Origin: Sphingobium yanoikuyae
GTDB taxonomy: Bacteria > Pseudomonadota > Alphaproteobacteria > Sphingomonadales > Sphingomonadaceae
Direction: 5' to 3'
Length of the DNA: 64,000 nucleotides
Assembly: GCF_013001025.1 (NCBI RefSeq)
Contig: NZ_CP053021.1
Span: 1,488,001-1,552,000 of the forward strand
This document shows, in pieces, positions 1 to 64,000 of the stretch. The notes below the pieces were generated by a model. That model did no database searches. It was not told the DNA's origin and was given only the letters and a program-made list of their open reading frames with translations. Position 1 is the first letter of the stretch. Each line of letters opens with the position of its first letter. The position numbers were made by a program, and so were the translations under genes.

Positions 1-1739
1 TGGCGGTCGGCATCCGCCCCGCGACCGCGCTGGCCCGCGACGCCGGCCTGGCCGTCAATCGCGGCATCCAGGTCGACGATCATATGGTCACCAGCGATCC
101 CGATGTGCTGGCGGTCGGCGAATGCGTCGAACATGACGGCAATGTCTATGGCCTGGTCGCGCCGCTGTGGGACATGTGCCGGAGTCTCGCCGACGGCCTG
201 ACCGACCAGCATAGTGGCTACAAGGGCTCGGTCACCTCGACCAAGCTCAAGGTCGCGGGGCTGGACGTCTTTTCCGCCGGGGACTTTTCCGGCGGCGAGG
301 GGTGTGAGGATATCGTCCTGCGCGACGCCTCGCGCGGCGTCTACAAGCGGGTCATCGTCAAGGACGACAAGCTGATCGGCGCGGTCCTCTATGGCGATAC
401 CGTCGATGGCGGCTGGTATTTCGACTTGCTCAAGCGCGAGGAAAATGTCGCCGACATGCGCGACATGCTGATCTTCGGCCAGGCCTTCGCCTCGGGAGGG
501 GGCGCGCTGGACCCTAAGGCGGCCGTTGCGGCGCTCTCGGACGATGCCGAGATTTGCGGCTGCAACGGCGTAGCCAAGGGCCAGGTCGTATCCTGCATCG
601 CCAAGGGCGCGCACAGCCTGGATGCGGTCCGCGCGACCTGCAAGGCGTCGGCCAGCTGCGGTAGCTGCACCGGCCTGGTCGAAACCCTGCTCGCGCTGAC
701 GCTGGGCGACGATGTCCAGTCGGGGCCGAAGACGATGTGCAAATGCACCAGCTTCACCCATGATGATGTCCGTCGCGAAATCGTGGCACAGGACATGCGC
801 TCGATTCCGGAAGTCATGCAGAAATTGAACTGGTCGACGCCGGAGGGCTGCTCCTCCTGCCGCCCCGCGCTCAACTATTATCTGCTCTGCGCGCTGCCGG
901 GCGACTATCAGGACGACCAGCGCAGCCGTTTCGTCAACGAACGGATGCACGCCAATATCCAGAAGGACGGCACCTATTCGGTCGTGCCGCGCATGTGGGG
1001 CGGGCTGACCAACCCCAGGGAACTGCGCGCGATCGCCGATGTGGTCGAAAAATATAACGCCCCGATGGTCAAGGTGACCGGCGGCCAGCGGCTGGATATT
1101 TTCGGCATCAGGAAGGAAGACCTGCCCGCCGTCTGGGCCGATCTCAATGCTGCCGGCATGGTGTCGGGCCATGCCTATGGCAAGTCGCTGCGCACGGTGA
1201 AGACCTGCGTGGGGTCGGAATGGTGCCGGTTCGGCACGCAGGATTCGACCGGGCTGGGCGTCAAGTTGGAGCATATGACCTGGGGATCGTGGATGCCCCA
1301 CAAGTTCAAGATCGCGGCGTCCGGCTGCCCCCGCAACTGCGCGGAGGCGACGATCAAGGATTTCGGCGTGGTCTGCGTCGACAGCGGCTATGAACTGCAT
1401 GTCGGCGGCAATGGCGGCATCCATGTCCGCGCCACCGACCTGCTCTGCAAGGTCGCGACCGAGCAGGAGGCGATGGATTATTGCGCCGCCTTCATCCAGC
1501 TTTATCGTGAGGAAGCCCGCTATCTGGAGCGCACCGCGCCCTGGATCGAGCGCGTCGGCGTCGATTATGTGAAGAGCCGCATCGTCGCGGATGATGTCGG
1601 CCGCGAAGCACTGCGCGCCCGCTTCCTCTTCTCCCAGCAGTTCATGCAGGACGATCCTTGGGCGCGTCGCGCCGCCGGCGAGGACGCCGAACTGCACCAG
1701 CATCTCGCCGAAGTCCGCCCCATGGAGACGCTCGCATGA
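1..1739 (+). CDS. nirB: Nitrite reductase [NAD(P)H] large subunit, 5'-truncated by window edge
   Basis: Reduces nitrite to ammonium in the cytoplasm, as the large subunit of assimilatory NirBD. The reading frame is open from base 3, so the N-terminal FAD/NAD-binding part lies outside the window and about 578 residues remain. Visible from the left are the end of the flavoprotein domain, two BFD-like [2Fe-2S] segments (CGCNG...CGSC and CKC...CSSC), a sulfite/nitrite-reductase ferredoxin-like half domain, and the siroheme/[4Fe-4S] domain with a C-x5-C pair (CVGSEWC) and a C-x3-C pair (CPRNC). The stop overlaps the nirD start in ATGA, so the two are translationally coupled. NirD, NasA and CobA (siroheme supply) follow in one operon. 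Confidence 0.95.
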   Translation, partial: AVGIRPATALARDAGLAVNRGIQVDDHMVTSDPDVLAVGECVEHDGNVYGLVAPLWDMCRSLADGLTDQHSGYKGSVTSTKLKVAGLDVFSAGDFSGGEGCEDIVLRDASRGVYKRVIVKDDKLIGAVLYGDTVDGGWYFDLLKREENVADMRDMLIFGQAFASGGGALDPKAAVAALSDDAEICGCNGVAKGQVVSCIAKGAHSLDAVRATCKASASCGSCTGLVETLLALTLGDDVQSGPKTMCKCTSFTHDDVRREIVAQDMRSIPEVMQKLNWSTPEGCSSCRPALNYYLLCALPGDYQDDQRSRFVNERMHANIQKDGTYSVVPRMWGGLTNPRELRAIADVVEKYNAPMVKVTGGQRLDIFGIRKEDLPAVWADLNAAGMVSGHAYGKSLRTVKTCVGSEWCRFGTQDSTGLGVKLEHMTWGSWMPHKFKIAASGCPRNCAEATIKDFGVVCVDSGYELHVGGNGGIHVRATDLLCKVATEQEAMDYCAAFIQLYREEARYLERTAPWIERVGVDYVKSRIVADDVGREALRARFLFSQQFMQDDPWARRAAGEDAELHQHLAEVRPMETLA

Positions 1740-2104
1740 TCCCGAACACCCAAGTTGGCACCTGGCTGGATATCGGCCCCGTCGACCAGATCTCGCCGGG
1801 CAATGCCCGCACCCTGCCGGTGCGCGGCGGCGAGGAAATCGCCATCTTCCACACGCAGGACAACCAGTTCTACGCGCTGGTCAACAAATGCCCGCACAAG
1901 CAGGGGCCGCTGAGCCAGGGCATCGTCCATGGATCGGTCGTTGCCTGCCCGCTGCACAATTGGAACATCTCGCTCAAGACCGGCAAGGCGCTGGGCAGCG
2001 ATGAAGGCTGCGTGCCCACCATCCCGCTCAAGGTCGAGGCGGGCCGCATCTTCCTGCTGCGCGAGGCAGTCATTCCCGTGCCCAGCGCGGCAAAGGCGGC
2101 CTGA
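1736..2104 (+). CDS. nirD: Nitrite reductase small subunit, Rieske-type
   Basis: Small partner of NirB, 122 residues. The start at 1736 is chosen because its ATG overlaps the nirB stop (ATGA); upstream in-frame starts would lie deep in nirB. A Rieske-like fold is supported by CPHKQG and CPLHNW, the two Cys-x-His cluster motifs. Many enterobacterial NirD proteins lack the cluster ligands. Here both Cys-His pairs are present, so the protein probably does carry a [2Fe-2S] centre. The stop overlaps the nasA start by one base (TGATG). Confidence 0.93.
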   Translation: MIPNTQVGTWLDIGPVDQISPGNARTLPVRGGEEIAIFHTQDNQFYALVNKCPHKQGPLSQGIVHGSVVACPLHNWNISLKTGKALGSDEGCVPTIPLKVEAGRIFLLREAVIPVPSAAKAA

Positions 2105-4713
2105 TGGCACAGGCGATCCGCACCACCTGCGCCTATTGCGGCGTCGGCTGCGGCATCGCCGCCACGCCGACCGGGCCGCGCTCGGTGATCATCAAGGGGG
2201 ACGAGGCGCATCCGGCCAATGGTGGGCGCCTCTGTTCCAAGGGCACGCATCTTGGTGAGACGGTGGCGCTGACCGGCCGCCTGCTCCACCCGATGATCGG
2301 CAAGCGCCGCGCCAATTGGGACAAGGCGCTGGATCTGGTCGCGAAGAAATTTCGCGAGACGATCGAGCGCCATGGCCCGGACAGCGTGGCCTTCTATGTC
2401 TCGGGCCAGTTGCTGACCGAGGATTATTATGTCGCCAACAAGCTGATGAAGGGTTTCATCGGCTCGGCGAACATCGACACCAACAGCCGCCTGTGCATGT
2501 CGAGTGCGGTCGCCGGCCATAATCGCGCCTTTGGCGAAGATATCGTGCCGGCCAGCTATGATGATCTGGAGCAGGCCGACCTCATCCTCCTCGTCGGCTC
2601 CAACACCGCCTGGTGCCATCCGATCGTCTATCAGCGTATCCAGGCTGCCCGCGCAGCGCGCGGCACGAAGCTGGTCGTGATCGACCCGCGCCGCACAGAA
2701 ACCTGCGAGGGCGCGGACCTTCATCTGCCGATCCGGCCCGGCAGCGACGTCGCGCTGATGACCGGGCTGCTCGCCTGGTGCGACGCACAGGGCGTGACTG
2801 ATCCGACCTATCTGGCCGATCATGTGAACGCGCCCGACGGATTCTGGGATCATGTCCGCACCGGCCATGACCTGTGGACGACGGCCCAGGCCTGCGACCT
2901 CGACCCGGCGCTGCTGAAGGCCTTTTTCGAGCTGTTCGCGGCGATCCCGCGCACCGTCACCCTGTTCAGCCAGGGCATCAACCAGTCGATCCGCGGCACC
3001 GATCAGGTCAATGCGATCATCAATGTCCATCTCGCCACCGGTCGCATCGGCAAGCCGGGCGCGGCGCCCTTTTCCATCACCGGCCAGCCCAATGCGATGG
3101 GCGGGCGTGAGGTTGGCGGTCTCGCCTCGACGCTCGCCGCGCATATGGACTTCGCGCCGGAAAATGTCGCCCGCGTCGGCCGCTTCTGGGCCGCGCCACA
3201 GATGGCGACCAAGCCGGGGCTGAAGGCCGTCGACCTGTTCCGCGCGATCGATGAAGGCCGGATCAAGGCCCTCTGGATCATGGCGACCAATCCCGCCGTC
3301 TCGCTGCCCGATGCCGGCCGGGTGCGTGACGCGCTGGAGGCGATCCCCTTCCTGGTCGTGTCGGACATCATCGCCGACACTGACAGCTCTACCCATGCCC
3401 ATGTCCGCCTGCCGGCCGCCGGCTGGGGCGAAAAGGACGGCACGGTCACCAATTCGGACCGCACCATCAGCCGCCAGCGCCCGTTCATGGCATTGCCGGG
3501 CGAGGCCCGGCCCGACTGGTGGATCATCACCCAGGTCGCCCGCCGCATGGGCTGGAAAAACGCCTTTGCCTATGATCGGCCGGCTGACATCTGGCGCGAA
3601 CATGCGCGTCTGACCGCCTATCAGAATGAGGGGCAGCGGCTGCTCAACCTGCGTGCGCAGGCGGCGATCGGCAACGATGCCTATGACGCGATGGACAGTT
3701 TCCGCTGGGGTGGGGTGCCCTTTGCCGATGGGCATTTCCCCACTCCGGACGGTAAAGCGCGGTTGGTGCTGACGAGGCAGATGGATTTGCAGGGGCCGCT
3801 GCGCGACTGGCCGCTGACGCTCAACACCGGTCGCTATCGCGATCAATGGCATACGATGACCCGCACGGGTCTGGCGCCCAAGCTGGCGCGTCATCGCGAG
3901 GAGCCGCTGGTCGAAATCCACCCGCAGGATGCCGATGCGCTGGGCCTGGCCGATCGCGATCTGGCGCGGGTGTCGACCGCGCAGGGCAACAGCATCTTCC
4001 GCGTCAGCATCAGCGACGGGCAGCGGCCGGGCGAAATCTTCACCCCGATCCACTGGACCGACCAGATATCGAGCGGCGGGCGTACCGGCCTGCTACCGCG
4101 TCCGCTGGTCGATCCGCATTCCGGCCAGCCCGGCTTCAAGTCGACCCCGGCCGCGGTCGAGAAGATCTCGACCCAATGGCAGGGCTTCCTGATCCTGCGC
4201 GGGCAGGAGCCAGTGAATCTGCCCTGCCTCTGGGCAACGCGGGTCGCGGTGCCGGGCGGGGCGCTCTATGAACTGGCCGGCAATGGCGATGCCGCCCGAC
4301 TGGAAGCCTGCCTGCCCAGGGGCGAGCGGGTCGAGGCGATCGATCATGTGCGCGGCAGTCGCCGGGTCGCGATCATCCAGGACGGCCGGCTGGCCGGCGT
4401 CCTGTTCGTCACCCGCACCGGCCTGTTGCCCTCGCGCGACTGGCTGATCGGCCAGTTGGCGGCCGACGATGTCGGCGCAACCGTGCTGGCCGCCCGCGGG
4501 CCGGGCAGCCAGCCGGACAAGGGCGCCACCATCTGCGTCTGTTTCGATATCGGCCTCAACCAGATCGTCGCAGCGATCCGCGATCAGAAGCTGGTCGACG
4601 TGCCTGCGATCGGCAAGGCGCTGGGCGCGGGCACCAATTGCGGTTCCTGCCGCCCCGCCATCGCCAATATCCTGGCCCAGACCTCTCAGGAGACATTGCA
4701 TGCAGCCGAATGA
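2104..4713 (+). CDS. nasA: Assimilatory nitrate reductase catalytic subunit with C-terminal BFD-like [2Fe-2S] domain
   Basis: Reduces nitrate to nitrite with a Mo-bis-MGD cofactor; 869 residues. The N-terminus holds the [4Fe-4S] ligand set CAYCGVGC followed by a fourth Cys in GGRLCSKG. The middle is a typical molybdopterin oxidoreductase with a dinucleotide-binding domain near residues 575-690. The last ~50 residues (CVCFDIG...CGSCRP) form a bacterioferritin-associated-ferredoxin-like [2Fe-2S] domain that can take electrons from a reductase partner. No separate nitrate transporter or NasB-like electron donor lies in the visible part. The gene is coupled to nirD and overlaps cobA by 14 bases. 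Confidence 0.95.
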   Translation: MAQAIRTTCAYCGVGCGIAATPTGPRSVIIKGDEAHPANGGRLCSKGTHLGETVALTGRLLHPMIGKRRANWDKALDLVAKKFRETIERHGPDSVAFYVSGQLLTEDYYVANKLMKGFIGSANIDTNSRLCMSSAVAGHNRAFGEDIVPASYDDLEQADLILLVGSNTAWCHPIVYQRIQAARAARGTKLVVIDPRRTETCEGADLHLPIRPGSDVALMTGLLAWCDAQGVTDPTYLADHVNAPDGFWDHVRTGHDLWTTAQACDLDPALLKAFFELFAAIPRTVTLFSQGINQSIRGTDQVNAIINVHLATGRIGKPGAAPFSITGQPNAMGGREVGGLASTLAAHMDFAPENVARVGRFWAAPQMATKPGLKAVDLFRAIDEGRIKALWIMATNPAVSLPDAGRVRDALEAIPFLVVSDIIADTDSSTHAHVRLPAAGWGEKDGTVTNSDRTISRQRPFMALPGEARPDWWIITQVARRMGWKNAFAYDRPADIWREHARLTAYQNEGQRLLNLRAQAAIGNDAYDAMDSFRWGGVPFADGHFPTPDGKARLVLTRQMDLQGPLRDWPLTLNTGRYRDQWHTMTRTGLAPKLARHREEPLVEIHPQDADALGLADRDLARVSTAQGNSIFRVSISDGQRPGEIFTPIHWTDQISSGGRTGLLPRPLVDPHSGQPGFKSTPAAVEKISTQWQGFLILRGQEPVNLPCLWATRVAVPGGALYELAGNGDAARLEACLPRGERVEAIDHVRGSRRVAIIQDGRLAGVLFVTRTGLLPSRDWLIGQLAADDVGATVLAARGPGSQPDKGATICVCFDIGLNQIVAAIRDQKLVDVPAIGKALGAGTNCGSCRPAIANILAQTSQETLHAAE

Positions 4714-5494
4714 CCTCATCGCGCCGGGCGACGTCTGGCTGGTCGGTGCCGGGCCGGGCGATCCCGACCTGCTGACGCGCAAGGCCGAAAGGCTGATCTG
4801 CGCGGCGGACATCATCTTCTGCGACGCGCTGGTGGGGCCGGAGATATTGGACCTCATTCCCGATCATGCGGAACGGGTCAGCGTCGGCAAGCGGTCGGGC
4901 CGCCATTCGAAGGATCAGCAGACGATCGACGAGATGCTGGTGGAGGCGGCGCTGGCGGGCAAGCGGGTGGTTCGGCTGAAGGGCGGCGACCCGGCGATGT
5001 TCGCCCGTTCGACCGAGGAAATGACGGCGCTGCGCGCGGTCGGCGTTCGCGTTCGGATCTGCCCCGGCATCACGGCGGCCAGCGCCGTGGCGGCGTCGGC
5101 GGGCATTTCCCTGTCGCTGCGTGGGATTGCGCGTCGGGTCCAGTTCGTGACGGCGCATAGCCGCCGGGGTCAGGCGCTGGATCTGGATTGGGATGCCCTG
5201 GCCGATCCGGCCTGCACCCTGGCCGTCTATATGGGACGCGAGGCCGCCCCGGAACTCAGTCGCGCGCTGATCGCTGCGGGCCTGCCGGGCGCGACCCCGG
5301 CGCTCATCACCTGCGATGCTTCGCTGCCGCAGGAACAGCAGTTGCGCACGCGCCTCGATCTCCTGCCGCTGGTGACGCAGGCTTTTGCCGATGATCGCCC
5401 GACCCTGATCCTGATCGGAGAGGCGGTGGCTCAGGCCGACATGGCCATGGCTGGCGGAACGGACGATGTCCGCCGATCAACGGCATCGCGCTGA
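4700..5494 (+). CDS. cobA: Uroporphyrinogen-III C-methyltransferase
   Basis: SAM-dependent methylation of uroporphyrinogen III to precorrin-2, the first committed step to siroheme, which NirB needs. The protein has 264 residues, the usual length of single-domain SUMT. Recognisable are VGAGPGDPDLLTRKA near residue 15, the RLKGGDP motif near residue 93 and the GITAASAVAA stretch. The start ATG at 4700 lies inside the end of nasA, so the four genes read as one operon. The CysG oxidase/ferrochelatase half is absent, so those steps must be encoded elsewhere. Confidence 0.95.
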   Translation: MQPNDLIAPGDVWLVGAGPGDPDLLTRKAERLICAADIIFCDALVGPEILDLIPDHAERVSVGKRSGRHSKDQQTIDEMLVEAALAGKRVVRLKGGDPAMFARSTEEMTALRAVGVRVRICPGITAASAVAASAGISLSLRGIARRVQFVTAHSRRGQALDLDWDALADPACTLAVYMGREAAPELSRALIAAGLPGATPALITCDASLPQEQQLRTRLDLLPLVTQAFADDRPTLILIGEAVAQADMAMAGGTDDVRRSTASR

Positions 5495-5540
5495 AGCCGT
5501 AACAGCGACGCCGTATATCCAACTGATAATATTCGGAAGT

Positions 5541-5617
<77 letters not shown>

Positions 5618-5724
5618 ACGGGCTTAAAACCGCCATTTTCCTAGGTTTTCTGCCGTTTTTCACAAACCGGCTTCTTCCCTAGATCACCCCAGTTTGGACC
5701 ATTCGGGACAGGGAAAAACCCAAA

Positions 5725-5856
5725 ATCCCCAGAATTTCCCCAGAGTAATTCTGGGGGGTCTGCCCCGCAATGAACCCACCGAATCAGCGGGTTCGCGGTC
5801 TATAGCGAGGCATGGAGGCCTCGTCTCGCGAAAAGATTCTGGGGAAAATCTGGGGA
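5725..5856. promoter_or_regulatory. Left arm-type repeats (candidate integrase/Xis sites)
   Basis: Five copies of the core CCCCAGA (or its complement TCTGGGG) lie here: two direct copies at 5727 and 5738, and three inverted copies near 5749, 5837 and 5848. Members of the pairs at 5727/5738 and 5837/5848 are spaced exactly 11 bp, one helical turn. The same motif occurs twice with the same 11-bp spacing next to attR (16177, 16188). Repeats of this kind flanking both att cores are expected for the N-terminal arm-binding domain of lambda-type integrases. The assignment is inferred. Confidence 0.6.
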
Positions 5857-5873
5857 TTGGATTGCCCAGAGAC

Positions 5874-5899
5874 AAAAAAGCCCCCGTTACCGGGGGCTT
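5874..5899 (-). terminator. Rho-independent terminator of the integrase gene
   Basis: On the minus strand a GCCCCCG/CGGGGGC hairpin with a four-base loop is followed by six T residues. It begins about 25 bases after the integrase stop codon. Confidence 0.85.
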
Positions 5900-5924
5900 C
5901 CGTTCGTTCGCAGCGATCGGTTGA

Positions 5925-7061
5925 TCAGGATGCGACCAGTTCCATCGCAGCCAAAATGTCGCCGTGGAAAGCGTGGGCGTATCGGGCCGTCTGCGCGATG
6001 TCGGTGTGCGCCAGCAGGTTCTGGGCGATCTTGAGATTTCCTGTTTTGCGAATGATCCGCGTAGCGGCCGAGTGGCGCAGGTCGTGGAATTTGAAATCTT
6101 CGATCCCCGCATTCTTGAGGGCGGTCGCCCAATCTCGACGCCAGCCATCGCGCGAGAATTCGTAGCGCTGCCCTTTCACGCGAGGCGCGTTTCCCTGCTT
6201 GGCGGGTGCTGATCGGCGGCAGGTATATGTGAAAACGGCATCGGTTCCGGCCACAGGCGGGAAGGCGTCGAGAATTTCGCACGCGCGGGCAGTCAGGGGG
6301 AAAGTGTGCGGCCGAGGCGCCTCCCCCTTTGTCTTGAGAAGGATCGTCGCGCGGTTGGCCTGGCGGTCCACCATCGACCGGCGAAGCGACATGATGGAAC
6401 TCTTGCGCTGTCCTGCGATCAAGGCGAATTCGACGACCAGGCAAAGCTCGGGGCTGATGGCCGAAAGGGCTTCCATCAACCGCGTCTCTTCGTCAGCCGT
6501 CAGGTCGCGGATGCGTTCGACTTCCGCCCCCCTGTCGATCGCTTTGGCCCACTTGGGCTGTTCGCCACATTCGAAGCCCAAATCGTCGAGGTGGCGCCAG
6601 ACCCGGCGCAACAGTTCAATTTCACGGTTGATCGTCGCCCCCGCGAGAACGCGCTTGGACTCGGCCTGACGGTTCCGGCGATAGTCCAGCAGCAAGGCGT
6701 GATCGATATCGTGCAAATGGGTATTGGGCGGCATGATGGCGACCAGCGAAGCCATCTGCGCCAGGTAGGTGTCGGCTGCCTTTTGCTGCGCGGCCTTGTC
6801 TTCGTAGTATCGATCACAGGCGGTCTGGAGGCTAACCGGACCCTTTGTCATCTTTTTGCCAGCCGCACGCGCAGCCAGTTCCTCTTTCAGCGACAGGCGG
6901 CGCGCAGCTACGAAGTCCGCCGCATCGCCCGCTTTTCGACAGCGAGTTGAACCGCGCTCTTTGTGACCGGCGATGATGATTTCGTATTGCCAGAACGGGC
7001 TTCCCGGAGCGGCGAAGCAGTTTTTCGGGCGTTTGCCTTCTGGCTTTGCTGTTGCGGACAT
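5925..7061 (-). CDS. int: Tyrosine-type site-specific integrase
   Basis: Phage-type tyrosine recombinase, 378 residues, that should catalyse integration and excision at the tRNA-Pro attachment site. The C-terminal catalytic domain shows the full set: Arg in AGQRKSS, Lys in LLKTKG, H326-x-x-R329 in HDLRHSAAT, H352 in LLAHTD and nucleophile Y361 in TARYAHA. The N-terminal ~180 residues would hold the arm-binding and core-binding domains. The start MSATAKPEGK is chosen because the longer upstream frame (to 7307) is the antisense-like shifted frame of the excisionase gene. The end of that gene overlaps the integrase start by 154 bases, suggesting coupled translation. The gene lies immediately inside attL. 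Confidence 0.93.
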   Translation of the reverse strand: MSATAKPEGKRPKNCFAAPGSPFWQYEIIIAGHKERGSTRCRKAGDAADFVAARRLSLKEELAARAAGKKMTKGPVSLQTACDRYYEDKAAQQKAADTYLAQMASLVAIMPPNTHLHDIDHALLLDYRRNRQAESKRVLAGATINREIELLRRVWRHLDDLGFECGEQPKWAKAIDRGAEVERIRDLTADEETRLMEALSAISPELCLVVEFALIAGQRKSSIMSLRRSMVDRQANRATILLKTKGEAPRPHTFPLTARACEILDAFPPVAGTDAVFTYTCRRSAPAKQGNAPRVKGQRYEFSRDGWRRDWATALKNAGIEDFKFHDLRHSAATRIIRKTGNLKIAQNLLAHTDIAQTARYAHAFHGDILAAMELVAS

Positions 7062-7252
7062 TGGGTGGTCTTTCTTGTCTGATCGGTCAGGTAGGCGGCG
7101 ACGGCCTCGCGCGTGATCCTGGTCATGCTGTGGACCCGGATCACGGCAAGTTCGCCGCTGGCGATGATGCGTCGCACCGTCTTGGCGCTGACGCGGAGAT
7201 ATGTGGCGAATTCCTCGACGGTCATGATGTCGGGGATGGAGGGAATGGACAT
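6908..7252 (-). CDS. Excisionase-like / AlpA-type helix-turn-helix DNA-binding protein
   Basis: About 114 residues. Residues 10-60 (TVEEFATYLRVSAKTVRRIIASGELAVIR...ITREAVAAYL) are a MerR-like winged HTH_17 domain, the fold of many excisionases and AlpA activators. The position directly upstream of and overlapping int supports a recombination-directionality or int-regulating role. The C-terminal tail is basic, low in complexity and lies within the int coding region, so it may matter little. Starts at 7252 or 7225 (MTVEEF) are both possible. An upstream ATG at 7333 would add an unlikely N-terminus. Confidence 0.75.
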   Translation of the reverse strand: MSIPSIPDIMTVEEFATYLRVSAKTVRRIIASGELAVIRVHSMTRITREAVAAYLTDQTRKTTQCPQQQSQKANARKTASPLREARSGNTKSSSPVTKSAVQLAVEKRAMRRTS

Positions 7253-7487
7253 TGGAAATAGTAATGTGCGAGACGTGGTTCTCCCCTCGAAGCCTCTGGT
7301 TGTCCAATCTGGGGACAAATACAGACGAGGCATAATCGAGGACCGAGCGTCAACTCGGCGAATGAAATTTTTGTCTCGAACAGGTTCCTAACAGTTGATG
7401 TCCTGATCTACCGTTAGTGGCGTGAAACGTCGATATTTTTGATTTATCGACGGATCGGAATTTTCCGGCTATCGTCGTCGCGCCCCG

Positions 7488-7691
7488 TCATTCCGGCCGT
7501 ATCTGGCCAGCCGTTACCCGCGCTGTCGTCGTCGGAAATTCCACCTCCAGCGATCCATCTGGGTAGGTCGCAACGATCGCGCCGACGGTTCCGGCCGGGA
7601 CGGTTCGCCTGACGGTCCCGTTCGGGGTGACCCAATCTTCCACGACGGGTTCGACCAGGACGACGACATCGAGGTCGGCGTAATCGGTCAC
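7488..7691 (-). CDS. DUF4926-like small protein
   Basis: 67 residues. The pattern DVVVLVEPVVED...GTVGAIVATYPDGSLEVEF resembles the small beta-barrel DUF4926 family of unknown function. The GTG start at 7691 is chosen because it overlaps the upstream stop (GTGA) and removes an Arg-rich, out-of-character N-terminus present in the longer open frame. It is the third gene of a leftward trio (8236 to 7488). The 235 bases between it and the excisionase gene are relatively AT-rich and probably hold the promoter of the xis-int unit. Confidence 0.6.
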   Translation of the reverse strand: MTDYADLDVVVLVEPVVEDWVTPNGTVRRTVPAGTVGAIVATYPDGSLEVEFPTTTARVTAGQIRPE

Positions 7692-7963
7692 AGGTCGTCC
7701 AGGGTGACCTCGATCCCCTGTCCAGCGTCGAGGCGTGCGGCGGCAGCTTCGAAGGAGCATCGTTCGCCGGGATCGTTGGCGAGCAAGTTCATATCTGAAT
7801 CGTCGGTGACATCGACGCAGATTGAATCCAGCCATTCACCGAATTCTTCGCGCGTCATAGTTCGGCGCTCGGTGATGACCAAATCGGTCGATCGATCGCG
7901 GGCAAGGATACGCTTGATCCGCGCGATTTGAGCGCGACGGGCGGCAGCTATATCATGGGTCAT
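7688..7963 (-). CDS. Small acidic phage protein of unknown function
   Basis: 91 residues, not recognised. The first ~40 residues are basic and helical (AARRAQIARIKRILARDRST), and the rest is acidic (DSICVDVTDDSDMN...EVTLDDL). It is coupled to the DUF4926-like gene by a GTGA overlap and starts 3 bases after the stop of the upstream gene, so the three form a unit. Confidence 0.6.
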   Translation of the reverse strand: MTHDIAAARRAQIARIKRILARDRSTDLVITERRTMTREEFGEWLDSICVDVTDDSDMNLLANDPGERCSFEAAAARLDAGQGIEVTLDDL

Positions 7964-7966
7964 CGT

Positions 7967-8236
7967 TCACCCCCAACGCAGCCGAAACAGCGCCGCGTCC
8001 GCATCGTCGGCAAAGACGATTTCGGCAGACAGCTTGATAGCCAGGCGGCCATCAATCTGCATCATTCGACCGCCCGCGTTTTTGATGCGCCACGCGGAGA
8101 CGTTATCGTCGAGCCAGTTGGTCAATTCATCGTCGAGATTGACCCAGGCGGGAAAATCCACCGGGTAGGTCGGCGAGCGATGGCCCCAAATCGAGTGGCC
8201 GAACCGTGGTGTGATCGTGATTGACGATCCAGTCAT
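7967..8236 (-). CDS. Small phage protein of unknown function
   Basis: 89 residues, not recognised. The composition is normal (DFPAWVNLDDELTNWLDDNVSAWRI) with no membrane segment. The start at 8236 follows a 14-codon open frame (8282-8240 on the minus strand, beginning in an ATGA overlap with the remnant upstream), which may be a leader peptide or chance. It lies just downstream of the deletion junction, so its original promoter may be gone. Confidence 0.5.
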   Translation of the reverse strand: MTGSSITITPRFGHSIWGHRSPTYPVDFPAWVNLDDELTNWLDDNVSAWRIKNAGGRMMQIDGRLAIKLSAEIVFADDADAALFRLRWG

Positions 8237-8280
8237 CGTTCAGCCCCACACCATCCGCATCGTCGGTTGGTCGATCACGA

Positions 8281-8412
8281 TCATCCGGCGCCGTCCTCGA
8301 TTTCGAACAGTTCTCCTATCGTGACCGACAGCGCGATCATAATAGCGGCCAGGCATGCTTCGGCTTCCGCACGCTCGGCACGAAGGCGGTCGATGCGGCT
8401 GCGATCCGTCCT
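8281..8412 (-). pseudogene. 3' remnant of a small leftward phage gene, 5' end lost at the deletion junction
   Basis: On the minus strand an open frame ends at 8281 and reads ...RSRIDRLRAERAEAEACLAA, then AIMIALSVTIGELFEIEDGAG. This is a convincing charged helix followed by a hydrophobic segment, but no plausible start codon precedes it. Its coding sense runs up to about 8410, where the plus-strand tail gene begins to look like a real protein. I read this as the 3' remnant left by the same event that truncated the tail gene. Too short to assign a family. Confidence 0.45.
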
Positions 8413-11400
8413 CGCTCTATCAGTTGGTCGATTGGGGTGTGGTCGAAACCGATCCGCTACCCGACGCGATCCCGCGCACCCTGTCCCTCGATCTTGGTCT
8501 GGTCACCCGCGCAGAGACTTGCCAGCGTATCGCGAAGCAATGGCTGCTCCGCGAGGCCAAGACGCCTGGCGTGTTCAGCGCGACCTTTGGTCCGAAAGCG
8601 TTCAGAGTCCAGGTCGGCTCGCTGATCACCATGTCGCTTCCCGAACGCGGTTGGAACCGGAAACTGTTCCGCGTGATCGAGCAGGTCGAGACCCACGATC
8701 TTCTCTTCACGATGGCGCTTCGCGAAGAGTCCAGCGAAGTCTATGCCTGGGACCGCGAAGAAAAACCGCTGCCCGCGACGATCCGCCCCGACGGCTATAA
8801 TCCGCGCGACACGATCGCGCCGGAAAACCTGGTCGTCAGCAGTTCGGTCATTGAAGGCGCAGGCGGTCAGCAAGTCAGCGAAGTCGAGGTCACCTGGACC
8901 CCGGCACCGTCCGCGCGCATCGTCGGTATCCAGATCGAATCGAGACCGACAGGCGCCATCGCTTGGACCGAGCAGGCGGCTATCCACGATCCCGTCAGCG
9001 GTGTTTTCCGCTTTGGCAGCAATGTCGGCGGCGTCGATCTCGCGGTTCGTGCGCGATATCGCATGGGGACCGGCGTTTACAGCGAGTGGGTTGGCGCGGA
9101 TGTCGTGTCGGCTGCGATCGAGATCGTCGATGGCCAGGCGCGCGAAAACGCCACCACCGCAATCGACACCGCGCAGCAGGCCCAGGAAACCGCGAATTCG
9201 GCCGTCAGCCAGACTTCTGTCCTGACCCAGCAGCTTGACCAGCTTGATGCCGATGTCGCGACGGCGAAGTCAACGGCGGCCGACCTCCAGGCCACTTATG
9301 GCAACACCGCGACCTCGAAAGCGAACGCAGACGCTTCGGCCCAGCACGCTTCGAACGCCCAGGCGGCTGACCAGAATTCTCAGGCGGCGCTCGGTCTGAC
9401 CCAGCAAGCGCGCGACGCCGCCGCCGACATCCTGAACCAGACCGGTGCGATCCGCGACGAAGTCATTATCGCCCGCACTGACGCGCAGACCGCGAACAGC
9501 CAGGCGAAGGGCTATCGTGACCAGACCAGCGAAGCCGCGAACACGGCAGAAGGGGCAGCAGCGCGGGCGGCGGAATCAGAACGCCTGACCTCCATCGCCC
9601 GCGATCAAACCGGCCAAATGGTCGCGGCGGCGGCCCAGCACGAAAGTAACACGGCGAGTTATGCAGCCGAGGGCCAGCGAAGCGCGGCGGCTTCTGAAAA
9701 GAGCCGATTGAATGCCATTTCGCACGCTGCCGACAACATCGTCGGTAAGCCCTCTTTCGATTCGACTGGCGACCGGGGAGCATGGGCCGGAACGATTTTC
9801 GTCGGGAATGATCCGCGTGTCGGTTTTGCGGTCATGTGGCAGCGCGGTCGTGACGCCTACGAGGGCGATCAGATCGCTGGCAACTGGTCAAACCGTCGCC
9901 TTCGGATCACGGGAAACGGCGCGGCGTGGGGGCCATATCCCTCGAACGCTGGCGTTCAGGTTTTGCGGTCAAATGGCGAATATACCTGGCAGACTATTCT
10001 GGCACGCCCTGCTGGGGCTGACTACGGTGATTTCTCTGGCGAAGTGGTGATCCAGCCAGACGCCGTATCACTACGGCCATTCTTGCAGTCCGATGGTCCG
10101 TTCAGCGCTACGGACCATAATTGCGCGTGGAAAACGCTCCGCATCGAGGACATCACCAACCAGCGTAGCGCCGAAAATGCTGCTGCTGCCTCGGCGGAGA
10201 GCCAGCGTCAGGTCGCAGCGATACAGACGGATGTTTCCCAGAAATCCTCGGCAATTGAACAAGATCGTATCCGCACGGAAACAGCGAGAGGGCAGGCTGA
10301 AAGTTTTCGCAATCAGGCCGCCACCAGCGAGCAGAATGTCAGCGGGATGGTCCAGACCGTCACCGGTCAGACACAACTTAGCGCGCAACATGTCGGTCAG
10401 ACCGGAGCGGACGTTTCTGCAACGGCGGCCAATGTGGCCTTGGCGCAGACGAAGGCGACCGAAGCCGGGAACGCGGCTAATGCAGCCAACAGCACGGAAG
10501 TTCGTGTGTCTTTGCTCGGTCGTGACGCCGCCTCGCGGGCAGGCGGCAATCTGGTCGGTCGTGCCAGTTTCGACGCCAGCAATGATCGTGGCCTCTGGCG
10601 CGATTTCTGCTCTTCGTCGTTAGACCCGCGCGTTGGCTTCCACGTCCTTTGGCAAACTGACCGCGACATCACAGAAGGCGATTTTCTACCGGGTGCTTGG
10701 GCCAACCGGGTCATGCGCGTGTCGGGCAACGGAGCGGCGTGGGGACCATATCAGACTATCGCTGGCCTCCATGTCCTGCTGGACAACGGTTCGTCCACGT
10801 TCGTCGGATCAACCGCACGACAACCCGGCCAAGATTATGGTGATTTCAGCTTCGCGATCACGCTCCCGGCCAACGCGAGAGCGGTTCGTCCATGGCTGGC
10901 CAGTGATGGTCCATGGGGTTCGGCCAATCACAACTGCGCGTGGAAAACGCTTCGGATTGAAGACGTAACCAGCGAAAAGCGGTCTAGCGATTTCGCCGAT
11001 GCGGCTTCGAGCAGCTATTCGGGTGCGCAATACGAGGCGGGACAGTCCTGGCAGCACTCGCAAGCCGCAAGCGGCTTCAAGGATCAGGCGCAGGCCGCAA
11101 ACGGCAGTGCTTGGGCAGCCGCAGATTCCGCCCAAGGGTCGGCCGCGATCACAACCGAAAAGGCCGCCGCCGCTGCGCAAAGTGCTAACCTTGCCGCGAC
11201 CTTCAGCACGGGCGGCGGCAATCTCGCCCCAAACACCAGTTTTTCGGTCGATGCGTCGGGGTGGGCCGCTTACGCGCCGGACGCATTCGGCTTGGCGTGG
11301 GGGCGCGACGACGGCGGTGATGCATGGCGTCCTACCAGCGAACACACGCTGTCAATCCGGCAGTCTGGCAATAATCAGTCGATTTGGGGCCAGTGGCACA

Positions 11401-13280
11401 ATGCAGAACGTTACGCTGTGCAGGGCAACACGCTTTATGAATGGTCGATCTACGCAGCCGCGCACCGGTGCAATGTCGAACTAAAAATCGAATGGTATGA
11501 CGCGAATGGCGCGTTCATCTCAACCTCTTGGGGTGGCTCTCGCACGATAAAAACAGGCGGTAGCGCCATCGGTGCGTGGGATCGCCTATGGGTAAAAGCA
11601 GCTTCGCCGCCCAACGCGGCGCAAGCCCATTCCGTATTCATGAAATACGCGACGTATCCGGGCGATGGCGACAGCGTGGCCTGGATGTGTCGGCCGCAAT
11701 GGCGGCCTACATATGCGGAAGCGCCAGCGCCCACCGTGTATAGCATCGGGTCGGGTGACGCGCTTGCGGTCTCGATGAAGGCCAGCATCAGCCAGAATTC
11801 CACCGCGATTGCGACTGCAAATAGCAGCCTGGCAAGCCTCGCAACCGTTGTTCAGAGTGGATCGCCAAACCTTCTGGAGATCGGCGGATTTTCTTCTGGG
11901 ATGTCGGGCTGGTGGGCGTCCAACAGCGGATGGAGGGCCGGTATTTCGGGGGGCTGGGGTCAGTGCTGCTGGAACCAGCAGGACTTTGCTTCTGGCGGAT
12001 ATTCGTATCTCGAATCCGGCAATGTCAGCGTGTGGGGCGGGCAGGCTTACACTGTGTCCGCCGACAATATCTGTCAGATCAACAGCGGTGTCGGCTACTC
12101 GTATGTCGAATTGAACTGGTATGATGGTGCGAACAACTGGATCAGCCAATCGAGCGGGCCTGCTTACAGCAGTTGGCACGATTTCACGGACGATGCCTTC
12201 GGCCGAAAAGCGCTCAAACACACGGCGTTCGCGCCGGGCAACGCTGCATTCGTGCGTGTTCGCTTGGTCACGTTCAAAGCGTCTGGGACAATCGGCAACG
12301 TAGGCTGGCGTCAGGTTAAGCTGGAACCCGGCCAGCATATGACCGCCTATTCGAACGAAGCGGCGGTGACGATGATTTCGGAAACCGTCACGAGCGTCGA
12401 TGGTAAGGCCAATCAGGCGCTTGCGCGCTGGGGCGTCCAGATGGATGTCAACGGATACGTGTCCGGTGTCGAGATGGCGTCGAATGGCCAGACCAGTGAC
12501 TTCACCGTGTCGGCCGACCGTTTTCGCATCTTGAAGCCGGGTGGTGGCGCGCGGATGGAGTTCATCAACGGTCGTATGATCGCGACCGATGGATCGTCGT
12601 GGATGTCGGTCTACGGTCAGCCCTTCGGCGCTGGTAACCGGTTCGTCGAGTGGACCGGCCCATATTTCGCTGATCTCAACCAGTGCAGCGAGGCGAACGC
12701 AAAGAAATATGTTCGTGTTAACGGAGACGTATTTTTCGGCGGCACGCTACTAGCTGGTTCGATCCGCAACAGCCAGCAGACCAGCAGTCTTGCCAATAAT
12801 GCCTCGGTTTCGACCGGCACGTTCGGTTCGAACGGTGGCATGATCGTCGCGAACGCCTCCTGGACATACAGCTACACCAGCGAGCAGACCTATGCGGCGA
12901 CGACGCAGGGGCGAAACGCGTTCGACGCCGATTTGGACTCGTTCGGGCGGCAGTATCTACAGGCGAGCGGCGGCGATAGCTGGACAGGGTCGAAGTCGAT
13001 CGGCCTAGGCGGTAATGGTGTCGTGCTGAACCTTCGTCGAAATGGTGCGCTGGTCGCCAGCCAGGCCGGTGGGACCGGGCTTCTGTCGCTGGAAGGCGTT
13101 CGTCCGATGCCTGGTGATAGCGGCGGCCGGATAACCTGGACCTACAGCTATGCGGCGTCGCTGACCTATACCGATCCCGAACATAACACCGCGTCGCGCA
13201 CATACAGCGCCGACATCACGCGAAATCTGGGATCGGGGGCGAACGTGACGCAGCGCGTCGGGGTCAGCACTGTCGAATGA
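8355..13280 (+). CDS. Phage tail host-specificity (gpJ-like) protein, N-terminally truncated
   Basis: An open frame of 1641 codons. The first ~20 residues (MLRLPHARHEGGRCGC...) are shifted-frame sequence of the antisense remnant. Recognisable protein begins near SSLYQLVDWG (about 8412), so the N-terminal tail-tip domains of gpJ are missing. In order it shows a tail-tip barrel part (residues ~30-150), a fibronectin-III-like domain (~165-255), an Ala/Gln-rich coiled-coil (~260-450), two near-identical beta modules (~461-605 and ~732-872), two diverged related modules (~954 and ~1170 onward), a DUF1983/central-straight-fibre-like segment (~1340-1450) and a C-terminal region. The role would be receptor binding at the tail tip. 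Without its N-terminus it cannot attach to a tail, so it is probably non-functional. Confidence 0.85.
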   Translation: MLRLPHARHEGGRCGCDPSSLYQLVDWGVVETDPLPDAIPRTLSLDLGLVTRAETCQRIAKQWLLREAKTPGVFSATFGPKAFRVQVGSLITMSLPERGWNRKLFRVIEQVETHDLLFTMALREESSEVYAWDREEKPLPATIRPDGYNPRDTIAPENLVVSSSVIEGAGGQQVSEVEVTWTPAPSARIVGIQIESRPTGAIAWTEQAAIHDPVSGVFRFGSNVGGVDLAVRARYRMGTGVYSEWVGADVVSAAIEIVDGQARENATTAIDTAQQAQETANSAVSQTSVLTQQLDQLDADVATAKSTAADLQATYGNTATSKANADASAQHASNAQAADQNSQAALGLTQQARDAAADILNQTGAIRDEVIIARTDAQTANSQAKGYRDQTSEAANTAEGAAARAAESERLTSIARDQTGQMVAAAAQHESNTASYAAEGQRSAAASEKSRLNAISHAADNIVGKPSFDSTGDRGAWAGTIFVGNDPRVGFAVMWQRGRDAYEGDQIAGNWSNRRLRITGNGAAWGPYPSNAGVQVLRSNGEYTWQTILARPAGADYGDFSGEVVIQPDAVSLRPFLQSDGPFSATDHNCAWKTLRIEDITNQRSAENAAAASAESQRQVAAIQTDVSQKSSAIEQDRIRTETARGQAESFRNQAATSEQNVSGMVQTVTGQTQLSAQHVGQTGADVSATAANVALAQTKATEAGNAANAANSTEVRVSLLGRDAASRAGGNLVGRASFDASNDRGLWRDFCSSSLDPRVGFHVLWQTDRDITEGDFLPGAWANRVMRVSGNGAAWGPYQTIAGLHVLLDNGSSTFVGSTARQPGQDYGDFSFAITLPANARAVRPWLASDGPWGSANHNCAWKTLRIEDVTSEKRSSDFADAASSSYSGAQYEAGQSWQHSQAASGFKDQAQAANGSAWAAADSAQGSAAITTEKAAAAAQSANLAATFSTGGGNLAPNTSFSVDASGWAAYAPDAFGLAWGRDDGGDAWRPTSEHTLSIRQSGNNQSIWGQWHNAERYAVQGNTLYEWSIYAAAHRCNVELKIEWYDANGAFISTSWGGSRTIKTGGSAIGAWDRLWVKAASPPNAAQAHSVFMKYATYPGDGDSVAWMCRPQWRPTYAEAPAPTVYSIGSGDALAVSMKASISQNSTAIATANSSLASLATVVQSGSPNLLEIGGFSSGMSGWWASNSGWRAGISGGWGQCCWNQQDFASGGYSYLESGNVSVWGGQAYTVSADNICQINSGVGYSYVELNWYDGANNWISQSSGPAYSSWHDFTDDAFGRKALKHTAFAPGNAAFVRVRLVTFKASGTIGNVGWRQVKLEPGQHMTAYSNEAAVTMISETVTSVDGKANQALARWGVQMDVNGYVSGVEMASNGQTSDFTVSADRFRILKPGGGARMEFINGRMIATDGSSWMSVYGQPFGAGNRFVEWTGPYFADLNQCSEANAKKYVRVNGDVFFGGTLLAGSIRNSQQTSSLANNASVSTGTFGSNGGMIVANASWTYSYTSEQTYAATTQGRNAFDADLDSFGRQYLQASGGDSWTGSKSIGLGGNGVVLNLRRNGALVASQAGGTGLLSLEGVRPMPGDSGGRITWTYSYAASLTYTDPEHNTASRTYSADITRNLGSGANVTQRVGVSTVE
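9733..10971 (+). repeat. Two duplicated beta modules in the tail protein
   Basis: Segments around 9733-10158 and 10545-10971 encode modules sharing DPRVGF-x-V-x-WQ, GNGAAWGPY, DYGDFS, SDGP and HNCAWKTLRIED. They are separated by an Ala/Gln-rich linker. The module starts are about 271 codons apart. They look like carbohydrate-binding-type jelly-roll units duplicated within the fibre. Two more distant copies start near 11211 and 11860. Confidence 0.7.
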
Positions 13281-13588
13281 TAAATACCGACATGGAAATC
13301 ACAGCAGAAACGACCCTTCGCGAGGTCAACGCATTTTCGATCGCCACGCTTGAAGCGCTGATCGCCGACATCGACGCCCTTCGTTCGGCCGCCCAGAGCG
13401 CGACGTTGGAGCAGGACTATCCGACCGCCCAGGTGGTCGGCCAAGCCATGTCCAGCATCGCAGGCGTTCGCATGCAGCTTGAGACGCGCCGGGTCACCCT
13501 GGAGAATAAACGTCGAGAATGGGACGGTGAAGAGCCGGTGTCGGCCGCTGGCACCTTCACGCCGACGCTCCCGGTGACGCCCGCATGA
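13277..13588 (+). CDS. Small coiled-coil phage protein
   Basis: 103 residues, not recognised. It is largely helical (REVNAFSIATLEALIADIDALRSAAQSATLEQDY), with a second helix VGQAMSSIAGVRMQLETRRVTLENKRREW. It starts in an ATGA overlap with the tail gene stop and ends in an ATGA overlap with the next gene, which places it firmly in the rightward late operon. It may be a small tail-accessory or chaperone-like protein. Confidence 0.6.
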   Translation: MINTDMEITAETTLREVNAFSIATLEALIADIDALRSAAQSATLEQDYPTAQVVGQAMSSIAGVRMQLETRRVTLENKRREWDGEEPVSAAGTFTPTLPVTPA

Positions 13589-13758
13589 TCGACCGTCTGA
13601 AAAGTGTCTGCGGGAAGATCGGCGCCGCAGCGATTTGGCTGTGGCACCTGCCGCCTGTTCGATCCGTTATCGCAACGAACATCATCCGCATCGCCGGTGG
13701 TGGCGCGATTGGTTCGATCATCGTCGCTATTGCGGACGGCCTTGCGAACGGTGGATGA
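13585..13758 (+). CDS. Small membrane protein, holin-like candidate
   Basis: 57 residues, starting in an ATGA overlap. It has a short basic N-terminus (MIDRLKSVCGKIG), a hydrophobic first half, and a Gly/Ile-rich membrane segment near residues 36-52 (IRIAGGGAIGSIIVAIA). It sits between tail and lysin genes, a usual place for a holin. The small size and position are the only support, and no family was recognised. Confidence 0.5.
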   Translation: MIDRLKSVCGKIGAAAIWLWHLPPVRSVIATNIIRIAGGGAIGSIIVAIADGLANGG

Positions 13759-14125
13759 CACCAGCCTGATCCTTGGGCGGCTGGAAGGGAAAGTGGATAG
13801 CATCCAAGCCACCCTTTCCGCCATCGTCCAGCGCCAGGACGCGCACGAAAGTCGGCTGTCTTCTGTCGAAGGTGCTGTCCGCACGATCGAGGCCGACCGT
13901 GCGGCCATGATACCTGGCTATCGTGTAGTAGAGGCCGATCTAGCCGACCTCAAGACGTGGCGCACCACGGTTGAAGGCAAGGCGCGAGGATGGATCGAAG
14001 CGGGTAGCTTCATGAAAATCGCTGTCGGGATCGCGATCGGTATCGCTGGATACTTTGGCTTTCAGATCGCGATGACCCCGGTTTCGTCGCAGCTTCCCCT
14101 TATGCCAGTGGCCGCCTCTCGATAA
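13751..14125 (+). CDS. DUF1515-like coiled-coil protein with C-terminal membrane anchor
   Basis: 124 residues from a GTG at 13751 that overlaps the previous gene. The longer open frame upstream is the shifted frame of that gene. The N-terminal two thirds are a coiled coil (LILGRLEGKVDSIQATLSAI, ESRLSSVEGAVRTIEADRAA). One membrane segment follows near residues 92-110 (FMKIAVGIAIGIAGYFGF). Proteins of this build are common next to phage lysis genes and may be spanin- or holin-accessory proteins. The function is not established. Confidence 0.6.
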   Translation: MDDTSLILGRLEGKVDSIQATLSAIVQRQDAHESRLSSVEGAVRTIEADRAAMIPGYRVVEADLADLKTWRTTVEGKARGWIEAGSFMKIAVGIAIGIAGYFGFQIAMTPVSSQLPLMPVAASR

Positions 14126-14261
14126 GCGCGCGCATCTGGTCGCCATCAGGATGCCCGCTAAATAAGCGTTATGTGACCCTTTCGAGCCGTCCTGGCTCAC
14201 CTATGCCCGCAGCCAGATCGGCGTCCGCGAGATCGTCGGCCCCAAGCATTCCTCCACCATT

Positions 14262-14684
14262 ATGGGCTGGATCAAGGCGCTTGGCCCCAAAATTCTCGGC
14301 ATCGCCGTCGATAATGACGAAACCGCTTGGTGCGGCACCTTCGCCGCGCACGTCGTATCCCACGCTGGTTTCCAGCCGCCCCGGATCGCCGTTCGTGCGT
14401 CGTCGTGGGACGCTTTCGGCGAACCGGTCGAAAAGGCCTTCCTCGGCGCCATCGTCCGGTTCCAGCGTCCTGGCGGCGGTCACGTCGGCTTTTTGACCGG
14501 GGTCTCCGCTGACGGTCGGCTGTTCCGCGTCCTCGGCGGAAATCAGTCCAACAGCGTTAACGAAACCTGGATCGAACGTGGCCGGTGCGTTTCGATGCGA
14601 TGGCCGACCGGGGCGCCAAAGGCGATTGCGCTGGCGCCGGTGCTGAATTCGGCCGGGGCGAAGGTTTCGAAGAATGAAGCCTGA
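14262..14684 (+). CDS. TIGR02594-like peptidoglycan hydrolase (endolysin), start region broken
   Basis: An NlpC/P60-CHAP-like cysteine hydrolase, the probable phage lysin. The Cys is in WCGTFAAHV and the His in GGGHVGFLTG. The family N-terminus (WLTYARSQIGVREIVGPKHSS) is encoded in the same frame from about 14172, but no start codon exists there. The first in-frame ATG is at 14262, which omits the first ~30 residues. A GTG at 14173 opens the neighbouring frame (TLSSRP), so one lost base near 14190 would explain the break. The protein from 14262 keeps both catalytic residues but may be misfolded. The gene overlaps the endonuclease gene by 11 bases. Confidence 0.75.
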   Translation: MGWIKALGPKILGIAVDNDETAWCGTFAAHVVSHAGFQPPRIAVRASSWDAFGEPVEKAFLGAIVRFQRPGGGHVGFLTGVSADGRLFRVLGGNQSNSVNETWIERGRCVSMRWPTGAPKAIALAPVLNSAGAKVSKNEA

Positions 14685-15015
14685 CGCCCCTCGCTACCGG
14701 TCGAAATTCGAAGCCCGTTGCGCCGCGCTCGTCCCGGCCGAATTCGCGCACGAAGCGATCAAGCTCCCGTATCAGATCGCCCACACCTATCTGCCCGATT
14801 TCGTCGATGTCGAAGGTCGGCGGATAATCGAGGCGAAGGGTCGTTTTCTCGCACAGGACCGAAGAAAGGTTCTTGCCGTTCGCGACCAGCATCCCGATTG
14901 GACGATCGAGATGTGGTTCCAGAACCCCCGGCTCAAGATCAGCCCTGGCAGTTCGACCACATATGCGGCTTGGTGCGACCGTAATGGGATCGCCTGGCGC
15001 CAGGGGCCAGCCTGA
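14674..15015 (+). CDS. T7-type endonuclease I (Holliday-junction resolvase)
   Basis: 113 residues that align well in pattern with T7 gp3 endonuclease I: RSKFEARCAAL, HTYLPDFVDVEG, IIEAKGRF, DRRKVLAVRDQHPD and KISPGSSTTYAAWCDRNGI. The catalytic set is present: Glu in FEAR, Asp in LPDF, and Glu and Lys in IEAKG. It resolves branched DNA during phage replication or packaging. It is slightly shorter than the T7 enzyme (149 residues), mainly at the ends. It is coupled to the lysin gene and is the last gene of the rightward unit. Confidence 0.85.
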   Translation: MKPDAPRYRSKFEARCAALVPAEFAHEAIKLPYQIAHTYLPDFVDVEGRRIIEAKGRFLAQDRRKVLAVRDQHPDWTIEMWFQNPRLKISPGSSTTYAAWCDRNGIAWRQGPA

Positions 15016-15151
15016 CGCGGGTGTTAGAGCAGGCTGTAAAGGCCTGCGGCCGACGATCCGATCATCATGGCGGCCAGGAAGATCGCCTGGACTTTGAGGA
15101 CTAGCGACGATCGATCGCGATCATATTAGTGATGATTCAAACGTTCGCCTT
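15016..15151. other. Short gap between the converging phage units
   Basis: A 136-base stretch between the endonuclease gene and the terminator. On the minus strand a short hydrophobic frame (SLVLKVQAIFLAAMMIGSSAAGLYSLL) can be read, but it has no start codon and a stop just upstream, so I do not call a gene. Confidence 0.4.
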
Positions 15152-15182
15152 CAAAAAAAATACCCCGCCAAAGTCGGCGGGG
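15152..15182 (-). terminator. Rho-independent terminator of the leftward small-gene unit
   Basis: On the minus strand the stem CCCCGCC/GGCGGGG with a six-base loop is followed, after two bases, by a run of T residues (positions 15160 to 15153). It ends transcription coming from the small genes to the right. Confidence 0.85.
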
Positions 15183-15239
15183 CATAGTCAAGCCAGAGAG
15201 GAGACCGACAAACGTTTTCTGCTCGCGTCGGTTCCGCGT

Positions 15240-15353
15240 CTAGCGCAGCCCCACCAGGGCGACGACGGCATATGCGCAAAGCACTGCCAGCGCGAGGATT
15301 GTATCGGCGATCGATCGCGTTCGGTTAGTGGCATCGGTGTCGGGGCGGCGCAA
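15240..15353 (-). CDS. 37-residue single-pass membrane peptide
   Basis: A TTG start preceded by GGAGAG eight bases upstream. The first 17 residues are polar and Arg-rich (MRRPDTDATNRTRSIAD), followed by one membrane helix (TILALAVLCAYAVVALVGLR) to the end. The clear ribosome binding site and the terminator just downstream support a real gene. Unknown function. Such peptides near phage ends can be superinfection or lysis modulators, but that is only a guess. Confidence 0.5.
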   Translation of the reverse strand: MRRPDTDATNRTRSIADTILALAVLCAYAVVALVGLR

Positions 15354-15414
15354 TGCTTGTCTCTCCAGGTGTGCGGGTCGGGATGAAACGACCGTTCTCG
15401 TCGATGGTTGCGCG

Positions 15415-15543
15415 CTAGATGATCAGGATGACGATCGCGCTGATAGCCGCGACCAGGATCGTCGCAGCCAGGACGAACGCCTCGATATCCGACTGATCGT
15501 CGCCGCTTCGACTTTGGTCGCCATCGTCGTGATGATCGTCCAT
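15415..15543 (-). CDS. 42-residue acidic single-pass membrane peptide
   Basis: An ATG start with AGGGAGAG seven bases upstream. The N-terminal half is very rich in Asp, His and Ser (MDDHHDDGDQSRSGDDQSD). The C-terminal half is one strongly hydrophobic helix (AFVLAATILVAAISAIVILI). It lies in the same leftward unit as the 37-residue peptide. Unknown function. The longer upstream start (to 15618) gives an atypical N-terminus and was not chosen. Confidence 0.5.
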   Translation of the reverse strand: MDDHHDDGDQSRSGDDQSDIEAFVLAATILVAAISAIVILII

Positions 15544-15703
15544 CCGTTCTCTCCCTGCGTCGAAGCGATAGCATCGATCCGTGCAGCGGTCGCCATGGAA
15601 ATGGTCGAGAGGGATCAATGCGCTGGGGCGGATCGGTGCTGATCGCCTCGACGAACATCATCCCGCCCAGGGCGACGGCTTCAATGGTCAGGACGGATGG
15701 CGG

Positions 15704-15865
15704 TCACGTTTCATCAGGCATCAGCCTTCGGATGATCATTTCATCCATAACCGCCTGATGCTCGTAGGAGAGGTTCTCTCGGTCGGTGACCGCAGTCCAA
15801 GCCTTCATCAGTTCGTCGTCTGACATATCGGCCGCAACCGCAGCGGCCTTCAAGTGGTCTTCCAT
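15704..15865 (-). CDS. 53-residue small helical protein
   Basis: An ATG start with a good GGAGG six bases upstream. The sequence is MEDHLKAAAVAADMSDDELM followed by KAWTAVTDRENLSYEHQAVMDEMIIRRLM and a short tail. It is acidic and amphipathic with no membrane segment. The Met-Ser-Asp-Asp-Glu-Leu helix start resembles small phage regulatory or recombination-associated proteins, but no family is recognised. The stretch below it (15661-15703) has a possible frameshifted relative of the 26-residue peptide at 15992. Confidence 0.5.
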   Translation of the reverse strand: MEDHLKAAAVAADMSDDELMKAWTAVTDRENLSYEHQAVMDEMIIRRLMPDET

Positions 15866-15991
15866 CCGCGCCTCCGATCATTACGCAGGCGGCAAATAAA
15901 ATCGATCGGTCAAGATTTTTCAACCGCCTCCAGTTTGCGCTGGGTTAGAAAATCTCGCTGATCACGACCCTATGCAGCACCGCAGCGGGTA

Positions 15992-16072
15992 TCAGTCGAT
16001 CAACCTGACGATCATCAGCAGCGCAAGGACGGCAGCTTCAATGGTCAGCACGATGTCGGGGCTGCTGCGCAT
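15992..16072 (-). CDS. Possible 26-residue membrane peptide
   Basis: MRSSPDIVLTIEAAVLALLM followed by IVRLID. The start overlaps, in TGATG, the stop of a five-codon frame (ATGAACATTGACGCC) that itself has GGAGG upstream, so translation could be coupled. A related stretch (LTIEAVALGGMMF) appears about 300 bases downstream in a broken frame. Very short, so confidence is low. Confidence 0.3.
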   Translation of the reverse strand: MRSSPDIVLTIEAAVLALLMIVRLID

Positions 16073-16170
16073 CAGGCGTCAATGTTCATGGGACACGTCC
16101 TCCGTCCGGGGACAGCGTATCACATGTCTGGTGATATAGGCGCGATTAAACCCGGTGCGGGCAACTCTGA

Positions 16171-16200
16171 GAATTTCCCCAGAATTTCCCCAGAATTTTG
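16171..16200. promoter_or_regulatory. Right arm-type repeats (candidate integrase sites)
   Basis: Two direct copies of TTTCCCCAGAATT, 11 bp apart (CCCC at 16177 and 16188), preceded by a degenerate GAGAATT. The motif matches the repeats inside attL. They lie about 50 bp inside attR. Confidence 0.6.
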
Positions 16201-16248
16201 GAAGGTGTGTCGGGAAACCTTAGGAAATCCGCCGTTTTTTGGTGGCCG

Positions 16249-16295
16249 ATCCTGCTCCCAAAGCAGGCGCGCTACCAGACTGCGCTACTCCCCGA
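16249..16295. repeat. attR: 47-bp copy of tRNA-Pro nucleotides 1-46
   Basis: An exact copy of 5572-5618, the 5' part of tRNA-Pro with no 3' half, so it is not a working tRNA. It marks the right edge of the integrated element. Host sequence resumes at 16296. Confidence 0.92.
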
Positions 16296-16305
16296 TGCAC
16301 GCGCG

Positions 16306-16334
16306 CCTTAGCGTTCGAGCGCCGCCGGCGTCAA
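16306..16334 (-). promoter_or_regulatory. Probable original tRNA-Pro promoter, now separated from the gene
   Basis: Reading leftward, TTGACG (16334-16329) is followed by a 17-base spacer and CTAAGG (16311-16306), ending 11 bases before the first base of the tRNA fragment. That is the spacing expected for a tRNA promoter. It should now drive a transcript that starts with a half tRNA and enters the element. Inferred from position and hexamers only. Confidence 0.5.
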
Positions 16335-16375
16335 TGCCCGAAAATCATGTCGAGCCACATATATTGCGCGGACAA

Positions 16376-16408
16376 ACAAAAAGGGCGGACCATATAGGCC
16401 CGCCCTTC
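16376..16408 (-). terminator. Terminator of the Asn/Ala-rich lipoprotein gene
   Basis: On the minus strand AAGGGCGG and CCGCCCTT form an 8-bp stem around an 11-base loop, followed by a T-rich tail. It begins about 22 bases after the lipoprotein stop. Confidence 0.8.
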
Positions 16409-16429
16409 GAAATCTCGCCGTGGCAGAGA

Positions 16430-16642
16430 TTAGTGCGCGTTCGCAACGTTCTCGGCAACGTTAGCGGCGTTAGCAGCTTCGTTGGCGGCGTTGGCGGCGT
16501 TGTCAGCAGCGTTGGCGGCGTTCTCGACAACGTTCTCGACGACGGCGTTCGAAGCGTTCGCGGTTTCGTTGGCCGGCTTCTCACCGCAAGCGGCGAGGGC
16601 CATCAGGCTGGCCGAAGCGAAAACAACAGCGATCTTCTTCAT
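16430..16642 (-). CDS. Small Asn/Ala-rich lipoprotein
   Basis: 70 residues. A lipoprotein signal peptide (KKIAVVFASASLMALAAC) has lipobox LAAC and lipidated Cys19. The mature part is low-complexity: EKPANETANASNAVVENVVE, then repeated NAAN/EAAN units to the C-terminus. This should form an Ala/Asn-rich helix in the periplasm, loosely like small entericidin/Lpp-type proteins. The ATG at 16642 (MKKIAV) is chosen over an upstream one because it gives a canonical signal peptide. It is monocistronic with its own terminator. Its function is unknown. Confidence 0.75.
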   Translation of the reverse strand: MKKIAVVFASASLMALAACGEKPANETANASNAVVENVVENAANAADNAANAANEAANAANVAENVANAH

Positions 16643-16800
16643 TGTGTACGGCTCCCATAGCATTATGCCGCGTCTGGCACGTTACAAATGTGACCCTACG
16701 CGAGCGACCCGCATTAACGTGTGCGCTGCACAAATCAATGCTTTTCTGACGTCGGTGAAGCGGCAGAATCACGCGACGGGGCGTTCTCTACTATAAAAGT

Positions 16801-18174
16801 TCAGTTAATGCCCAATGTTTCTGTCGCATTCGCAGCAATGTTCAGCGTGACCGCCCAGGCGGCGACATTCTGGCGCAGCTGCGCCGGATCGATCTTGTCC
16901 AGCGTGTCGTCAGGCGTGTGGTGAATGTCGAAATAGCGCGTGCCATCCTGCTGCAGGTCGATCACCGGAATGCCTGCTTCCACCAGCGGTTCGATGTCCG
17001 ATCCGCCATGCGCCTTGTCACGGCTCGGCACGATGCCCAGCGGCGCCAGCCCCTGTGCGATCCGGGCCGAAAGCGCTTCATGACCGGCGGGCAGGGTGAA
17101 GTCGACCTTCCACACCTTGTCGGCGCCAAAGTCCGATTCCAGCACCAGGGCATGCGGCTCCTTGCCATGGGAGGCATAATAAGCGCGGCCGCCATTGCCG
17201 CCGACTTCCTCGGCGCCGGCGAACAGGACGCGGATCGTGCGACGCGGCGCGCCGACCTTGGCGACCTGCAACGCGGCGGCAGCCACGATGCCACAGCCCG
17301 ACGCATCGTCGATCGCGCCGGTGCCCTGGTCCCAGCTGTCGAGGTGGCAGGCAGCGACGATGACGCCGGCCTTGGGATCGCTGCCGGGGATTTCGGCGAT
17401 GACATTGCCCGACGGCTGGTCCTTGGCGGTCTTCGAAACGGCGGTCAGGTGGACGCGGACTGGCTGGCCGCGCGACACCACGCGCGCCATCTGTTCGGCA
17501 TCGGGTACGCTGACGGCGACGGCCGGGATCGGCGTCACGCCATCGGCCCACATCTGCACGCCGGTATGGGCGATGCGGTGATGATCGGTGCCGATCGACT
17601 TCACCAGGATCGCGATCGCGCCCTTCCTGGCGGCGATGCTGGGGCCCTGGCGGCGGGCGGCACCATAATAGCCATAGCCCGACCCGTCCTGGGCGGCGAC
17701 CATGTCATGGCTGACGAACACGATCTTGCCCTTTACCGCGCTGTCCGGCGCGGCCTGCAGGTCGGCGATGGTCGGGAAATAGGCGATTTCGCCCTCGATC
17801 CCCTGTGCCGGGGTCGATCCGCTGTTGCCCAGTGCCGCGATGACCAGCTTCTGCGGGAAAGGGGCGATGATCGCCGCCTCGTCATGGACGCGTTCCCACA
17901 GCGGCATCTTATAAGGTTCGATGCGGACGTTGGCGAAGCCCAATGCCTTGAGCTTGGCGGCGGCCCATTCGCGCCCGCGTGCTTCCTGCGGCGTGGCGGC
18001 CGGGCGCGGACCGACTTCGGTCGTCAGCCCTTCGGTGATGTCCCAGGCGACATCATCCTTCAGGGCGGCTTCGCGAATCGCGGCGTCGCTGGCCGGGGCG
18101 GCCTGGACCAGAGCGGGGGTGAGGATGCTGCCAAGGAGCAGGGCGGCGAGCGGGCCCGATCGGATTTTCTGCAT
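16801..18174 (-). CDS. Secreted M28-family zinc metallopeptidase (glutamate carboxypeptidase-like)
   Basis: 457 residues from MQKIRSG, which gives a good signal peptide (LAALLLGSILTPALVQAA). The middle carries a PA-type insert (residues ~120-250). The M28 catalytic domain follows, with likely zinc ligands His in ACHLDSWD, Asp in GAIDDASG, Glu pair in AGAEEVGG, a further Asp, and His in FDIHHTPDD. It should release amino acids from peptides in the periplasm. It is divergent from ettA with about 100 bases between. Confidence 0.88.
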   Translation of the reverse strand: MQKIRSGPLAALLLGSILTPALVQAAPASDAAIREAALKDDVAWDITEGLTTEVGPRPAATPQEARGREWAAAKLKALGFANVRIEPYKMPLWERVHDEAAIIAPFPQKLVIAALGNSGSTPAQGIEGEIAYFPTIADLQAAPDSAVKGKIVFVSHDMVAAQDGSGYGYYGAARRQGPSIAARKGAIAILVKSIGTDHHRIAHTGVQMWADGVTPIPAVAVSVPDAEQMARVVSRGQPVRVHLTAVSKTAKDQPSGNVIAEIPGSDPKAGVIVAACHLDSWDQGTGAIDDASGCGIVAAAALQVAKVGAPRRTIRVLFAGAEEVGGNGGRAYYASHGKEPHALVLESDFGADKVWKVDFTLPAGHEALSARIAQGLAPLGIVPSRDKAHGGSDIEPLVEAGIPVIDLQQDGTRYFDIHHTPDDTLDKIDPAQLRQNVAAWAVTLNIAANATETLGIN

Positions 18175-18276
18175 GGCTGAAGGCTTACTCAGACATACCC
18201 CATTTGCCAATGGCTTCCGCCTTCGCTAATTCGGCGCAAATTTTCCTGTCCATACCCTTTGGAGCTGCGCGAACCC

Positions 18277-19962
18277 ATGTCCGCCTCATCGCAATATGCC
18301 TATGTCATGAAGAACATGACAAAGACCTTCCCCGGCGCGCCCAAGCCGGTGTTGAACAACATCAATCTGCAATTCTATCGCGGGTCCAAGATCGGCATCG
18401 TCGGCCCGAACGGCGCCGGTAAATCGACCCTGATCAAGATCATGGCCGGGATCGACACGGACATCAGCGGCGAAGCCTGGCCGGGTGAGAATGTGACCGT
18501 CGGCTATCTGCCGCAGGAGCCCCAGCTCGACCCGACCAAGAATGTGCTGGAAAACGTCAAGGACGGCGCCCGCGAAATGGCGGACAAGCTGGACCGCTTC
18601 AACGAGATCAGCATGATCATGGCCGATCCGCCGGAAGATGTCGATTTCGACGCGCTGATGGAGGAAATGGGCACGCTGCAGGAGCAGATCGACGCCGCCG
18701 ATGGCTGGACGCTCGACAACCAGCTCGAAATCGCGATGGAAGCGCTGCGCTGCCCGCCGTCGGACTGGTCGGTGGAAAGCCTGTCGGGCGGTGAAAAGCG
18801 CCGCATCGCGCTGACCCGCCTGCTGATCCAGAAGCCCGACATCCTGCTGCTCGACGAACCGACCAACCATCTTGACGCCGAAAGCGTCACCTGGCTGGAA
18901 AATCACCTCAAGGAATATGCCGGGTCGGTGCTGATGATCACCCACGACCGCTACTTCCTCGACAATGTCGTCGGCTGGATCCTGGAGCTCGATCGCGGGA
19001 AATATTTCCCCTATGAAGGCAACTACTCCACCTATCTGGAGAAGAAGGCCAAGCGCCTGGAGCAGGAAGACCGCGAGGCCACCGGCCGCCAGAAGGCGAT
19101 CAATGACGAGCTGGAGTGGATCCGTCAGGGACCCAAGGGGCGCCAGACCAAGTCCAAGGCGCGTATCGCCAAGTTCGAGCAGCTGGTCGCATCCCAGGAA
19201 AATCGCGCGCCCGGCAAGGCGCAGATCGTCATCCAGGTGCCTGAGCGTCTGGGCGGCAAGGTGATCGAGGCCAAGGGCATTTCCAAGGCCTATGGCGACA
19301 AGCTGCTGTTCGAGGATCTGTCCTTCATGCTGCCGCCCGGCGGCATCGTCGGCGTCATCGGTCCGAACGGCGCGGGCAAGTCGACCCTGTTCCGTCTGAT
19401 CACCGGTCAGGAAACCCCCGATTCGGGCGAGATCGACATCGGCTCGACCGTGCGCCTGGGCTATGTCGACCAGAGCCGCGACCATCTCGACGCGTCGAAG
19501 AATGTCTGGGAAGAAGTCTCGGACGGTCTCGATTATGTCAAGGTCAACGGCCATGACATGTCGACTCGTGCCTATGTCGGCGCCTTCAACTTCAAGGGCC
19601 AGGACCAGCAGAAGAATGTCGGCAAGCTGTCGGGTGGTGAGCGCAACCGCGTCCACATCGCCAAGATGCTGAAGCGCGGCGGCAACGTGCTGCTGCTCGA
19701 CGAACCGACCAACGACCTTGACGTCGAAACGCTGGCGGCACTGGAAGAGGCGATCGAGAATTTCGCCGGTTGCGCCGTGGTGATCAGCCATGACCGCTTC
19801 TTCCTTGACCGTCTCGCCACCCACATTCTCGCCTTCGAGGGCGACAGCCATGTCGAATGGTTCGAGGGCAATTTCGAGGCTTATGAGGAAGACAAGCGCC
19901 GTCGCCTGGGCGATGCCGCCGATCGTCCGACGCGCCTCGCCTATAAGAAGCTGACGCGCTGA
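18277..19962 (+). CDS. ettA: Energy-dependent translational throttle protein (ABC-F ATPase)
   Basis: 561 residues, close to the 555 of E. coli EttA. Two ABC domains each have Walker A GPNGAGKST, signature motifs LSGGEKRR and LSGGERNR, and Walker B LLLDEPTN. There are no membrane segments, and the linker between the domains is long and basic as in ABC-F proteins. It binds the ribosomal E site and couples elongation to the ATP/ADP ratio. ATG 18277 is chosen; a TTG at 18259 would add only six residues. Confidence 0.95.
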   Translation: MSASSQYAYVMKNMTKTFPGAPKPVLNNINLQFYRGSKIGIVGPNGAGKSTLIKIMAGIDTDISGEAWPGENVTVGYLPQEPQLDPTKNVLENVKDGAREMADKLDRFNEISMIMADPPEDVDFDALMEEMGTLQEQIDAADGWTLDNQLEIAMEALRCPPSDWSVESLSGGEKRRIALTRLLIQKPDILLLDEPTNHLDAESVTWLENHLKEYAGSVLMITHDRYFLDNVVGWILELDRGKYFPYEGNYSTYLEKKAKRLEQEDREATGRQKAINDELEWIRQGPKGRQTKSKARIAKFEQLVASQENRAPGKAQIVIQVPERLGGKVIEAKGISKAYGDKLLFEDLSFMLPPGGIVGVIGPNGAGKSTLFRLITGQETPDSGEIDIGSTVRLGYVDQSRDHLDASKNVWEEVSDGLDYVKVNGHDMSTRAYVGAFNFKGQDQQKNVGKLSGGERNRVHIAKMLKRGGNVLLLDEPTNDLDVETLAALEEAIENFAGCAVVISHDRFFLDRLATHILAFEGDSHVEWFEGNFEAYEEDKRRRLGDAADRPTRLAYKKLTR

Positions 19963-20020
19963 CCGGATCGGGAGGCTGACGACAACCTCCCTCGAAAATA
20001 CCGTTGAAACAACGGCTTGA

Positions 20021-20056
20021 AACGCCCGGTGTCCCTTATTGATGCCGGGCGTTTTG
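20021..20056 (+). terminator. Terminator of ettA
   Basis: AACGCCCGG and CCGGGCGTT pair around a loop of about 14 bases, followed by TTTT. It lies 60 bases after the ettA stop. Confidence 0.8.
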
Positions 20057-20120
20057 CCGTCCCATCGTCCGGGCGGTAATGAAGTTGCAATATCTGCAAC
20101 GCCGGTTCCGCCCTTCGCAA

Positions 20121-20149
20121 TTGCGAAAGAACGCGCTGCGCTGCACATA
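20121..20149 (+). promoter_or_regulatory. Candidate promoter of an intergenic sRNA
   Basis: TTGCGA (20121-20126) and CACATA (20144-20149) are 17 bases apart, with an expected start near 20156. The -10 match is weak. Support comes mainly from the orphan terminator downstream. Confidence 0.35.
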
Positions 20150-20155
20150 GGACGG

Positions 20156-20219
20156 GCCTTTCAGGCATCCTCTCCTAAAACTTATCAAGGCCGGCCTTTC
20201 GGGGCTGGCCCTTTTTTTT
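20156..20219 (+). ncRNA. Candidate small RNA with CUCCU motif and intrinsic terminator
   Basis: A strong plus-strand terminator (GGCCGGCC-TTTC-GGGGCTGGCC followed by eight T) ends here, yet no plus-strand gene lies upstream after the ettA terminator, and the leftward peroxidase gene ends beyond it. The ~65-base RNA would have a short single-stranded stretch CAUCCUCUCCUAAAACUUAU ahead of the terminator. That stretch contains CUCCU, an anti-Shine-Dalgarno motif common in alphaproteobacterial trans-acting sRNAs. Identity is unknown. Confidence 0.45.
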
Positions 20220-20253
20220 GTCCGTCGAACGAGCGTTTTCAGGCGGAGCCAAC

Positions 20254-21258
20254 TCACGCGGGAATCGGGCAGGTCGCGGCCGGCCGGGCCAGCGCGGCAT
20301 TCTTCAGGAAATCAGGGTCCGTCAGCGCGTCGAGAAAGGCGAGCAGGGCAGGCATATCGACATCGACCAGCATCGACGCGGCGTGGCGGCGGATGGCCGA
20401 TTCGATCGTCGGCGACTGGCCATCGTGCAGCCAGGGGCCAGTGACGGCGACATTGCGCAACGACGGCGTGCGGAACTGCTCGGGTGGCGGCTCGAAGCCC
20501 GGCGGCAGGGGCTTGCCGCCATAGGCGGCCGCATCGACCTCCTGCGGCGCAGCGGTGCCGACATAATGGGTCTTGCTGTCGGTGAAGTCCGGCCCGGAAT
20601 GACAGCCGCCACAGCCCGCTGCGGCAAATTGCCTGGCCCCACGCTGCGCCAGTGGCGACAATGTGCCGCGATCATGGGCGCTGCCGAACGAGATCATCGT
20701 GCGCTGGAACGCCGCAAGAGCCGCAGTCACCCTTGCGAAGCCCAGGTCATTCGGTGCGCCGGGGAAGGCGGCCGCGAACATCCGGCGATAGCAGGGATCG
20801 GCGCCGATCCGCCGGGCCAGCCCGACATCATCCTGCGCCAGCCCCATCTCAACCGGCTTGGTCCCGGTCATCGGCACCATCGCCTGCTGCTCCAGCGTCG
20901 AAAGGCCGGCCTCGGTCCAGGTCAGGCCGCTGCGCCAGGCGACATTGGCGAGGCCGGGTACATTACGGACGCCCATCTCGCCCATCACGCCCTGATGGGT
21001 GGTAAGGCCATCGGCAAAGCCCTTCTCCTGCTGGTGGCAATCGGCGCAAGCCATGCTGCCATCGGCCGACAGGGCGCGATCATAAAAGAGCCGGCGGCCA
21101 AGTGCGACCTTGGCAGCGGTCATGCCGTTGTCGGACGGGATGGCGGGCACTGCAACGCCAGAGGGCAGGGCAGGCCAGCGCCAGGCGGGACGTGCAGCCC
21201 CCAGTCCCGTCGCCAGCAACGCCGCCGCTCCGATGATCGCCGCTCCACCCACTCGCAC
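20254..21258 (-). CDS. Di-heme cytochrome c peroxidase / MauG-family protein
   Basis: About 334 residues. Two c-type heme sites are seen, CADCH (N-terminal domain) and CGGCH (C-terminal domain), with the usual LGRRLFYDRALSADGSMAC start and the LRNVAVTGPWLHDG segment. It should reduce peroxide, or act as a MauG-like oxidase, in the periplasm. The N-terminal membrane/signal segment GGAAIIGAAALLATGLGAA supports export. The start is uncertain: GTG 21258 with AGGGGA upstream is preferred over the far upstream ATG (21555), which gives Pro/Arg-rich non-protein-like sequence. Confidence 0.85.
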   Translation of the reverse strand: MRVGGAAIIGAAALLATGLGAARPAWRWPALPSGVAVPAIPSDNGMTAAKVALGRRLFYDRALSADGSMACADCHQQEKGFADGLTTHQGVMGEMGVRNVPGLANVAWRSGLTWTEAGLSTLEQQAMVPMTGTKPVEMGLAQDDVGLARRIGADPCYRRMFAAAFPGAPNDLGFARVTAALAAFQRTMISFGSAHDRGTLSPLAQRGARQFAAAGCGGCHSGPDFTDSKTHYVGTAAPQEVDAAAYGGKPLPPGFEPPPEQFRTPSLRNVAVTGPWLHDGQSPTIESAIRRHAASMLVDVDMPALLAFLDALTDPDFLKNAALARPAATCPIPA

Positions 21259-21672
21259 CCGCCGTCCCCTTCGCCGCGCATGACGAACCAAGGCTGACCG
21301 ATCCGCAGGCCGGGGTAAAGGGGGAGGGGGCGGCCACGCTCGATGGAAGTGAATAATGGTGCTCGTCGCCAAATGCCCTTGCTTCGGGCGACGTCGGATG
21401 CTCCCTGTCGACCAGAAGGTTGTTGAGGTCTGGTTAGGGGAATGGCAACTTCGGGTGGGGAGCGGACTGTCAGCTCTCCGACCGTCGGATGGATCAAGCG
21501 GACGCCTCCATGCGGAACTGTCGCATTTGCAGTTCGCTCGCTCAAGATCGACCAACAGATGCCGCTGACGCGCCAGGGGCAGGCAGGGACGCTTCCGGGG
21601 TTTTCACTGATACCGCACGCGCGCTGATTGTCACATCCATCATGTCCGCGAAAACTGATGGAGGCCCTGTCA
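21259..21672. other. Divergent intergenic region, peroxidase/sulfatase
   Basis: About 400 bases between divergent genes. It has open frames on both strands but no protein-like sequence, ribosome site or RNA structure I can support. Promoters for both genes should lie here. Confidence 0.4.
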
Positions 21673-23169
21673 ATGGCAAAGCAACCCAACATCCTGTTCA
21701 TCATGGGTGACGATATCGGCTGGTTTAACGCCAGTTGTTACAATAGCGGCATGATGGGCTACAAGACGCCCAATATCGATCGCATTGCCCAGGAGGGCGC
21801 GCGCTTTACCGACTGGTATGCCCAGCAAAGCTGCACCGCGGGCCGCGCCGCGTTCCTGACCGGCCAATCGCCGATCCGCACCGGCCTGACCAAGGTCGGC
21901 CTGCCAGGGGCCGATCAGGGTCTGGGACCGAATGATCCCTGCATCGCCCAGGTGCTCAAGGCGCAGGGCTATGCGACGGGGCAGTTCGGCAAGAACCACC
22001 TCGGCGACCGCGACGAGCATCTGCCGACCATGCACGGCTTCGACGAATTTTTCGGCAACCTCTATCATCTGAATGCCGAAGAGGAGCCGGAGAATGAGGA
22101 TTACCCCAAGGATCCGAAATTTCGCGAGAAATACGGCCCGCGCGGCGTGCTGCGGTGCAAGGCCGATGGCAAGGGCGGCCAGACGATCGAAAATACCGGC
22201 CCGATGAGCAAGAAGCGGATGGAGACGATGGACGAAGAGTTCCTCGCCGACGCCAAGGACTTCATCAAGCGCAACCATGACGCGGGCGGCCCCTGGTTCT
22301 GCTATTTCAACTCCACCCGGATGCACATCTTCACCCACCTCAAGGACGCCTCGAAGGGCAAGACCGGCCTTGGCATCTATCCCGATGGGATGGTCGAGCA
22401 TGACGGGCATGTCGGCGAACTGCTCGATCTGGTCGACGAGCTTGGCGTGACCAAGGATACCATCGTCGTCTACACCACGGACAATGGTGCCGAATGCTTC
22501 ACCTGGCCCGACGGCGGCACCACGCCCTTCAAGGGCGAGAAGGCAACCAACTGGGAAGGCGGCTTCCGCGTGCCCTGCGTCATCCGCTGGCCCGGCGTGA
22601 TCGAGCCCGGCCAGGTGATCAACGACATCTGCGCGCATGAAGACTTCCTGCCGACGCTGGCCGCCGCGGCGGGCGACAGCAATGTGGTCGAGCGGGTGAA
22701 GAAGGGCGGGAAGATCGGCGACACCAAGTTCAAGGTCCATCTGGACGGTCACAATCTGATGCCGTTCTTCAAGGGCGACGAGACGGAAGCGCCGCGCAAG
22801 GGCTTTGCCTATTGGAGCGACGACGGCGATCTGATGGCGATCCGCGTCAACCAGTGGAAGGTCAACTTCCTGGCCCAGAATACCGAGATCAGTCCGCGCA
22901 CGCCCGTCGGCGTCTGGCAAGGCCAGTTCACCGCGCTACGCGCGCCGATGATGATCAACCTGCGCTCAGACCCGTTCGAACGCGGCCCCGAAAGCATCTA
23001 TTATGGTGATTTCATCGCGCACCGCATGTTCCTGATGGTGCCCGCGCAAGCGATCGTTGCCCACCTGCTGGAAAGCTTCAAGAAGTTTCCTCCGCGCGCC
23101 AAGGCGGCGAGCTGGACGGTCAGCGACGCCATGGACAAGATCGGAACGGCGAGCCCGAACCAGAACTGA
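21673..23169 (+). CDS. Type I sulfatase (arylsulfatase family)
   Basis: 498 residues. The N-terminal metal site is QPNILFIMGDDIGW (Asp13-Asp14). The formylglycine motif is C54-T-A-G-R58 in QQSCTAGRAAF, and TTDNGAE holds a later metal ligand pair. It hydrolyses sulfate esters. The third motif position is Ala rather than the Pro of CxPxR, which may affect which maturase acts on it. No maturase gene is seen in the window. No signal peptide is evident from ATG 21673, so the enzyme is likely cytoplasmic or the true start is different. Monocistronic. Confidence 0.9.
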   Translation: MAKQPNILFIMGDDIGWFNASCYNSGMMGYKTPNIDRIAQEGARFTDWYAQQSCTAGRAAFLTGQSPIRTGLTKVGLPGADQGLGPNDPCIAQVLKAQGYATGQFGKNHLGDRDEHLPTMHGFDEFFGNLYHLNAEEEPENEDYPKDPKFREKYGPRGVLRCKADGKGGQTIENTGPMSKKRMETMDEEFLADAKDFIKRNHDAGGPWFCYFNSTRMHIFTHLKDASKGKTGLGIYPDGMVEHDGHVGELLDLVDELGVTKDTIVVYTTDNGAECFTWPDGGTTPFKGEKATNWEGGFRVPCVIRWPGVIEPGQVINDICAHEDFLPTLAAAAGDSNVVERVKKGGKIGDTKFKVHLDGHNLMPFFKGDETEAPRKGFAYWSDDGDLMAIRVNQWKVNFLAQNTEISPRTPVGVWQGQFTALRAPMMINLRSDPFERGPESIYYGDFIAHRMFLMVPAQAIVAHLLESFKKFPPRAKAASWTVSDAMDKIGTASPNQN

Positions 23170-23809
23170 CCGGCAACATAGGGTAGCGCCAGTTGCATCA
23201 TGGCGAGGGGCAAGTGTTGCACATGTGGATGGCACACGCGCCTCTCGTCAGGTGTATCAGCCGGAACGGGTCATCAGTCTGGGGAGGGGAATGAGGTGCC
23301 GATCGGACGCCCGGACCTTTTCATTCCCATCACAGCCGGTCTTGCGCATGGAAACGCCAGACGCGGACCGACTGCACCCTGGAATTGAGAAGCGGCGGCT
23401 GAACGGCCACAGTTGGTCGTTAGATACCATCGCAAATCCGTCAGCCATGCGAGGCGGGTCTGTCCTATTTTGCCCAATCCTGATCTACTCGGGCCATGAA
23501 AAAAATCACCTCGATCTCGGCCGTTCAACCAACTCTGTCGCTTCGCTGTCGCGTCAGCGGCGCGCGGGGGTGACCCTGGCAATGACCCCGCTGTCGCGTT
23601 GCAGGTGCGTGGGTGTCGCGTCATGGGCGCGTGGCAGGGGCAAAAGGACCGAAATGACCCGACGACACTATGAACTTCGGACGAAAATAAACTGTCGCGT
23701 CGATTGCTGTGCTGACCGCCGGATGTTTCCGCTGTCCTACAGGCCGTCATTCAGCCTAAACTCGATCGGCTCTTTGATCTGTCGAGACCATCTCGCGCCC
23801 CATGGCGCG
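23170..23809. other. 640-base intergenic region with CTGTCGCGT repeats
   Basis: No convincing gene on either strand. Open frames have atypical composition and no ribosome site. Four copies of C/G-TGTCGCGT (near 23546, 23591, 23613 and 23692) are seen at irregular spacing in the same orientation. Their meaning is unknown. Confidence 0.4.
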
Positions 23810-24091
23810 TTAGGCTGTCGGTCTCTTCTCGAAGCCGTTCAGCGCCTCGACTGGCGCATCCGTCGCGTCGATCCGCGCGACCTTTGCTGCGGGCGGGCCA
23901 TCCTGTGCCAGCGTGACGAAGCGATCGACCATGTCCGCCTCGCCCTGTACCAGCGCCTCGACGCTGCCATCCATGCGGTTGCGAACCCAGCCGGTGAGTT
24001 CCAGGCTGCGGGCGGTCTCGACCGTCCAGTTGCGGTAGAAGACGCCCTGCACCCGGCCGAGGATCATCAGGTGACGGGCGACGACCAGCAT
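23810..24091 (-). CDS. acyP: Acylphosphatase
   Basis: 93 residues, the family length. The signature GRVQGVFYRNW carries the catalytic Arg, and GWVRNRMDGSVEALVQG carries the catalytic Asn. It hydrolyses acyl phosphates such as carbamoyl phosphate. The start ATG at 24091 overlaps the stop of the NYN-domain gene by one base (TGATG), so it is the last gene of a three-gene leftward operon (carbonic anhydrase, NYN protein, acylphosphatase). Confidence 0.93.
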   Translation of the reverse strand: MLVVARHLMILGRVQGVFYRNWTVETARSLELTGWVRNRMDGSVEALVQGEADMVDRFVTLAQDGPPAAKVARIDATDAPVEALNGFEKRPTA

Positions 24092-24909
24092 CAGCGGATC
24101 CGCTTGATCCAGGTCTGGCCGCCTTCGCGCACTTCGGTGGTGAAATTGGGGATGGCGGCGACCAGATCGGACAGCCGCTTGAAACCATAATTGCGCACAT
24201 CGAAGCTGGAACGGTTACCGACCCGCTGGCCGACCGGCCCCAGCGCCACGAAGCCGCGCTCATCCCGCTTCGCCTCGTCATAGGCATCGATCAGCAGGCG
24301 CACGACTTCCGGGTCTACCGCCGCGCCGGTGCCCGCTGGCGCCGGCGGTGCGGCTGGCGGGGGCGGGGCCGCCGCTGCGGGAGATGGTTTGGCGGCGGCG
24401 CCGCTTTTGGCCGGCGTCTTTTTCTTGGGTGCTGCCGCCGGTTTGGCCACCGGCACTTCGACCGGCCGCAGCGCGGCGACGTCGATGAAGCGGGTGCAGG
24501 CGCGGCGGAAGCCCTCGGGCGCATTGGCATTGCCGAAGCCATAGACCGGGATGCCGTCCTGGCGCAGGCGCGTCACCAGCGGGGTGAAGTCGCTGTCGCT
24601 CGACATCAGGCCGAAGCCGTCGACGCGCCCGCTGGACAGCAGGTCCATCGCGTCGATCGTCATCTTCATGTCGGTGGCATTCTTGCCCTTGGTCAGGTCG
24701 AACTGCTGCTGCGGCTCGATCGCCTGCGCGACCGACAGCGCCGCCCAGGTCTTGAGCGTCGCCTTGTTCCAATTGCCATAGGCGCGGCGGATATTGACCG
24801 TGCCGAGTTCCGCCAGCACGGTCATCACCGCATCGAAATGGGCCGCCGACGCATTGTCCGCGTCGATCAGCAGGGCGATATTGCCACGCCCTTCCTGCCG
24901 CATGGGCAT
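24091..24909 (-). CDS. NYN-domain nuclease with C-terminal LOTUS/OST-HTH domain
   Basis: 272 residues. Residues 8-145 are a PIN-like NYN domain with acidic active-site positions (LLIDADNAS, ATDMKMTIDAMDLL, LMSSDSDFTPLV). A Pro/Ala/Lys-rich linker (~150-200) follows. The C-terminal ~70 residues (DPEVVRLLIDAYDE...YGFKRLSDLVAAIPNF) match the OST-HTH/LOTUS RNA-binding fold. It is a predicted RNase targeted to RNA, possibly structured RNA; the substrate is unknown. It is downstream of a carbonic anhydrase gene and coupled to acyP. Confidence 0.85.
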   Translation of the reverse strand: MPMRQEGRGNIALLIDADNASAAHFDAVMTVLAELGTVNIRRAYGNWNKATLKTWAALSVAQAIEPQQQFDLTKGKNATDMKMTIDAMDLLSSGRVDGFGLMSSDSDFTPLVTRLRQDGIPVYGFGNANAPEGFRRACTRFIDVAALRPVEVPVAKPAAAPKKKTPAKSGAAAKPSPAAAAPPPPAAPPAPAGTGAAVDPEVVRLLIDAYDEAKRDERGFVALGPVGQRVGNRSSFDVRNYGFKRLSDLVAAIPNFTTEVREGGQTWIKRIR

Positions 24910-24922
24910 GGTGCGCCTCCCG

Positions 24923-25561
24923 TCAGGCTGCGGCGAAGACGCCGGTCTGTTCGTCCAATATGTGAAGCTGGCCGTCGGAAATGGCGAAGAAGCTGCCGAC
25001 CAGCTTCAGTTCGCCGCTCTTTTCCTTGGCGCGCACGCAGGGGAAGCTACGCAAATTGGTAAGGCTGACCTTCACGCCTTCCTGCTCCATGGCGCGCTCG
25101 ACATCCCGGTCGCGCTGGTCGCCATAGCGGTCCACCACCACGTCGCGCGCATCGTCAAGCAGTTGTATCCAGTTATGGATGAAGCCGCCTTCGCCTGGAG
25201 GCGCGTCCTTCAGGTCATGGCTGAGCGCTGCCTTGCAGCCGCCGCACTTGCCATGGCCCATGACGACGATCTCGCCAACCTTGAGCACCTGGACGGCGAA
25301 TTCCAGCGCAGCCGACACGCCGTGCCAGCCGGGATTGGTTTCGAACGGCGGCACCAGCGCGGCGACATTGCGCACGACGAAGATTTCGCCGGGGCTGGTG
25401 TCGAAGATCTGGGCCGGGTCGACTCGACTGTCGGAACAGGCGATCACCATCACGCGGGGGCTCTGCCCCTCGTTGAGTTCGTCCCATCGCTCGCGCTGCT
25501 GGGACCAGCCGGTGTCACGGAAGCGGCGATAGCCTTCGAGCATGTCTGCAAAGTCGGTCAT
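24923..25561 (-). CDS. Beta-class carbonic anhydrase
   Basis: 212 residues. The zinc and catalytic residues are visible: Cys in ACSDSR with its Asp-Arg dyad, and His and Cys in GHGKCGGC. It interconverts CO2 and bicarbonate in the cytoplasm. ATG 25561 (MTDFADML) is chosen, and a second ATG six bases upstream is possible. It is divergent from lipA across 65 bases and heads the operon with the NYN protein and acyP. Confidence 0.93.
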   Translation of the reverse strand: MTDFADMLEGYRRFRDTGWSQQRERWDELNEGQSPRVMVIACSDSRVDPAQIFDTSPGEIFVVRNVAALVPPFETNPGWHGVSAALEFAVQVLKVGEIVVMGHGKCGGCKAALSHDLKDAPPGEGGFIHNWIQLLDDARDVVVDRYGDQRDRDVERAMEQEGVKVSLTNLRSFPCVRAKEKSGELKLVGSFFAISDGQLHILDEQTGVFAAA

Positions 25562-25626
25562 GATGATTGATGTGCCGCACAAAGAGAGGGCTGGCAAGTA
25601 TGGTCCTGCATCGCTATCTGGGGCCG

Positions 25627-26580
25627 ATGAACGACATTGCCCCGATCCCCGTCCCCGGTCAGCCCGCCACGACCGAGCGTGCCCGCAAGCCTGACTGGAT
25701 CCGCGTCAAGGCGCCGACTAGCCCCGCTTATCACGAGACGCGCAAGCTGATGCGGGAAAAGGGTTTGAACACGGTCTGCGAGGAAGCGGCCTGCCCGAAT
25801 ATCGGCGAATGCTGGACCAAGAAGCACGCCACGGTGATGATCCTGGGCGATGTCTGCACCCGCGCCTGCGCCTTCTGCAACGTCAAGACCGGCATGCCGC
25901 GCAATGTCGATGTCAACGAGCCGCAGAACCTGGCCGATGCCGCCGCCGAGATGGGCCTTGAACATATCGTCATCACCTCGGTCGATCGCGACGACCTGCC
26001 CGATGGCGGCGCTAGCCAGTTCGTCAAGGTGATCGAGGCGCTGCGCCGCACGACGCCGGGCACCACGATCGAGATCCTGACCCCGGATTTCCGCAACAAG
26101 CATGAGCGTGCGATCGAGATGATCGTCGCCGCCCGTCCGGACGTCTATAACCATAATTTGGAGACCGTGCCCCGGCTCTACCCGACCATACGCCCTGGCG
26201 CCCGTTACTATGCGTCGCTGCGCCTGCTGGAGAGCGTCAAGAAGCTCGATCCGTCGATCTTCACCAAGTCGGGCATCATGCTGGGCCTGGGCGAGGAACG
26301 CCTGGAGGTTCATCAGGTGATGGATGACATGCGTTCGGCGGACATCGACTTCCTGACCATGGGCCAATATCTGCAGCCCACGCCCAAACATGCCAAGGTG
26401 ATGGAATTCGTCACCCCGGCCGCGTTCAACGCCTATGCGGCAATCGCGCGGGCCAAGGGCTTCCTGCAGGTGGCGTCGAGCCCGCTGACCCGGTCGAGCT
26501 ATCATGCTGGCAAGGATTTCGCCGAGATGCGCGCCGCGCGCGAGGCGAAGCTGGCCAAGGCGGCCGTCGCGAAGGCCTGA
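25627..26580 (+). CDS. lipA: Lipoyl synthase
   Basis: Radical-SAM enzyme inserting two sulfurs into octanoyl-proteins; 317 residues. Both [4Fe-4S] sites are present: [12 protein letters not shown] (auxiliary cluster) and CTRACAFC (SAM cluster CxxxCxxC). The C-terminal Ser of the auxiliary cluster lies in [11 protein letters not shown] 25627 (MNDIAP) is chosen. The frame extends to 25567 with no better ribosome site. The COQ10-like gene follows after 7 bases. Confidence 0.96.
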
Positions 26581-26587
26581 CCGGCGA

Positions 26588-27064
26588 ATGCCCAAGCATG
26601 AAGAGACCCGCCAGCTGCCCTATAGTCCGGAACAGATGTTCGACCTGGTGTCGAACGTCTCGGCCTATCCGCAATTCCTGCCCTGGGTCAGCGCGATCCG
26701 TATCCGGTCGGATAGCGAGAGCGAGATGGTCGCGGACATGATCGTCGGCTTCAAGGGGATCAGCGAGAGCTTTACCTCGCGCGTCCACAAGCATCGCCCG
26801 GACCATGTCCGGGTCGACTATCTCAACGGCCCGCTTAAGCATCTCCATAATGAATGGCGTTTCCGCGACGACGGGCAGGGCGGCGTGCTGGTGGATTTCG
26901 AGGTCGAGTTCGAATTCAAGAACCGGATATTCGAGATGCTCGCCGGTCAGTTTTTCGACAAGGCGCTGCGCAAGATGATCGGTGCGTTCGAGACGCGCGC
27001 GGCGGCGCTTTATGGCGCCGGCGAATCGGGCAGCAGCAGTTCGAGCGCGCACAACGCCGCCTGA
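26588..27064 (+). CDS. COQ10/RatA-family START-like protein (ubiquinone-binding)
   Basis: 158 residues. The pattern YSPEQMFDLVSNVSAYPQFLPW...VADMIVGFKGISESFTSRV is typical of the family. Bacterial members are proposed to bind ubiquinone or, in E. coli RatA, 50S subunits. It forms an operon with lipA. Its last 55 bases overlap, tail to tail, the end of the CinA-like gene; the Ser-rich C-terminal tail (GSSSSSAHNAA) lies in that overlap. Confidence 0.88.
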   Translation: MPKHEETRQLPYSPEQMFDLVSNVSAYPQFLPWVSAIRIRSDSESEMVADMIVGFKGISESFTSRVHKHRPDHVRVDYLNGPLKHLHNEWRFRDDGQGGVLVDFEVEFEFKNRIFEMLAGQFFDKALRKMIGAFETRAAALYGAGESGSSSSSAHNAA

Positions 27065-27528
27065 AGGCGGACGCCACCGCGGCCATTATCCTCGAAATGA
27101 TGCATGTCGGCCACGACCTTGTCGGGGCTGCCGCCGCGTTCCGCGCGCGCGAAGACGACGGTGCCGACCGGCTTCTGCTCGCTGCCGCCGCCCGGCCCGG
27201 CGATACCGGTGATGGCGACCGCGACATGGGCGTGGCTTTTCTTGAGGGCGCCCTGTGCCATCGCCCAGGCGGTGGCGATGGAGACTGCGCCGAACGTGTC
27301 CAGCACGTCATGCGAAACTTTTAGAAGTTCCGCCTTCATATCATTGGAATATGTGATGAAACCGGCCTCGAAGACGTCCGACGATCCGGCGATTTCGGTT
27401 AGCGCGGCGGAGACCAGGCCGCCAGTGCAGCTTTCTGCGACCGCGACGGTGCGACCGGCGCGGCGGTTGGCGATGATGACCTTTTCGGCAAGGTCGACGA
27501 GCTGGGCGGGCAGAATGGTATTGGGCAT
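27010..27528 (-). CDS. CinA C-terminal-domain amidase (NMN deamidase, PncC-like)
   Basis: 172 residues, a single CinA-C domain without the N-terminal molybdopterin-binding half. The motif ESCTGGLVSAALTEIAGSS carries the catalytic Ser region, and GIAGPGGGSEQKPVGTV is conserved. It converts nicotinamide mononucleotide to nicotinic acid mononucleotide for NAD recycling. It is co-directional with ispDF, 7 bases downstream. Convergent overlap with the COQ10-like gene. Confidence 0.9.
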   Translation of the reverse strand: MPNTILPAQLVDLAEKVIIANRRAGRTVAVAESCTGGLVSAALTEIAGSSDVFEAGFITYSNDMKAELLKVSHDVLDTFGAVSIATAWAMAQGALKKSHAHVAVAITGIAGPGGGSEQKPVGTVVFARAERGGSPDKVVADMHHFEDNGRGGVRLQAALCALELLLPDSPAP

Positions 27529-27535
27529 GGTCGGC

Positions 27536-28705
27536 TCAGGATAGCGTGGGGAGGGAGAGGGTGGCAACCGCCTGCGCGGCGATGCCCTCGCGCCGGCCGG
27601 CAAAGCCAAGTCGCTCGGTCGTAGTCGCCTTGACGCTGACCCGATCCAGGGGAACCCCCAATATCTCGGCGATCCGGACGCGCATGGCGTCGCGATGCGG
27701 CCCGATCTTGGGTGCTTCGCAGATGATGGTGAGGTCGATATGATCGATCCGGCCGTCCCGTTTCAGGACCAGATCGCGGGCATGGGCGAGAAAGCGATCC
27801 GACGAGGCGCCGCGCCATTGCGGATCGGACGGTGGGAAATGGCTGCCGATATCGCCATCGGCGAGCGCGCCGAGGATCGCATCGACAATGGCATGGAGCG
27901 CGACATCGGCATCGCTGTGGCCGGCGAGGCCCCGATCGTGCGGGACCAGCACGCCGCCCAGCCACAATTCTTCGTTGGGCGCAAGCCGATGGACGTCATA
28001 GCCCATGCCGACGCGGGTGGTGCGGGCGCCCATGATGCGCGCTTCGGCGCGGGCGAAATCCTGCGGGTAGGTCAATTTTTCCAGCCTTTCATCGCCTTGC
28101 ACCAAGATGACGTCATGGCCCCATGCGCGCAATATCTGGGCATCGTCGGTGGCTTCCCGTTCCTCATCCCAGTCGCGATGGGCCGCCAGGATGGTCTCGA
28201 GGCGGAAGGCTTGCGGCGTCTGCACGCGATGCAGGTCGGCGCGATCGACGCCGTCTGCCATGATCTCGCCATTGGCGCGAACCAGCGTATCGGCGACGGG
28301 CAGGGCGGGGATGGCGCCTTCGGCATGTTCCAGCGCGGCCAGCAACCGGTCGATGACCGATGCGGGCAGGAACGGGCGGGCGGCATCGTGGATCAGCACG
28401 ATATCTGCGCCGCCGGCCGCCGCGATCGCCTCCAGCCCGGCCCGGACCGAACCGCGCCGGCTGTCCGCGCCGGTGACGAAATGGGCGGTGCGATCGCCGA
28501 GCATGGACTGGGCGCGGTCTTCCTCGCCTTCGCCCAGAACGATGTGGATGGCCGACACGCCGCCATGCGCCGTCAGCGCGTCATGGGCATGGGCCAGCAC
28601 GGCCTTGCCGCCGATCCGCCGATATTGTTTGGGAATGTCGCCACCGGCCCGGCTTCCCTGCCCGGCGGCGACGATCAGCGCGACGATCCTGCTGTTCGAT
28701 GTCAT
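27536..28705 (-). CDS. ispDF: Bifunctional IspD/IspF isoprenoid enzyme
   Basis: 389 residues. The N-terminal ~225 are 2-C-methyl-D-erythritol 4-phosphate cytidylyltransferase (VALIVAAGQGSRAGGDIPKQY, HDAARPFLP, HRVQTPQAF). The C-terminal ~160 are 2-C-methyl-D-erythritol 2,4-cyclodiphosphate synthase (VGMGYDVHRL metal site, GHSDADVALHAIVDA). The enzyme performs two non-consecutive steps of the MEP pathway, and the fusion is common in alphaproteobacteria. ATG 28705 (MTSNSR) is chosen. It is divergent from dusB across 128 bases. Confidence 0.95.
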   Translation of the reverse strand: MTSNSRIVALIVAAGQGSRAGGDIPKQYRRIGGKAVLAHAHDALTAHGGVSAIHIVLGEGEEDRAQSMLGDRTAHFVTGADSRRGSVRAGLEAIAAAGGADIVLIHDAARPFLPASVIDRLLAALEHAEGAIPALPVADTLVRANGEIMADGVDRADLHRVQTPQAFRLETILAAHRDWDEEREATDDAQILRAWGHDVILVQGDERLEKLTYPQDFARAEARIMGARTTRVGMGYDVHRLAPNEELWLGGVLVPHDRGLAGHSDADVALHAIVDAILGALADGDIGSHFPPSDPQWRGASSDRFLAHARDLVLKRDGRIDHIDLTIICEAPKIGPHRDAMRVRIAEILGVPLDRVSVKATTTERLGFAGRREGIAAQAVATLSLPTLS

Positions 28706-28833
28706 GCAGCGGCGCATAGACGCTCTGCCCCATGCTCGCCAACTACTAAAGCGCGATGGATGGTCCGGGGCCTGCCTTGTCGTCGCGGCCATTTTCGGCT
28801 AAGGGCTGCCTGTTTTTTAGGCAGTGATAGAAG

Positions 28834-29856
28834 ATGACGCGCAGGCTTTCCCCCATTTCCGTTGGACCGGTGACGGTCGACATGCCGGTCATATTGGCGC
28901 CGATGACGGGCGTAACCGACATGCCCTTCCGCACGCTGGTCCGCCGTTTTGGTTCGGGTTTGAACGTTACCGAGATGATCGCCAGCGCGGCGATGATCCG
29001 CGAGACGCGCCAGTCGCTGCAGAAGGCCGCCTGGCATCCGCTGGAAGAACCGGTGTCGATGCAGCTCGCGGGCTGTTCGCCCACCGAGATGGCTGAGGCG
29101 GCTAAGCTCAACGCCGATCGGGGCGCGGCCATCATCGACATCAACATGGGCTGTCCGGTGAAGAAGGTGGTCAATGGCGATGCCGGTAGCGCGCTGATGC
29201 GCGACCTGCCGCTTGCGGCCGCCCTTATCAAGGCAACGGTCGAGGCGGTCGATGTGCCCGTCACGGTCAAGATGCGGATGGGCTGGGATCATAGCAGCCT
29301 CAATGCCCCGGAGTTGGCGCATATTGCCGAGGATCTGGGCGCCAAGCTGATCACTGTTCACGGCCGCACCCGCTGCCAGATGTACAAGGGCAGCGCCGAC
29401 TGGGGCTTCGTCCGCTCGGTCAAGGATGCAGTCAAGCTGCCGGTGATCGTCAATGGCGACATCTGCTCGATCGAGGACGCGGAAGCCGCGCTCGACCAGA
29501 GCGGCGCCGACGGGGTGATGATCGGCCGTGGCGCCTATGGCAAGCCCTGGCTGCTGGGCCAGGTGATGCACTGGTTCGCCACCGGCGAGCGTCGCGCCGA
29601 CCCAAGCCTTTCTGAACAATATGATCTGATTACAGAACATTATCGCATGATGCTCGATCATTATGACAATATGACCGGCGTCAACATGGCGCGCAAGCAT
29701 ATCGGCTGGTACACCAAGGGCCTGACTGGATCGGCGGAGTTCCGCAACACGGTCAATCAGGAGGCGGACGCGCAGCGGGTGCTGGATATGCTGGCCGCCT
29801 TTTATGAGCCGCTGATTGCGGCGGATGAACCGGCGGTGGCACTTCAGGCTGCATGA
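28834..29856 (+). CDS. dusB: tRNA-dihydrouridine synthase B (NifR3 family)
   Basis: 340 residues. FMN-dependent reduction of uridine in tRNA. Seen are [13 protein letters not shown], the catalytic Cys in [19 protein letters not shown], the [11 protein letters not shown] segment and [14 protein letters not shown]. As is usual in alphaproteobacteria it sits directly before ntrBC (the old nifR3-ntrBC order) and its stop overlaps the ntrB start in ATGA. Confidence 0.95.
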
Positions 29857-30962
29857 CCATGCCATTGCCGTCCCTCCCGCCGCTTCAGATGCAGCAGGAT
29901 GGACCATCCTTGTCGGAACTGATGACGGCGCTTCCGGTCGCGACCTTGGTAGTACGGCCGGATAATGGCATTGCCGACGCCAATGCGCGGGCGGAAACCC
30001 TGCTCAACATGGCGCGGTCGGCGATCATCGGCAGCGACGTGGCGCGCACGGTGCGGATTGCCGAGGCCGGCGCGCGGTTCGATATCTGGCACAGCAACAA
30101 GCCGATCGCCGCCTATGACATCAAGGTCCATGCCGGGCGCACCGCCGAGATGGAAGTGGATCTGATGATTTCCCCCATCGTCGATCATGATGGCTGGCGG
30201 GTCGTGTCGATCCATGCGCAGGGGCAGGCCCGCAAGATCGGCCATCGCGGCACGGCGGGCGGCGCGCGATCGGCGGTTGGCGCGGCGGCGATCCTGGCGC
30301 ATGAGATCAAGAACCCGCTGTCGGGCATTCGCGGCGCGGCGCAGTTGCTGGAGACGAGCAATGGCGGCAGCGATGCCGCGCTGACCCAGCTCATCTGCAA
30401 CGAGGTAGACCGGATCGCCGCGCTGATCGACCGGATGCAGGATTTCACGACCGACCGCACGCTGGAATGCGGCCCCGGCAACATTTATCCGTTGATCGAT
30501 CGCGCATCACATATTGCGGCGGCAGGCTTTGCCAAGAATGTAAAAATTATAAAGCGTTATGATCCATCCCTGCCATTCGCGATCATCAACGACGATGCGC
30601 TGGTGCAGGTGATGATTAACCTGCTGAAGAATGCGGCGGAAGCGCTTGAGCATGTCGAGCACCCCTGCATTCGCGTCGAGACGGCTTTCCGGCATGGCAT
30701 GTCGGTGCTGGTCGGCGATCGCAAGGGCAGCGCCGTGCTGCCGATCGAGATCGTGGTGATCGACAATGGGCCGGGCGTGCCCGAACATATTCTGGACCAC
30801 CTCTTCAACCCGTTCATCACGGGCAAGCGGGACGGGCAGGGGCTCGGCCTGGCACTGGTAGACAAGTTGGTGAGGGACATGAGCGGTTTCGTGCAATATT
30901 CCCGCGATCAGGAAGCCGGGGAATCCACCTTCCGCATCCTGCTGCCGATGGGAATGGGCTGA
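29853..30962 (+). CDS. ntrB: Nitrogen regulation sensor histidine kinase NtrB
   Basis: 369 residues, cytoplasmic. The N-terminal PAS-like domain is ~20-130. The H-box [19 protein letters not shown] carries the phosphorylated His. The ATPase part has [13 protein letters not shown] (N-box), [20 protein letters not shown] (G1) and GQGLGLALV (G2). It phosphorylates or dephosphorylates NtrC according to PII state. The stop overlaps the ntrC start by one base (TGATG). Confidence 0.95.
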
Positions 30963-32404
30963 TGGCCGCAACGGGTACGGTCCTGGTCGTCGATGATGAT
31001 CCCGCCATCTGCGTGGTCGTGGGGGAAGCTCTGCGGCGCCAGGGGCACAAGGTGAAGATCGCCGGATCGATCCGCGAGCGCACGGCGTTGATGGAGAGTT
31101 TTTCGCCCGACATTCTGATCACCGACGTCATGCTGCCGGACGGCGATGGACTGGATGGCGTGGCGGAGATTATCGAGCGCAAGCCCGACCTGAATGTTAT
31201 CATTCTTTCCGCACAGAACACCCTGAACACTGCGATCCGGGCGACCGAGAAGGGGGCGTTCGAATATCTACCAAAGCCGTTCGATCTCAATGAGTTGACG
31301 CGCGCTGTTGCGGACTCCTTGGGGCATCGATCGGGCGGGGCGGACGCGAGCGAGCAAGGATTGCCGCATGACGGCCTGCCGCTGGTCGGTCGCTCGCCTG
31401 CGATGCAGGAAGTCTATCGCACCATCGCCAGGGTTCTTTCCAACGATCTCAGCATATTGGTGCTGGGCGAGTCGGGAACGGGCAAGGAGCTGGTGGCCGA
31501 AGCCATCCATAGCCTGGGCCAGCGACGCACCCGTCCCTTCGTCGCGATCAACATGGCGGCCATTCCGCGCGAACTGATCGAAGCGGAACTGTTCGGCTAT
31601 GAAAAGGGCGCCTTTACCGGCGCGCAGGCGCGGACCGCCGGCAAGTTCGAACAGGCGCAGGGCGGCACCCTGTTCCTCGATGAAATCGGCGACATGCCGA
31701 TGGAGGCGCAGACAAGGCTGCTGCGCGTGCTCCAGTCGGGCGAAGTGACCACGGTCGGCGGGTCGAAGCCGGTCCGCGTCGATGTCCGCATCATCGCCGC
31801 CACCAACAAGGATCTGCCGCGACTGATCGAGGAAAACCGGTTCCGTCAGGACCTCTATTATCGGCTCAATGTCGTGCCGGTGTCGCTGCCGCCTTTGCGC
31901 GAACGGCGCGAGGACGTGATCTTGCTGGCCCGCCATTTCCTGGATCGGGCGGCACAGGACGGCTTGCCGCGCAAGGCCCTGGCCGAGGACGCCGCGCAGC
32001 TGCTGATGGCCTATCATTGGCCCGGCAATGTGCGCGAGTTGCAGAATATCATGCAGCGGCTTGCCGTGCTGAGCCGCGAGAATGTGATCGCGGCGGACAT
32101 GCTGCGGCATGCGCTGCCGCTGGATGCCGTGCCAGCCGATCATGCCGCGCCCGCAGGGCAGCTTGCGCAGGCCGTGCGGGAATGGACCAAGCGGCAACTG
32201 GGCGTCGGGCTTGGACAGGCCAATCCCCAGTTGCACGATAATCTGCTGGCGGTGATCGAGCCGATCCTGTTGCAGGAAACGCTGGCCAGCGTCGACGGCA
32301 ACCAGATCCGCGCCGCCGGCCTGCTAGGGATAAATCGCAACACGCTGCGCAAGAAGCTGACCGACTATGGCCTCGACCCACTGCAATTGCGCCTGAGCGA
32401 TTAG
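30962..32404 (+). CDS. ntrC: Nitrogen regulation response regulator NtrC
   Basis: 480 residues. The receiver domain has VDDDPAI and the phosphorylated Asp in [12 protein letters not shown]. The sigma-54 AAA+ domain has GESGTGKE (Walker A), GAFTGA in [12 protein letters not shown], and FLDEIGDMP (Walker B). The C-terminal Fis-type HTH is [16 protein letters not shown]. It activates nitrogen-scavenging operons with RNA polymerase sigma-54, and the nas operon at the left end of the window is a plausible target. Confidence 0.95.
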
Positions 32405-32502
32405 CGAGGGCGAGACGAAGCGCCCAATCGCATCGACCAGCGACATGGTTTTATGTAAAAACTGTGTTTGATCGGGCACGGCATTGTTGTAACGAAGCCA
32501 CT

Positions 32503-34758
32503 ATGACTGGTGCGGTGACAATCCCCCGACGGGGGCAGGCTTGGGCAAGGCTGATCCGGCCTTACCTGCGCAACGGTCGCCTGGCCGCCGCGATCGAAGC
32601 GGTCACGCTCATCCTGTTTCTTGGCACCGCTGGCCTGACCTATCGCCTGCTGTCCGGGCAGGACCAGTCCTACACCCTGCTGACCCCGCCGATCGTGGCG
32701 CTGTTGCTGGTCGCCAATCTGGTGCCGGCGATCGCGCTGCTGATGCTGCTGGGGCGCCGCGTGGCCAAGCGCAGGGCCGCGAAATCCGCCATCGGTAGCG
32801 ATGGTCAGCTCCACGTCCGCCTGGTGGCGATCTTCTCGGTCGTGGCCAGCGTACCGATGCTGCTGGTCGTGATCTTTGCGTCGCTGCTGTTCCAATATGG
32901 CGTCCAATTCTGGTTTTCGGACAGTGCGCGCGGCATGCTCCAGAATGCCAGCGATCTGGCGCGTGGCTATTATGAGCAGAATTTGCGCGAGGTCCGCGAC
33001 GAGACGCTGACCATGGCGAGCGATCTGCGCGACTATCTGGGCCAGTCAAGCGTTTCGAGCCCCCGCTTTGCCGAGGGCTATATCTATCAGGTGGTGACGC
33101 GAAAGCTGAACCGGTCGGCGATCATCGAGATTGGCAAGGACGGCGTGGCGCGGACCGCTGCGACGGTCGATCCCGAGAGCCGGCCAGCGTCCGAAATGCT
33201 GTCGGCCGATGTGGTCAAGCGCCTGGCGTCCGGCGAGGATGTGGTGGTGGCGGCCAAGCCGAACCAGATCGAAGCGGTGACGCTGCTATACCCCAATTCC
33301 AAAATCTACCTCTATGCCACGCGCAATGCCGGCAGTTCGTCCTTCTCCAATGTGGAGCGGGCGCAGAAGGTGCTGGGCGATTATGATCTGTTCGCGGCGC
33401 AATCCCGCGCGTTGCAGTTACGGTTCAACCTGTTGCTGTTCGTCGGATCGCTGTTGCTGGTCGGCATCGCCGTCTACATCGCGCTGGCGGTCGCCGACTG
33501 GATGGTGCGGCCGGTCAATGAGCTGGTGACGGCTGCCCGCAAGATCACGGCGGGCGACCTGTCCGCGCGCGTGACCAGCCCGGCCAGCCGGGATGAAATC
33601 GGCACGCTCGCCTCAGCCTTCAACCGCATGACCCAGCGGTTGGAAGCGCAGACCGGCGCGCTGGTCGCGGCCAACAGTCAGCTTGATGAGCGGCGTGCCT
33701 TTATCGAGGCGATCCTGTCGGGCGTGAGTGCCGGCGTGCTGTCGGTGGACCGCGGCGGCGTGATCCAGTTGCTGAACAGCTCGGCCGCTGCGATCCTGGT
33801 GCGTGAAGGCGATGATCCGGTCGGACGGCCGCTGGCCGAGATTTCGGCTGAGCTGGCCGAACTGGTTGCTTCGCAGGAGGATGCCGGCATCGTCCAGGTG
33901 CGCGCGCAAGGCGACCTGCGCACGCTGGCGGTCAAGGTGTCCGAGGATGTGTCCGGCCATATTCTGACCTTCGACGACATCACCCAGCAATTGTCGGATC
34001 AGCGCCGTGCGGCCTGGTCGGATGTAGCGCGCCGCATCGCGCATGAGATCAAGAACCCGCTGACGCCGATCCAGCTGGCGGCCGAACGCCTGCAGCGCCG
34101 CTATGGCGAGGAGGTGACGAGCGACAAGTCGACCTTTGCACGCCTGACCGGCACGATTGTGCGGCAGGTGGGTGATTTGCGCCGCATCGTCGACGAATTC
34201 TCCTCCTTTGCGCGCATGCCCAAGCCGGTGTTCCGGCGCGAGGCGCTGGGCGACATCGCCCGCCACGCGCTGTTCCTGCACGAGGTGGCTCATCCCGATA
34301 TTCGCTTCGCCTTCGACGCGGATGCCGGGGAGATGGAGATGGTGTGCGATCGCCGCCAGCTTGGCCAGGCGCTGACCAATATCGTCAAAAATGCGGTCGA
34401 GGCGATCGAGCCGAAGCCGGCGCCCGAGGATGGCGGGGTGCGCGGCCATGTGCGCATGCGCCTGCATGAGGCTGATGGCGCGCTGGTAATCGAAGTGCGC
34501 GACGATGGCATCGGCCTGCCGCCCGAACGTGAACGCATCCTGGAGCCCTATATGACCACGCGGTCGAAGGGGACGGGTTTGGGCTTGGCCATCGTCAAGA
34601 AGATTGTCGAAGAACATATGGGCGAAATCCGCTTCGATGACGCGGAAGGCGGGGGCGCGCGGGTGACGCTGCGCTTCCCTGTCGCGGCCCTGGAGAAACT
34701 GGAAGAGGGGCAGGTGGTTGCCTTGCCCAAAGGAAAAGTGACGGCCAATGGCGCTTGA
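32503..34758 (+). CDS. ntrY: Membrane sensor histidine kinase NtrY
   Basis: 751 residues from ATG 32503 (a GTG 39 bases upstream would add an unlikely N-terminus). It has several N-terminal membrane segments (~25-50, 60-85, 105-130 and ~305-330) around a periplasmic sensor stretch. A HAMP domain follows (~330-385, ARKITAGDLSARV), then a PAS domain, the H-box [20 protein letters not shown] and an HATPase domain ending in KGTGLGLAIVKKIVEEHMG. It is partner of NtrX, overlapping it by 11 bases. Confidence 0.94.
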   Translation: MTGAVTIPRRGQAWARLIRPYLRNGRLAAAIEAVTLILFLGTAGLTYRLLSGQDQSYTLLTPPIVALLLVANLVPAIALLMLLGRRVAKRRAAKSAIGSDGQLHVRLVAIFSVVASVPMLLVVIFASLLFQYGVQFWFSDSARGMLQNASDLARGYYEQNLREVRDETLTMASDLRDYLGQSSVSSPRFAEGYIYQVVTRKLNRSAIIEIGKDGVARTAATVDPESRPASEMLSADVVKRLASGEDVVVAAKPNQIEAVTLLYPNSKIYLYATRNAGSSSFSNVERAQKVLGDYDLFAAQSRALQLRFNLLLFVGSLLLVGIAVYIALAVADWMVRPVNELVTAARKITAGDLSARVTSPASRDEIGTLASAFNRMTQRLEAQTGALVAANSQLDERRAFIEAILSGVSAGVLSVDRGGVIQLLNSSAAAILVREGDDPVGRPLAEISAELAELVASQEDAGIVQVRAQGDLRTLAVKVSEDVSGHILTFDDITQQLSDQRRAAWSDVARRIAHEIKNPLTPIQLAAERLQRRYGEEVTSDKSTFARLTGTIVRQVGDLRRIVDEFSSFARMPKPVFRREALGDIARHALFLHEVAHPDIRFAFDADAGEMEMVCDRRQLGQALTNIVKNAVEAIEPKPAPEDGGVRGHVRMRLHEADGALVIEVRDDGIGLPPERERILEPYMTTRSKGTGLGLAIVKKIVEEHMGEIRFDDAEGGGARVTLRFPVAALEKLEEGQVVALPKGKVTANGA

Positions 34759-36124
34759 TATTCTGATAGTCGACGACGAAGAGGACATTCGCGATCTGGT
34801 TGCGGGTGTGCTGGAAGATGAGGGTTTTACCACCCGCACCGCCGCCAATAGCGACAGCGCGATCGAAGCGCTGGACAGCCGGCGCCCCTCGCTGGTGCTG
34901 CTCGATGTCTGGCTGCAGGGCTCGAAGCTCGACGGGCTGGAACTGCTAGACGAGATCAAGCGGCGCGACGCGACCGTCCCGGTGCTGATGATTTCCGGTC
35001 ATGGCAATATCGACACGGCGGTAGCGGCGATCCGCAAGGGTGCGGCCGATTTCATCGAGAAGCCGTTCGAGGCGGATCGGCTGCTCCATCTGGTGGCGCG
35101 CGCCACCGAGACCGAGCGGCTGCGGCGCGAGAACCAGACGCTGCGCGCGCGCTTTGGCCAGGATGATGAGCTGACCGGCACGTCGGCATCGATCAACGGC
35201 GTGCGGGCGACGATCAAGAAGGTTGCGGGCACCGGTAGCCGAGTGCTGATTTCCGGCCCGGCCGGCGTCGGCAAGGAAGTCGCTGCCCGTATGCTGCACA
35301 GCTGGAGCGGTCGCGCCGACGCGCCCTTCATCATCGTCGCCGCGGCGCGGATGGACCCGGATCGGGTCGAGGAAGAACTGTTCGGCGTCGAGGATCCCAG
35401 CGGGCTGGTGCGTCCGGGCTATCTGGAACAGGCGCATGGCGGCACGCTGTATCTGGACGAGATCGCCGACATGCCCGTCACCACCCAGGGCAAGATATTG
35501 CGCGTGCTGACCGACCAGAGCTTCACCCGCGTCGGCGGGCAGCGGCAGGTGAAGGTGGACGTGCGCGTCATTTCCTCGACCGCGCGCAACCTGACGGCGG
35601 AGATCGAGGAGCGGCGCTTCCGCGAGGATCTCTTCTATCGGCTCAATGTGGTGCCGTTGCAGATTCCGTCGCTGTCCGAGCGTCGCGATGATATTCCGCC
35701 GCTGGTCGAACATTATCTGGCGCGCTTCGCCGCCGATCGTCGGGTCAATCCGCCCGAGATCGCCAGCGATGCCATGGCGGCGCTGCAGGCCAATGAGTGG
35801 CCGGGCAATGTCCGTCAGTTGCGCAACGTGATCGAACGGACGATGATCCTGGCGCCGGGCGACCGGATCGGGCGGATTGAACTGGACATGTTGCCGGCTG
35901 AACTGACGAGCGGCGGCGGCGGCGGCGACGGCATTGGCCAGTCGGCGATCATGGGCGCGCCGCTGCGCGAGGCGCGCGAAAGTTTCGAGCGGGAATATCT
36001 GCGCATCCAGATCCGGCGGTTTTCGGGCAATATCTCGCGCACCGCGACCTTCATCGGCATGGAGCGGTCTGCGCTGCACCGCAAACTGAAATTGCTGGGC
36101 ATTACCGACGGAAAGGACGGCTGA
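34748..36124 (+). CDS. ntrX: Response regulator NtrX
   Basis: 458 residues. The receiver has VDDEEDI, and the Asp is in LVLLDVWLQGSKLDG. The AAA+ domain has GPAGVGKE and LYLDEIADMP. The Fis-type HTH is SRTATFIGMERSALHRKLKLLG. The GAFTGA loop that contacts sigma-54 is replaced: FGVEDPSGLVRPGYLEQAHG stands where [12 protein letters not shown]... is seen in the neighbouring NtrC. It therefore probably regulates without sigma-54. Confidence 0.94.
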   Translation: MALDILIVDDEEDIRDLVAGVLEDEGFTTRTAANSDSAIEALDSRRPSLVLLDVWLQGSKLDGLELLDEIKRRDATVPVLMISGHGNIDTAVAAIRKGAADFIEKPFEADRLLHLVARATETERLRRENQTLRARFGQDDELTGTSASINGVRATIKKVAGTGSRVLISGPAGVGKEVAARMLHSWSGRADAPFIIVAAARMDPDRVEEELFGVEDPSGLVRPGYLEQAHGGTLYLDEIADMPVTTQGKILRVLTDQSFTRVGGQRQVKVDVRVISSTARNLTAEIEERRFREDLFYRLNVVPLQIPSLSERRDDIPPLVEHYLARFAADRRVNPPEIASDAMAALQANEWPGNVRQLRNVIERTMILAPGDRIGRIELDMLPAELTSGGGGGDGIGQSAIMGAPLREARESFEREYLRIQIRRFSGNISRTATFIGMERSALHRKLKLLGITDGKDG

Positions 36125-36280
36125 CGCTAGGGAAATTCCCGATGGCGATGTCAGGCATGGACGCCCCTTCGCAATTGCGGTAGGATTGCCTCGCCCTCGA
36201 CAAGCGGGGGCAGGCAAGACACCTCCGCCCAGAGGTGCGAGAGCGGGTAACGTCCCGCCAATAAAGGACTGGCAAAAACC
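36125..36280. promoter_or_regulatory. ntrX-hfq intergenic region
   Basis: 156 bases between ntrX and hfq. It holds the likely hfq promoter and an AAAGGACTGG ribosome-site region before ATG 36281. No clear hairpin terminator for ntrX was found. Confidence 0.35.
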
Positions 36281-36763
36281 ATGGCCGACAAAGTGAACAA
36301 CCTTCAGGATATTTTCCTCAACAGCCTGCGCAAGTCGAAGACCCCGGTGACCATGTTCCTGGTCAAGGGCGTGAAGCTGCAGGGCATCATCACCTGGTTC
36401 GACAATTTTTCCGTGCTGCTGCGCCGGGATGGTCAATCGCAGCTGGTCTACAAGCATGCCATTTCGACGGTCATGCCGGCCCAGACGATGGACCTGACCG
36501 ATCTGCGCAAGGCCAGTGACGGCAATGGCAAGCCGCGCCTGCTGCAGGAGATCTTCCTGAGCGCCGTGCGCAAGTCGGGCAGCCCGGTGACCATGTTCCT
36601 GGTCAACGGCGTGATGCTCCAGGGCGAGATCGCCGCCTTCGACCTGTTCTGCATGCTGCTTGAACGCGACGGCATGGTGCAGCTGGTTTACAAGCACGCC
36701 ATTTCGACCGTGCAACCGCTCCATTCGCTCGACCTGTCGGGTGAGAACGAGCAGGACGACTGA
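36281..36763 (+). CDS. hfq: RNA chaperone Hfq with two tandem Sm domains
   Basis: 160 residues, about twice the usual length. Two Hfq repeats with a period of 80 residues: residues 8-66 ([20 protein letters not shown]...YKHAIST) and 88-146 ([20 protein letters not shown]...YKHAIST), joined by a short linker ([12 protein letters not shown]). Both copies keep the Sm2 YKH motif and the proximal-face Gln (Q9, Q89). Copy 1 keeps the KLQG lysine (K32), which is Met112 in copy 2. A hexameric ring could thus be made from three chains with alternating, non-equivalent sites. It is followed 75 bases later by hflX, as in many bacteria. Confidence 0.95.
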
Positions 36764-36838
36764 TCGTCCATGCCGCATCCGGTCTTCCCGCCGATCCGCG
36801 CGGGTAGACCGGAGCGCGGCCAGATGCTCTAAGCTGAC

Positions 36839-38170
36839 ATGGCCATATTCAATCGCGACTCCGAGGACGAAGTGGCGCGCGGTGCGCGTGCCGTCGTCGT
36901 GCATGCCGAAACCCATGGCGGCGACCGCCGCGACAGCGACGCCCGGCTGGAGGAAGCCCGAGGCCTCGCCCTGGCGATCGGCATCGATGTGCGCGCCGCC
37001 CAGAGCTTCCGCGTCCGTGACCGCAAGCCCGCCACGCTATTCGGTAGCGGCCAGGTCGACCAGATCGCCACGCTGGTGAACCAGGAAGAGGCGGAACTGG
37101 TCATCGTCGACAATGCGCTGACCCCGGTGCAGCAGAGCAATCTGGAAAAGGGAACCGGTGCCAAGGTGATCGACCGGACCGGGCTGATCCTGGAAATTTT
37201 CGGCGAGCGCGCGGCCACCAATGAAGGGCGTCTGCAGGTCGAACTCGCCCATCTCGATTACCAGGCCGGGCGTCTGGTGCGCAGCTGGACCCATCTTGAG
37301 CGCCAGCGCGGCGGCTTCGGCTTCCTGGGTGGTCCGGGCGAAACCCAGATCGAGGCGGACCGGCGCATGATCCGCGACCGCATGGCCAAGATCCGGCGCG
37401 AACTGGATCAGGTGACCAAGACACGCGGCCTGCATCGCGCCCGGCGCCAGCGTGCGCCCTGGCCGGTGATCGCGCTGGTGGGATATACCAATGCCGGCAA
37501 ATCGACCCTGTTCAACCGCCTGACCGGCGCCGAAGTGATGGCCGAAGATCTGCTGTTCGCCACGCTCGATCCGACGATGCGGCAGATCGTGCTACCGGGG
37601 CTCGACAAGGCGATCCTGTCCGACACGGTGGGCTTCGTCTCCGACCTTCCGACCCAGTTGATCGCGGCCTTCCGTGCGACGCTGGAGGAAGTGCTGTCGG
37701 CCGATATCATCGTCCATGTCCGCGACATCGCCCATCCCGATACCGAAGCGCAGCGCGACGACGTGCTCGATGTGCTGAGCGAACTGGGCGTGGCCGGCGA
37801 AGGCGCCTTGGAGCGTGGCGATGGCGAGGCTGATCCGCCGCCGATCATCGAGGCGTGGAACAAGCTGGACCTGCTCGACACAGAGAGTGCCGCGCAGGCG
37901 CGCGAGATTGCGGCGCGGCATGATGATGTCGTTATCATCTCTGCCTTGACCGGCGAAGGTGTCGAGGGGCTGCAGCGGGCTATCAGCAGCCGGCTGACCC
38001 GTGGCGCAAGGGTTCACAGCCTACGCCTGCCGATCAGCGATGGTGCGGCCCTTGCCTGGCTGCACGAGCATGGCGAGGTGCTGGCGACTCGGCCGAGCGA
38101 AGCGGAGATGCAGGTGGATGTCCGCCTGTCCGACTCCGGCCTCGCCCGCTTCCTCAAGCGCGACCGTTAA
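36839..38170 (+). CDS. hflX: Ribosome-associated GTPase HflX
   Basis: 443 residues. The N-terminal HflX domain (KPATLFGSGQVDQI, GGFGFLGGPGETQIEADRR) is followed by a coiled coil and a G domain with GYTNAGKSTLFN (G1), DTVGFVSDLP (G3) and NKLD (G4). It splits or rescues stalled ribosomes under stress. Its stop codon overlaps the stop of the convergent nucleosidase gene in a shared TTAA. Confidence 0.95.
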   Translation: MAIFNRDSEDEVARGARAVVVHAETHGGDRRDSDARLEEARGLALAIGIDVRAAQSFRVRDRKPATLFGSGQVDQIATLVNQEEAELVIVDNALTPVQQSNLEKGTGAKVIDRTGLILEIFGERAATNEGRLQVELAHLDYQAGRLVRSWTHLERQRGGFGFLGGPGETQIEADRRMIRDRMAKIRRELDQVTKTRGLHRARRQRAPWPVIALVGYTNAGKSTLFNRLTGAEVMAEDLLFATLDPTMRQIVLPGLDKAILSDTVGFVSDLPTQLIAAFRATLEEVLSADIIVHVRDIAHPDTEAQRDDVLDVLSELGVAGEGALERGDGEADPPPIIEAWNKLDLLDTESAAQAREIAARHDDVVIISALTGEGVEGLQRAISSRLTRGARVHSLRLPISDGAALAWLHEHGEVLATRPSEAEMQVDVRLSDSGLARFLKRDR

Positions 38171-39072
38171 TCAGGCAGTCGCGCCACGAAATCCTGTACG
38201 ACGCGGGCCGAATTGGCCGAGGCGAGCGCCATGAAGACGCTCATCTGGTTCTGCTCGGCGTCGCCACCGGCGAGATCCGAGAGGCTGCGGAAGGCCAGGA
38301 AGGGCACGCGATTGGCATAGGCGACCTGTGCCACCGCCGCGCTTTCCATGTCCAGCACCTGCGCCTGGAAGGTCGCGAACAGATATTGGCGATAGGCGGC
38401 ATTGTCCATGAAGGCCGGGCCGCTGATGCCGCGCCCGCCGACATGCAGGCTGGGCTGGTGCGGCAGGCATTTGGCGGCGGCCGCGTCGGCGCAGCGGGCC
38501 AGGCTTTCCGAGGATGAGAGGGCGCGGGCGATGGTAAGTAGGGCGGGATCGGCCGGGAAGGCGCGGTGCCAGCTCTTGGCTTCGGCCTCATTGCCGACCT
38601 CGACATCGCGCGGGAAGATCATGCCATAATTGGGCAGGTCGTTGCCCGGCGTGCGGAAGATCGGGGCGTAGCCGCCCGGCGCCTCGCGCGCGATCGTGCT
38701 TTCCATGAACTGGCCCCAGTCGGCCGCGACCACGACATCGCCAATATGCAGCGACGGATCGATGCCGCCGGCAATGCCGGAAAAGAGGATACGCTTCACC
38801 GCGAAGCGATCGACCAGCCACTGGGTGGTCATGGCGGCATTGACCATGCTGACGCCGCTTTCGACCAGCAGCACCGGCTTGCCGGCCATCTGGCCAAGCG
38901 TCACGGGCACGCCGTTGACGCGGACGGTCCGCGGCTGCTCGATCCGGCCGACGAGCGCGGCATGTTCGGGTGGGAAGGCGGTCATGATCGCGGTGCGGGG
39001 CCGCTCATCGAGCTTCTGGGCGAGGGCAGGGGATGCGGTCAGCAGGCCGACCAGGGCGAGGAGGAACTTCAT
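38167..39072 (-). CDS. Exported MTA/SAH-nucleosidase-like purine nucleosidase
   Basis: 301 residues with a clear signal peptide (KFLLALVGLLTASPALAQ). The rest is a PNP/UDP-superfamily domain: IMTAFPPEHAAL, RILFSGIAGGIDPSLHIGDV, the nucleoside-binding VLDMESAAVAQVAY, and FLAFRSLSDLAGG with the catalytic Asp. It should cleave nucleosides in the periplasm. The start overlaps in ATGA the stop of the upstream purine permease gene, which suggests hydrolysis outside and uptake of the freed base. The exact substrate is unknown. Confidence 0.85.
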   Translation of the reverse strand: MKFLLALVGLLTASPALAQKLDERPRTAIMTAFPPEHAALVGRIEQPRTVRVNGVPVTLGQMAGKPVLLVESGVSMVNAAMTTQWLVDRFAVKRILFSGIAGGIDPSLHIGDVVVAADWGQFMESTIAREAPGGYAPIFRTPGNDLPNYGMIFPRDVEVGNEAEAKSWHRAFPADPALLTIARALSSSESLARCADAAAAKCLPHQPSLHVGGRGISGPAFMDNAAYRQYLFATFQAQVLDMESAAVAQVAYANRVPFLAFRSLSDLAGGDAEQNQMSVFMALASANSARVVQDFVARLPD

Positions 39073-40400
39073 GCGGCGGCAACCCAGGCAAAGCGGATGA
39101 CGATCAATATGGCGAGGAGAAATAGCAGCCAGTCGGCGCGGCTCATCTTGCCGCGCAGCAGCTTCAGGATCGCATGAGCGACAATGCCGAAGGCGATGCC
39201 GTTGGCGATCGAGAAGGTGAGGGGGATGAGGGCAAGGGTGAGGAAGGCGGGAACAGCCTCGAACGGTTCTTCCCAACTGACCTCGACCAGCGGCGCCATC
39301 ATCAGGCTGCCGACCAGGATCAGCGCTGGCGCCGTCGCATAGAGCGGCACCAGGCCGGCATAGGGCGCAGCGAAGATGGTGATGAGGAAGAGGAGGCCGG
39401 TGACGATGGCGGTAAGGCCTGTACGACCGCCGGCTGCGACGCCGGCTGCGCTTTCGACATAGGAGGTGACGGTGCTGGTGCCCGCCGTCGCGCCGACCAT
39501 GGTGGCGGCCGCGTCGGCGATCAGGATGCGGTTGAGATTGGGCACGCTACCATCGGGGCGAGCGAGGCCGGCGCGCTTGGTCACCGCCATCAGCGTGCCG
39601 AGATTGTCGAACAGGTCGACGAACAGGAAGACGAAGATGATTTCCAGCACGCCGATGCCATGGCTGCCGGCGAAGACTGCACCAAGATCGAGATGGAAGG
39701 CCGTGCTGCCCAGCGCCGATACATCATAGGGCGTCGGCGTGAAATGCAGCGCGCCAACCAGCCAGCCGAGCAGGGTGGTGGCAACGATGCCGATCAGGAT
39801 CGCGCCCCGGACCTGGCGGATCGACAGGCCTGCGATCAGCGTCAGGCCGAACAGGGTGAGCAGCACCGGCGCGGAGCGAAGGTCGCCAAGCGCCACCGAG
39901 GTGGCGCTGTTGGAAACGACGATACCGGCATTGCGCAGGCCGATGAAGGCGATGAACAGGCCGATGCCCCCGGCAACCGCCGCCAGCAGATGGGGCGGGA
40001 TGGCGGCCAGGATCATCTGGCGGATGCCCGCCAGGGTCAGCGCCAGAAAGGCGACGCCCGAGAGGAAGACGCAGCCCAGCGCGACCGGCCAGGGAATGCC
40101 CAAGCCCAGCACGACCGAATAGGTGAAATAGGCATTGAGCCCCATGCCCGGTGCCAGTGCCAGGGGCACGTTCGCGACCATCCCCATCAGGATGCTGGCG
40201 AAGGCGGCGGCGAAACAGGTCGCGGCGGCGACGCCGACCAGCGGCATGCCGGCCTCGCTCAGGATCGCCGGGTTGACCAGCACGATATAGGCCATGGTGA
40301 GGAAGGTGGTGATGCCGGCGACGATTTCCGTGCGCACATTGCTGCCGCGCGCGGCTATCTGGAAACGGCTGTCGAGCCAGGACGACAGGGGAGCCGTCAT
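39069..40400 (-). CDS. NCS2/AzgA-type purine permease
   Basis: 443 residues with 12-14 membrane segments. Conserved features are TEIVAGITTFLTMAYI, LAPGMGLNAYFTYSVV, the FVFLFVDLFDNLGTL segment and GATAGTSTVTSYVESAAGVAAGGRTGL, all typical of adenine/guanine/hypoxanthine permeases. It imports purine bases with protons. ATG 40400 is chosen. It is the first gene of a two-gene operon with the exported nucleosidase. Confidence 0.9.
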   Translation of the reverse strand: MTAPLSSWLDSRFQIAARGSNVRTEIVAGITTFLTMAYIVLVNPAILSEAGMPLVGVAAATCFAAAFASILMGMVANVPLALAPGMGLNAYFTYSVVLGLGIPWPVALGCVFLSGVAFLALTLAGIRQMILAAIPPHLLAAVAGGIGLFIAFIGLRNAGIVVSNSATSVALGDLRSAPVLLTLFGLTLIAGLSIRQVRGAILIGIVATTLLGWLVGALHFTPTPYDVSALGSTAFHLDLGAVFAGSHGIGVLEIIFVFLFVDLFDNLGTLMAVTKRAGLARPDGSVPNLNRILIADAAATMVGATAGTSTVTSYVESAAGVAAGGRTGLTAIVTGLLFLITIFAAPYAGLVPLYATAPALILVGSLMMAPLVEVSWEEPFEAVPAFLTLALIPLTFSIANGIAFGIVAHAILKLLRGKMSRADWLLFLLAILIVIRFAWVAAA

Positions 40401-40524
40401 TGCGCGCAACCGGCCAGGAAAACGGAAGGGGCCATGGCCGGCCCGGACAGCGAAGTTGACACCAGATACCCCCTATGCGCGATGGTCGCGATTGTGCGCC
40501 CTATGCCGCTGCGCACGCGCCGCG

Positions 40525-41004
40525 TCAAAGGTAACGATGCATCACAAATGTGTCGACCAGCCCCAGCGTTGGATGGGCAAAGGCATCTGGCACGCGGCCG
40601 ACAATGGCAAAGCCCATTGCCTGCCACAGCGCGACTGCGCGGCTGTTGGAGGAAACCACGAAATTATATTGCATGGCGCTGAAGCCCAGACCGCGGGCCA
40701 GATCGAAGGAGGCGGCGCACATGCGCCTGGCAACGCCACGCCCGGTTGCGTGGCCCGCCGTGACATAGCCGGCATTGGCGACATGGCGGCCGCCGCCGGC
40801 CTGGTTGGCCCGGACGTAGAAGATGCCGAGCAGGGCGCCATCCTCCTCGACGACGCGGACGGTGCGGTCCGGCGACAGCCACAGGGCAAGGGCGTCTTCG
40901 CGACTGATCGCGCGATCGACCGCCAGGGTTTCGCCGGCGCGGAGCACCGGCTCCAACATGGCCCAGATCGCGTCATGATCCGCCGGCGTGACCGGCCTGA
41001 TCAT
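40525..41004 (-). CDS. GNAT-family N-acetyltransferase
   Basis: 159 residues. The acetyl-CoA-binding motif A is HATGRGVARRMCAASFDLARGLG, followed by QYNFVVSSNSRAVALWQAMGF, typical of GNAT enzymes. The substrate is unknown. The start ATG overlaps the mazG stop in ATGA. Confidence 0.9.
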   Translation of the reverse strand: MIRPVTPADHDAIWAMLEPVLRAGETLAVDRAISREDALALWLSPDRTVRVVEEDGALLGIFYVRANQAGGGRHVANAGYVTAGHATGRGVARRMCAASFDLARGLGFSAMQYNFVVSSNSRAVALWQAMGFAIVGRVPDAFAHPTLGLVDTFVMHRYL

Positions 41005-41771
41005 TCCGCCTGCTTCGCCTGCTGCCATAGCGCTTCCTTCTCTTCGAGCGACAGGCCCACGAACGCGTCGCCGGCAATCGCCTCCATCTGACGGAAACGA
41101 CGATCGAACTTGGCATTTCCGCCACGCAAGGCGACTTCGGGGTCAATCTTGAGATGGCGTGCGAGGTTCACGACGGCAAAGAGGAGGTCGCCGACCTCTT
41201 CCTCCCGATGGGCATGGCTGGTCGCGCTGGCGACCTCGTCCAGTTCCTCATGGATCTTCGCGATCGCGCCCTGGGCGTCGGGCCAGTCGAAGCCGGTGCG
41301 GGCGGCCCGCTTCTGCAGCTTTTCGGCGCGCAGCAGCGCCGGAAGCGCCTGTGCCACGCCGGCCATGGCGCTCGGGTCGGGGATCTTGTCGGCGCGTTCG
41401 GCCGCCTTGATGCTTTCCCATTGGGCATGGCCATCCTCGCGCCGGGCGCCTTCGCCAAAGACATGGGGATGACGCCGGATCATCTTCGCCGCGATACTGT
41501 CGATCACATCCTGCAAGCGGAAATGGCCGGCCTGTTCGGCGATGCGGCTGTGGAAGACGACCTGCAGCAGCAAGTCGCCCAGTTCATCGCGCAGGTCGGC
41601 CATGTCATTGCGCTCGATCGCATCGGCCACTTCATAGGCTTCCTCGATCGTATAGGGGGCGATGCTGGCGAAATCCTGCTCGACGTCCCAGGGGCAACCG
41701 GTGTCCGGATCGCGCAGCCGCGCCATGACATCGGCGATCGGCATGATATCGGCGGGACTGGCTTTGGACAT
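41001..41771 (-). CDS. mazG: Nucleoside triphosphate pyrophosphohydrolase
   Basis: 256 residues, two MazG domains. The first has CPWDVEQDFASIAPYTIEEAYEV and DELGDLLLQVVFHSRIAE. The second has KIHEELDEVA and EEVGDLLFAVVNLAR. These Exx(E/D)...ExxD metal sites fit hydrolysis of NTPs to NMP and pyrophosphate, cleaning non-canonical nucleotides. It is coupled to the GNAT gene. Confidence 0.94.
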   Translation of the reverse strand: MSKASPADIMPIADVMARLRDPDTGCPWDVEQDFASIAPYTIEEAYEVADAIERNDMADLRDELGDLLLQVVFHSRIAEQAGHFRLQDVIDSIAAKMIRRHPHVFGEGARREDGHAQWESIKAAERADKIPDPSAMAGVAQALPALLRAEKLQKRAARTGFDWPDAQGAIAKIHEELDEVASATSHAHREEEVGDLLFAVVNLARHLKIDPEVALRGGNAKFDRRFRQMEAIAGDAFVGLSLEEKEALWQQAKQAE

Positions 41772-41906
41772 GGGAACCTTCGCATTGGCTGCTGATGGGC
41801 CTGCGGATAGGCGTTTGCCGGATACAAGGCCACCCCCGATGTCGAACGGAGCGCCGATAGGCGGATATGGTGCCCATGGGGACGCGCATTGGAGCCTGTG
41901 GGAGGG

Positions 41907-43652
41907 TTATTCCGCTGCGGCGACGACATCCTCGTCCTTGACCGCATTGTTCGTCCGGACCTGCACGACCCGACCCCGGTCGAGATGAATGATGACGTCG
42001 GCAAGTGCGACGAGCGATGCCGTATGGGCTATGGCCAATATGGTGATATGGCCCCGTAAACCGGCAATCGCGGTTTCGATCTTAGTTTGTGCGTCGATAT
42101 CGAGCGCGCTGGTCGCCTCGTCCAGGATCAGCAGCCTGGGATGGCGCAGCAACGCGCGCGCGAGGGCGATGCGCTGCCTTTCCCCGCCGGACAGACGGCT
42201 GCCACGATCGCCGACCACGGTATCGAGTCCCTGGGGCAGGGCACCGACGAACTGCCGGGCATTGGCGGCGTCGAGGGCGTTCCACAACTCCTCATCGCTC
42301 GCATCCGCCTTGCCGATGCGCAAATTGGTTGCGATGCTGTCATGCAACAGGAAGACGTCCTGGGGCATATAGGCGATCTGGGACCGCCATTGCCGATCAT
42401 CCTGGGCAAGGTTGACACCGTCGACCAGAATCTGGCCTTCGCTGGGATCGAGCAGCCCCATCAGCATGTCCGCTATGGTGCTCTTGCCTGCACCCGAAGG
42501 CCCGACCAGGGCAATGATCTTGCCGGCGGGCAATTCCAGATCGAGGTTCGCGATCGTCGGCGTGCCCGCGCCCTGATGGGTGATGGATACACGGTCGAAA
42601 CGGACATGCCGGGTCAGGAGGGGCATCTGCCCGCGCTCCGGTCCTTCGGTGCGGTTCTGCTCTGCCGTGAAGATGCGCAGCAGCCTGGCGACATTCTCAT
42701 AGCCTGGCAGGCAGAGGAGCAGTTGCTGGAGCGTGCTTTGCAGGGCGTTGAAGCGCGGCGCGAGGCGCATGAACAACAGCAGCATCGTCATCAACTGCGG
42801 CAGCGGCAGCGCGATGACGGCATAGGCCACATAGACGAACAGGGCTGCGGCCGCACCGCTTGCCAACTGGAACAGGGCGGTGCTGTTCGATGTCAGCCGG
42901 GCGAACTCGACAGTGCCGACGCGCAGCGTTTCCAGCAACCGATCCAAGCGTTGAAGATAATAGGGTTCGCTGTTGAAAGCCTTGGCGATCTTCATGCCGG
43001 TGATGAATTCGAACGCGACATATTGCCGTTCCTGCAGGGAATTCGACATGGATTGCGCATGGCGGGCGATCTTCCGGCGCACCGGGTACAGGCCGAACAG
43101 GGTCGCTGCGCCAACGGTCATGGCGAACAAGGTCATCTGCCAGGATATCAGCGTGGACAGCAGGCCATAGAGCGTCAGCCAGATGATATTCTGGCCAAAT
43201 GACATGAGGCTGAAGACTGCGACCTGGATGCGATCGACATCGTTGCTGAGCGCATGGTTGAGATCCGACCCGCGCATGTTCGCGACCAGCGACCAGCGAC
43301 CATAGCCGATGGCCGTGAACAGGCGCATGCGGATGTCGTCTACCGCCTGCTGCATCGTGCGGGTCATGAGGAGGAGGCGGCGGCGCGACACCAAGGCCTG
43401 AAACACCATGAGGCACAGCATTGCCGTCAGCAACCAGCCGAGCGATATGCTGCCAATCCAGGGCAGTTGAATGCTGCTCTGGGCCGCACCATGGTTGGTG
43501 CCGATCAGTTTCAGCAACGGGATCATCGCCAGCAGGGAGCAGCTTTCCAGAATGCTGCCGATCAGGATCAGCAACAGGATGACGGACGCCTGTCGGCCAT
43601 ATCCCCCGAGGGAAAAACGCGCGAAATCGCTGATCTGACGGAACTGGCTCAC
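41907..43652 (-). CDS. Lasso-peptide ABC exporter (D protein)
   Basis: 581 residues, a fused permease-ATPase half transporter. The first ~320 residues have about six membrane segments. The C-terminal ATPase has GPSGAGKST, LSGGERQRIALARALL and LLILDEATSALD. No C39 peptidase domain is present, as expected for lasso exporters, where the B2 protein cuts the leader. The GTG start at 43652 overlaps the kinase-gene stop (GTGA). It is the last gene of the leftward A-B1-B2-C-K-D operon and probably exports the mature peptide and gives self-protection. Confidence 0.88.
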   Translation of the reverse strand: MSQFRQISDFARFSLGGYGRQASVILLLILIGSILESCSLLAMIPLLKLIGTNHGAAQSSIQLPWIGSISLGWLLTAMLCLMVFQALVSRRRLLLMTRTMQQAVDDIRMRLFTAIGYGRWSLVANMRGSDLNHALSNDVDRIQVAVFSLMSFGQNIIWLTLYGLLSTLISWQMTLFAMTVGAATLFGLYPVRRKIARHAQSMSNSLQERQYVAFEFITGMKIAKAFNSEPYYLQRLDRLLETLRVGTVEFARLTSNSTALFQLASGAAAALFVYVAYAVIALPLPQLMTMLLLFMRLAPRFNALQSTLQQLLLCLPGYENVARLLRIFTAEQNRTEGPERGQMPLLTRHVRFDRVSITHQGAGTPTIANLDLELPAGKIIALVGPSGAGKSTIADMLMGLLDPSEGQILVDGVNLAQDDRQWRSQIAYMPQDVFLLHDSIATNLRIGKADASDEELWNALDAANARQFVGALPQGLDTVVGDRGSRLSGGERQRIALARALLRHPRLLILDEATSALDIDAQTKIETAIAGLRGHITILAIAHTASLVALADVIIHLDRGRVVQVRTNNAVKDEDVVAAAE

Positions 43653-44611
43653 CTATGGTCCTCGCAGTCGGCGCGGACGAGTTCGACCGTCTCTTCCAGT
43701 CGATTGAGGGCATGCGGGACGTGCAGCGTTGCCACCTGGACGCAACGGGCCAGGGCAGCGCAGCCCTGCATGTGACGGGCCTCGTCGGCGGGCGAGAGCG
43801 CTGCCTTCCCGAAACGGGTTATGTAGGAGTAGCGCAGGATCGCCGACAGGGCCTGGGTTCCGGCAAGTCGGGTGAGGCCGGGCTGATCCCCCACGCGGTC
43901 GAGAACATAGAGGCGTTCGGGTTGAAGCTGATCATGGCGGAAATCGCCCATCAAGCGATGCTGGCGTTTGGAAAAGCCGGGATAGACCAATGGCAATGGC
44001 TGCGCTTCGGCCAGTTGCATGGCGTCTGCGGCCTCTTCCGCCAGCTTGAGTTGGCCATAGGCCGGCAGGATTTCGAGCGTGCCGTCCGGGTTGGCGCGGA
44101 TCGCCAGGAGGTCGTCCGTCAGCAGACGATGGCCCGCCCGGAGGAAGGCTGCGGCGGTGGTGGATTTGCCCGCCAGTTTGTCGCCAACGAAGATGACGCC
44201 ATGCCCGTCCAGGTCGATCGCGCTGGCGTGGAGCGTGATGTAGCCGCGCATGTGCAACGCCAGCGCCATGATCGGCCCCAGCAGAGGAAAGGGGAGGTAG
44301 GTCACCGGCGTATCGGGATAGGGCTGAATCTCGATGAGGTCGGGGCCGTGGAACTGGAAGGCCGCAACGTCGGGCCATGCCAGGAAATGCGTCCCGTCCG
44401 TGCGGAACTGCGTGATCACGCCCTCCTCGCGCGACGGCAAGGGCAGGTCGCGGCTGTAGATGATGCGGATGTCGGGCACGGATCCCGCCGGGGCGGTCGT
44501 CAGTTCCGGCAGCGGAACATCCGATTCGATCGTCAGCCCAAAGGCACGATAAAGGGACGAGGCCTTGCTGGCGGGGGCAAGGGCGGGCTGAGGCGTTGGG
44601 CCCATCTTCAT
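43649..44611 (-). CDS. HPr-kinase-like lasso-peptide tailoring kinase (K protein)
   Basis: 320 residues. The C-terminal half resembles HprK: HAS (128-130), P-loop GDKLAGKST (143-151) and RLLTDD (162-167). There is no HPr-system gene nearby. Proteins of this type in paeninodin-like clusters phosphorylate the C-terminal Ser of the lasso precursor, and the precursor here ends in Ser. ATG 44611 is chosen because AGGAGG lies five bases upstream. That site overlaps the stop codon of the cyclase gene, so the two are tightly coupled. Confidence 0.85.
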   Translation of the reverse strand: MKMGPTPQPALAPASKASSLYRAFGLTIESDVPLPELTTAPAGSVPDIRIIYSRDLPLPSREEGVITQFRTDGTHFLAWPDVAAFQFHGPDLIEIQPYPDTPVTYLPFPLLGPIMALALHMRGYITLHASAIDLDGHGVIFVGDKLAGKSTTAAAFLRAGHRLLTDDLLAIRANPDGTLEILPAYGQLKLAEEAADAMQLAEAQPLPLVYPGFSKRQHRLMGDFRHDQLQPERLYVLDRVGDQPGLTRLAGTQALSAILRYSYITRFGKAALSPADEARHMQGCAALARCVQVATLHVPHALNRLEETVELVRADCEDHR

Positions 44612-44612
44612 G

Positions 44613-46502
44613 TCATCCTCCTGCATGTACGATGTGAAATTTAGCCCTCGGAGCGACGGGCCGGGATCGTCTTGCAAGCCAGCGGCCCAGGCTTGCGACC
44701 CGGTAGGCAGCGAATAAGGGGGCGGCATCATTGGCCATGGACTGATCGAACTGCGTGATGGCCGCGCGGGCGACATCAATGTCGACAAATGGCGCCAACA
44801 TGTCAGCCTGCGCATCCAGCATCGTCAGCAAGGATGCCCGGTGACGCGCCATGCCTGTTCCCAACTGGCCGGCAAAGTTGAACTTGTCGCGCCGCAGCCG
44901 GACCTGCTCTGGCAACAGGCCTGCCATGGCGTTCCGCAGGGATGCGCGCGGATAGCCATTGTCGAGCTTGGCGTGGGCCGGGAGCGATACGCAGAATTCG
45001 ACGAGACGGCGATCATAGAATGGGAAGCACAGGCGCACTCCGGCTGCAGCCGCCGAACGATCCAGCACTTCAAACGCATAGGGTTGTTGTGGCGATGTCA
45101 GGGTCGACAGGTGGCGCTGCTGCTCGGTCTGATAGGCCGAGCGGCTGGGCATTGTCGCTGCCCGGCGCAAAGCTATGTCTGTACGACGGACGAGGTCCGG
45201 TGCGACGAGCGCGGTCGTGAAGTTCGGTGAGGTGCGGGGCGGATGTGCATGGTGGACGATGCGCCGCCAATTCTGCCGGAATCGCCGTATCGTCGCGATA
45301 TGATCGAAATGGGGGGACGCTGCCTGCCAGGTCGAACAGCGGAGAATATGGGCCAAGCCATGTGCTTCGCGCAACAAGGTGGCCCAGCGTCGTTCCATGG
45401 CCAGTTCGTTCAGCCGCCCAAACCCGTGGGAAACGACTTCATCGCCGCCATGTCCGTCCAGAAGGCGGGGAAGCCCCAGTTGCCGGGCCCTATGATAGAG
45501 GCGTCGTGAACTGCCCAGATTGTAGGCGAGGCAGGGGCCGTCCTGTTCAGTCAGGATCATGTCCAGTTCCTGCAGCGGATCCTGATGCTCGGTGGGCAGG
45601 AAATGGGGGGCAAAACGCCCTGCTTGCAGAATGGCTTCTATGTGCGGGCCATCCGTCCAGTTGGGACTTGTGTCGAATGTCATGGACAGGCTTGGCACGG
45701 GCGGTCCCGCCGCCGCCGCCCGCAAGCGCGATGCCATCATGGCGATGGACGAGGAGTCCAGCCCTCCGCTGAGCATCACGCCGGCTTGTTCGCTGATCCG
45801 ACAAGAGACCGCCTGTTCGAACAAATGCCGAAACTGCTCGGCGGTTTCCTCATCCTTGGGCGGCTGCGATGCCTCCAGATGCCAGTAACGGCTGATGGTG
45901 AGTTCGTCGCGCGTGACCTGAATGACGTGCCCTGGCGGCAGACGCCGGATTTCGCGATATAGCGTCGTCTGGGCATCGCCGACTATGCCGGCGACAAAAT
46001 CTGCTGCACCAACTTCGTCGATGGCGGATGAAATCTCCGAACCGAGCAGCGCGCCAATCGTTGTCGCTGCCATGAACAGCCTGGGCGAAGCATGATAGTA
46101 GAACGGGCGGACGCCGAAATGGTCACGGGCGCCAAATAATGTCTGTGTCGCTTCGTCCCAGAGCACAAAGGCGAAGTCGCCCAGCAACATGGAGGCGCAG
46201 TCTGTGCCATAGCGCTCGTACAGTGCGGCTATCAGGCTGGCTTCAGGGAGGGCGGGGCGGGGAGGAAGGCCGAGCCGTGCCTCGATTTCTGCGCGATTGT
46301 CGAGCCGGACGTCGGCGGCCACAATGAGGTCCGGACGCCGCTTCTCATGGTCCAACGCCTCCATGCCAGCCCCGGCAAGAATCGTCGGGCCGCTATCGAT
46401 CGCGCAACGAACCCCGCGTGATACCAGGGAGGCGATGCCTTCACCGGGCCAATGCCGTGCCGGCCGGCCATCGCGGTGGAACAGGCCGGCAAAAGCATTC
46501 AT
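44613..46502 (-). CDS. Lasso-peptide macrolactam synthetase (C protein, asparagine-synthetase-like)
   Basis: 629 residues with an asparagine-synthetase-B fold. The N-terminus is MNAFAGLF, so the Cys2 nucleophile of true glutamine amidotransferases is missing and the enzyme should not use glutamine, as in lasso cyclases. The ATP-binding PP-loop SGGLDSSS is at 245-252, and LLDGHGGDEV is near 350. It adenylates the Asp side chain of the core and closes the ring on the Gly amine. The start overlaps the B2 stop in ATGA. Confidence 0.9.
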   Translation of the reverse strand: MNAFAGLFHRDGRPARHWPGEGIASLVSRGVRCAIDSGPTILAGAGMEALDHEKRRPDLIVAADVRLDNRAEIEARLGLPPRPALPEASLIAALYERYGTDCASMLLGDFAFVLWDEATQTLFGARDHFGVRPFYYHASPRLFMAATTIGALLGSEISSAIDEVGAADFVAGIVGDAQTTLYREIRRLPPGHVIQVTRDELTISRYWHLEASQPPKDEETAEQFRHLFEQAVSCRISEQAGVMLSGGLDSSSIAMMASRLRAAAAGPPVPSLSMTFDTSPNWTDGPHIEAILQAGRFAPHFLPTEHQDPLQELDMILTEQDGPCLAYNLGSSRRLYHRARQLGLPRLLDGHGGDEVVSHGFGRLNELAMERRWATLLREAHGLAHILRCSTWQAASPHFDHIATIRRFRQNWRRIVHHAHPPRTSPNFTTALVAPDLVRRTDIALRRAATMPSRSAYQTEQQRHLSTLTSPQQPYAFEVLDRSAAAAGVRLCFPFYDRRLVEFCVSLPAHAKLDNGYPRASLRNAMAGLLPEQVRLRRDKFNFAGQLGTGMARHRASLLTMLDAQADMLAPFVDIDVARAAITQFDQSMANDAAPLFAAYRVASLGRWLARRSRPVAPRAKFHIVHAGG

Positions 46503-46933
46503 TGCCGGACCAGTCCGTCCAGGTCCGCCAGGACGTTGAAGCCGGCCAAGTCCTGTCGTCTGCCGCCAATAATGGGCCTTGCACGATGGTCGAGCAGCCA
46601 GGCATGGGCCTGGAAGCTGCCATCTTCGGAGCGGCGTACACCGATCCGGATCCAGCTTTCATGTCCCATCCAGGCGAGCAACGTCCGTGTGGCCACGGCC
46701 TGGGTCAGGCACGTGGCGCCGGGAACAAGTCGTGCGACGATGCTGACAGCGCGGGCGACTTGGCGCACCCAGAGCGGATTGCGCTGGCCAGTGGATTGCG
46801 GCAACCATTCGCACAGGCGCGCATAGCTGGTGAGGCTGAGGGCAAGACGGACAGCCAATACCACAGACAGTGCGACCGGCAGCAGGAGTGCCAGAAGCAG
46901 CCCTGCCAAAGTGCGATCAGGACGCCGGCGCAT
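46499..46933 (-). CDS. Lasso-peptide leader peptidase (B2 protein, transglutaminase-like)
   Basis: 144 residues. An N-terminal hydrophobic stretch (AGLLLALLLPVALSVVLAVRLAL) is followed by a papain/transglutaminase-like domain with C75 in GATCLTQAVATRTLL and H110 in FQAHAWLLD; D115 or a later Asp completes the triad. It cleaves the leader from the precursor with help from B1. It overlaps B1 by 17 bases and the cyclase gene by 4. Confidence 0.88.
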   Translation of the reverse strand: MRRRPDRTLAGLLLALLLPVALSVVLAVRLALSLTSYARLCEWLPQSTGQRNPLWVRQVARAVSIVARLVPGATCLTQAVATRTLLAWMGHESWIRIGVRRSEDGSFQAHAWLLDHRARPIIGGRRQDLAGFNVLADLDGLVRQ

Positions 46934-47216
46934 GCTGGACGCTGATCAATGTGAACTGCGACAGGTTGCTTAACAGGCTCTCCAGATCCTTGCGGCACTG
47001 TTCCGGTCGGACGTCAAAGCGTTGTTCGATATTGTCCTGCAGTGCGCCGACACTGGTGGGGGTCGCGATCGTTTCCCAGACATGGACGCCGACGCGATTG
47101 AGCGCGAAATAGCGGCTGGAGGTCAGGTCCAGTAGAACTCTCTCATTGTCTAGGTCGCAAAACACGATGTTGGGATCTGCTGCCACGATTGTCGCGGATG
47201 GCCAGGCGATCGTCAT
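46917..47216 (-). CDS. Lasso-peptide recognition protein (B1, PqqD-like RRE)
   Basis: 99 residues. The pattern NIVFCDLDNERVLLDLTSSRYFALNRVGVHVWETI is the PqqD-like RiPP recognition element that binds the leader through its Tyr-Pro-Leu-Gly-Phe motif and presents it to B2. Start ATG 47216 is preceded by GGGGAAGAAAG. The 72 bases between it and the precursor gene could hold a stem that sets precursor abundance, but I see no clear terminator. Confidence 0.88.
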   Translation of the reverse strand: MTIAWPSATIVAADPNIVFCDLDNERVLLDLTSSRYFALNRVGVHVWETIATPTSVGALQDNIEQRFDVRPEQCRKDLESLLSNLSQFTLISVQHAPAS

Positions 47217-47288
47217 CTTTCTTCCCCGCTTCCAAGGGCTTTGCAGGAGAATGGACGCCCCCTCTGTCCGAGAAGGGCGTCCACCCTG

Positions 47289-47429
47289 TCAGGAGAACGT
47301 GAGCTCGCCGCGCGGCGTACCGTCCGGGAAGGTCGCGTCCAGGCTTTCGCCATAGGACGTGCCCTGCGTCAGCGATTCGAACGAGCCGAGTTCGACGAGC
47401 TCGGGCGATTCATAAGACTCCTTTTCCAT
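47289..47429 (-). CDS. Lasso-peptide precursor (A), Gly1-Asp9 ring and C-terminal Ser predicted
   Basis: 46 residues. GAGGAG lies seven bases before ATG 47429. The leader MEKESYESPELVELGSFESL holds the Y6xxP9 xL11 xxx G15 xF17 recognition motif, with T21 at the -2 position, and cleavage is expected after Q22. The 24-residue core (residues 23-46) starts GTSYGESLD, giving a nine-residue ring from the Gly1 amine to the Asp9 side chain. The tail runs 15 residues with Phe12, Pro13, Arg18 and Phe23, ending in ELTFS. Ser24 is the likely phosphorylation site of the K protein. Plug residues cannot be read from sequence; Phe12, Arg18 and Phe23 are bulky candidates. Confidence 0.88.
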   Translation of the reverse strand: MEKESYESPELVELGSFESLTQGTSYGESLDATFPDGTPRGELTFS

Positions 47430-47596
47430 ACTCAACTCCTCATCATCTGCTGAACCATTCAGCGGGTATAAATTGATCGTAAGTAAATGTTTAAGTCAAA
47501 TTCCAATCCATCCGCGGTAACACCTATAGGTATAAACACATATCGCCATGATTTAACTTTGTAGGGCAATGTTTTGCATAAGCTAACATTCAAGGC
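47430..47596. promoter_or_regulatory. AT-rich divergent control region of the lasso cluster
   Basis: Separates the precursor operon (leftward) from the nucleotidyltransferase gene (rightward). It is clearly AT-richer than its surroundings. Reading leftward, TTGACT near 47498 could be a -35 element. A perfect palindrome ACCTATAGGT at 47522-47531 may be an operator. No regulator gene is adjacent. Confidence 0.5.
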
Positions 47597-48757
47597 GTGA
47601 CTGATGTGTTGTTAGATCCCTCCCGCAAGGCACGGAAAATCGTGGACATCGTGAGATGCCATGTGGCCCTGTCCGTTCCGCAGATGATCGTTAGCGTCCC
47701 CTCTCCGGCGATCGACGCGGACGATTGGGCGGACATCATAACAGTTGGGAAATCTTGTAAACTTCTGCTGCACCTTGGTGCCGGGCTCCGCGCCGCTGGG
47801 CAGCATATTCCGGACGCCTTCTCGCGCGAGGAGGACAGGTTCAGGAAGTTGACGCTCGCGATGAACGGCGTGAACATCGCTACAATAACCAATATATCTA
47901 AAACTCTAATCCATGATGAGCTGCGATTTATAGTTTTCAAAGGGCCGCTTGCTCAGAGAAGAATCTATGGCGGATACTTTCATCGTCCCTCATCGGATGT
48001 TGATATCCTGATTGATCGCGGTGATCTGCGTCGCTGCACTGCGCTTCTCCAGGCGGCAGGTTATTTCCTGCCCGCGGAATGTGATCGTATCTGGTGGCGT
48101 GCGTTTCTGGGAGAGCAGCATTTCTTCTCGCGTTCGCCGAACCAGGCAACGGTCGACGTTCATCATCGGCTCCAGCAGCCGGGTTGTCCGCACCCCATGG
48201 ACGTGGGCGCGTTTCTGCGTGAGCCGGCGGATCAGGAATTGGGGCAAGTGAAGGTTCCCTGCATATCGCCAATCCACGAAACCCTGTTGGCAAGCCTGAG
48301 CTTCGTGAAGTCTCTGACCCAGCATTGCCACGCAGCGGCCTATCTTCTGGATTTCTGCGCCGCGATTGCCGGGCTCGATCATGCGGCCTTGGCGATTTTG
48401 CATCAACGGGCAACGGAGCAGAATATCGAGCATAGTCTGCGCATTACCCTGGCCTGTGCCGAAAGCATGTTCGGCTTGGAAGTGCCGGAATTTGCGGAGC
48501 CACTGCCGATCTCGGACCTGTTTGGCGCGGATTTGTCCCTGGCCGTCTTCACGCCCGATGATCCGTCCATTGCCTGGCCGCGCTTGCGGCATTTGCTGTG
48601 GCGGCTATGCGATAACCGGCGAGCCGGCCAGAAACTGGGAACATATATGTGGGTCGGTGGCAGCTTCCTGGCGTCCAAGGCAGCGCGCAAGATACCGGGA
48701 TGGCCGAAGGAAGATCCCACCATTATCCATGTTGCGCCTGTTGCCGCATCGGGCTGA
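47597..48757 (+). CDS. NTP_transf_5-type nucleotidyltransferase, lasso-cluster associated
   Basis: 386 residues. The nucleotidyltransferase core is visible as FIVFKGPLAQRRIYGGYFHR (K115-G116), followed by SSDVDILIDRGDL with the metal Asp pair D134/D136. The rest is alpha-helical and resembles the NTP_transf_5 family. The GTG start at 47597 (MTDVLLDPS) has AAGG just upstream. It is divergent from the lasso operon and convergent with manA. Family members occur in kinase-containing lasso clusters to my knowledge. The target here could be the peptide, or a phosphorylated form of it, but that is inference. Confidence 0.8.
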   Translation: MTDVLLDPSRKARKIVDIVRCHVALSVPQMIVSVPSPAIDADDWADIITVGKSCKLLLHLGAGLRAAGQHIPDAFSREEDRFRKLTLAMNGVNIATITNISKTLIHDELRFIVFKGPLAQRRIYGGYFHRPSSDVDILIDRGDLRRCTALLQAAGYFLPAECDRIWWRAFLGEQHFFSRSPNQATVDVHHRLQQPGCPHPMDVGAFLREPADQELGQVKVPCISPIHETLLASLSFVKSLTQHCHAAAYLLDFCAAIAGLDHAALAILHQRATEQNIEHSLRITLACAESMFGLEVPEFAEPLPISDLFGADLSLAVFTPDDPSIAWPRLRHLLWRLCDNRRAGQKLGTYMWVGGSFLASKAARKIPGWPKEDPTIIHVAPVAASG

Positions 48758-48777
48758 TCGCTCTGCGTGAAAAAGCA

Positions 48778-49563
48778 TCACACCGTTGCGAACAGATAGT
48801 CGGCGTCACTGGCCGCGCGGATCAGGGGAGTGGGTTGGGTCAGCAACCAGCACTCCCCCGCCCGCCAGGTCAGGCCATCGATGTCCCCGCGCCCCCGCAA
48901 CGGAATGAACCAGGCGAGACCGCTGTTGGTCACGTGCAGCGCGTCTCCGCCCTGCATATGTGCCAGTCGCAAACCGAAAGGCCCATCATCTAGCAGGACG
49001 CCGCTGCAGCCAAGTGGACGATGCAGGGCAACAGCAGGGCGCTGCTCGGTTTGCAGATCTCCGGCGGTCGCCTTCGTCTCAAGGCCGCGAGTGCGGTCAT
49101 GTCCATCGCGATTGCAGGTCAGGTCGATATTCTGCTGCACTTCGACAAGAGATATGCCGGCGCCAATGGCATATATGGTGCCAGCCGGCACGAAATAGAA
49201 ATCGCCGGCGCGAGCCGGCCGCCAATCGATGAACTGCGCCCATGCTTCAATTTCCGCCGCATGGTGCTGCAGCGGCTGTTTCAGCGGAACGATCGTGCCG
49301 ATGCCGATCATCGATGCAGGCTCCGCCTCGAGGATGTACCAGCATTCTTCCTGGCCGGTGGATTCGCGGTGGGCGTGAATATGGGTCGACAATCTAACGC
49401 TGGTATAGATGTACCTAACCTGTAGCGGGGGCTTGGTTCCGGACGGAGATCCAAACCACAATTCGCCGATGCGCTTGCCCAATTTGTCGACAGGGTGGTT
49501 AGGGGCGACGTCCTTTCCCCAGATCTTTTCCACGAAATTTGGCTGAAGCTTAATACTTGGCAT
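48778..49563 (-). CDS. manA: Mannose-6-phosphate isomerase, class I-like
   Basis: 261 residues, cupin-type. Zinc ligands are likely in STHIHAHRE and QEECWYILEAEP, with further conserved GDFYFVPAGTIYAIGAGISLVEVQQNIDLT. It interconverts fructose-6-phosphate and mannose-6-phosphate, feeding GDP-mannose for the neighbouring exopolysaccharide locus. It is shorter than E. coli ManA (391) but near the length of the compact bacterial type. It is convergent with the nucleotidyltransferase gene and separated from the acyltransferase gene by about 200 bases. Confidence 0.85.
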   Translation of the reverse strand: MPSIKLQPNFVEKIWGKDVAPNHPVDKLGKRIGELWFGSPSGTKPPLQVRYIYTSVRLSTHIHAHRESTGQEECWYILEAEPASMIGIGTIVPLKQPLQHHAAEIEAWAQFIDWRPARAGDFYFVPAGTIYAIGAGISLVEVQQNIDLTCNRDGHDRTRGLETKATAGDLQTEQRPAVALHRPLGCSGVLLDDGPFGLRLAHMQGGDALHVTNSGLAWFIPLRGRGDIDGLTWRAGECWLLTQPTPLIRAASDADYLFATV

Positions 49564-49761
49564 CGGGCATGCCTTGCGTTGTACCTTTTCGCAGGGCGAT
49601 CGATTGCCTCCGAGGTCTCATGCTCGTCTCCCGCAAGGAATGAGTTCATGAGAGTGATTGATTGGCAGCGGATTGAAATCCGTTCGAACACCTAATCGAC
49701 TGGCAGGATTGCGCAAGACAAGCTTGTCCATTCTTCCAGTTGGCCGCGCCTGTTTGACTGG
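49564..49761. other. Gap between manA and the polysaccharide acyltransferase gene
   Basis: 198 bases. No gene and no obvious hairpin terminator. It probably carries the manA promoter and the end of the polysaccharide operon transcript. Confidence 0.35.
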
Positions 49762-50859
49762 TCAGGAAGAAGGGCTTTCTGCCGCTAACGGCAACGGTCG
49801 TGTCGCGGCATGGCCGTTCAGGGCATCGGTCAGCTTGCGACGGACCCAATTGCCGACGGGGCGTTCAAACATCTCGTTAGACAGGCCGGCGACGGCCAAG
49901 GACAAGATTGTCGCGATCAGGATCTGCATGGGCATGCTGATGCCCCATGCAGGCCCGGCGAGGCGAACCAATTGAAGGATGGGCATGTGGAGCAGATAGA
50001 GCGAGAAGCTATATGCACCCAGTCGGCGCATCAACGGATTGCCCCATAGCATGTCGTTGAACGGATGACGGATTGCTGTGCCCAGAATGACCAAGGCGCA
50101 GGCAACGATCTTCAAAGGGTCTGCATAGTAGATGATGTGTTTCGGATCGTTGGTCACGGGCGGGAATACCCATGCGCTGACTGAAGCAGGGGGTGCGATG
50201 AGGACCCAGATAAAGGCCGCGGTGAACAGCAGCAGCGGCGGGAATAATCGCGTCATGCGGTCTTCCGGGATCTGTCGGACCAGTACTGCGCAGAGAATTC
50301 CGGTCATGAAGATGTGCATCTTAGCCAGGGCAAAGATGCCCGGCAGCCAAGGGCTCGCTGCATAGCAGCCTGCCACGATCAGCCCGATCAGCACATATAG
50401 CCAGCCGCGTAGCGGTTGCTTCGCATGGGTGGCCGCCCAGATCGCCGGGAAGAGAAAGTAGAATTGGAACTCCGGCCCGATCGACCAGAAGACCGATACG
50501 GTACTGGTGAATGTTCCCTGCCGGACCAGTTCGATCAGTCCGATCGGATAGATGAAATCGGCGTAAACGAAGCGATAGATCAGGAAGGATAGCAGCGAGA
50601 CACAGGCGTAGAGCGGCACGATGCGCGCTATGCGCGCCGCAGCGTAGGACGCCAACGCATCTCGGTCGGGCGTTCTGGGGAGGTAGAGATGGCCCATGAG
50701 AAAGCCGCTGAGCGTGAAGAACAGCAGGACGCCATAATCGCCGGCGCGCGGATGCAGAAGTTCCGGATAGCCGAACGTGCGGAAGTGGCAGAATACGACG
50801 AGCAGGGCAGCAAAGCCTCTGATGCCGTCGAGCGCCGGTATATGACGGCCAGGGCTCAT
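49762..50859 (-). CDS. Acyltransferase 3-family membrane O-acetyltransferase
   Basis: 365 residues with about ten membrane segments. The family start is HIPALDGIRGFAALLVVFCH with the catalytic His, and VLLFFTLSGFLMG and WSIGPEFQFYFLFP follow. It probably acetylates (or otherwise acylates) the exopolysaccharide repeat, like GumF/GumG of xanthan. ATG 50859 is chosen because it overlaps the polymerase stop (ATGA); the upstream frame is Arg-rich and unlikely. Last gene of the polysaccharide operon. Confidence 0.88.
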   Translation of the reverse strand: MSPGRHIPALDGIRGFAALLVVFCHFRTFGYPELLHPRAGDYGVLLFFTLSGFLMGHLYLPRTPDRDALASYAAARIARIVPLYACVSLLSFLIYRFVYADFIYPIGLIELVRQGTFTSTVSVFWSIGPEFQFYFLFPAIWAATHAKQPLRGWLYVLIGLIVAGCYAASPWLPGIFALAKMHIFMTGILCAVLVRQIPEDRMTRLFPPLLLFTAAFIWVLIAPPASVSAWVFPPVTNDPKHIIYYADPLKIVACALVILGTAIRHPFNDMLWGNPLMRRLGAYSFSLYLLHMPILQLVRLAGPAWGISMPMQILIATILSLAVAGLSNEMFERPVGNWVRRKLTDALNGHAATRPLPLAAESPSS

Positions 50860-52157
50860 GCGGCGTTTCCTTCCATGCGCGTCAGGCGTCCGCGGGCATA
50901 ACAGAAGCCGTAGACGACCCACATCAGGGCGGCTGTCTTGATTGACAGCAGTGAATTGCTGATGGGCAGGCAGAGTGCGAGGAAGAGCATAATGCCATGC
51001 TTTGCCATCCGGTTGCCGGGATCGCGACCAAAGCTGCTGCAGGCGAGTGCTAACCAGAGCCCGATCGCGATCACCACGGATTGAGCCTGGACGAAATCGG
51101 CCCAGCCGGCGTCATCGAACCGGACCCGATCCGCACGGACGCCCAACAACTGGTCAAGGTCCATCGATCGCAGTGCATCGAGCCCGACGCTGAGTCGTCC
51201 GGGAAGATTGTCTTGGTGCTCCGCCAGAATTCCCAGCGCTTCGCCCCCGACCAATGCGACAAGCAGCAACGGCAGATAGGCGACGCTCCATTGATCCGGA
51301 ACATAGGCGCTGATCGGCAGATAGAGGCAGAAGAGCAGGATCACGCTGAGCGCAAGCCTGCCATCGCACGTGACCAGCAGCACCGTCGTCGAAACCAGCA
51401 TGAACAGTCGCGCGCCGTTCGACAGAGACCGCCACATCGCCGCCGTGAAGATGGTACCGACGATGGCCCAGTTGCCGAGCGATACCGGCTCCAGAAACAG
51501 CGATGATCCGCGATGCAGGCCAAGGCCATCGAGCAGCATGCGGCCGCCGGGACGTTCCGAACTAAGAAATAGGTCGCCACCGGCCCAGAAGGCATCTGCG
51601 TCATAGCCACGGGTCTGCACATAATAGTCGATCACGCGAAAGGTTGAACCAAAGCCGCCAGGGCTCGCCAGTTCCCACAGGCCGACCAACATGATCAGCA
51701 ATTGCAACGACAACACTGTCTGACGCAGCAACGCGCCTTCAATGCGGGTTCCAAGCAGGATGAAGGCCGGGATCAACAATATGTCGCCCAGGATCTTGGG
51801 TTCGAAATATCCCTTGATCGCGCTCGTCAGCAGCGCCGAAAGGACCATGATCCAGGTCAGCGCCAGCCACCGAAAACTATGTTGAACCGGTTGCATGGTC
51901 CCGACCAGCAGCGCGGTCAGAACGATGCTGCCCTGCGCGGCGGACACGATGCCGGCGGTCATCGGGAATAGATGCGCGTTGACCCAGGCCAGGGCCGGAT
52001 TGAAGAGGACCGTGGCGACAAGCAGTCCGGCGGCGACATAGTTGACGAGCCTGTCATGGATCAGGCTGCGTCGATGCACCGCGTCGCGCCGCGCGCGAGC
52101 CGGTAGAGAAAGGGCAATCTCAGCCAAGAGAAGCCTCGACGAGCCTGGCGGCAACAT
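50856..52157 (-). CDS. Wzy/GumE-like polysaccharide polymerase
   Basis: 433 residues with about ten hydrophobic segments and a long periplasmic loop (residues ~180-230) containing FLSSERPGGRMLLDGLGLHRGSSLFLEPVSLGNW. This pattern fits polymerases of lipid-linked repeat units. No sequence motif is decisive. Position between the GumK-like transferase and an acyltransferase supports the role. A GTG at 52079 (MHRRSLIHDRLVNY) is an alternative start that removes the overlap with the upstream gene. Confidence 0.75.
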   Translation of the reverse strand: MLPPGSSRLLLAEIALSLPARARRDAVHRRSLIHDRLVNYVAAGLLVATVLFNPALAWVNAHLFPMTAGIVSAAQGSIVLTALLVGTMQPVQHSFRWLALTWIMVLSALLTSAIKGYFEPKILGDILLIPAFILLGTRIEGALLRQTVLSLQLLIMLVGLWELASPGGFGSTFRVIDYYVQTRGYDADAFWAGGDLFLSSERPGGRMLLDGLGLHRGSSLFLEPVSLGNWAIVGTIFTAAMWRSLSNGARLFMLVSTTVLLVTCDGRLALSVILLFCLYLPISAYVPDQWSVAYLPLLLVALVGGEALGILAEHQDNLPGRLSVGLDALRSMDLDQLLGVRADRVRFDDAGWADFVQAQSVVIAIGLWLALACSSFGRDPGNRMAKHGIMLFLALCLPISNSLLSIKTAALMWVVYGFCYARGRLTRMEGNAA

Positions 52158-53244
52158 CGCTCCAATCCTTGCTCGCCACCGGGCTGCGGCCAGCGTTCAG
52201 TGCCCGATCAAAAGCCTCGACCATTTCCTGCGGGTGATCAGGCCGGTAACCAAAGCGCAGGGCATGGTCGCCAACGGCGAAATCGGGGCAAACGGCGGGC
52301 AGACCGATTGCCTTATATTGCAGGAGTTTGAGGCTGGAATCCGCGAGATAGGCGGCGGCAGCTGCGCGCTGATAGGCCGCGATCCCGACATCGGCATGCT
52401 GGAGATAGGGCAGCGTTTGCGCAAAAGGCATCTCTTCATGCTGGATCACATTGGTCGGAAAGACGCTCTTGGGCGATCCGATGGTGTGGAAGGTGAATTC
52501 CGGGCGTGCCAGCGCGAGGGTGCGGATCGCCCCGGCATCGAACAGCATCGATCCGACTGTGACTGCGTTGCGCTTGGTCGCGTAGGGACTGTCTGTTGCC
52601 TGATTGAGCAAAGCAGTATCGACGCCATGCGGAATGAATAATTTGGGGCAGCTGAAGGCCTCGAAATGCGGGAGCATGGAGCGGGCGACGACCACGATCA
52701 GGTCGATATCGGCCTCCGATTGCCAAAGCATGTCTTCAATGCATTCAGGCACGCCGGCGGTGGATAGAAGATCCGTGGCCCGATAGACGATCCGCGCCGA
52801 GGGTGCGACGGCTCGGATGCGCTTCAGCAATGCCGGCGCAATGCCGGATTCGACGATGATGATGTCTGCCGCGCCTGCCGCTTCGTCCAGCGCGGTGCAG
52901 CGGTTTCTGGCCCATTTGCTGTAAAGCCAGGATTCCACCTTGCTCGATACCGGCAACTTCACCGGATGCCATGCGCTGCGCCACAGATAGGCCTGAAGCC
53001 CGTCCACCTGTTCCCAGGCATTGGCGCGATCAAACAGATCGGCCCGGCTGTCGCCACGCAGGCGCGACAGCCAGCTGTAGCCGATCGACATGAAGGTCAC
53101 CTGATGGCCCTGTTGCGCCATATGGCGCGCCACGAAATGCACGCTCGCGCGGCGCCGGGTCCGATAGTCATGGCGCGAGATGATGAGGACGCGGTGTCCT
53201 TCGGCGTGAACTGGCTGTGGCTTTGCGGCGGATTGTCCGATCAT
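52120..53244 (-). CDS. GumK-like glucuronosyltransferase (GT70)
   Basis: 374 residues. Strong recognisable similarity to xanthan GumK: ISRHDYRTRRRASVHFVARH, IGYSWLSRLRGDSR, VESGIAPALLKRI, YRATDLLST, GHGVD-type IPHGVD, VTVGSMLFD and LADSSLKLLQYKAIGLPAVCP followed by RFGYRP. GumK transfers glucuronic acid to the lipid-linked Glc-Glc-Man acceptor at the inner membrane. It predicts an acidic exopolysaccharide. The start overlaps in ATGA the stop of the GT4 gene upstream. Confidence 0.85.
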   Translation of the reverse strand: MIGQSAAKPQPVHAEGHRVLIISRHDYRTRRRASVHFVARHMAQQGHQVTFMSIGYSWLSRLRGDSRADLFDRANAWEQVDGLQAYLWRSAWHPVKLPVSSKVESWLYSKWARNRCTALDEAAGAADIIIVESGIAPALLKRIRAVAPSARIVYRATDLLSTAGVPECIEDMLWQSEADIDLIVVVARSMLPHFEAFSCPKLFIPHGVDTALLNQATDSPYATKRNAVTVGSMLFDAGAIRTLALARPEFTFHTIGSPKSVFPTNVIQHEEMPFAQTLPYLQHADVGIAAYQRAAAAAYLADSSLKLLQYKAIGLPAVCPDFAVGDHALRFGYRPDHPQEMVEAFDRALNAGRSPVASKDWSDVAARLVEASLG

Positions 53245-54425
53245 GAACGGGCCTCCGTGCTGGCAAGGATCTCGTCATAATAGTCTTCCAGGGCGGCTAC
53301 GCGGTTGCGGAGGTCGAACTTGGCGGCCACATGGGACCGGCCGGCTCGGCCAAAATCGCCGCACAGGTCCGGCGCCCCCAGAAGCGTTTGCAGATGGTCG
53401 GCAAAATCGTGGCTGTTGCGCGATCGTGCGAGCAGCCCGGTCATGCCGGGTTTGATCGCTTCGCGCATCGGGCCATCGTCAAACGCGATCACTGCCATGC
53501 CCATCGCCTGCGCTTCCATCAGCACGATGGGAAGCCCTTCGGAATCGCCGTTTGCCGCGCGCACGCTCGGCATCGCGAAGATGCGGTGACGGGCCATGGC
53601 CGCGAAGACCTCCGCGCGAGATCGTGCGCCCAGGAAATGCGGCTGGATGCCAAGCCGGTGGGCCTGGGCGACCAGGGCGGGCATCAGGGGGCCGCCGCCG
53701 ATAATGGTGAGCGGTTCGCTTCGGACGCGTTCTGGCAGTTTCGCCCAGGCGTCGAGCAGGAAATTGACCCCCTTCTTTTCGACCAGACGGCCGACGAAGA
53801 GGGCGCCCCGGCGGCCATGGGCGGCGGGTGGCGGCGGCAGGCTGGACGTGTCGATACCCAGCGGAATGACGCGCAGCTTGTGGTCGGGATAACCTGCGTC
53901 GAGCAGGCACTGCTTGATCCACTGGGATACGCAGATGATCCCATGGGCGTAACGCAGAAGGAAGGGCTTGAGCATCAGATACCAAAGTCCCTCGGTGCGG
54001 CGCGCATGTTCGCGCGCCGTCACCGTTGCATCATAGCCATGGGCGGTGACGACCAGCGGTATGTTCCTTCGCGCGGCAAGGGACAGGATGTTCGCCCCAT
54101 CCTGCAGGAAATGCGCGTGGATCAATCGCGTCGAGGGAGCCGACAGGACATCGCCGACATGGCGATATCGGCCGGTCAGTCGATTATAGACTTTTTCATA
54201 TTTGCCCGCCTGGGCGCGATGCAACAGATGGGGAGTGTGACCGTTAATAGAGTATCCGTTCAATATGTTCTCAGTTATTATGATCGGATTATATCTATTA
54301 AGACCCTGTATGTGATCTGATATGAAGGTTTCAGAAAGAGGAAGGAAGCCTCTTCTGTATATTGCAACGTTGGGTGTGCCAGATAATTCCACTAGGTGAA
54401 ATTCCTCAATTCGTTGCGGTTTCAT
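53241..54425 (-). CDS. Family 4 glycosyltransferase
   Basis: 394 residues, GT-B fold. Conserved parts are RLIHAHFLQDG, PLVVTAHGYDA, RVIPLGIDTSSL, GALFVGRLVEKKG and SVRAANGDSEGLPIVLMEAQAMG with the EX7E-type nucleotide-sugar motif. It resembles WcaL/colanic-acid-type transferases. The first ~230 bases of the gene (54190-54425) are clearly AT-rich compared with the rest, which suggests a mosaic origin. First gene of the 54.4-49.8 kb leftward operon. Sugar specificity unknown. Confidence 0.88.
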   Translation of the reverse strand: MKPQRIEEFHLVELSGTPNVAIYRRGFLPLSETFISDHIQGLNRYNPIIITENILNGYSINGHTPHLLHRAQAGKYEKVYNRLTGRYRHVGDVLSAPSTRLIHAHFLQDGANILSLAARRNIPLVVTAHGYDATVTAREHARRTEGLWYLMLKPFLLRYAHGIICVSQWIKQCLLDAGYPDHKLRVIPLGIDTSSLPPPPAAHGRRGALFVGRLVEKKGVNFLLDAWAKLPERVRSEPLTIIGGGPLMPALVAQAHRLGIQPHFLGARSRAEVFAAMARHRIFAMPSVRAANGDSEGLPIVLMEAQAMGMAVIAFDDGPMREAIKPGMTGLLARSRNSHDFADHLQTLLGAPDLCGDFGRAGRSHVAAKFDLRNRVAALEDYYDEILASTEARS

Positions 54426-54475
54426 CGATTGGTATATCGAAGCTTATTATCGCTTTCGAGTAAGGCATAACACCT

Positions 54476-55504
54476 ATGCAAATTCCCGCGATTGCCCCTG
54501 CGCCCCCCCTTGTCAGTGTCGTGATTGCGGCGTTCAACGCCGAGGACAGCCTGGATCGCGCGGTGCAATCTGCGCTTGCGCAGAAACTCCCGGTGGAGGT
54601 GATCATCGTCGATGACGCGTCCGGCGACAAAACCGTGGCAATCGCCGAGCGTTTGATGGAGCAGGACCCACGGGTGCGACTGGTGCTAAGCGAGGCCAAT
54701 GGTGGCCCTTCGGTCGCGCGGAATCTGGGGATTGGGGCCGCGCGGGGCGAATGGATCGCGATACTGGACGCCGATGATGCGTTCGCACCGGGCAGGCTGG
54801 TTCATCTGACCGCGCTCGGCGATCGGCATGACGCCGATCTGGTCGCGGACAATCTGTTTTTCTATGATTGGCACGCCGGCACAGTGGTCGGGACGGCATT
54901 GTCGCGGACAGCGCAGCCGATCCGGCATATCCGACCGGCGGAATTCGTCCGCAACGCGATCACAGGGCGCTCGCCGTTCGATTTCGGCCAGCTCAAGCCG
55001 ATCTTTCGTCGCCGCTTCCTGACGACCCGTTGTCTGCGCTACCCGCCCCAGTTGCGGCACGGCGAAGATTTCGCCTTCATCATCGATTGCCTGCTGGCGG
55101 ACGGTCGCTTCATTCTGAGTGCAGAGCCGCATTATCTGTTCACTCAGCGGCAGGGCTCCATTTCGGATCAGGGATCGGGGCAATCCCGGACATTACTGAA
55201 CCTGGATGCAATGCGTGCCCATAGTCTTGCCATGCTGGATCTGCCCCGCGTTCGCGATGATCGTGTTCTGTCACGGTTGTTGGCTCGTCGCGCCAGCGCC
55301 ATAAGGCAGCAGCATAGCTGGAACCGCGTCTATCCGCATCTTCGCGCACGCAAGCCGATGGCATTGCTGGAGGCTATGATGACGGACTGGAGCAACTGGC
55401 CCATGCTGGGACGCCATCTGATCCGCCGCTGGCACCATCGCGCGCAGATGGCGCGGATAGTTCAGCCCGAACGCACCAGCTTGTCGAATTCGACGCTGAG
55501 CTGA
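54476..55504 (+). CDS. Family 2 glycosyltransferase
   Basis: 342 residues, GT-A fold. PLVSVVIAAFNAEDSLDRAV starts the domain, VIIVDDASGDKT follows, and the DxD motif is in ILDADDAF. GGPSVARNLGI and HGEDFAFIIDCLL are also typical. It is the only rightward gene of the polysaccharide region: it diverges from the GT4 gene across 50 bases and its last 43 bases overlap the end of the pyruvyltransferase gene on the other strand. Probably an added side-chain transferase. Confidence 0.88.
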   Translation: MQIPAIAPAPPLVSVVIAAFNAEDSLDRAVQSALAQKLPVEVIIVDDASGDKTVAIAERLMEQDPRVRLVLSEANGGPSVARNLGIGAARGEWIAILDADDAFAPGRLVHLTALGDRHDADLVADNLFFYDWHAGTVVGTALSRTAQPIRHIRPAEFVRNAITGRSPFDFGQLKPIFRRRFLTTRCLRYPPQLRHGEDFAFIIDCLLADGRFILSAEPHYLFTQRQGSISDQGSGQSRTLLNLDAMRAHSLAMLDLPRVRDDRVLSRLLARRASAIRQQHSWNRVYPHLRARKPMALLEAMMTDWSNWPMLGRHLIRRWHHRAQMARIVQPERTSLSNSTLS

Positions 55505-56478
55505 TCGACACGGTTGGCAAAGATCCGATCGTCGCTCAGAAATCCCGCCTCACTCTTCAATTGTTCAAGTGCCGAGGCGATGCGGCTGTGTTGCCGTCGG
55601 TTCCATGTGGCGATACGCCGCGCGACCGCGGGTGGTTGTGGCAGACGCCGCGGCAGGGCGAGCAGATGATGTTTCAGTTTGGGCCGCACGGACATCCACC
55701 AGCCGCGCTGTTCACGACGGGTCATCTGCCTTTGATGCGCAAGCGCGCCTTCTGCATCAGGATGCGCAAGTCGATAATGTTCACCGACCAGACGCCGGAC
55801 CCCGTCGCGATAGGCAGTATCCAACGTCGCGGTAGGCAATATTCGCGGCTCATAGGGCAAGTTGAGGGAAAGTGACCAGTCGAGCCATTTGAAGCTGTTG
55901 ATCCTTCCCGAACTGGAGACCGGAATCCAGGGAACGCGCAGCGTATCGGCGATGATCGCTGCGTGCATCGAATCGGCGATCACCAGACGTGACCGGCGGA
56001 TTTCGTCGATGACCTGATGCGCGCATTGCCGCGGGTCCACCAGCTTTACGTCGGCGGTGGCGCAGGCGGCAGCCCAGTCGCCTTCATCCATCGCCTCATA
56101 GTGGGGAATGAAGATGGGCCGGCCGCGCTCAGCTTCGGGTAGGGGGTTGAGCCGATCCAGCGTGGAAAGCAGCAGCGCGCCATCGGCAATCGCCCGATCC
56201 GGGCGGTTGAGGACGCGCGCCGTGAGCGGGCCGCGTAACGCCACCACATCCCAGCGATCGGTCGAGAAATCCTCGGGCACCGGCCTATAGCCCAGGCCAC
56301 TGGAGAAAATTCTGATCCGCGATGCGGGCGGCATTTGATTGCCGATGATCGTGCCGATGCCGCAGAACAGCGTATCGGCTTCGTCGGACCAACGGCCGGG
56401 AGCAAGCTCCTCCCACAGCCAGCCGTTGAGGTCATCGCCAAAATTCCCTTCCTTGGCGCGATAATAGAAGAGTTTCAT
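55462..56478 (-). CDS. Polysaccharide pyruvyltransferase (GumL/CsaB family)
   Basis: 338 residues. N-terminal FYYRAKEGNFGDDLNGWLWEEL, GIGTIIG, VALRGPLTARVL, IADGALLL and SRLVIADSMHAAIIADTLRVPW are family features. It transfers pyruvate from PEP to form a ketal on a terminal sugar. With GumK- and GumH-like enzymes nearby this parallels GumL of xanthan. ATG 56478 overlaps the upstream GT2 stop (ATGA). Confidence 0.88.
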   Translation of the reverse strand: MKLFYYRAKEGNFGDDLNGWLWEELAPGRWSDEADTLFCGIGTIIGNQMPPASRIRIFSSGLGYRPVPEDFSTDRWDVVALRGPLTARVLNRPDRAIADGALLLSTLDRLNPLPEAERGRPIFIPHYEAMDEGDWAAACATADVKLVDPRQCAHQVIDEIRRSRLVIADSMHAAIIADTLRVPWIPVSSSGRINSFKWLDWSLSLNLPYEPRILPTATLDTAYRDGVRRLVGEHYRLAHPDAEGALAHQRQMTRREQRGWWMSVRPKLKHHLLALPRRLPQPPAVARRIATWNRRQHSRIASALEQLKSEAGFLSDDRIFANRVDQLSVEFDKLVRSG

Positions 56479-57539
56479 GTCATGGCCTCGTCCAGGCGGG
56501 GGCTGTGCCAGCGCATCTTTCGAATGATGATGTCGCGCCATAATGGCAGCAGCGAGACGTTCATGAGCCGATAGGCATCCAGGATGATGCGACGCTGCTC
56601 ACCATTTTTCAGGCCCTGATAGACACGGGGGTGAAGCAGGATCGCCGCCATCTCTCGGCGCAAGATCATGATGCGCTGGTCGGTCAGGCACGCGGCAGCG
56701 GCGCTGATGCCCGGCGTAATCTTCATCAATCGATTGGCGAGTACCATCGACATGAGGCGGCGCAGATTTTTGGCACCAAGGCGCTCATGCGCATCGCGAT
56801 AAAGATTGATACCTTCTCCCCGCTGGGCCTTGGCCAGCTTGGAGAAGCAGATCCCCTCAACGCTGTGCGCCAGCCGCACCCACATCAGCCAGTCTTCGCC
56901 GGCATAGCGAAGCCGTTCCTCGAACCGGAGATCGCGCATCGCCCTGCGGCGCAGGATTACGGCGGATGTCTGGCAGAGATATTCCTGCACCATGAATTGC
57001 CCCGCGCGGTCGGGCTGCAGGCGATAGATTTGCCCCCCCAGAGGCAGGGGTTCGAACGCATCCTCATTGGCGCCCTGCGCAAAGAGTGTCAGCGAGGCGA
57101 ACAGGCTGGACGGCGGCATGGCGCTGTCGCAGAAATAGAAATCATGCCCCAGTTCGAGCGCGTCCACGCCTTGTTGCAGATGATCTGGCGCCCAACTGTC
57201 ATCGGAGTCCAGGAAGGCGACATAGTCGATGTCGGGTCCGATCTGATCAAGTCCGTGATTGCGCGCAGCAGCGGGGCCGGCGTTCGATTGCTGCACGGTC
57301 CGGAGGTTCAGCCAGGGTGGCAATTCCATGTCTGCCAGTTCGTCCTGCGCCGGAATGGGCGAACTATCGTCGATTATGAGGAGCTCCACCTCGGTGGGCG
57401 CGGTGAATGTTTGCGCAACGATCGAGCGGAGGGCCTGTTGCAGGATACCCCGTTCACGCTGGAAATAGGGGATGATGACCGCGATCCGGCGCACGACCCG
57501 CAGTTCACTTGGGTAGGGCGGCACGGGATCAGGCGGCAT
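56475..57539 (-). CDS. Family 2 glycosyltransferase
   Basis: 354 residues. Conserved are IAVIIPYFQRERGILQQALR, LLIIDDSSP, NAGPAAARNHGLDQIG, the DxD-type FLDSDDSW and RYAGEDWLMW. C-terminal ~100 residues are helical. ATG 57539 is chosen, overlapping the fusion gene end by 11 bases; a longer frame has an Arg-rich, non-protein-like N-terminus. Sugar specificity unknown. Confidence 0.88.
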   Translation of the reverse strand: MPPDPVPPYPSELRVVRRIAVIIPYFQRERGILQQALRSIVAQTFTAPTEVELLIIDDSSPIPAQDELADMELPPWLNLRTVQQSNAGPAAARNHGLDQIGPDIDYVAFLDSDDSWAPDHLQQGVDALELGHDFYFCDSAMPPSSLFASLTLFAQGANEDAFEPLPLGGQIYRLQPDRAGQFMVQEYLCQTSAVILRRRAMRDLRFEERLRYAGEDWLMWVRLAHSVEGICFSKLAKAQRGEGINLYRDAHERLGAKNLRRLMSMVLANRLMKITPGISAAAACLTDQRIMILRREMAAILLHPRVYQGLKNGEQRRIILDAYRLMNVSLLPLWRDIIIRKMRWHSPRLDEAMT

Positions 57540-59424
57540 CGGCGTTGCGGACAGCGTGGGAGTGGGGCGATGACGGCGGGATCGGGCCGTCCGAGTAGCC
57601 CCCCCTGGCGTCACGGATGGCATTCATGAGGAAGGTGACATTGCCGCGCAAATAGCGGTCTGCCAGTCGGGTCGGTTCGTTCATGAGCCGGAATATCCAT
57701 TCCATGCGCATGCGGCGCAGCCAGCCAGGCGCGCGCGGGACATGGCCGGCGGTGAAATCGAGCAGGGCGCCCGCGCACAATATGGGGCGGCCGATATGGG
57801 ATGCCCATTTGGCCGCCCACAATTCCTGGCGGGGGTTCCCCATGGCTGCGATTACCAGATCCGCGCCGCTTTCCCGAATATGGCGGCTCAGATGCTCCTC
57901 CTCTTGCGGGTCGAAGAAGCCATGTAGGGTGCCGACTATGCGAATATGGGGATGACGCTCTTCCAGGATCGCGGCTGCGCGCTCCGCGATGCCGGGGGCT
58001 GCGCCTACCAGGAATAGCCGGAGGCGGTCCGGATAGTTCTTCAGGAGTTGGGGAATGAAGTCGGTGCCGTTCAGATTGTGAGGGAAAGAGTTCCCGTAGC
58101 GGAGGCGACTTGCGATATCGACGCCGACGCCGTCATTAAGGACCAGCGCGTCGTTCAGTGCGGCAGCGACGCCCTCGACCCGCCGTGCCTGGTTGATCAG
58201 ATGGGCATTGCCGAATGCGACCACGCGCGGCGACTGGTCCCTGATCAGATCGGAAACGGCTTTCAGCGCGTCGCTCTCCGAAAGAACGGCAAGGCGAAGC
58301 GGCCCGATCTGGCGGGTCTGACGTCCCAGAATATGTTCGTAGATGGCCGAGATCCTGGCGCTCACGCCCGGCCAACCATAAGCGAGCAGACCTGCGGCAG
58401 TGGTGGGGGAGGGTGAGCGTTGCTGCGCCTTGCGAATGTCCTGCAGGGTGCGCGCAGCGGACAGCGGATCGGCGAAATCGATCAGGCTGCCGGTATCGAG
58501 CTTGACGCAGGAGCGGCGATGCGCCGGAATGTCGCTGACGACTGGATAAAGCCCGGCGGACACCCCCTCGATCAGGGAAATACCGAAACCTTCATAGGCG
58601 CTGGGCGATGCGAAGATGGTACTACGGGCAATCAGCGCCTGCAGCGCCTCGTCGCTGGGGCTGTCATGAAATTCCACCAGATCGCCCAAACCGAGCTGTT
58701 CGACGATCTGTTGCAGATCGGCGAAGGTGACACCCATCGGCTTTCCCGCGATGATCAGCCGGGCCTTGCGGTCCAGCCTGTGCAGATGCGCGAACCAGCG
58801 GATCAACAGGTCGATCCGCTTGTTCGGCGCGATCCGGCCGAAATAGATGAAGCGATGCTCGGTGGAAGGCGATTGCGCAAGACCGGCGAACTTGACCGTG
58901 TCCACGCCATTTTCGACCAAGGTAAGTGCGCGACGATTGACCTTGGCGAAGGTCTCGTAGTCCGCTTCGCTGCAGGCGATGATCGCCCGATATCCAGCCA
59001 GTGAAAGGCGGGTCATGCTGTGAAAGTAGAATTGCTTCAATCGACGGGCATAGCCGGTATGAAAGAAGCCGCCATGCGTGGACAGGACCAGCGGTTTGCG
59101 GTGCAGCAGCCGGGTCAGTGCCAGATAGTCGGCGAAGAAATCGACAGCGTGGACATGGACGATGTCGCAATCGTCCAGATGGTGCAGCACGGATGGTGCG
59201 AGCGGATAGCGACGTCCACCCCGGTAGGGTACCCGGACCACTTCGACATCGTCGATGATTTCGCATCGTGGCAAGGGCGCGTCGTCGCCGTCGAAGATGC
59301 GGTCCAGGGTGATCATCCTGACCTGGTGCCCGGCGCGAGCCTGTTCGCGGCACAGATTTCTGGTGAAGCTTTCCAGCCCGCCGAGTCCGGGATGATATTG
59401 TCGGGAAATATGGGCGATTTTCAT
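57529..59424 (-). CDS. Fused glycosyltransferase: GumH-like GT4 plus GumM/WecG-like GT26
   Basis: 631 residues. Residues 1-365 match the pattern of xanthan GumH (RQYHPGLGGLESFTRN, RGGRRYPLAPSVL, VHVHAVDFFADYLALT, STHGGFFHTGYARRLKQ, YFGRIAPNKRID and SAYEGFGISLIEG), a GDP-mannose mannosyltransferase. Residues ~385-605 match the WecG/TagA/CpsF family, such as GumM (VLNDGVGVDIASRL, LNGTDFIPQLL, RLFLVGAAPGIAERAA, GFFDPQEEE, AMGNPRQELWA and RAPGWLRRMRMEWIFRL), a glucosyltransferase. In xanthan these are separate enzymes doing consecutive steps (second Glc, then Man). Here one chain carries both. Confidence 0.88.
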   Translation of the reverse strand: MKIAHISRQYHPGLGGLESFTRNLCREQARAGHQVRMITLDRIFDGDDAPLPRCEIIDDVEVVRVPYRGGRRYPLAPSVLHHLDDCDIVHVHAVDFFADYLALTRLLHRKPLVLSTHGGFFHTGYARRLKQFYFHSMTRLSLAGYRAIIACSEADYETFAKVNRRALTLVENGVDTVKFAGLAQSPSTEHRFIYFGRIAPNKRIDLLIRWFAHLHRLDRKARLIIAGKPMGVTFADLQQIVEQLGLGDLVEFHDSPSDEALQALIARSTIFASPSAYEGFGISLIEGVSAGLYPVVSDIPAHRRSCVKLDTGSLIDFADPLSAARTLQDIRKAQQRSPSPTTAAGLLAYGWPGVSARISAIYEHILGRQTRQIGPLRLAVLSESDALKAVSDLIRDQSPRVVAFGNAHLINQARRVEGVAAALNDALVLNDGVGVDIASRLRYGNSFPHNLNGTDFIPQLLKNYPDRLRLFLVGAAPGIAERAAAILEERHPHIRIVGTLHGFFDPQEEEHLSRHIRESGADLVIAAMGNPRQELWAAKWASHIGRPILCAGALLDFTAGHVPRAPGWLRRMRMEWIFRLMNEPTRLADRYLRGNVTFLMNAIRDARGGYSDGPIPPSSPHSHAVRNADAA

Positions 59425-59458
59425 ATCAGACCCCCTTGGTGCCGACGATCGCTGACCG

Positions 59459-60169
59459 CTAGATCAGCATGATGGTGCCGATCAGCACCGTGTTCAGCAT
59501 GGTCATCTTGTTGATCACGGCCTTGAGCTCGCTGGTGGATGTCTGATCGCGCTGGACCGCAACGATCGCGCAATCGGCGCTGCCTGCCGCATGAGCGAGA
59601 TCGTCGATATGGCTGGCGTCGACCAGGCACAGATCGAAATGGGCTGTCAGCGACGACAGGCGTTGCGACAGTGGCGCAAGCGGACTGCCGTCGATGGCGC
59701 AGCCATCCTGCTGGGGCGCGGCCATGACGAACAACGACCGGATACTGCTCGGCTGCACCAGCTGAAATGGCTCATCCATGTCGTCCGGCGAGCCTGTTCG
59801 TGCATTCATGCCAAGCAGGCGATGTTGAACGAAGCCGGAATGCTCCATGTCTACGATCAAGGTGCGCAGACCGCTCAGGGCTGCCGATACGGCGATATTC
59901 GCCGTCAATATGGCCGCCTGCTCGCTCGCCTCGATTGCGATGACCGCGATAGAGCCGGGCGCGCGACCGTCGGGATGGCGCATTGCAGACAGGGTCGACT
60001 GGATGTCCCGCGCTTGTTCCGCCAGCATTGCGCTGGGAGCGTGGATCACCGCGATCGCGGGATCGACATTGGCGTGGACAGTCGCCGTTTCCTCGCGCGT
60101 ATCGCCATCGTAAGTCGGCGGCAGGCCGGGATAGACATCCTCTACCGGTTCAGTCGAGCGAAGCCTCAT
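59459..60169 (-). CDS. BY-kinase-like (CpsD/Wzc ATPase domain) protein lacking the P-loop
   Basis: 236 residues. The fold pattern of bacterial tyrosine kinase/ParA-like ATPases is kept (HAPSAMLAEQARDIQSTLSA, IAVIAIEASEQAAILTANIA, LRTLIVDMEHSGFVQHRLLG, DLCLVDASHIDDLA). The Walker A GxGKT/S is replaced by EASEQAAILTANIA, and the Walker A' Asp context is altered (DMEHSG). No Tyr cluster is seen at the C-terminus. It is coupled to the PCP gene by ATGA. It is probably a catalytically dead partner that tunes the PCP protein. Confidence 0.8.
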   Translation of the reverse strand: MRLRSTEPVEDVYPGLPPTYDGDTREETATVHANVDPAIAVIHAPSAMLAEQARDIQSTLSAMRHPDGRAPGSIAVIAIEASEQAAILTANIAVSAALSGLRTLIVDMEHSGFVQHRLLGMNARTGSPDDMDEPFQLVQPSSIRSLFVMAAPQQDGCAIDGSPLAPLSQRLSSLTAHFDLCLVDASHIDDLAHAAGSADCAIVAVQRDQTSTSELKAVINKMTMLNTVLIGTIMLI

Positions 60170-61533
60170 GACCAATTGCCTCCTTCGATACGGAGTTGCC
60201 TGCCGTTGACGCGCAGGTCTGCCTGACCAAGCAACGGCACGCCGGTAAGATAGGTGACGGTGTTACGGCTGCGGATGCGCGGACTGAGCCATTCGGCTAG
60301 GATGACCGAGCCGATTGCGAGCATGAGGGCCACCATCGTCATCATCAGGAACCGCACGCCGATATTGGGCGCGTTGGGGATCATCGGCGGTTCTGCAATG
60401 TCGAGCCGCACGATGTTGAGCGACGGAGCCGTGCTGGTGGCATGCAACTGCGAGAATTGTTCGGTCTGCGCCTCATATTCCTTGCGCGCCGATTCCACAT
60501 TGCTTTCCAGCACGGCGAGCTTGCCGCGATCGGCCGCGAGCGACAGCATGCGCCCGCGATGCTGGTCGAGCAGGGCCTGCATCGTGCCCTGATTGGCCGA
60601 TGCCGCCGAACTGGCGGCCGCCAGCGTGCCCGACATCTTGCCGGTTTCCTGGGCCAGACTGTCCTGCATCTGGCGCAACTGCTGCTGGGCGGCACGCATC
60701 GTCGCATGATTGGGGCCGAGTTCGGCAGCCATCTGGCTGATTTCCGCTGATTTGGCTGCGATCTGCGCCCTTAGCCCCTGGATCACCCCGCTCGATTGAA
60801 TGTCGGGCATATTGGCGCCGCCCGCCGCGCGCGACCGGGCCTCCGCAGCAACGGCTTCGGCCGACGACAGTTTCGACGACAATTCGCTGAGGCGCGTGCT
60901 TTCCGCATCGATGGCGCCAGTGGCGACAATGCCATGGGCGCGCTGGAAATCGGCGAGCCGTGCCTGCGCCTCTTCCATTCGCTGTTCGGACGCGGCGATC
61001 TGTTTCTTGTACCAGGCAGCAAAGCGCTGGGCGAATTCGTTGCTGATGCCCAGGCGCGCATCATTGAAGGCCTGGGCGAAGCTGTTGGCCATCAACGCCG
61101 AACGCTGTGGATCGAGGCTGCGGTAGGAGACGTCGATCGTATTGCCGGTCGCGCTGGGCGAAACCTGCAAACCCGACTGGACGCTGCGGCTGATCCAGCC
61201 TTCGAAACTCTGGTTGCCGTTTGTCTGCTCCTGCCAACGTGCGCGCATGGCCGGATTTTTGAAAAGGCCAAGCCGCTCGGCCACCTTGCGGGCGATCACC
61301 TCGCTCTGCAGGATTCTGGACTCCGTCGCGAGCATGGATTCCCCGGTCGCCTCGTTCGATTTGCCGCCGGTCGGGTCCGGTGCGCGGTTGTCGAACAACA
61401 AGGTGGCGGTCGCGCGATATTCGCGTGGCGTGATCGCAATCCAAAGGACCGTCAGCGCCATGACGCAGCAGAAGATGGCGGCTGCCATTCTCCAACGCTG
61501 CAGGATGGCTCGCGTTATGTCGAACATGTACAT
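60166..61533 (-). CDS. Polysaccharide co-polymerase (Wzz/GumC/EpsF-like chain-length protein)
   Basis: 455 residues. A membrane segment lies near residues 15-33 (MAAAIFCCVMALTVLWIAI). A large periplasmic domain follows with long coiled coils (residues ~170-370, Gln/Ala/Ser-rich), and a second membrane segment near residue 405 (LMMTMVALMLAIGSVILAEWL). It controls chain length and works with the OPX protein. It ends in an ATGA overlap with the BY-kinase-like gene, the usual PCP-2a arrangement split into two proteins. Confidence 0.88.
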   Translation of the reverse strand: MYMFDITRAILQRWRMAAAIFCCVMALTVLWIAITPREYRATATLLFDNRAPDPTGGKSNEATGESMLATESRILQSEVIARKVAERLGLFKNPAMRARWQEQTNGNQSFEGWISRSVQSGLQVSPSATGNTIDVSYRSLDPQRSALMANSFAQAFNDARLGISNEFAQRFAAWYKKQIAASEQRMEEAQARLADFQRAHGIVATGAIDAESTRLSELSSKLSSAEAVAAEARSRAAGGANMPDIQSSGVIQGLRAQIAAKSAEISQMAAELGPNHATMRAAQQQLRQMQDSLAQETGKMSGTLAAASSAASANQGTMQALLDQHRGRMLSLAADRGKLAVLESNVESARKEYEAQTEQFSQLHATSTAPSLNIVRLDIAEPPMIPNAPNIGVRFLMMTMVALMLAIGSVILAEWLSPRIRSRNTVTYLTGVPLLGQADLRVNGRQLRIEGGNWS

Positions 61534-61545
61534 CCTATCGGTCCC

Positions 61546-62850
61546 TTACGATGCAGCGCTTTGGCGCTGCCCTTCTACAAGGCTGACGACACGCCGGGTC
61601 AGGTGGTCGCCGTGGCGGCTGGCAGACAACATGCCGAGCAGGAATTGGGGGGCGAGGCTGTCCCGGAACATGAGGGCGGTGCTGCCCGGCCGGGCGTGCA
61701 TGGCGCGGCGCAAAATTTCCAGGACCGGGCCGTCGCGGTCGATATGCGGCGCCTGCTGTTCCGGTGCGAGTCCGGGAGGAACGATCGCGGCGCGGACGAG
61801 CTGCTCGATCACCGGCCAATGGCCAGCGCCCAGATCGATGGCCTCATGGAACAGTGCAGCATCTGTCGGATTGGTGATCGTCCAGTCGTCGACCGCCCGC
61901 ATCATCCCCGCGAGCGTTGCCGGCATTTCGACCACTGTCTTGCGCTGCCTGAGGGTTTCCAGGCAGGCCAGCGCGCAGAACAGGCGGACATGATAGGGGG
62001 AGCCGCATGCGACATGGGCAATTGTCTCGCGCGCGGCATCGCTGAAGTTGAGGCCGGCCTGGGCGGCGCCGCGATCGATCAGGTCGAACACGGCGGCCGT
62101 GTCGATCCGCACGATGGGAACGGCTGTCATGTGCCGTCGCAGCGATTCATGGCCTTCGATGAGTTGGCTCAATCCGGACGCGATGCCGACCGCCAGAATA
62201 TGAACCGGCAGGGCCGCGTCGGAGAGCAGCTTCATGGTGCGCGACAATTCGCCAAGAACAGCCGGATCGGTGATGCGGTCGAACTCGTCGAGGATGAAGA
62301 TGAATTTTCGCTGCCCATGTTCGGCGAGTGCTTCCACGACATCGCGCGGTCCAACGACGATCGGCGTATCTGTCGCGGGTGAGCGCGGCAGGTTTCCGCG
62401 GGCGGCATCGAGGAACGGCGAGATGAGGCTGGTGAAATCCTGCCCAGGCTCGCATGCCATGTAGAAGACCAGATAGCCGCGATTGTCGGCAACATTGGCG
62501 AAGACGCGCGCCAGCGAGGTCTTGCCTGTCCCACGGCCGCCAAAGATCATCGCATGATTGCCGCGGTCCAGCACCCCCTCCACCAGCAGGTCCATCTCCT
62601 GCTGCCGGCCATGAAGATGGCGGGCGGCCGTGACGGGCTGGGTCGCATTGAACCCCTTGCGTATCGCTGATCGGACAGCGTCAGCGGACATGGCTGCATT
62701 TGTAGATGGTGTGATGGATGCAGCGCCGGCCGGCTGCGCATTTTGAGGCGCGCCGCCCGTAGCTCGGGAACGCCGGCCAGGCGCTTCTCGGCGACGCTCG
62801 GGCTCGGGCGTTCGTCGGAGCCAACGGGCAATTCTGGTGAAGATATTCAC
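61546..62850 (-). CDS. AAA/STAND-like ATPase within the polysaccharide operon
   Basis: 434 residues. A basic Pro/Arg-rich N-terminus (1-55) precedes an ORC/GspA-like ATPase with Walker A GGRGTGKT (104-111) and Walker B FIFILDEFD (183-191). A C-terminal helical part carries a winged-helix-like segment. It has no membrane segment. It sits between the OPX and PCP genes, a position where ExeA/XrtA-type ATPases are seen in some polysaccharide loci. Its exact role is unknown; regulation or assembly of the export complex is an inference. Confidence 0.75.
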   Translation of the reverse strand: MNIFTRIARWLRRTPEPERRREAPGRRSRATGGAPQNAQPAGAASITPSTNAAMSADAVRSAIRKGFNATQPVTAARHLHGRQQEMDLLVEGVLDRGNHAMIFGGRGTGKTSLARVFANVADNRGYLVFYMACEPGQDFTSLISPFLDAARGNLPRSPATDTPIVVGPRDVVEALAEHGQRKFIFILDEFDRITDPAVLGELSRTMKLLSDAALPVHILAVGIASGLSQLIEGHESLRRHMTAVPIVRIDTAAVFDLIDRGAAQAGLNFSDAARETIAHVACGSPYHVRLFCALACLETLRQRKTVVEMPATLAGMMRAVDDWTITNPTDAALFHEAIDLGAGHWPVIEQLVRAAIVPPGLAPEQQAPHIDRDGPVLEILRRAMHARPGSTALMFRDSLAPQFLLGMLSASRHGDHLTRRVVSLVEGQRQSAAS

Positions 62851-62883
62851 GCAATGCCTCCTGTCAGGATACCGGATCGCATC

Positions 62884-63678
62884 TCAGAAAGTCCGCTCGT
62901 TGACGGTGTAGACGTCACCAGGCTTGACCAGCATATCGAGGCTGGCCTTCTTGATGATCTCCGTGCCACGGTGCAGCGTGATCTTCTTTTCCGATCCGCC
63001 CAAAGTCGGCCCGCCGGCCTGGGCCAGCATCTGGCGCAGGGTCATGCCGGTTTCGAAGGCGACGCGGCCGGGCTTGTTCACCTGGCCGTAGATGAAGACC
63101 TCCTCTGCCTTCGGCACGAAGATGGAATCGCCTGCGCGCAGGAACTGACCGGTCCCGCTTTGCGGGTCGAGATCGCTGAGCGCAATCCGGCGATCCGCTT
63201 CTCCCGTTCGTTGCAGGACCGCATAGTCCGCCGCGTCCGCGCGGGCGCCGCCGGTGCGAGCCAGCATCATCGCGATCGTCTGAGGCCGATCCAGGGGGTA
63301 GAGCCCAGGGTTCTGGAGGTTGCCGAACATCGTGACCGATCGACTGACGAAGCTCACGACTTCGACATTGACGATCGGATCGACGAAATATCCGCCGGTC
63401 TGCAATTGCCGGCGGATATTGTTTGCAAGGGCGTTGGTCGTGGATCCCTCCGCAACCACGTCGCCGATGCTCGGCAGGGTAATGCGCCCATCTTCCTTGA
63501 TCCGCGTTTTGACCTCGATCGGATAGGCGCCGAATATCGAGACGCGTATCTCGTCATTGGCACCCAGGACATAGGCGGCGACAGCTTCCTTGTGGTCGAC
63601 GCCGGCCAATACGGGATTGGCGAGCGCGGCCAGAAGAAGGGAACTGCACAGGTTTCGCATCGCACGGGGTAAGAACAT
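62884..63678 (-). CDS. Polysaccharide export (OPX, GumB/Wza-like) protein
   Basis: About 264 residues with a signal peptide (RNLCSSLLLAALANPVLAG). A Poly_export domain follows (YVLGANDEIRVSIFGAYPIE, GRITLPSIGDVVAEG, YFVDPIVNVEVVSF), then two SLBB repeats (VTMFGNLQNPGLYPL and VFIYGQVNKPGRVAFETGMT). It lacks a lipobox Cys and the C-terminal amphipathic helix of Wza, so it may need an outer-membrane barrel partner. Such a gene lies immediately upstream. Starts at 63678, 63684 or 63693 are possible; GAGGAG favours 63678. Confidence 0.88.
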   Translation of the reverse strand: MFLPRAMRNLCSSLLLAALANPVLAGVDHKEAVAAYVLGANDEIRVSIFGAYPIEVKTRIKEDGRITLPSIGDVVAEGSTTNALANNIRRQLQTGGYFVDPIVNVEVVSFVSRSVTMFGNLQNPGLYPLDRPQTIAMMLARTGGARADAADYAVLQRTGEADRRIALSDLDPQSGTGQFLRAGDSIFVPKAEEVFIYGQVNKPGRVAFETGMTLRQMLAQAGGPTLGGSEKKITLHRGTEIIKKASLDMLVKPGDVYTVNERTF

Positions 63679-63689
63679 GGCCATGCTCC

Positions 63690-64000
63690 TCACAATGTAA
63701 GGTCAAGGGACAGCATCATCGATGTCGATTTATATCGGTAGCGCTCGACTGCGCTTTCACGCCATTCGTGGCGAACGTCCACGCCGGCCGTCAGGCGGCT
63801 GCGCAGTGCAAATCGATATCCGGCGTTGAGCGCGATCGTTTCGTCGGTACCGCGCATCATGTCGGTGTCGATCAACAGCTCGCCCTTGAACTGGCGCCTG
63901 GCATAGCTCGCGCCAGCCTGGATCGAAGATCGCGAACTGAGGGTCGCATTGCCGCGCAGCGAAAAATTGGTCAGGACGATATAGGTCGCACCGGTGTTGC
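63690..64000 (-). CDS. Outer-membrane beta-barrel protein, C-terminal part, cut by window edge
   Basis: About 102 C-terminal residues are visible, running off the right edge. The sequence alternates polar and hydrophobic residues in strand-length stretches (NFSLRGNATLSSRSSIQAGA, LIDTDMMRGTDETIALNAGY and LTAGVDVRHEW), ending SMMLSLDLTL, as in barrel-forming outer-membrane proteins. The stop overlaps the region upstream of the OPX gene, so the two are in one operon. It is probably the pore partner of the polysaccharide export system. Confidence 0.7.
   Translation of the reverse strand, partial: NTGATYIVLTNFSLRGNATLSSRSSIQAGASYARRQFKGELLIDTDMMRGTDETIALNAGYRFALRSRLTAGVDVRHEWRESAVERYRYKSTSMMLSLDLTL

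Follow-up and report, generated by a model that had tools for sequence, protein, structure and literature searches.

The window, by which we mean the whole 64-kb stretch of DNA analysed here, holds a complete lasso-peptide gene set: A, B1, B2, C, K and D, with a divergent N. We think it very probable that these genes form a kinase-plus-nucleotidyltransferase pathway like those of paeninodin and pseudomycoidin. The reactions, their order and the placing of a sugar on the phosphate would follow characterised relatives, while the analysis itself directly supports the genes, the extent to which they are conserved, and the retention of the target residues. A kinase-type lasso cluster is already known in Sphingobium, and the cluster is not a new kind.

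A complete lasso gene set

The seven genes are as follows.

41907..43652, minus strand: D, ABC exporter (PF00005 and PF00664 above cut-off)
43649..44611, minus strand: K, HPr-kinase-like precursor kinase (Hpr_kinase_C, 31.8 bits, just under the cut-off of 33.3)
44613..46502, minus strand: C, macrolactam cyclase, asparagine-synthetase-like, without Cys2 (PF00733 above cut-off)
46499..46933, minus strand: B2, leader peptidase, transglutaminase-like (NF033537, 74 bits, cut-off 33; PF13471 above cut-off)
46917..47216, minus strand: B1, leader-binding protein, PqqD-like RRE (PF05402, 57 bits, cut-off 23)
47289..47429, minus strand: A, precursor of 46 residues (NF033521 leader domain, 31 bits, cut-off 19; orthologue alignments)
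47597..48757, plus strand: N, nucleotidyltransferase-family protein, divergent from A (PF14907, 89 bits, cut-off 31.2)

An earlier sequence-only reading had placed these genes between 41907 and 48757, and all of its positions were confirmed. Its account of a full lasso operon with split B1 and B2 was borne out by the family profiles and by comparison with orthologous Sphingomonadaceae loci, where all seven genes are common to 12 of 12 (window counted in). As the set recurs in every locus compared, it is not a chance grouping. The ABC exporter that it had proposed scores above both family cut-offs, and a relative of D was found in 12/12 loci, again with the window included. C indeed has no Cys at position 2, as had been claimed; it scores 477 bits against the lasso-cyclase model NF033535, under the cut-off of 525. 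B1 likewise falls under the cut-off of NF033536 (63.7 bits, cut-off 80).

Elsewhere in this genome there are two classic lasso clusters of the isopeptidase/TonB kind (L093 and L094). Comparing the whole window with their genome's isopeptidase, TonB receptor and FecR gave no match, so the earlier statement that isopeptidase, TonB and FecIR genes are missing holds locally but not for the genome. The classic loci are of the benenodin/Atxe2 type of sphingomonads and share lasso maturation genes with the window. Unlike the window, they have a one-piece B, an Atxe2 isopeptidase (NF033523 above cut-off), a TonB receptor and FecR, and they show no match to K or N. No isopeptidase and TonB receptor adjoin the window cluster. 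We rejected the idea that it is a sphingomonad cluster stripped of its isopeptidase and TonB genes: B is split, the window precursor reaches 15 bits against the benenodin model NF033522 (cut-off 33), and the classic clusters are separate. DsbC-like genes adjoin both classic clusters, and TraE adjoins one.

Precursor and probable tailoring enzymes

The start codon of A, an ATG, is preceded by GAGGAG. The leader bears the YxxP motif, which had been noticed from the sequence and is now supported by the leader-domain match, and T-Q precedes the expected cut, followed by a 24-residue core running from Gly to Phe-Ser. A therefore has what is expected of a lasso precursor: a leader motif, Thr at -2, Gly or Ala at core position 1 and an acidic residue at core 7-9. 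Gly1, Asp9 and Thr(-2) are invariant in nine aligned loci (the window and eight orthologues). Asp9 and the final Ser occur in the precursors of all 12 loci, and an initial Gly and a Phe-Ser end in 11; in the twelfth, L119, the core starts with Ala and the tail end differs and contains Cys, but the final Ser is kept. Among database relatives, 86/92 end in Ser (a count that includes P0199, whose tail end differs), 83/92 end in Phe-Ser and six lack the final Ser. In our table of extracted cores, the invariance of Asp/Glu9 and of the final Ser arises by construction, because the extraction pattern demanded both; the 86/92 figure carries no such precondition. An alignment of 38 precursors was hand-picked, leaving out sequences that lack the usual end, and overlaps the eight-orthologue set. 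Several ring positions vary across the cores. A precursor profile run over 385 genomes of the class matched the window's own genome alone, and a scan of genome contigs gave one locus, in S. scionense. With its variable ring, mostly kept tail and terminal Ser, the precursor family offers a large number of natural substrates on which K and N could be compared.

K had been described as HPr-kinase-like. The family match is weak, but His, the P-loop GKST (with its Lys and Ser) and Asp-Asp are the same in all 15 kinases that were aligned. According to the available part of PMC10368454, the corresponding residues matter in BsfK. The available text of PMC9266682 and PMC8498205 describes SyanK of S. 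yanoikuyae ATCC 51230 as (poly)phosphorylating the C-terminal Ser of its precursor. The kinase residues and the C-terminal Ser of all 12 precursors are together those of kinase-tailored (paeninodin/Syan) clusters, and that Ser is what known lasso kinases of this type modify. We rejected K as the housekeeping HPr kinase, a role that more likely belongs to another, short match at G000:C1:3356726. Within the genus, 89 of 94 genomes show some match to K and six a long one. Three of the long-match loci (the window, G093 and G036) are lasso loci. The other K relatives, L064-L066 (in G018, G061 and G068), were discarded as instances of the same cluster, having no match to A, B2, C or D; K is present in each, with a PqqD-like gene alongside in two.

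N was found in 12/12 orthologous loci; in some it is divergent, in others it follows D. D134, D136 and D187 are the same in all 22 sequences aligned (window counted in), and these three carboxylates presumably fit a nucleotidyltransferase. In the pseudomycoidin system, PsmN adds hexoses to the phosphate of the peptide, as far as the accessible text of PMC9266682 and PMC8498205 describes it. A PF14907-type gene in the cluster is what marks the pseudomycoidin type, if PsmN itself is assumed to belong to PF14907. N probably belongs to the lasso pathway, and given both its presence in 12/12 loci and the action of PsmN, a phosphoglycosylated product is more likely than the phosphorylated one proposed earlier. 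That proposal is probably incomplete with respect to N. The sugar-transfer reading of N draws on one published case in which, by the available text, a host enzyme was not excluded.

The peptide might instead be phosphorylated only, with N a neighbour that has another job, for example in the polysaccharide locus that lies beyond it. N is transcribed divergently and sits between A and the polysaccharide genes, and three of nine plasmid lasso-K loci (Tistrella pTM1, Azospirillum TSH100 and Priestia, whose stretch ends at the record end) have no annotated nucleotidyltransferase-family gene in the stretches opened. Against this, all 12 Sphingomonadaceae loci keep N although its orientation differs, and PsmN, in the text available, acts on the pseudomycoidin phosphate. 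We regard this alternative as unlikely, and the retention of N in 12/12 loci led us to reject an unrelated neighbour as the main reading.

Proposed pathway, product and known systems

In the pathway that we favour, A would be translated and its leader bound and presented by B1. K would then phosphorylate Ser24, the last residue of the core, while the precursor is still linear. B2 would cleave after T-Q, and C would link Gly1 with the Asp9 side chain, giving a nine-residue ring that encircles a 15-residue tail. N would put a sugar (or nucleotide) on the Ser phosphate, and D would export the product. From these genes the most likely product is predicted to be a lasso of 24 residues whose C-terminal Ser is phosphorylated and probably also glycosylated. 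Computed monoisotopic masses are 2486.12 Da for the lasso, 2566.09 Da for the monophosphorylated form and 2728.14 Da with one hexose in addition. Pointing the other way are the scores of K and C under curated cut-offs and the six of 92 relatives without a final Ser.

The phosphorylation site is not certain, as BsfK, which represents a different type of lasso kinase, acts on Ser3 rather than the C-terminus (PMC10368454, in the part available), and the window core offers both Thr2 and Ser3. Modification by K of another residue, such as a ring Ser or Thr, is nevertheless improbable: the C-terminal Ser is kept in the 12 loci and 86/92 relatives even where tail ends are altered (L119, P0199), whereas several ring positions vary, and SyanK, from the same genus, is described in the accessible text as acting on the C-terminal Ser.

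It is improbable, too, that the cluster is silent and yields nothing: a promoter and terminator scan around A and N recognised none, with no consensus promoter, and the bsf cluster is reported as silent in laboratory conditions in the available part of PMC10368454, but all seven frames are open here and a relative, G093, retains all seven genes at 97-100% protein identity. An Rfam search of 40000-52000 gave no match.

Among the closest described systems is that of S. yanoikuyae ATCC 51230 (SyanA, SyanK), which, in the text available, has an HPr-like kinase and a C-terminal Ser target in the same genus. A possible difference is that the accessible portions of PMC9266682 and PMC8498205 mention no nucleotidyltransferase for the SyanK system. 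Proteins named S. yanoikuyae are identical to those of the window at 75% (kinase), 65% (precursor) and 88% (N); SyanA may be of the window type or of the 65% type, and the window product may equal published SyanA. Four strings from the window core and the S. yanoikuyae core had no match in the literature searched (main texts only), and no lasso-peptide paper appeared among those listed for the string DLTFS. The earlier suggestion of an undescribed product is thus plausible for the exact molecule but does not extend to its type, which SyanK already represents in Sphingobium.

A likeness to paeninodin (PadeA/PadeK, Paenibacillus) had also been proposed, and the two share the kinase, the split B1/B2 and the C-terminal Ser. 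An annotated paeninodin-family precursor from Priestia is 42% identical to that of the window over 43 residues and has a similar tail. The likeness does not reach the family model, as NF033524 gave no match to the window precursor at E 0.1, and the Priestia order has C first. Pseudomycoidin (PsmA, PsmK, PsmN) of Bacillus pseudomycoides combines kinase and nucleotidyltransferase and serves as the model for a phosphate that then receives hexose, a likeness drawn from its description in the text available; unlike the window cluster, it comes from a Firmicute. The bsf cluster of Bradymonas sediminis has A, B1, B2, C, D, K and N (PMC10368454, available part). Its precursor, in the same source, has a C-terminal Asp, Ile at -2 and a modified Ser3, whereas the window precursor ends in Ser and carries Thr at -2.

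The polysaccharide neighbourhood

The cluster borders an exopolysaccharide locus, with a conserved chromosomal gene on its other flank.

41001..41771, minus strand: mazG, conserved chromosomal gene (NF007113 above cut-off)
48778..49563, minus strand: mannose-6-phosphate-isomerase-like neighbour, first gene of the polysaccharide locus (TIGR00218, 28 bits, cut-off 116; no Pfam match)
49762..63693, no single strand: neighbouring exopolysaccharide locus (Pfam matches; some genes without a match)

The product of the first of the polysaccharide genes is 53% identical to that of a gene near the S. scionense cluster. The locus encodes an acyltransferase, GumK-like and other glycosyltransferases, a pyruvyltransferase, a WecG-like transferase, a Wzz-like protein (below cut-off) and a polysaccharide export protein (62884-63693). 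It is context; lasso synthesis does not need its genes.

A polysaccharide-export gene lies within 20 kb of 11/12 kinase-type loci versus 1/13 other B2 loci of the same genomes, with the 20-kb limit set after positions were seen, scoring not blind, and five of the 13 controls on contigs that gave no match to an export gene, so that one might lie past a contig end. Five of the 12 kinase loci come from genus g32 and seemingly share one site (distances of 17.5 kb in four and 17.2 kb in the other), and the window and G093 share another, so the independent sites are fewer (4 to 7). The six control loci opened, of 13, gave no match to K. Among plasmid relatives, polysaccharide or sugar genes lie near 8/9 kinase loci versus 0/8 classic clusters. 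Of the 13 kinase records, four were left out, two because they lacked annotation and two because they lacked lasso genes; of the 22 control records, eight were opened. Two of the positives are weak, Thalassobaculum with galE and a single glycosyltransferase and Priestia with galU and a single short polysaccharide gene, and the negative is Tistrella pTM1. Fisher tests on both comparisons ignore relatedness. The association recurs in Rhodobacterales, Rhodospirillales, one member of the Clostridia and a haloarchaeon. According to the accessible text of a 2026 paper, which does not settle their role, paeninodins and related peptides of Bacilli are often encoded within loci for capsular polysaccharide (PMC13381572); in that of a 2020 survey, 36% of the complete lasso clusters from the rumen include glycosyltransferases (PMC7533575). 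The setting known for Bacilli now extends, with controls, to alphaproteobacteria and a haloarchaeon.

There is a considerable chance, somewhat short of even, that this nearness is functionally meaningless, polysaccharide loci being variable chromosomal regions that gather accessory genes. The region is indeed variable, since synteny with two relatives (L105 and L106) stops at 41766, beside mazG (blastn). Neither shows a window lasso or polysaccharide gene in the available stretch, which for L105 covers mainly the other side of mazG. G093 lacks the polysaccharide side, having a 20-residue remnant of the next gene, a stretch of the letter N, and recombinase and integrase-core genes, and G835, alone among the 13 control B2 loci, likewise has an export gene nearby. 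On the other hand, a general gathering of accessory genes does not sit well with the scarcity of export genes near other lasso loci of the same genomes, with the lack of such sugar genes in the classic plasmid clusters opened, or with the recurrence across distant groups.

From the cluster's position at the edge of the locus, we infer more weakly that the product may act together with the cell's polysaccharide, be it matrix or capsule. Such a role could be tested in a sphingomonad whose genome has two classic lasso clusters as well, which allows a comparison, and the setting hints at what phosphorylated lasso peptides are for. A bolder version, which we hold to be distinctly unlikely, is that the lasso is not free but attached, by way of the phosphate on its C-terminal Ser, to a sugar or lipid-linked precursor of the neighbouring exopolysaccharide, K supplying the phosphate handle and N the sugar link. 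If so, a knotted peptide would be displayed on the matrix, and lasso and polysaccharide genes would travel as one unit.

Gene content and published relatives

Six genes of a lasso-peptide pathway follow one another on the minus strand of the window, and a nucleotidyltransferase-family gene is transcribed divergently from them.

Features of the kinase-type lasso cluster (window positions, in transcription order from A to D)
47289-47429, minus: A, precursor, first; leader domain above profile cut-off
46917-47216, minus: B1 (PqqD), leader-binding protein, second; above Pfam or NCBIfam cut-off
46499-46933, minus: B2, leader peptidase, third; above Pfam or NCBIfam cut-off
44613-46502, minus: C (Asn_synthase), cyclase, fourth; above Pfam or NCBIfam cut-off
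43649-44611, minus: K, HPr-like kinase, fifth; just below Pfam cut-off
41907-43652, minus: D, ABC exporter, last; above Pfam or NCBIfam cut-off
47597-48757, plus: N, nucleotidyltransferase-family protein, divergent; above Pfam or NCBIfam cut-off

The pairs B1/B2, B2/C and K/D overlap, a single base separates C from K, and 167 bases lie between A and the start of N. K scores 31.8 bits against its Pfam profile (cut-off 33.3), and C scores 477 bits against the special lasso-cyclase profile, below the cut-off of 525. The profiles match the names assigned in a sequence-only reading, whose account of the gene content is borne out. Searches with the isopeptidase, TonB receptor and FecR of the same genome found no relative in the 64-kb window.

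That reading took the product to be probably undescribed. Two reviews describe the kinases PadeK, ThcoK and SyanK as phosphorylating the C-terminal serine of the linear precursor, with several phosphates added by ThcoK and SyanK; in pseudomycoidin, the nucleotidyltransferase PsmN places one or two hexoses on the phosphate, although a host glycosyltransferase may be responsible (PMC9266682, PMC8498205). The bsf cluster of Bradymonas sediminis has the same seven genes as the window, although its phosphorylation site differs (PMC10368454). Given these kinase-type and seven-gene clusters, the architecture is already known, as is a kinase-type cluster in Sphingobium, and the novelty had been overstated. 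None of four core strings was found in the main text of the literature searched, and as far as that literature extends the product is a new member of a known lasso type.

Orthologous loci, precursors and enzymes

A search with K across 94 genomes of the genus returned six long matches, three of them lasso loci: the window, G093 (K 98% identical) and the Sphingobium scionense locus G036 (76%). Nine further loci (L067-L072, L117-L119) came from a K search of 298 family genomes and a precursor-profile search of 397, the profile being positive in 10 of the 397, window included. Among 385 genomes of the class, the window's own was the sole positive. The distribution of the kinase-type cluster is sparse and patchy. 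All seven genes are present in 12/12 loci; for the least similar N (L072, 24% identity) a PF14907 match of 130 bits confirms the assignment. Six loci have N divergent from A and five have it after D; in L072 it sits upstream of A, transcribed in the same direction.

At three loci (L064, L065, L066) there are kinase relatives with identities of about 35%. A PqqD-like gene adjoins two of them, and no A, B2, C or D is detectable; they represent a further HPr-like kinase system of this genus. A distant kinase and a C match occur in L073, L075 and L077-L081, with a B1 match in all except L081 and no precursor of the window's family; these are possibly other kinase-type RiPPs.

Aligned precursors from nine loci share 13 invariant positions, including the leader-motif Tyr and Pro, Thr(-2), core Gly1, Asp9, Thr16-Pro17 and the final Phe-Ser. 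Those of L117 and L118 conform to this pattern, while that of L119 has core Ala1, Asp9 and the end ...LTCGVDGGMS, retaining the final Ser despite its different tail. The L119 precursor (G835, near 8963-9091) and P0199 belong to the same family and have two Cys and a tail of ...LTCG(V/L)xxGMS or similar, the LTFS end being gone and the final Ser left. A profile search gave 92 precursors: the last residue is Ser in 86, and in 83 it is preceded by Phe. The six without a final Ser are P0205 and P0209, which appear truncated or frameshifted within the core, and P0162, P0200, P0210 and P0212, where an LTF(S/T) tail is followed by at least one more residue. Core variability is highest at ring positions 4, 6 and 7 and low in much of the tail, Asp9 and the final Ser being invariant by construction, as the extraction pattern fixes them. 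The window's precursor shares 65% identity with P0132, a sequence named for S. yanoikuyae, and the same type is encoded on a named Paracoccus plasmid. An annotated Priestia precursor of the paeninodin family is 42% identical over 43 residues, with a similar tail. Judged from sequence, modification would most naturally fall on the final Ser, the known target of such kinases.

An alignment of 22 N proteins, the window's among them, shows D134, D136 and D187 to be invariant, together with K115, G116 and the GEQH and QQP motifs; three such carboxylates would fit a polymerase-beta-like nucleotidyltransferase. N likely has a role in the pathway, which the earlier proposal of a phosphorylated lasso peptide, otherwise largely right, left out. 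Fifteen aligned kinases, with sequences from Paracoccus, Priestia and S. yanoikuyae among them, share H128, G148, K149, S150, D166 and D167 (window numbering). By spacing, these six correspond to H148, G168, K169, S170, D186 and D187 of the bsf kinase BsfK, which lies outside the alignment; of these, all but G168 are reported to be important (PMC10368454).

Polysaccharide genes around kinase-type clusters

On one side of the window's cluster lies mazG, where DNA synteny with G036 and G075 (91% and 94% identical) ends at 41766. Other genes lie beyond that end in G075, and the stretches compared in both genomes gave no match to the window's lasso or polysaccharide genes. On the other side an exopolysaccharide locus starts, with an isomerase-like gene and genes for an acyltransferase, glycosyltransferases (GumK-like and others), a pyruvyltransferase and an export protein, besides a weak Wzz match. 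In S. scionense the cluster and mazG are on different contigs; close to the cluster are a mannose-1-phosphate guanylyltransferase-like gene and a gene related to the isomerase-like one.

For each of the 12 genomes we determined how far A lies from the closest export gene (PF02563), with a limit of 20 kb. The gene is within the limit in 11/12 loci, the distances ranging from 6.5 kb in G194 to 18.8 kb in G036; G093, at 172 kb, is the exception. Of 13 further B2 genes in these genomes, one (G835, 8 kb) falls within it. Fisher's exact test gives p = 3e-5, which overstates the significance, as sites are shared among related genomes. No K match was found in the six of these 13 control loci that were opened. 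In G093 (L062, L120), which is the closest relative, only 20 residues of the isomerase-like gene match next to the nucleotidyltransferase gene; there is also a stretch of sequence letters N, and genes for a serine recombinase and an integrase core lie further on.

K relatives occur in 13 plasmid records. Two without annotation and two showing no lasso genes were set aside; the other nine, examined over as much as 12 kb on either side of K, have lasso maturation genes near it. Polysaccharide or sugar-activation genes are present in eight of the nine (Paracoccus, Sulfitobacter, the archaeon Halopiger, two Azospirillum, Thalassobaculum, Butyrivibrio and Priestia), and Tistrella pTM1 carries FecR and TonB genes instead. 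A nucleotidyltransferase-family gene is found in 6/9. Among plasmids with a B gene of the classic (isopeptidase/TonB) type, 8 of 22 records were opened, and none of the eight showed glycosyltransferase or polysaccharide genes.

The Halopiger xanaduensis plasmid pHALXA01 (L127) holds a haloarchaeal lasso-type cluster of PqqD, B2, asparagine synthase, kinase relative, nucleotidyltransferase and ABC exporter, surrounded by glycosyltransferase, flippase and sulfatase genes; its candidate precursor has Thr rather than Ser as last residue. The Azospirillum plasmid clusters (L132, L137) combine kinase, PqqD and cyclase with a 2OG-Fe(II) oxygenase, a cupin and three genes annotated as tail fibre protein, and their annotated small proteins are unlike the window's precursor family.

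According to a 2026 paper, paeninodin-like clusters and a related family of linear polyphosphorylated peptides are often situated within capsular polysaccharide loci in Bacilli, their role being called unknown there; the words proteobacteri and Pseudomonadota are absent from its main text (PMC13381572). A 2020 survey of rumen bacteria records that lasso clusters of Firmicutes, including those of Butyrivibrio, occur with kinases, nucleotidyltransferases and glycosyltransferases (36%) (PMC7533575). Judged by title, the literature search yielded no further report recognised as describing the association. The polysaccharide setting is the point worth specialist attention.

Other lasso clusters of the same genome

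The 5.94-Mb genome (G000), in which the window spans G000:C1:1488001-1552000, has two further B2 genes, so that one organism holds three lasso clusters of two types.

Further lasso clusters of the genome
L093, G000:C1:2360000-2379000: one-piece B, C, Atxe2-family isopeptidase, TonB receptor, FecR-like match
L094, G000:C1:1606000-1625000: one-piece B, C, Atxe2-family isopeptidase, TonB receptor, FecR

The isopeptidases score 753 (L093) and 701 bits (L094) against the Atxe2-family profile (cut-off 400). DsbC-like genes adjoin both clusters, scoring below the NCBIfam cut-off, with the L093 copy above a Pfam cut-off; a TraE gene also adjoins L093. The arrangement resembles annotated clusters on sphingomonad plasmids such as pBSY17_1 (Sphingobium sp. 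RAC03) and pCHQ1 (Sphingobium indicum UT26S). Upstream of B lie candidate precursors of 46 (L093) and 44 residues (L094).
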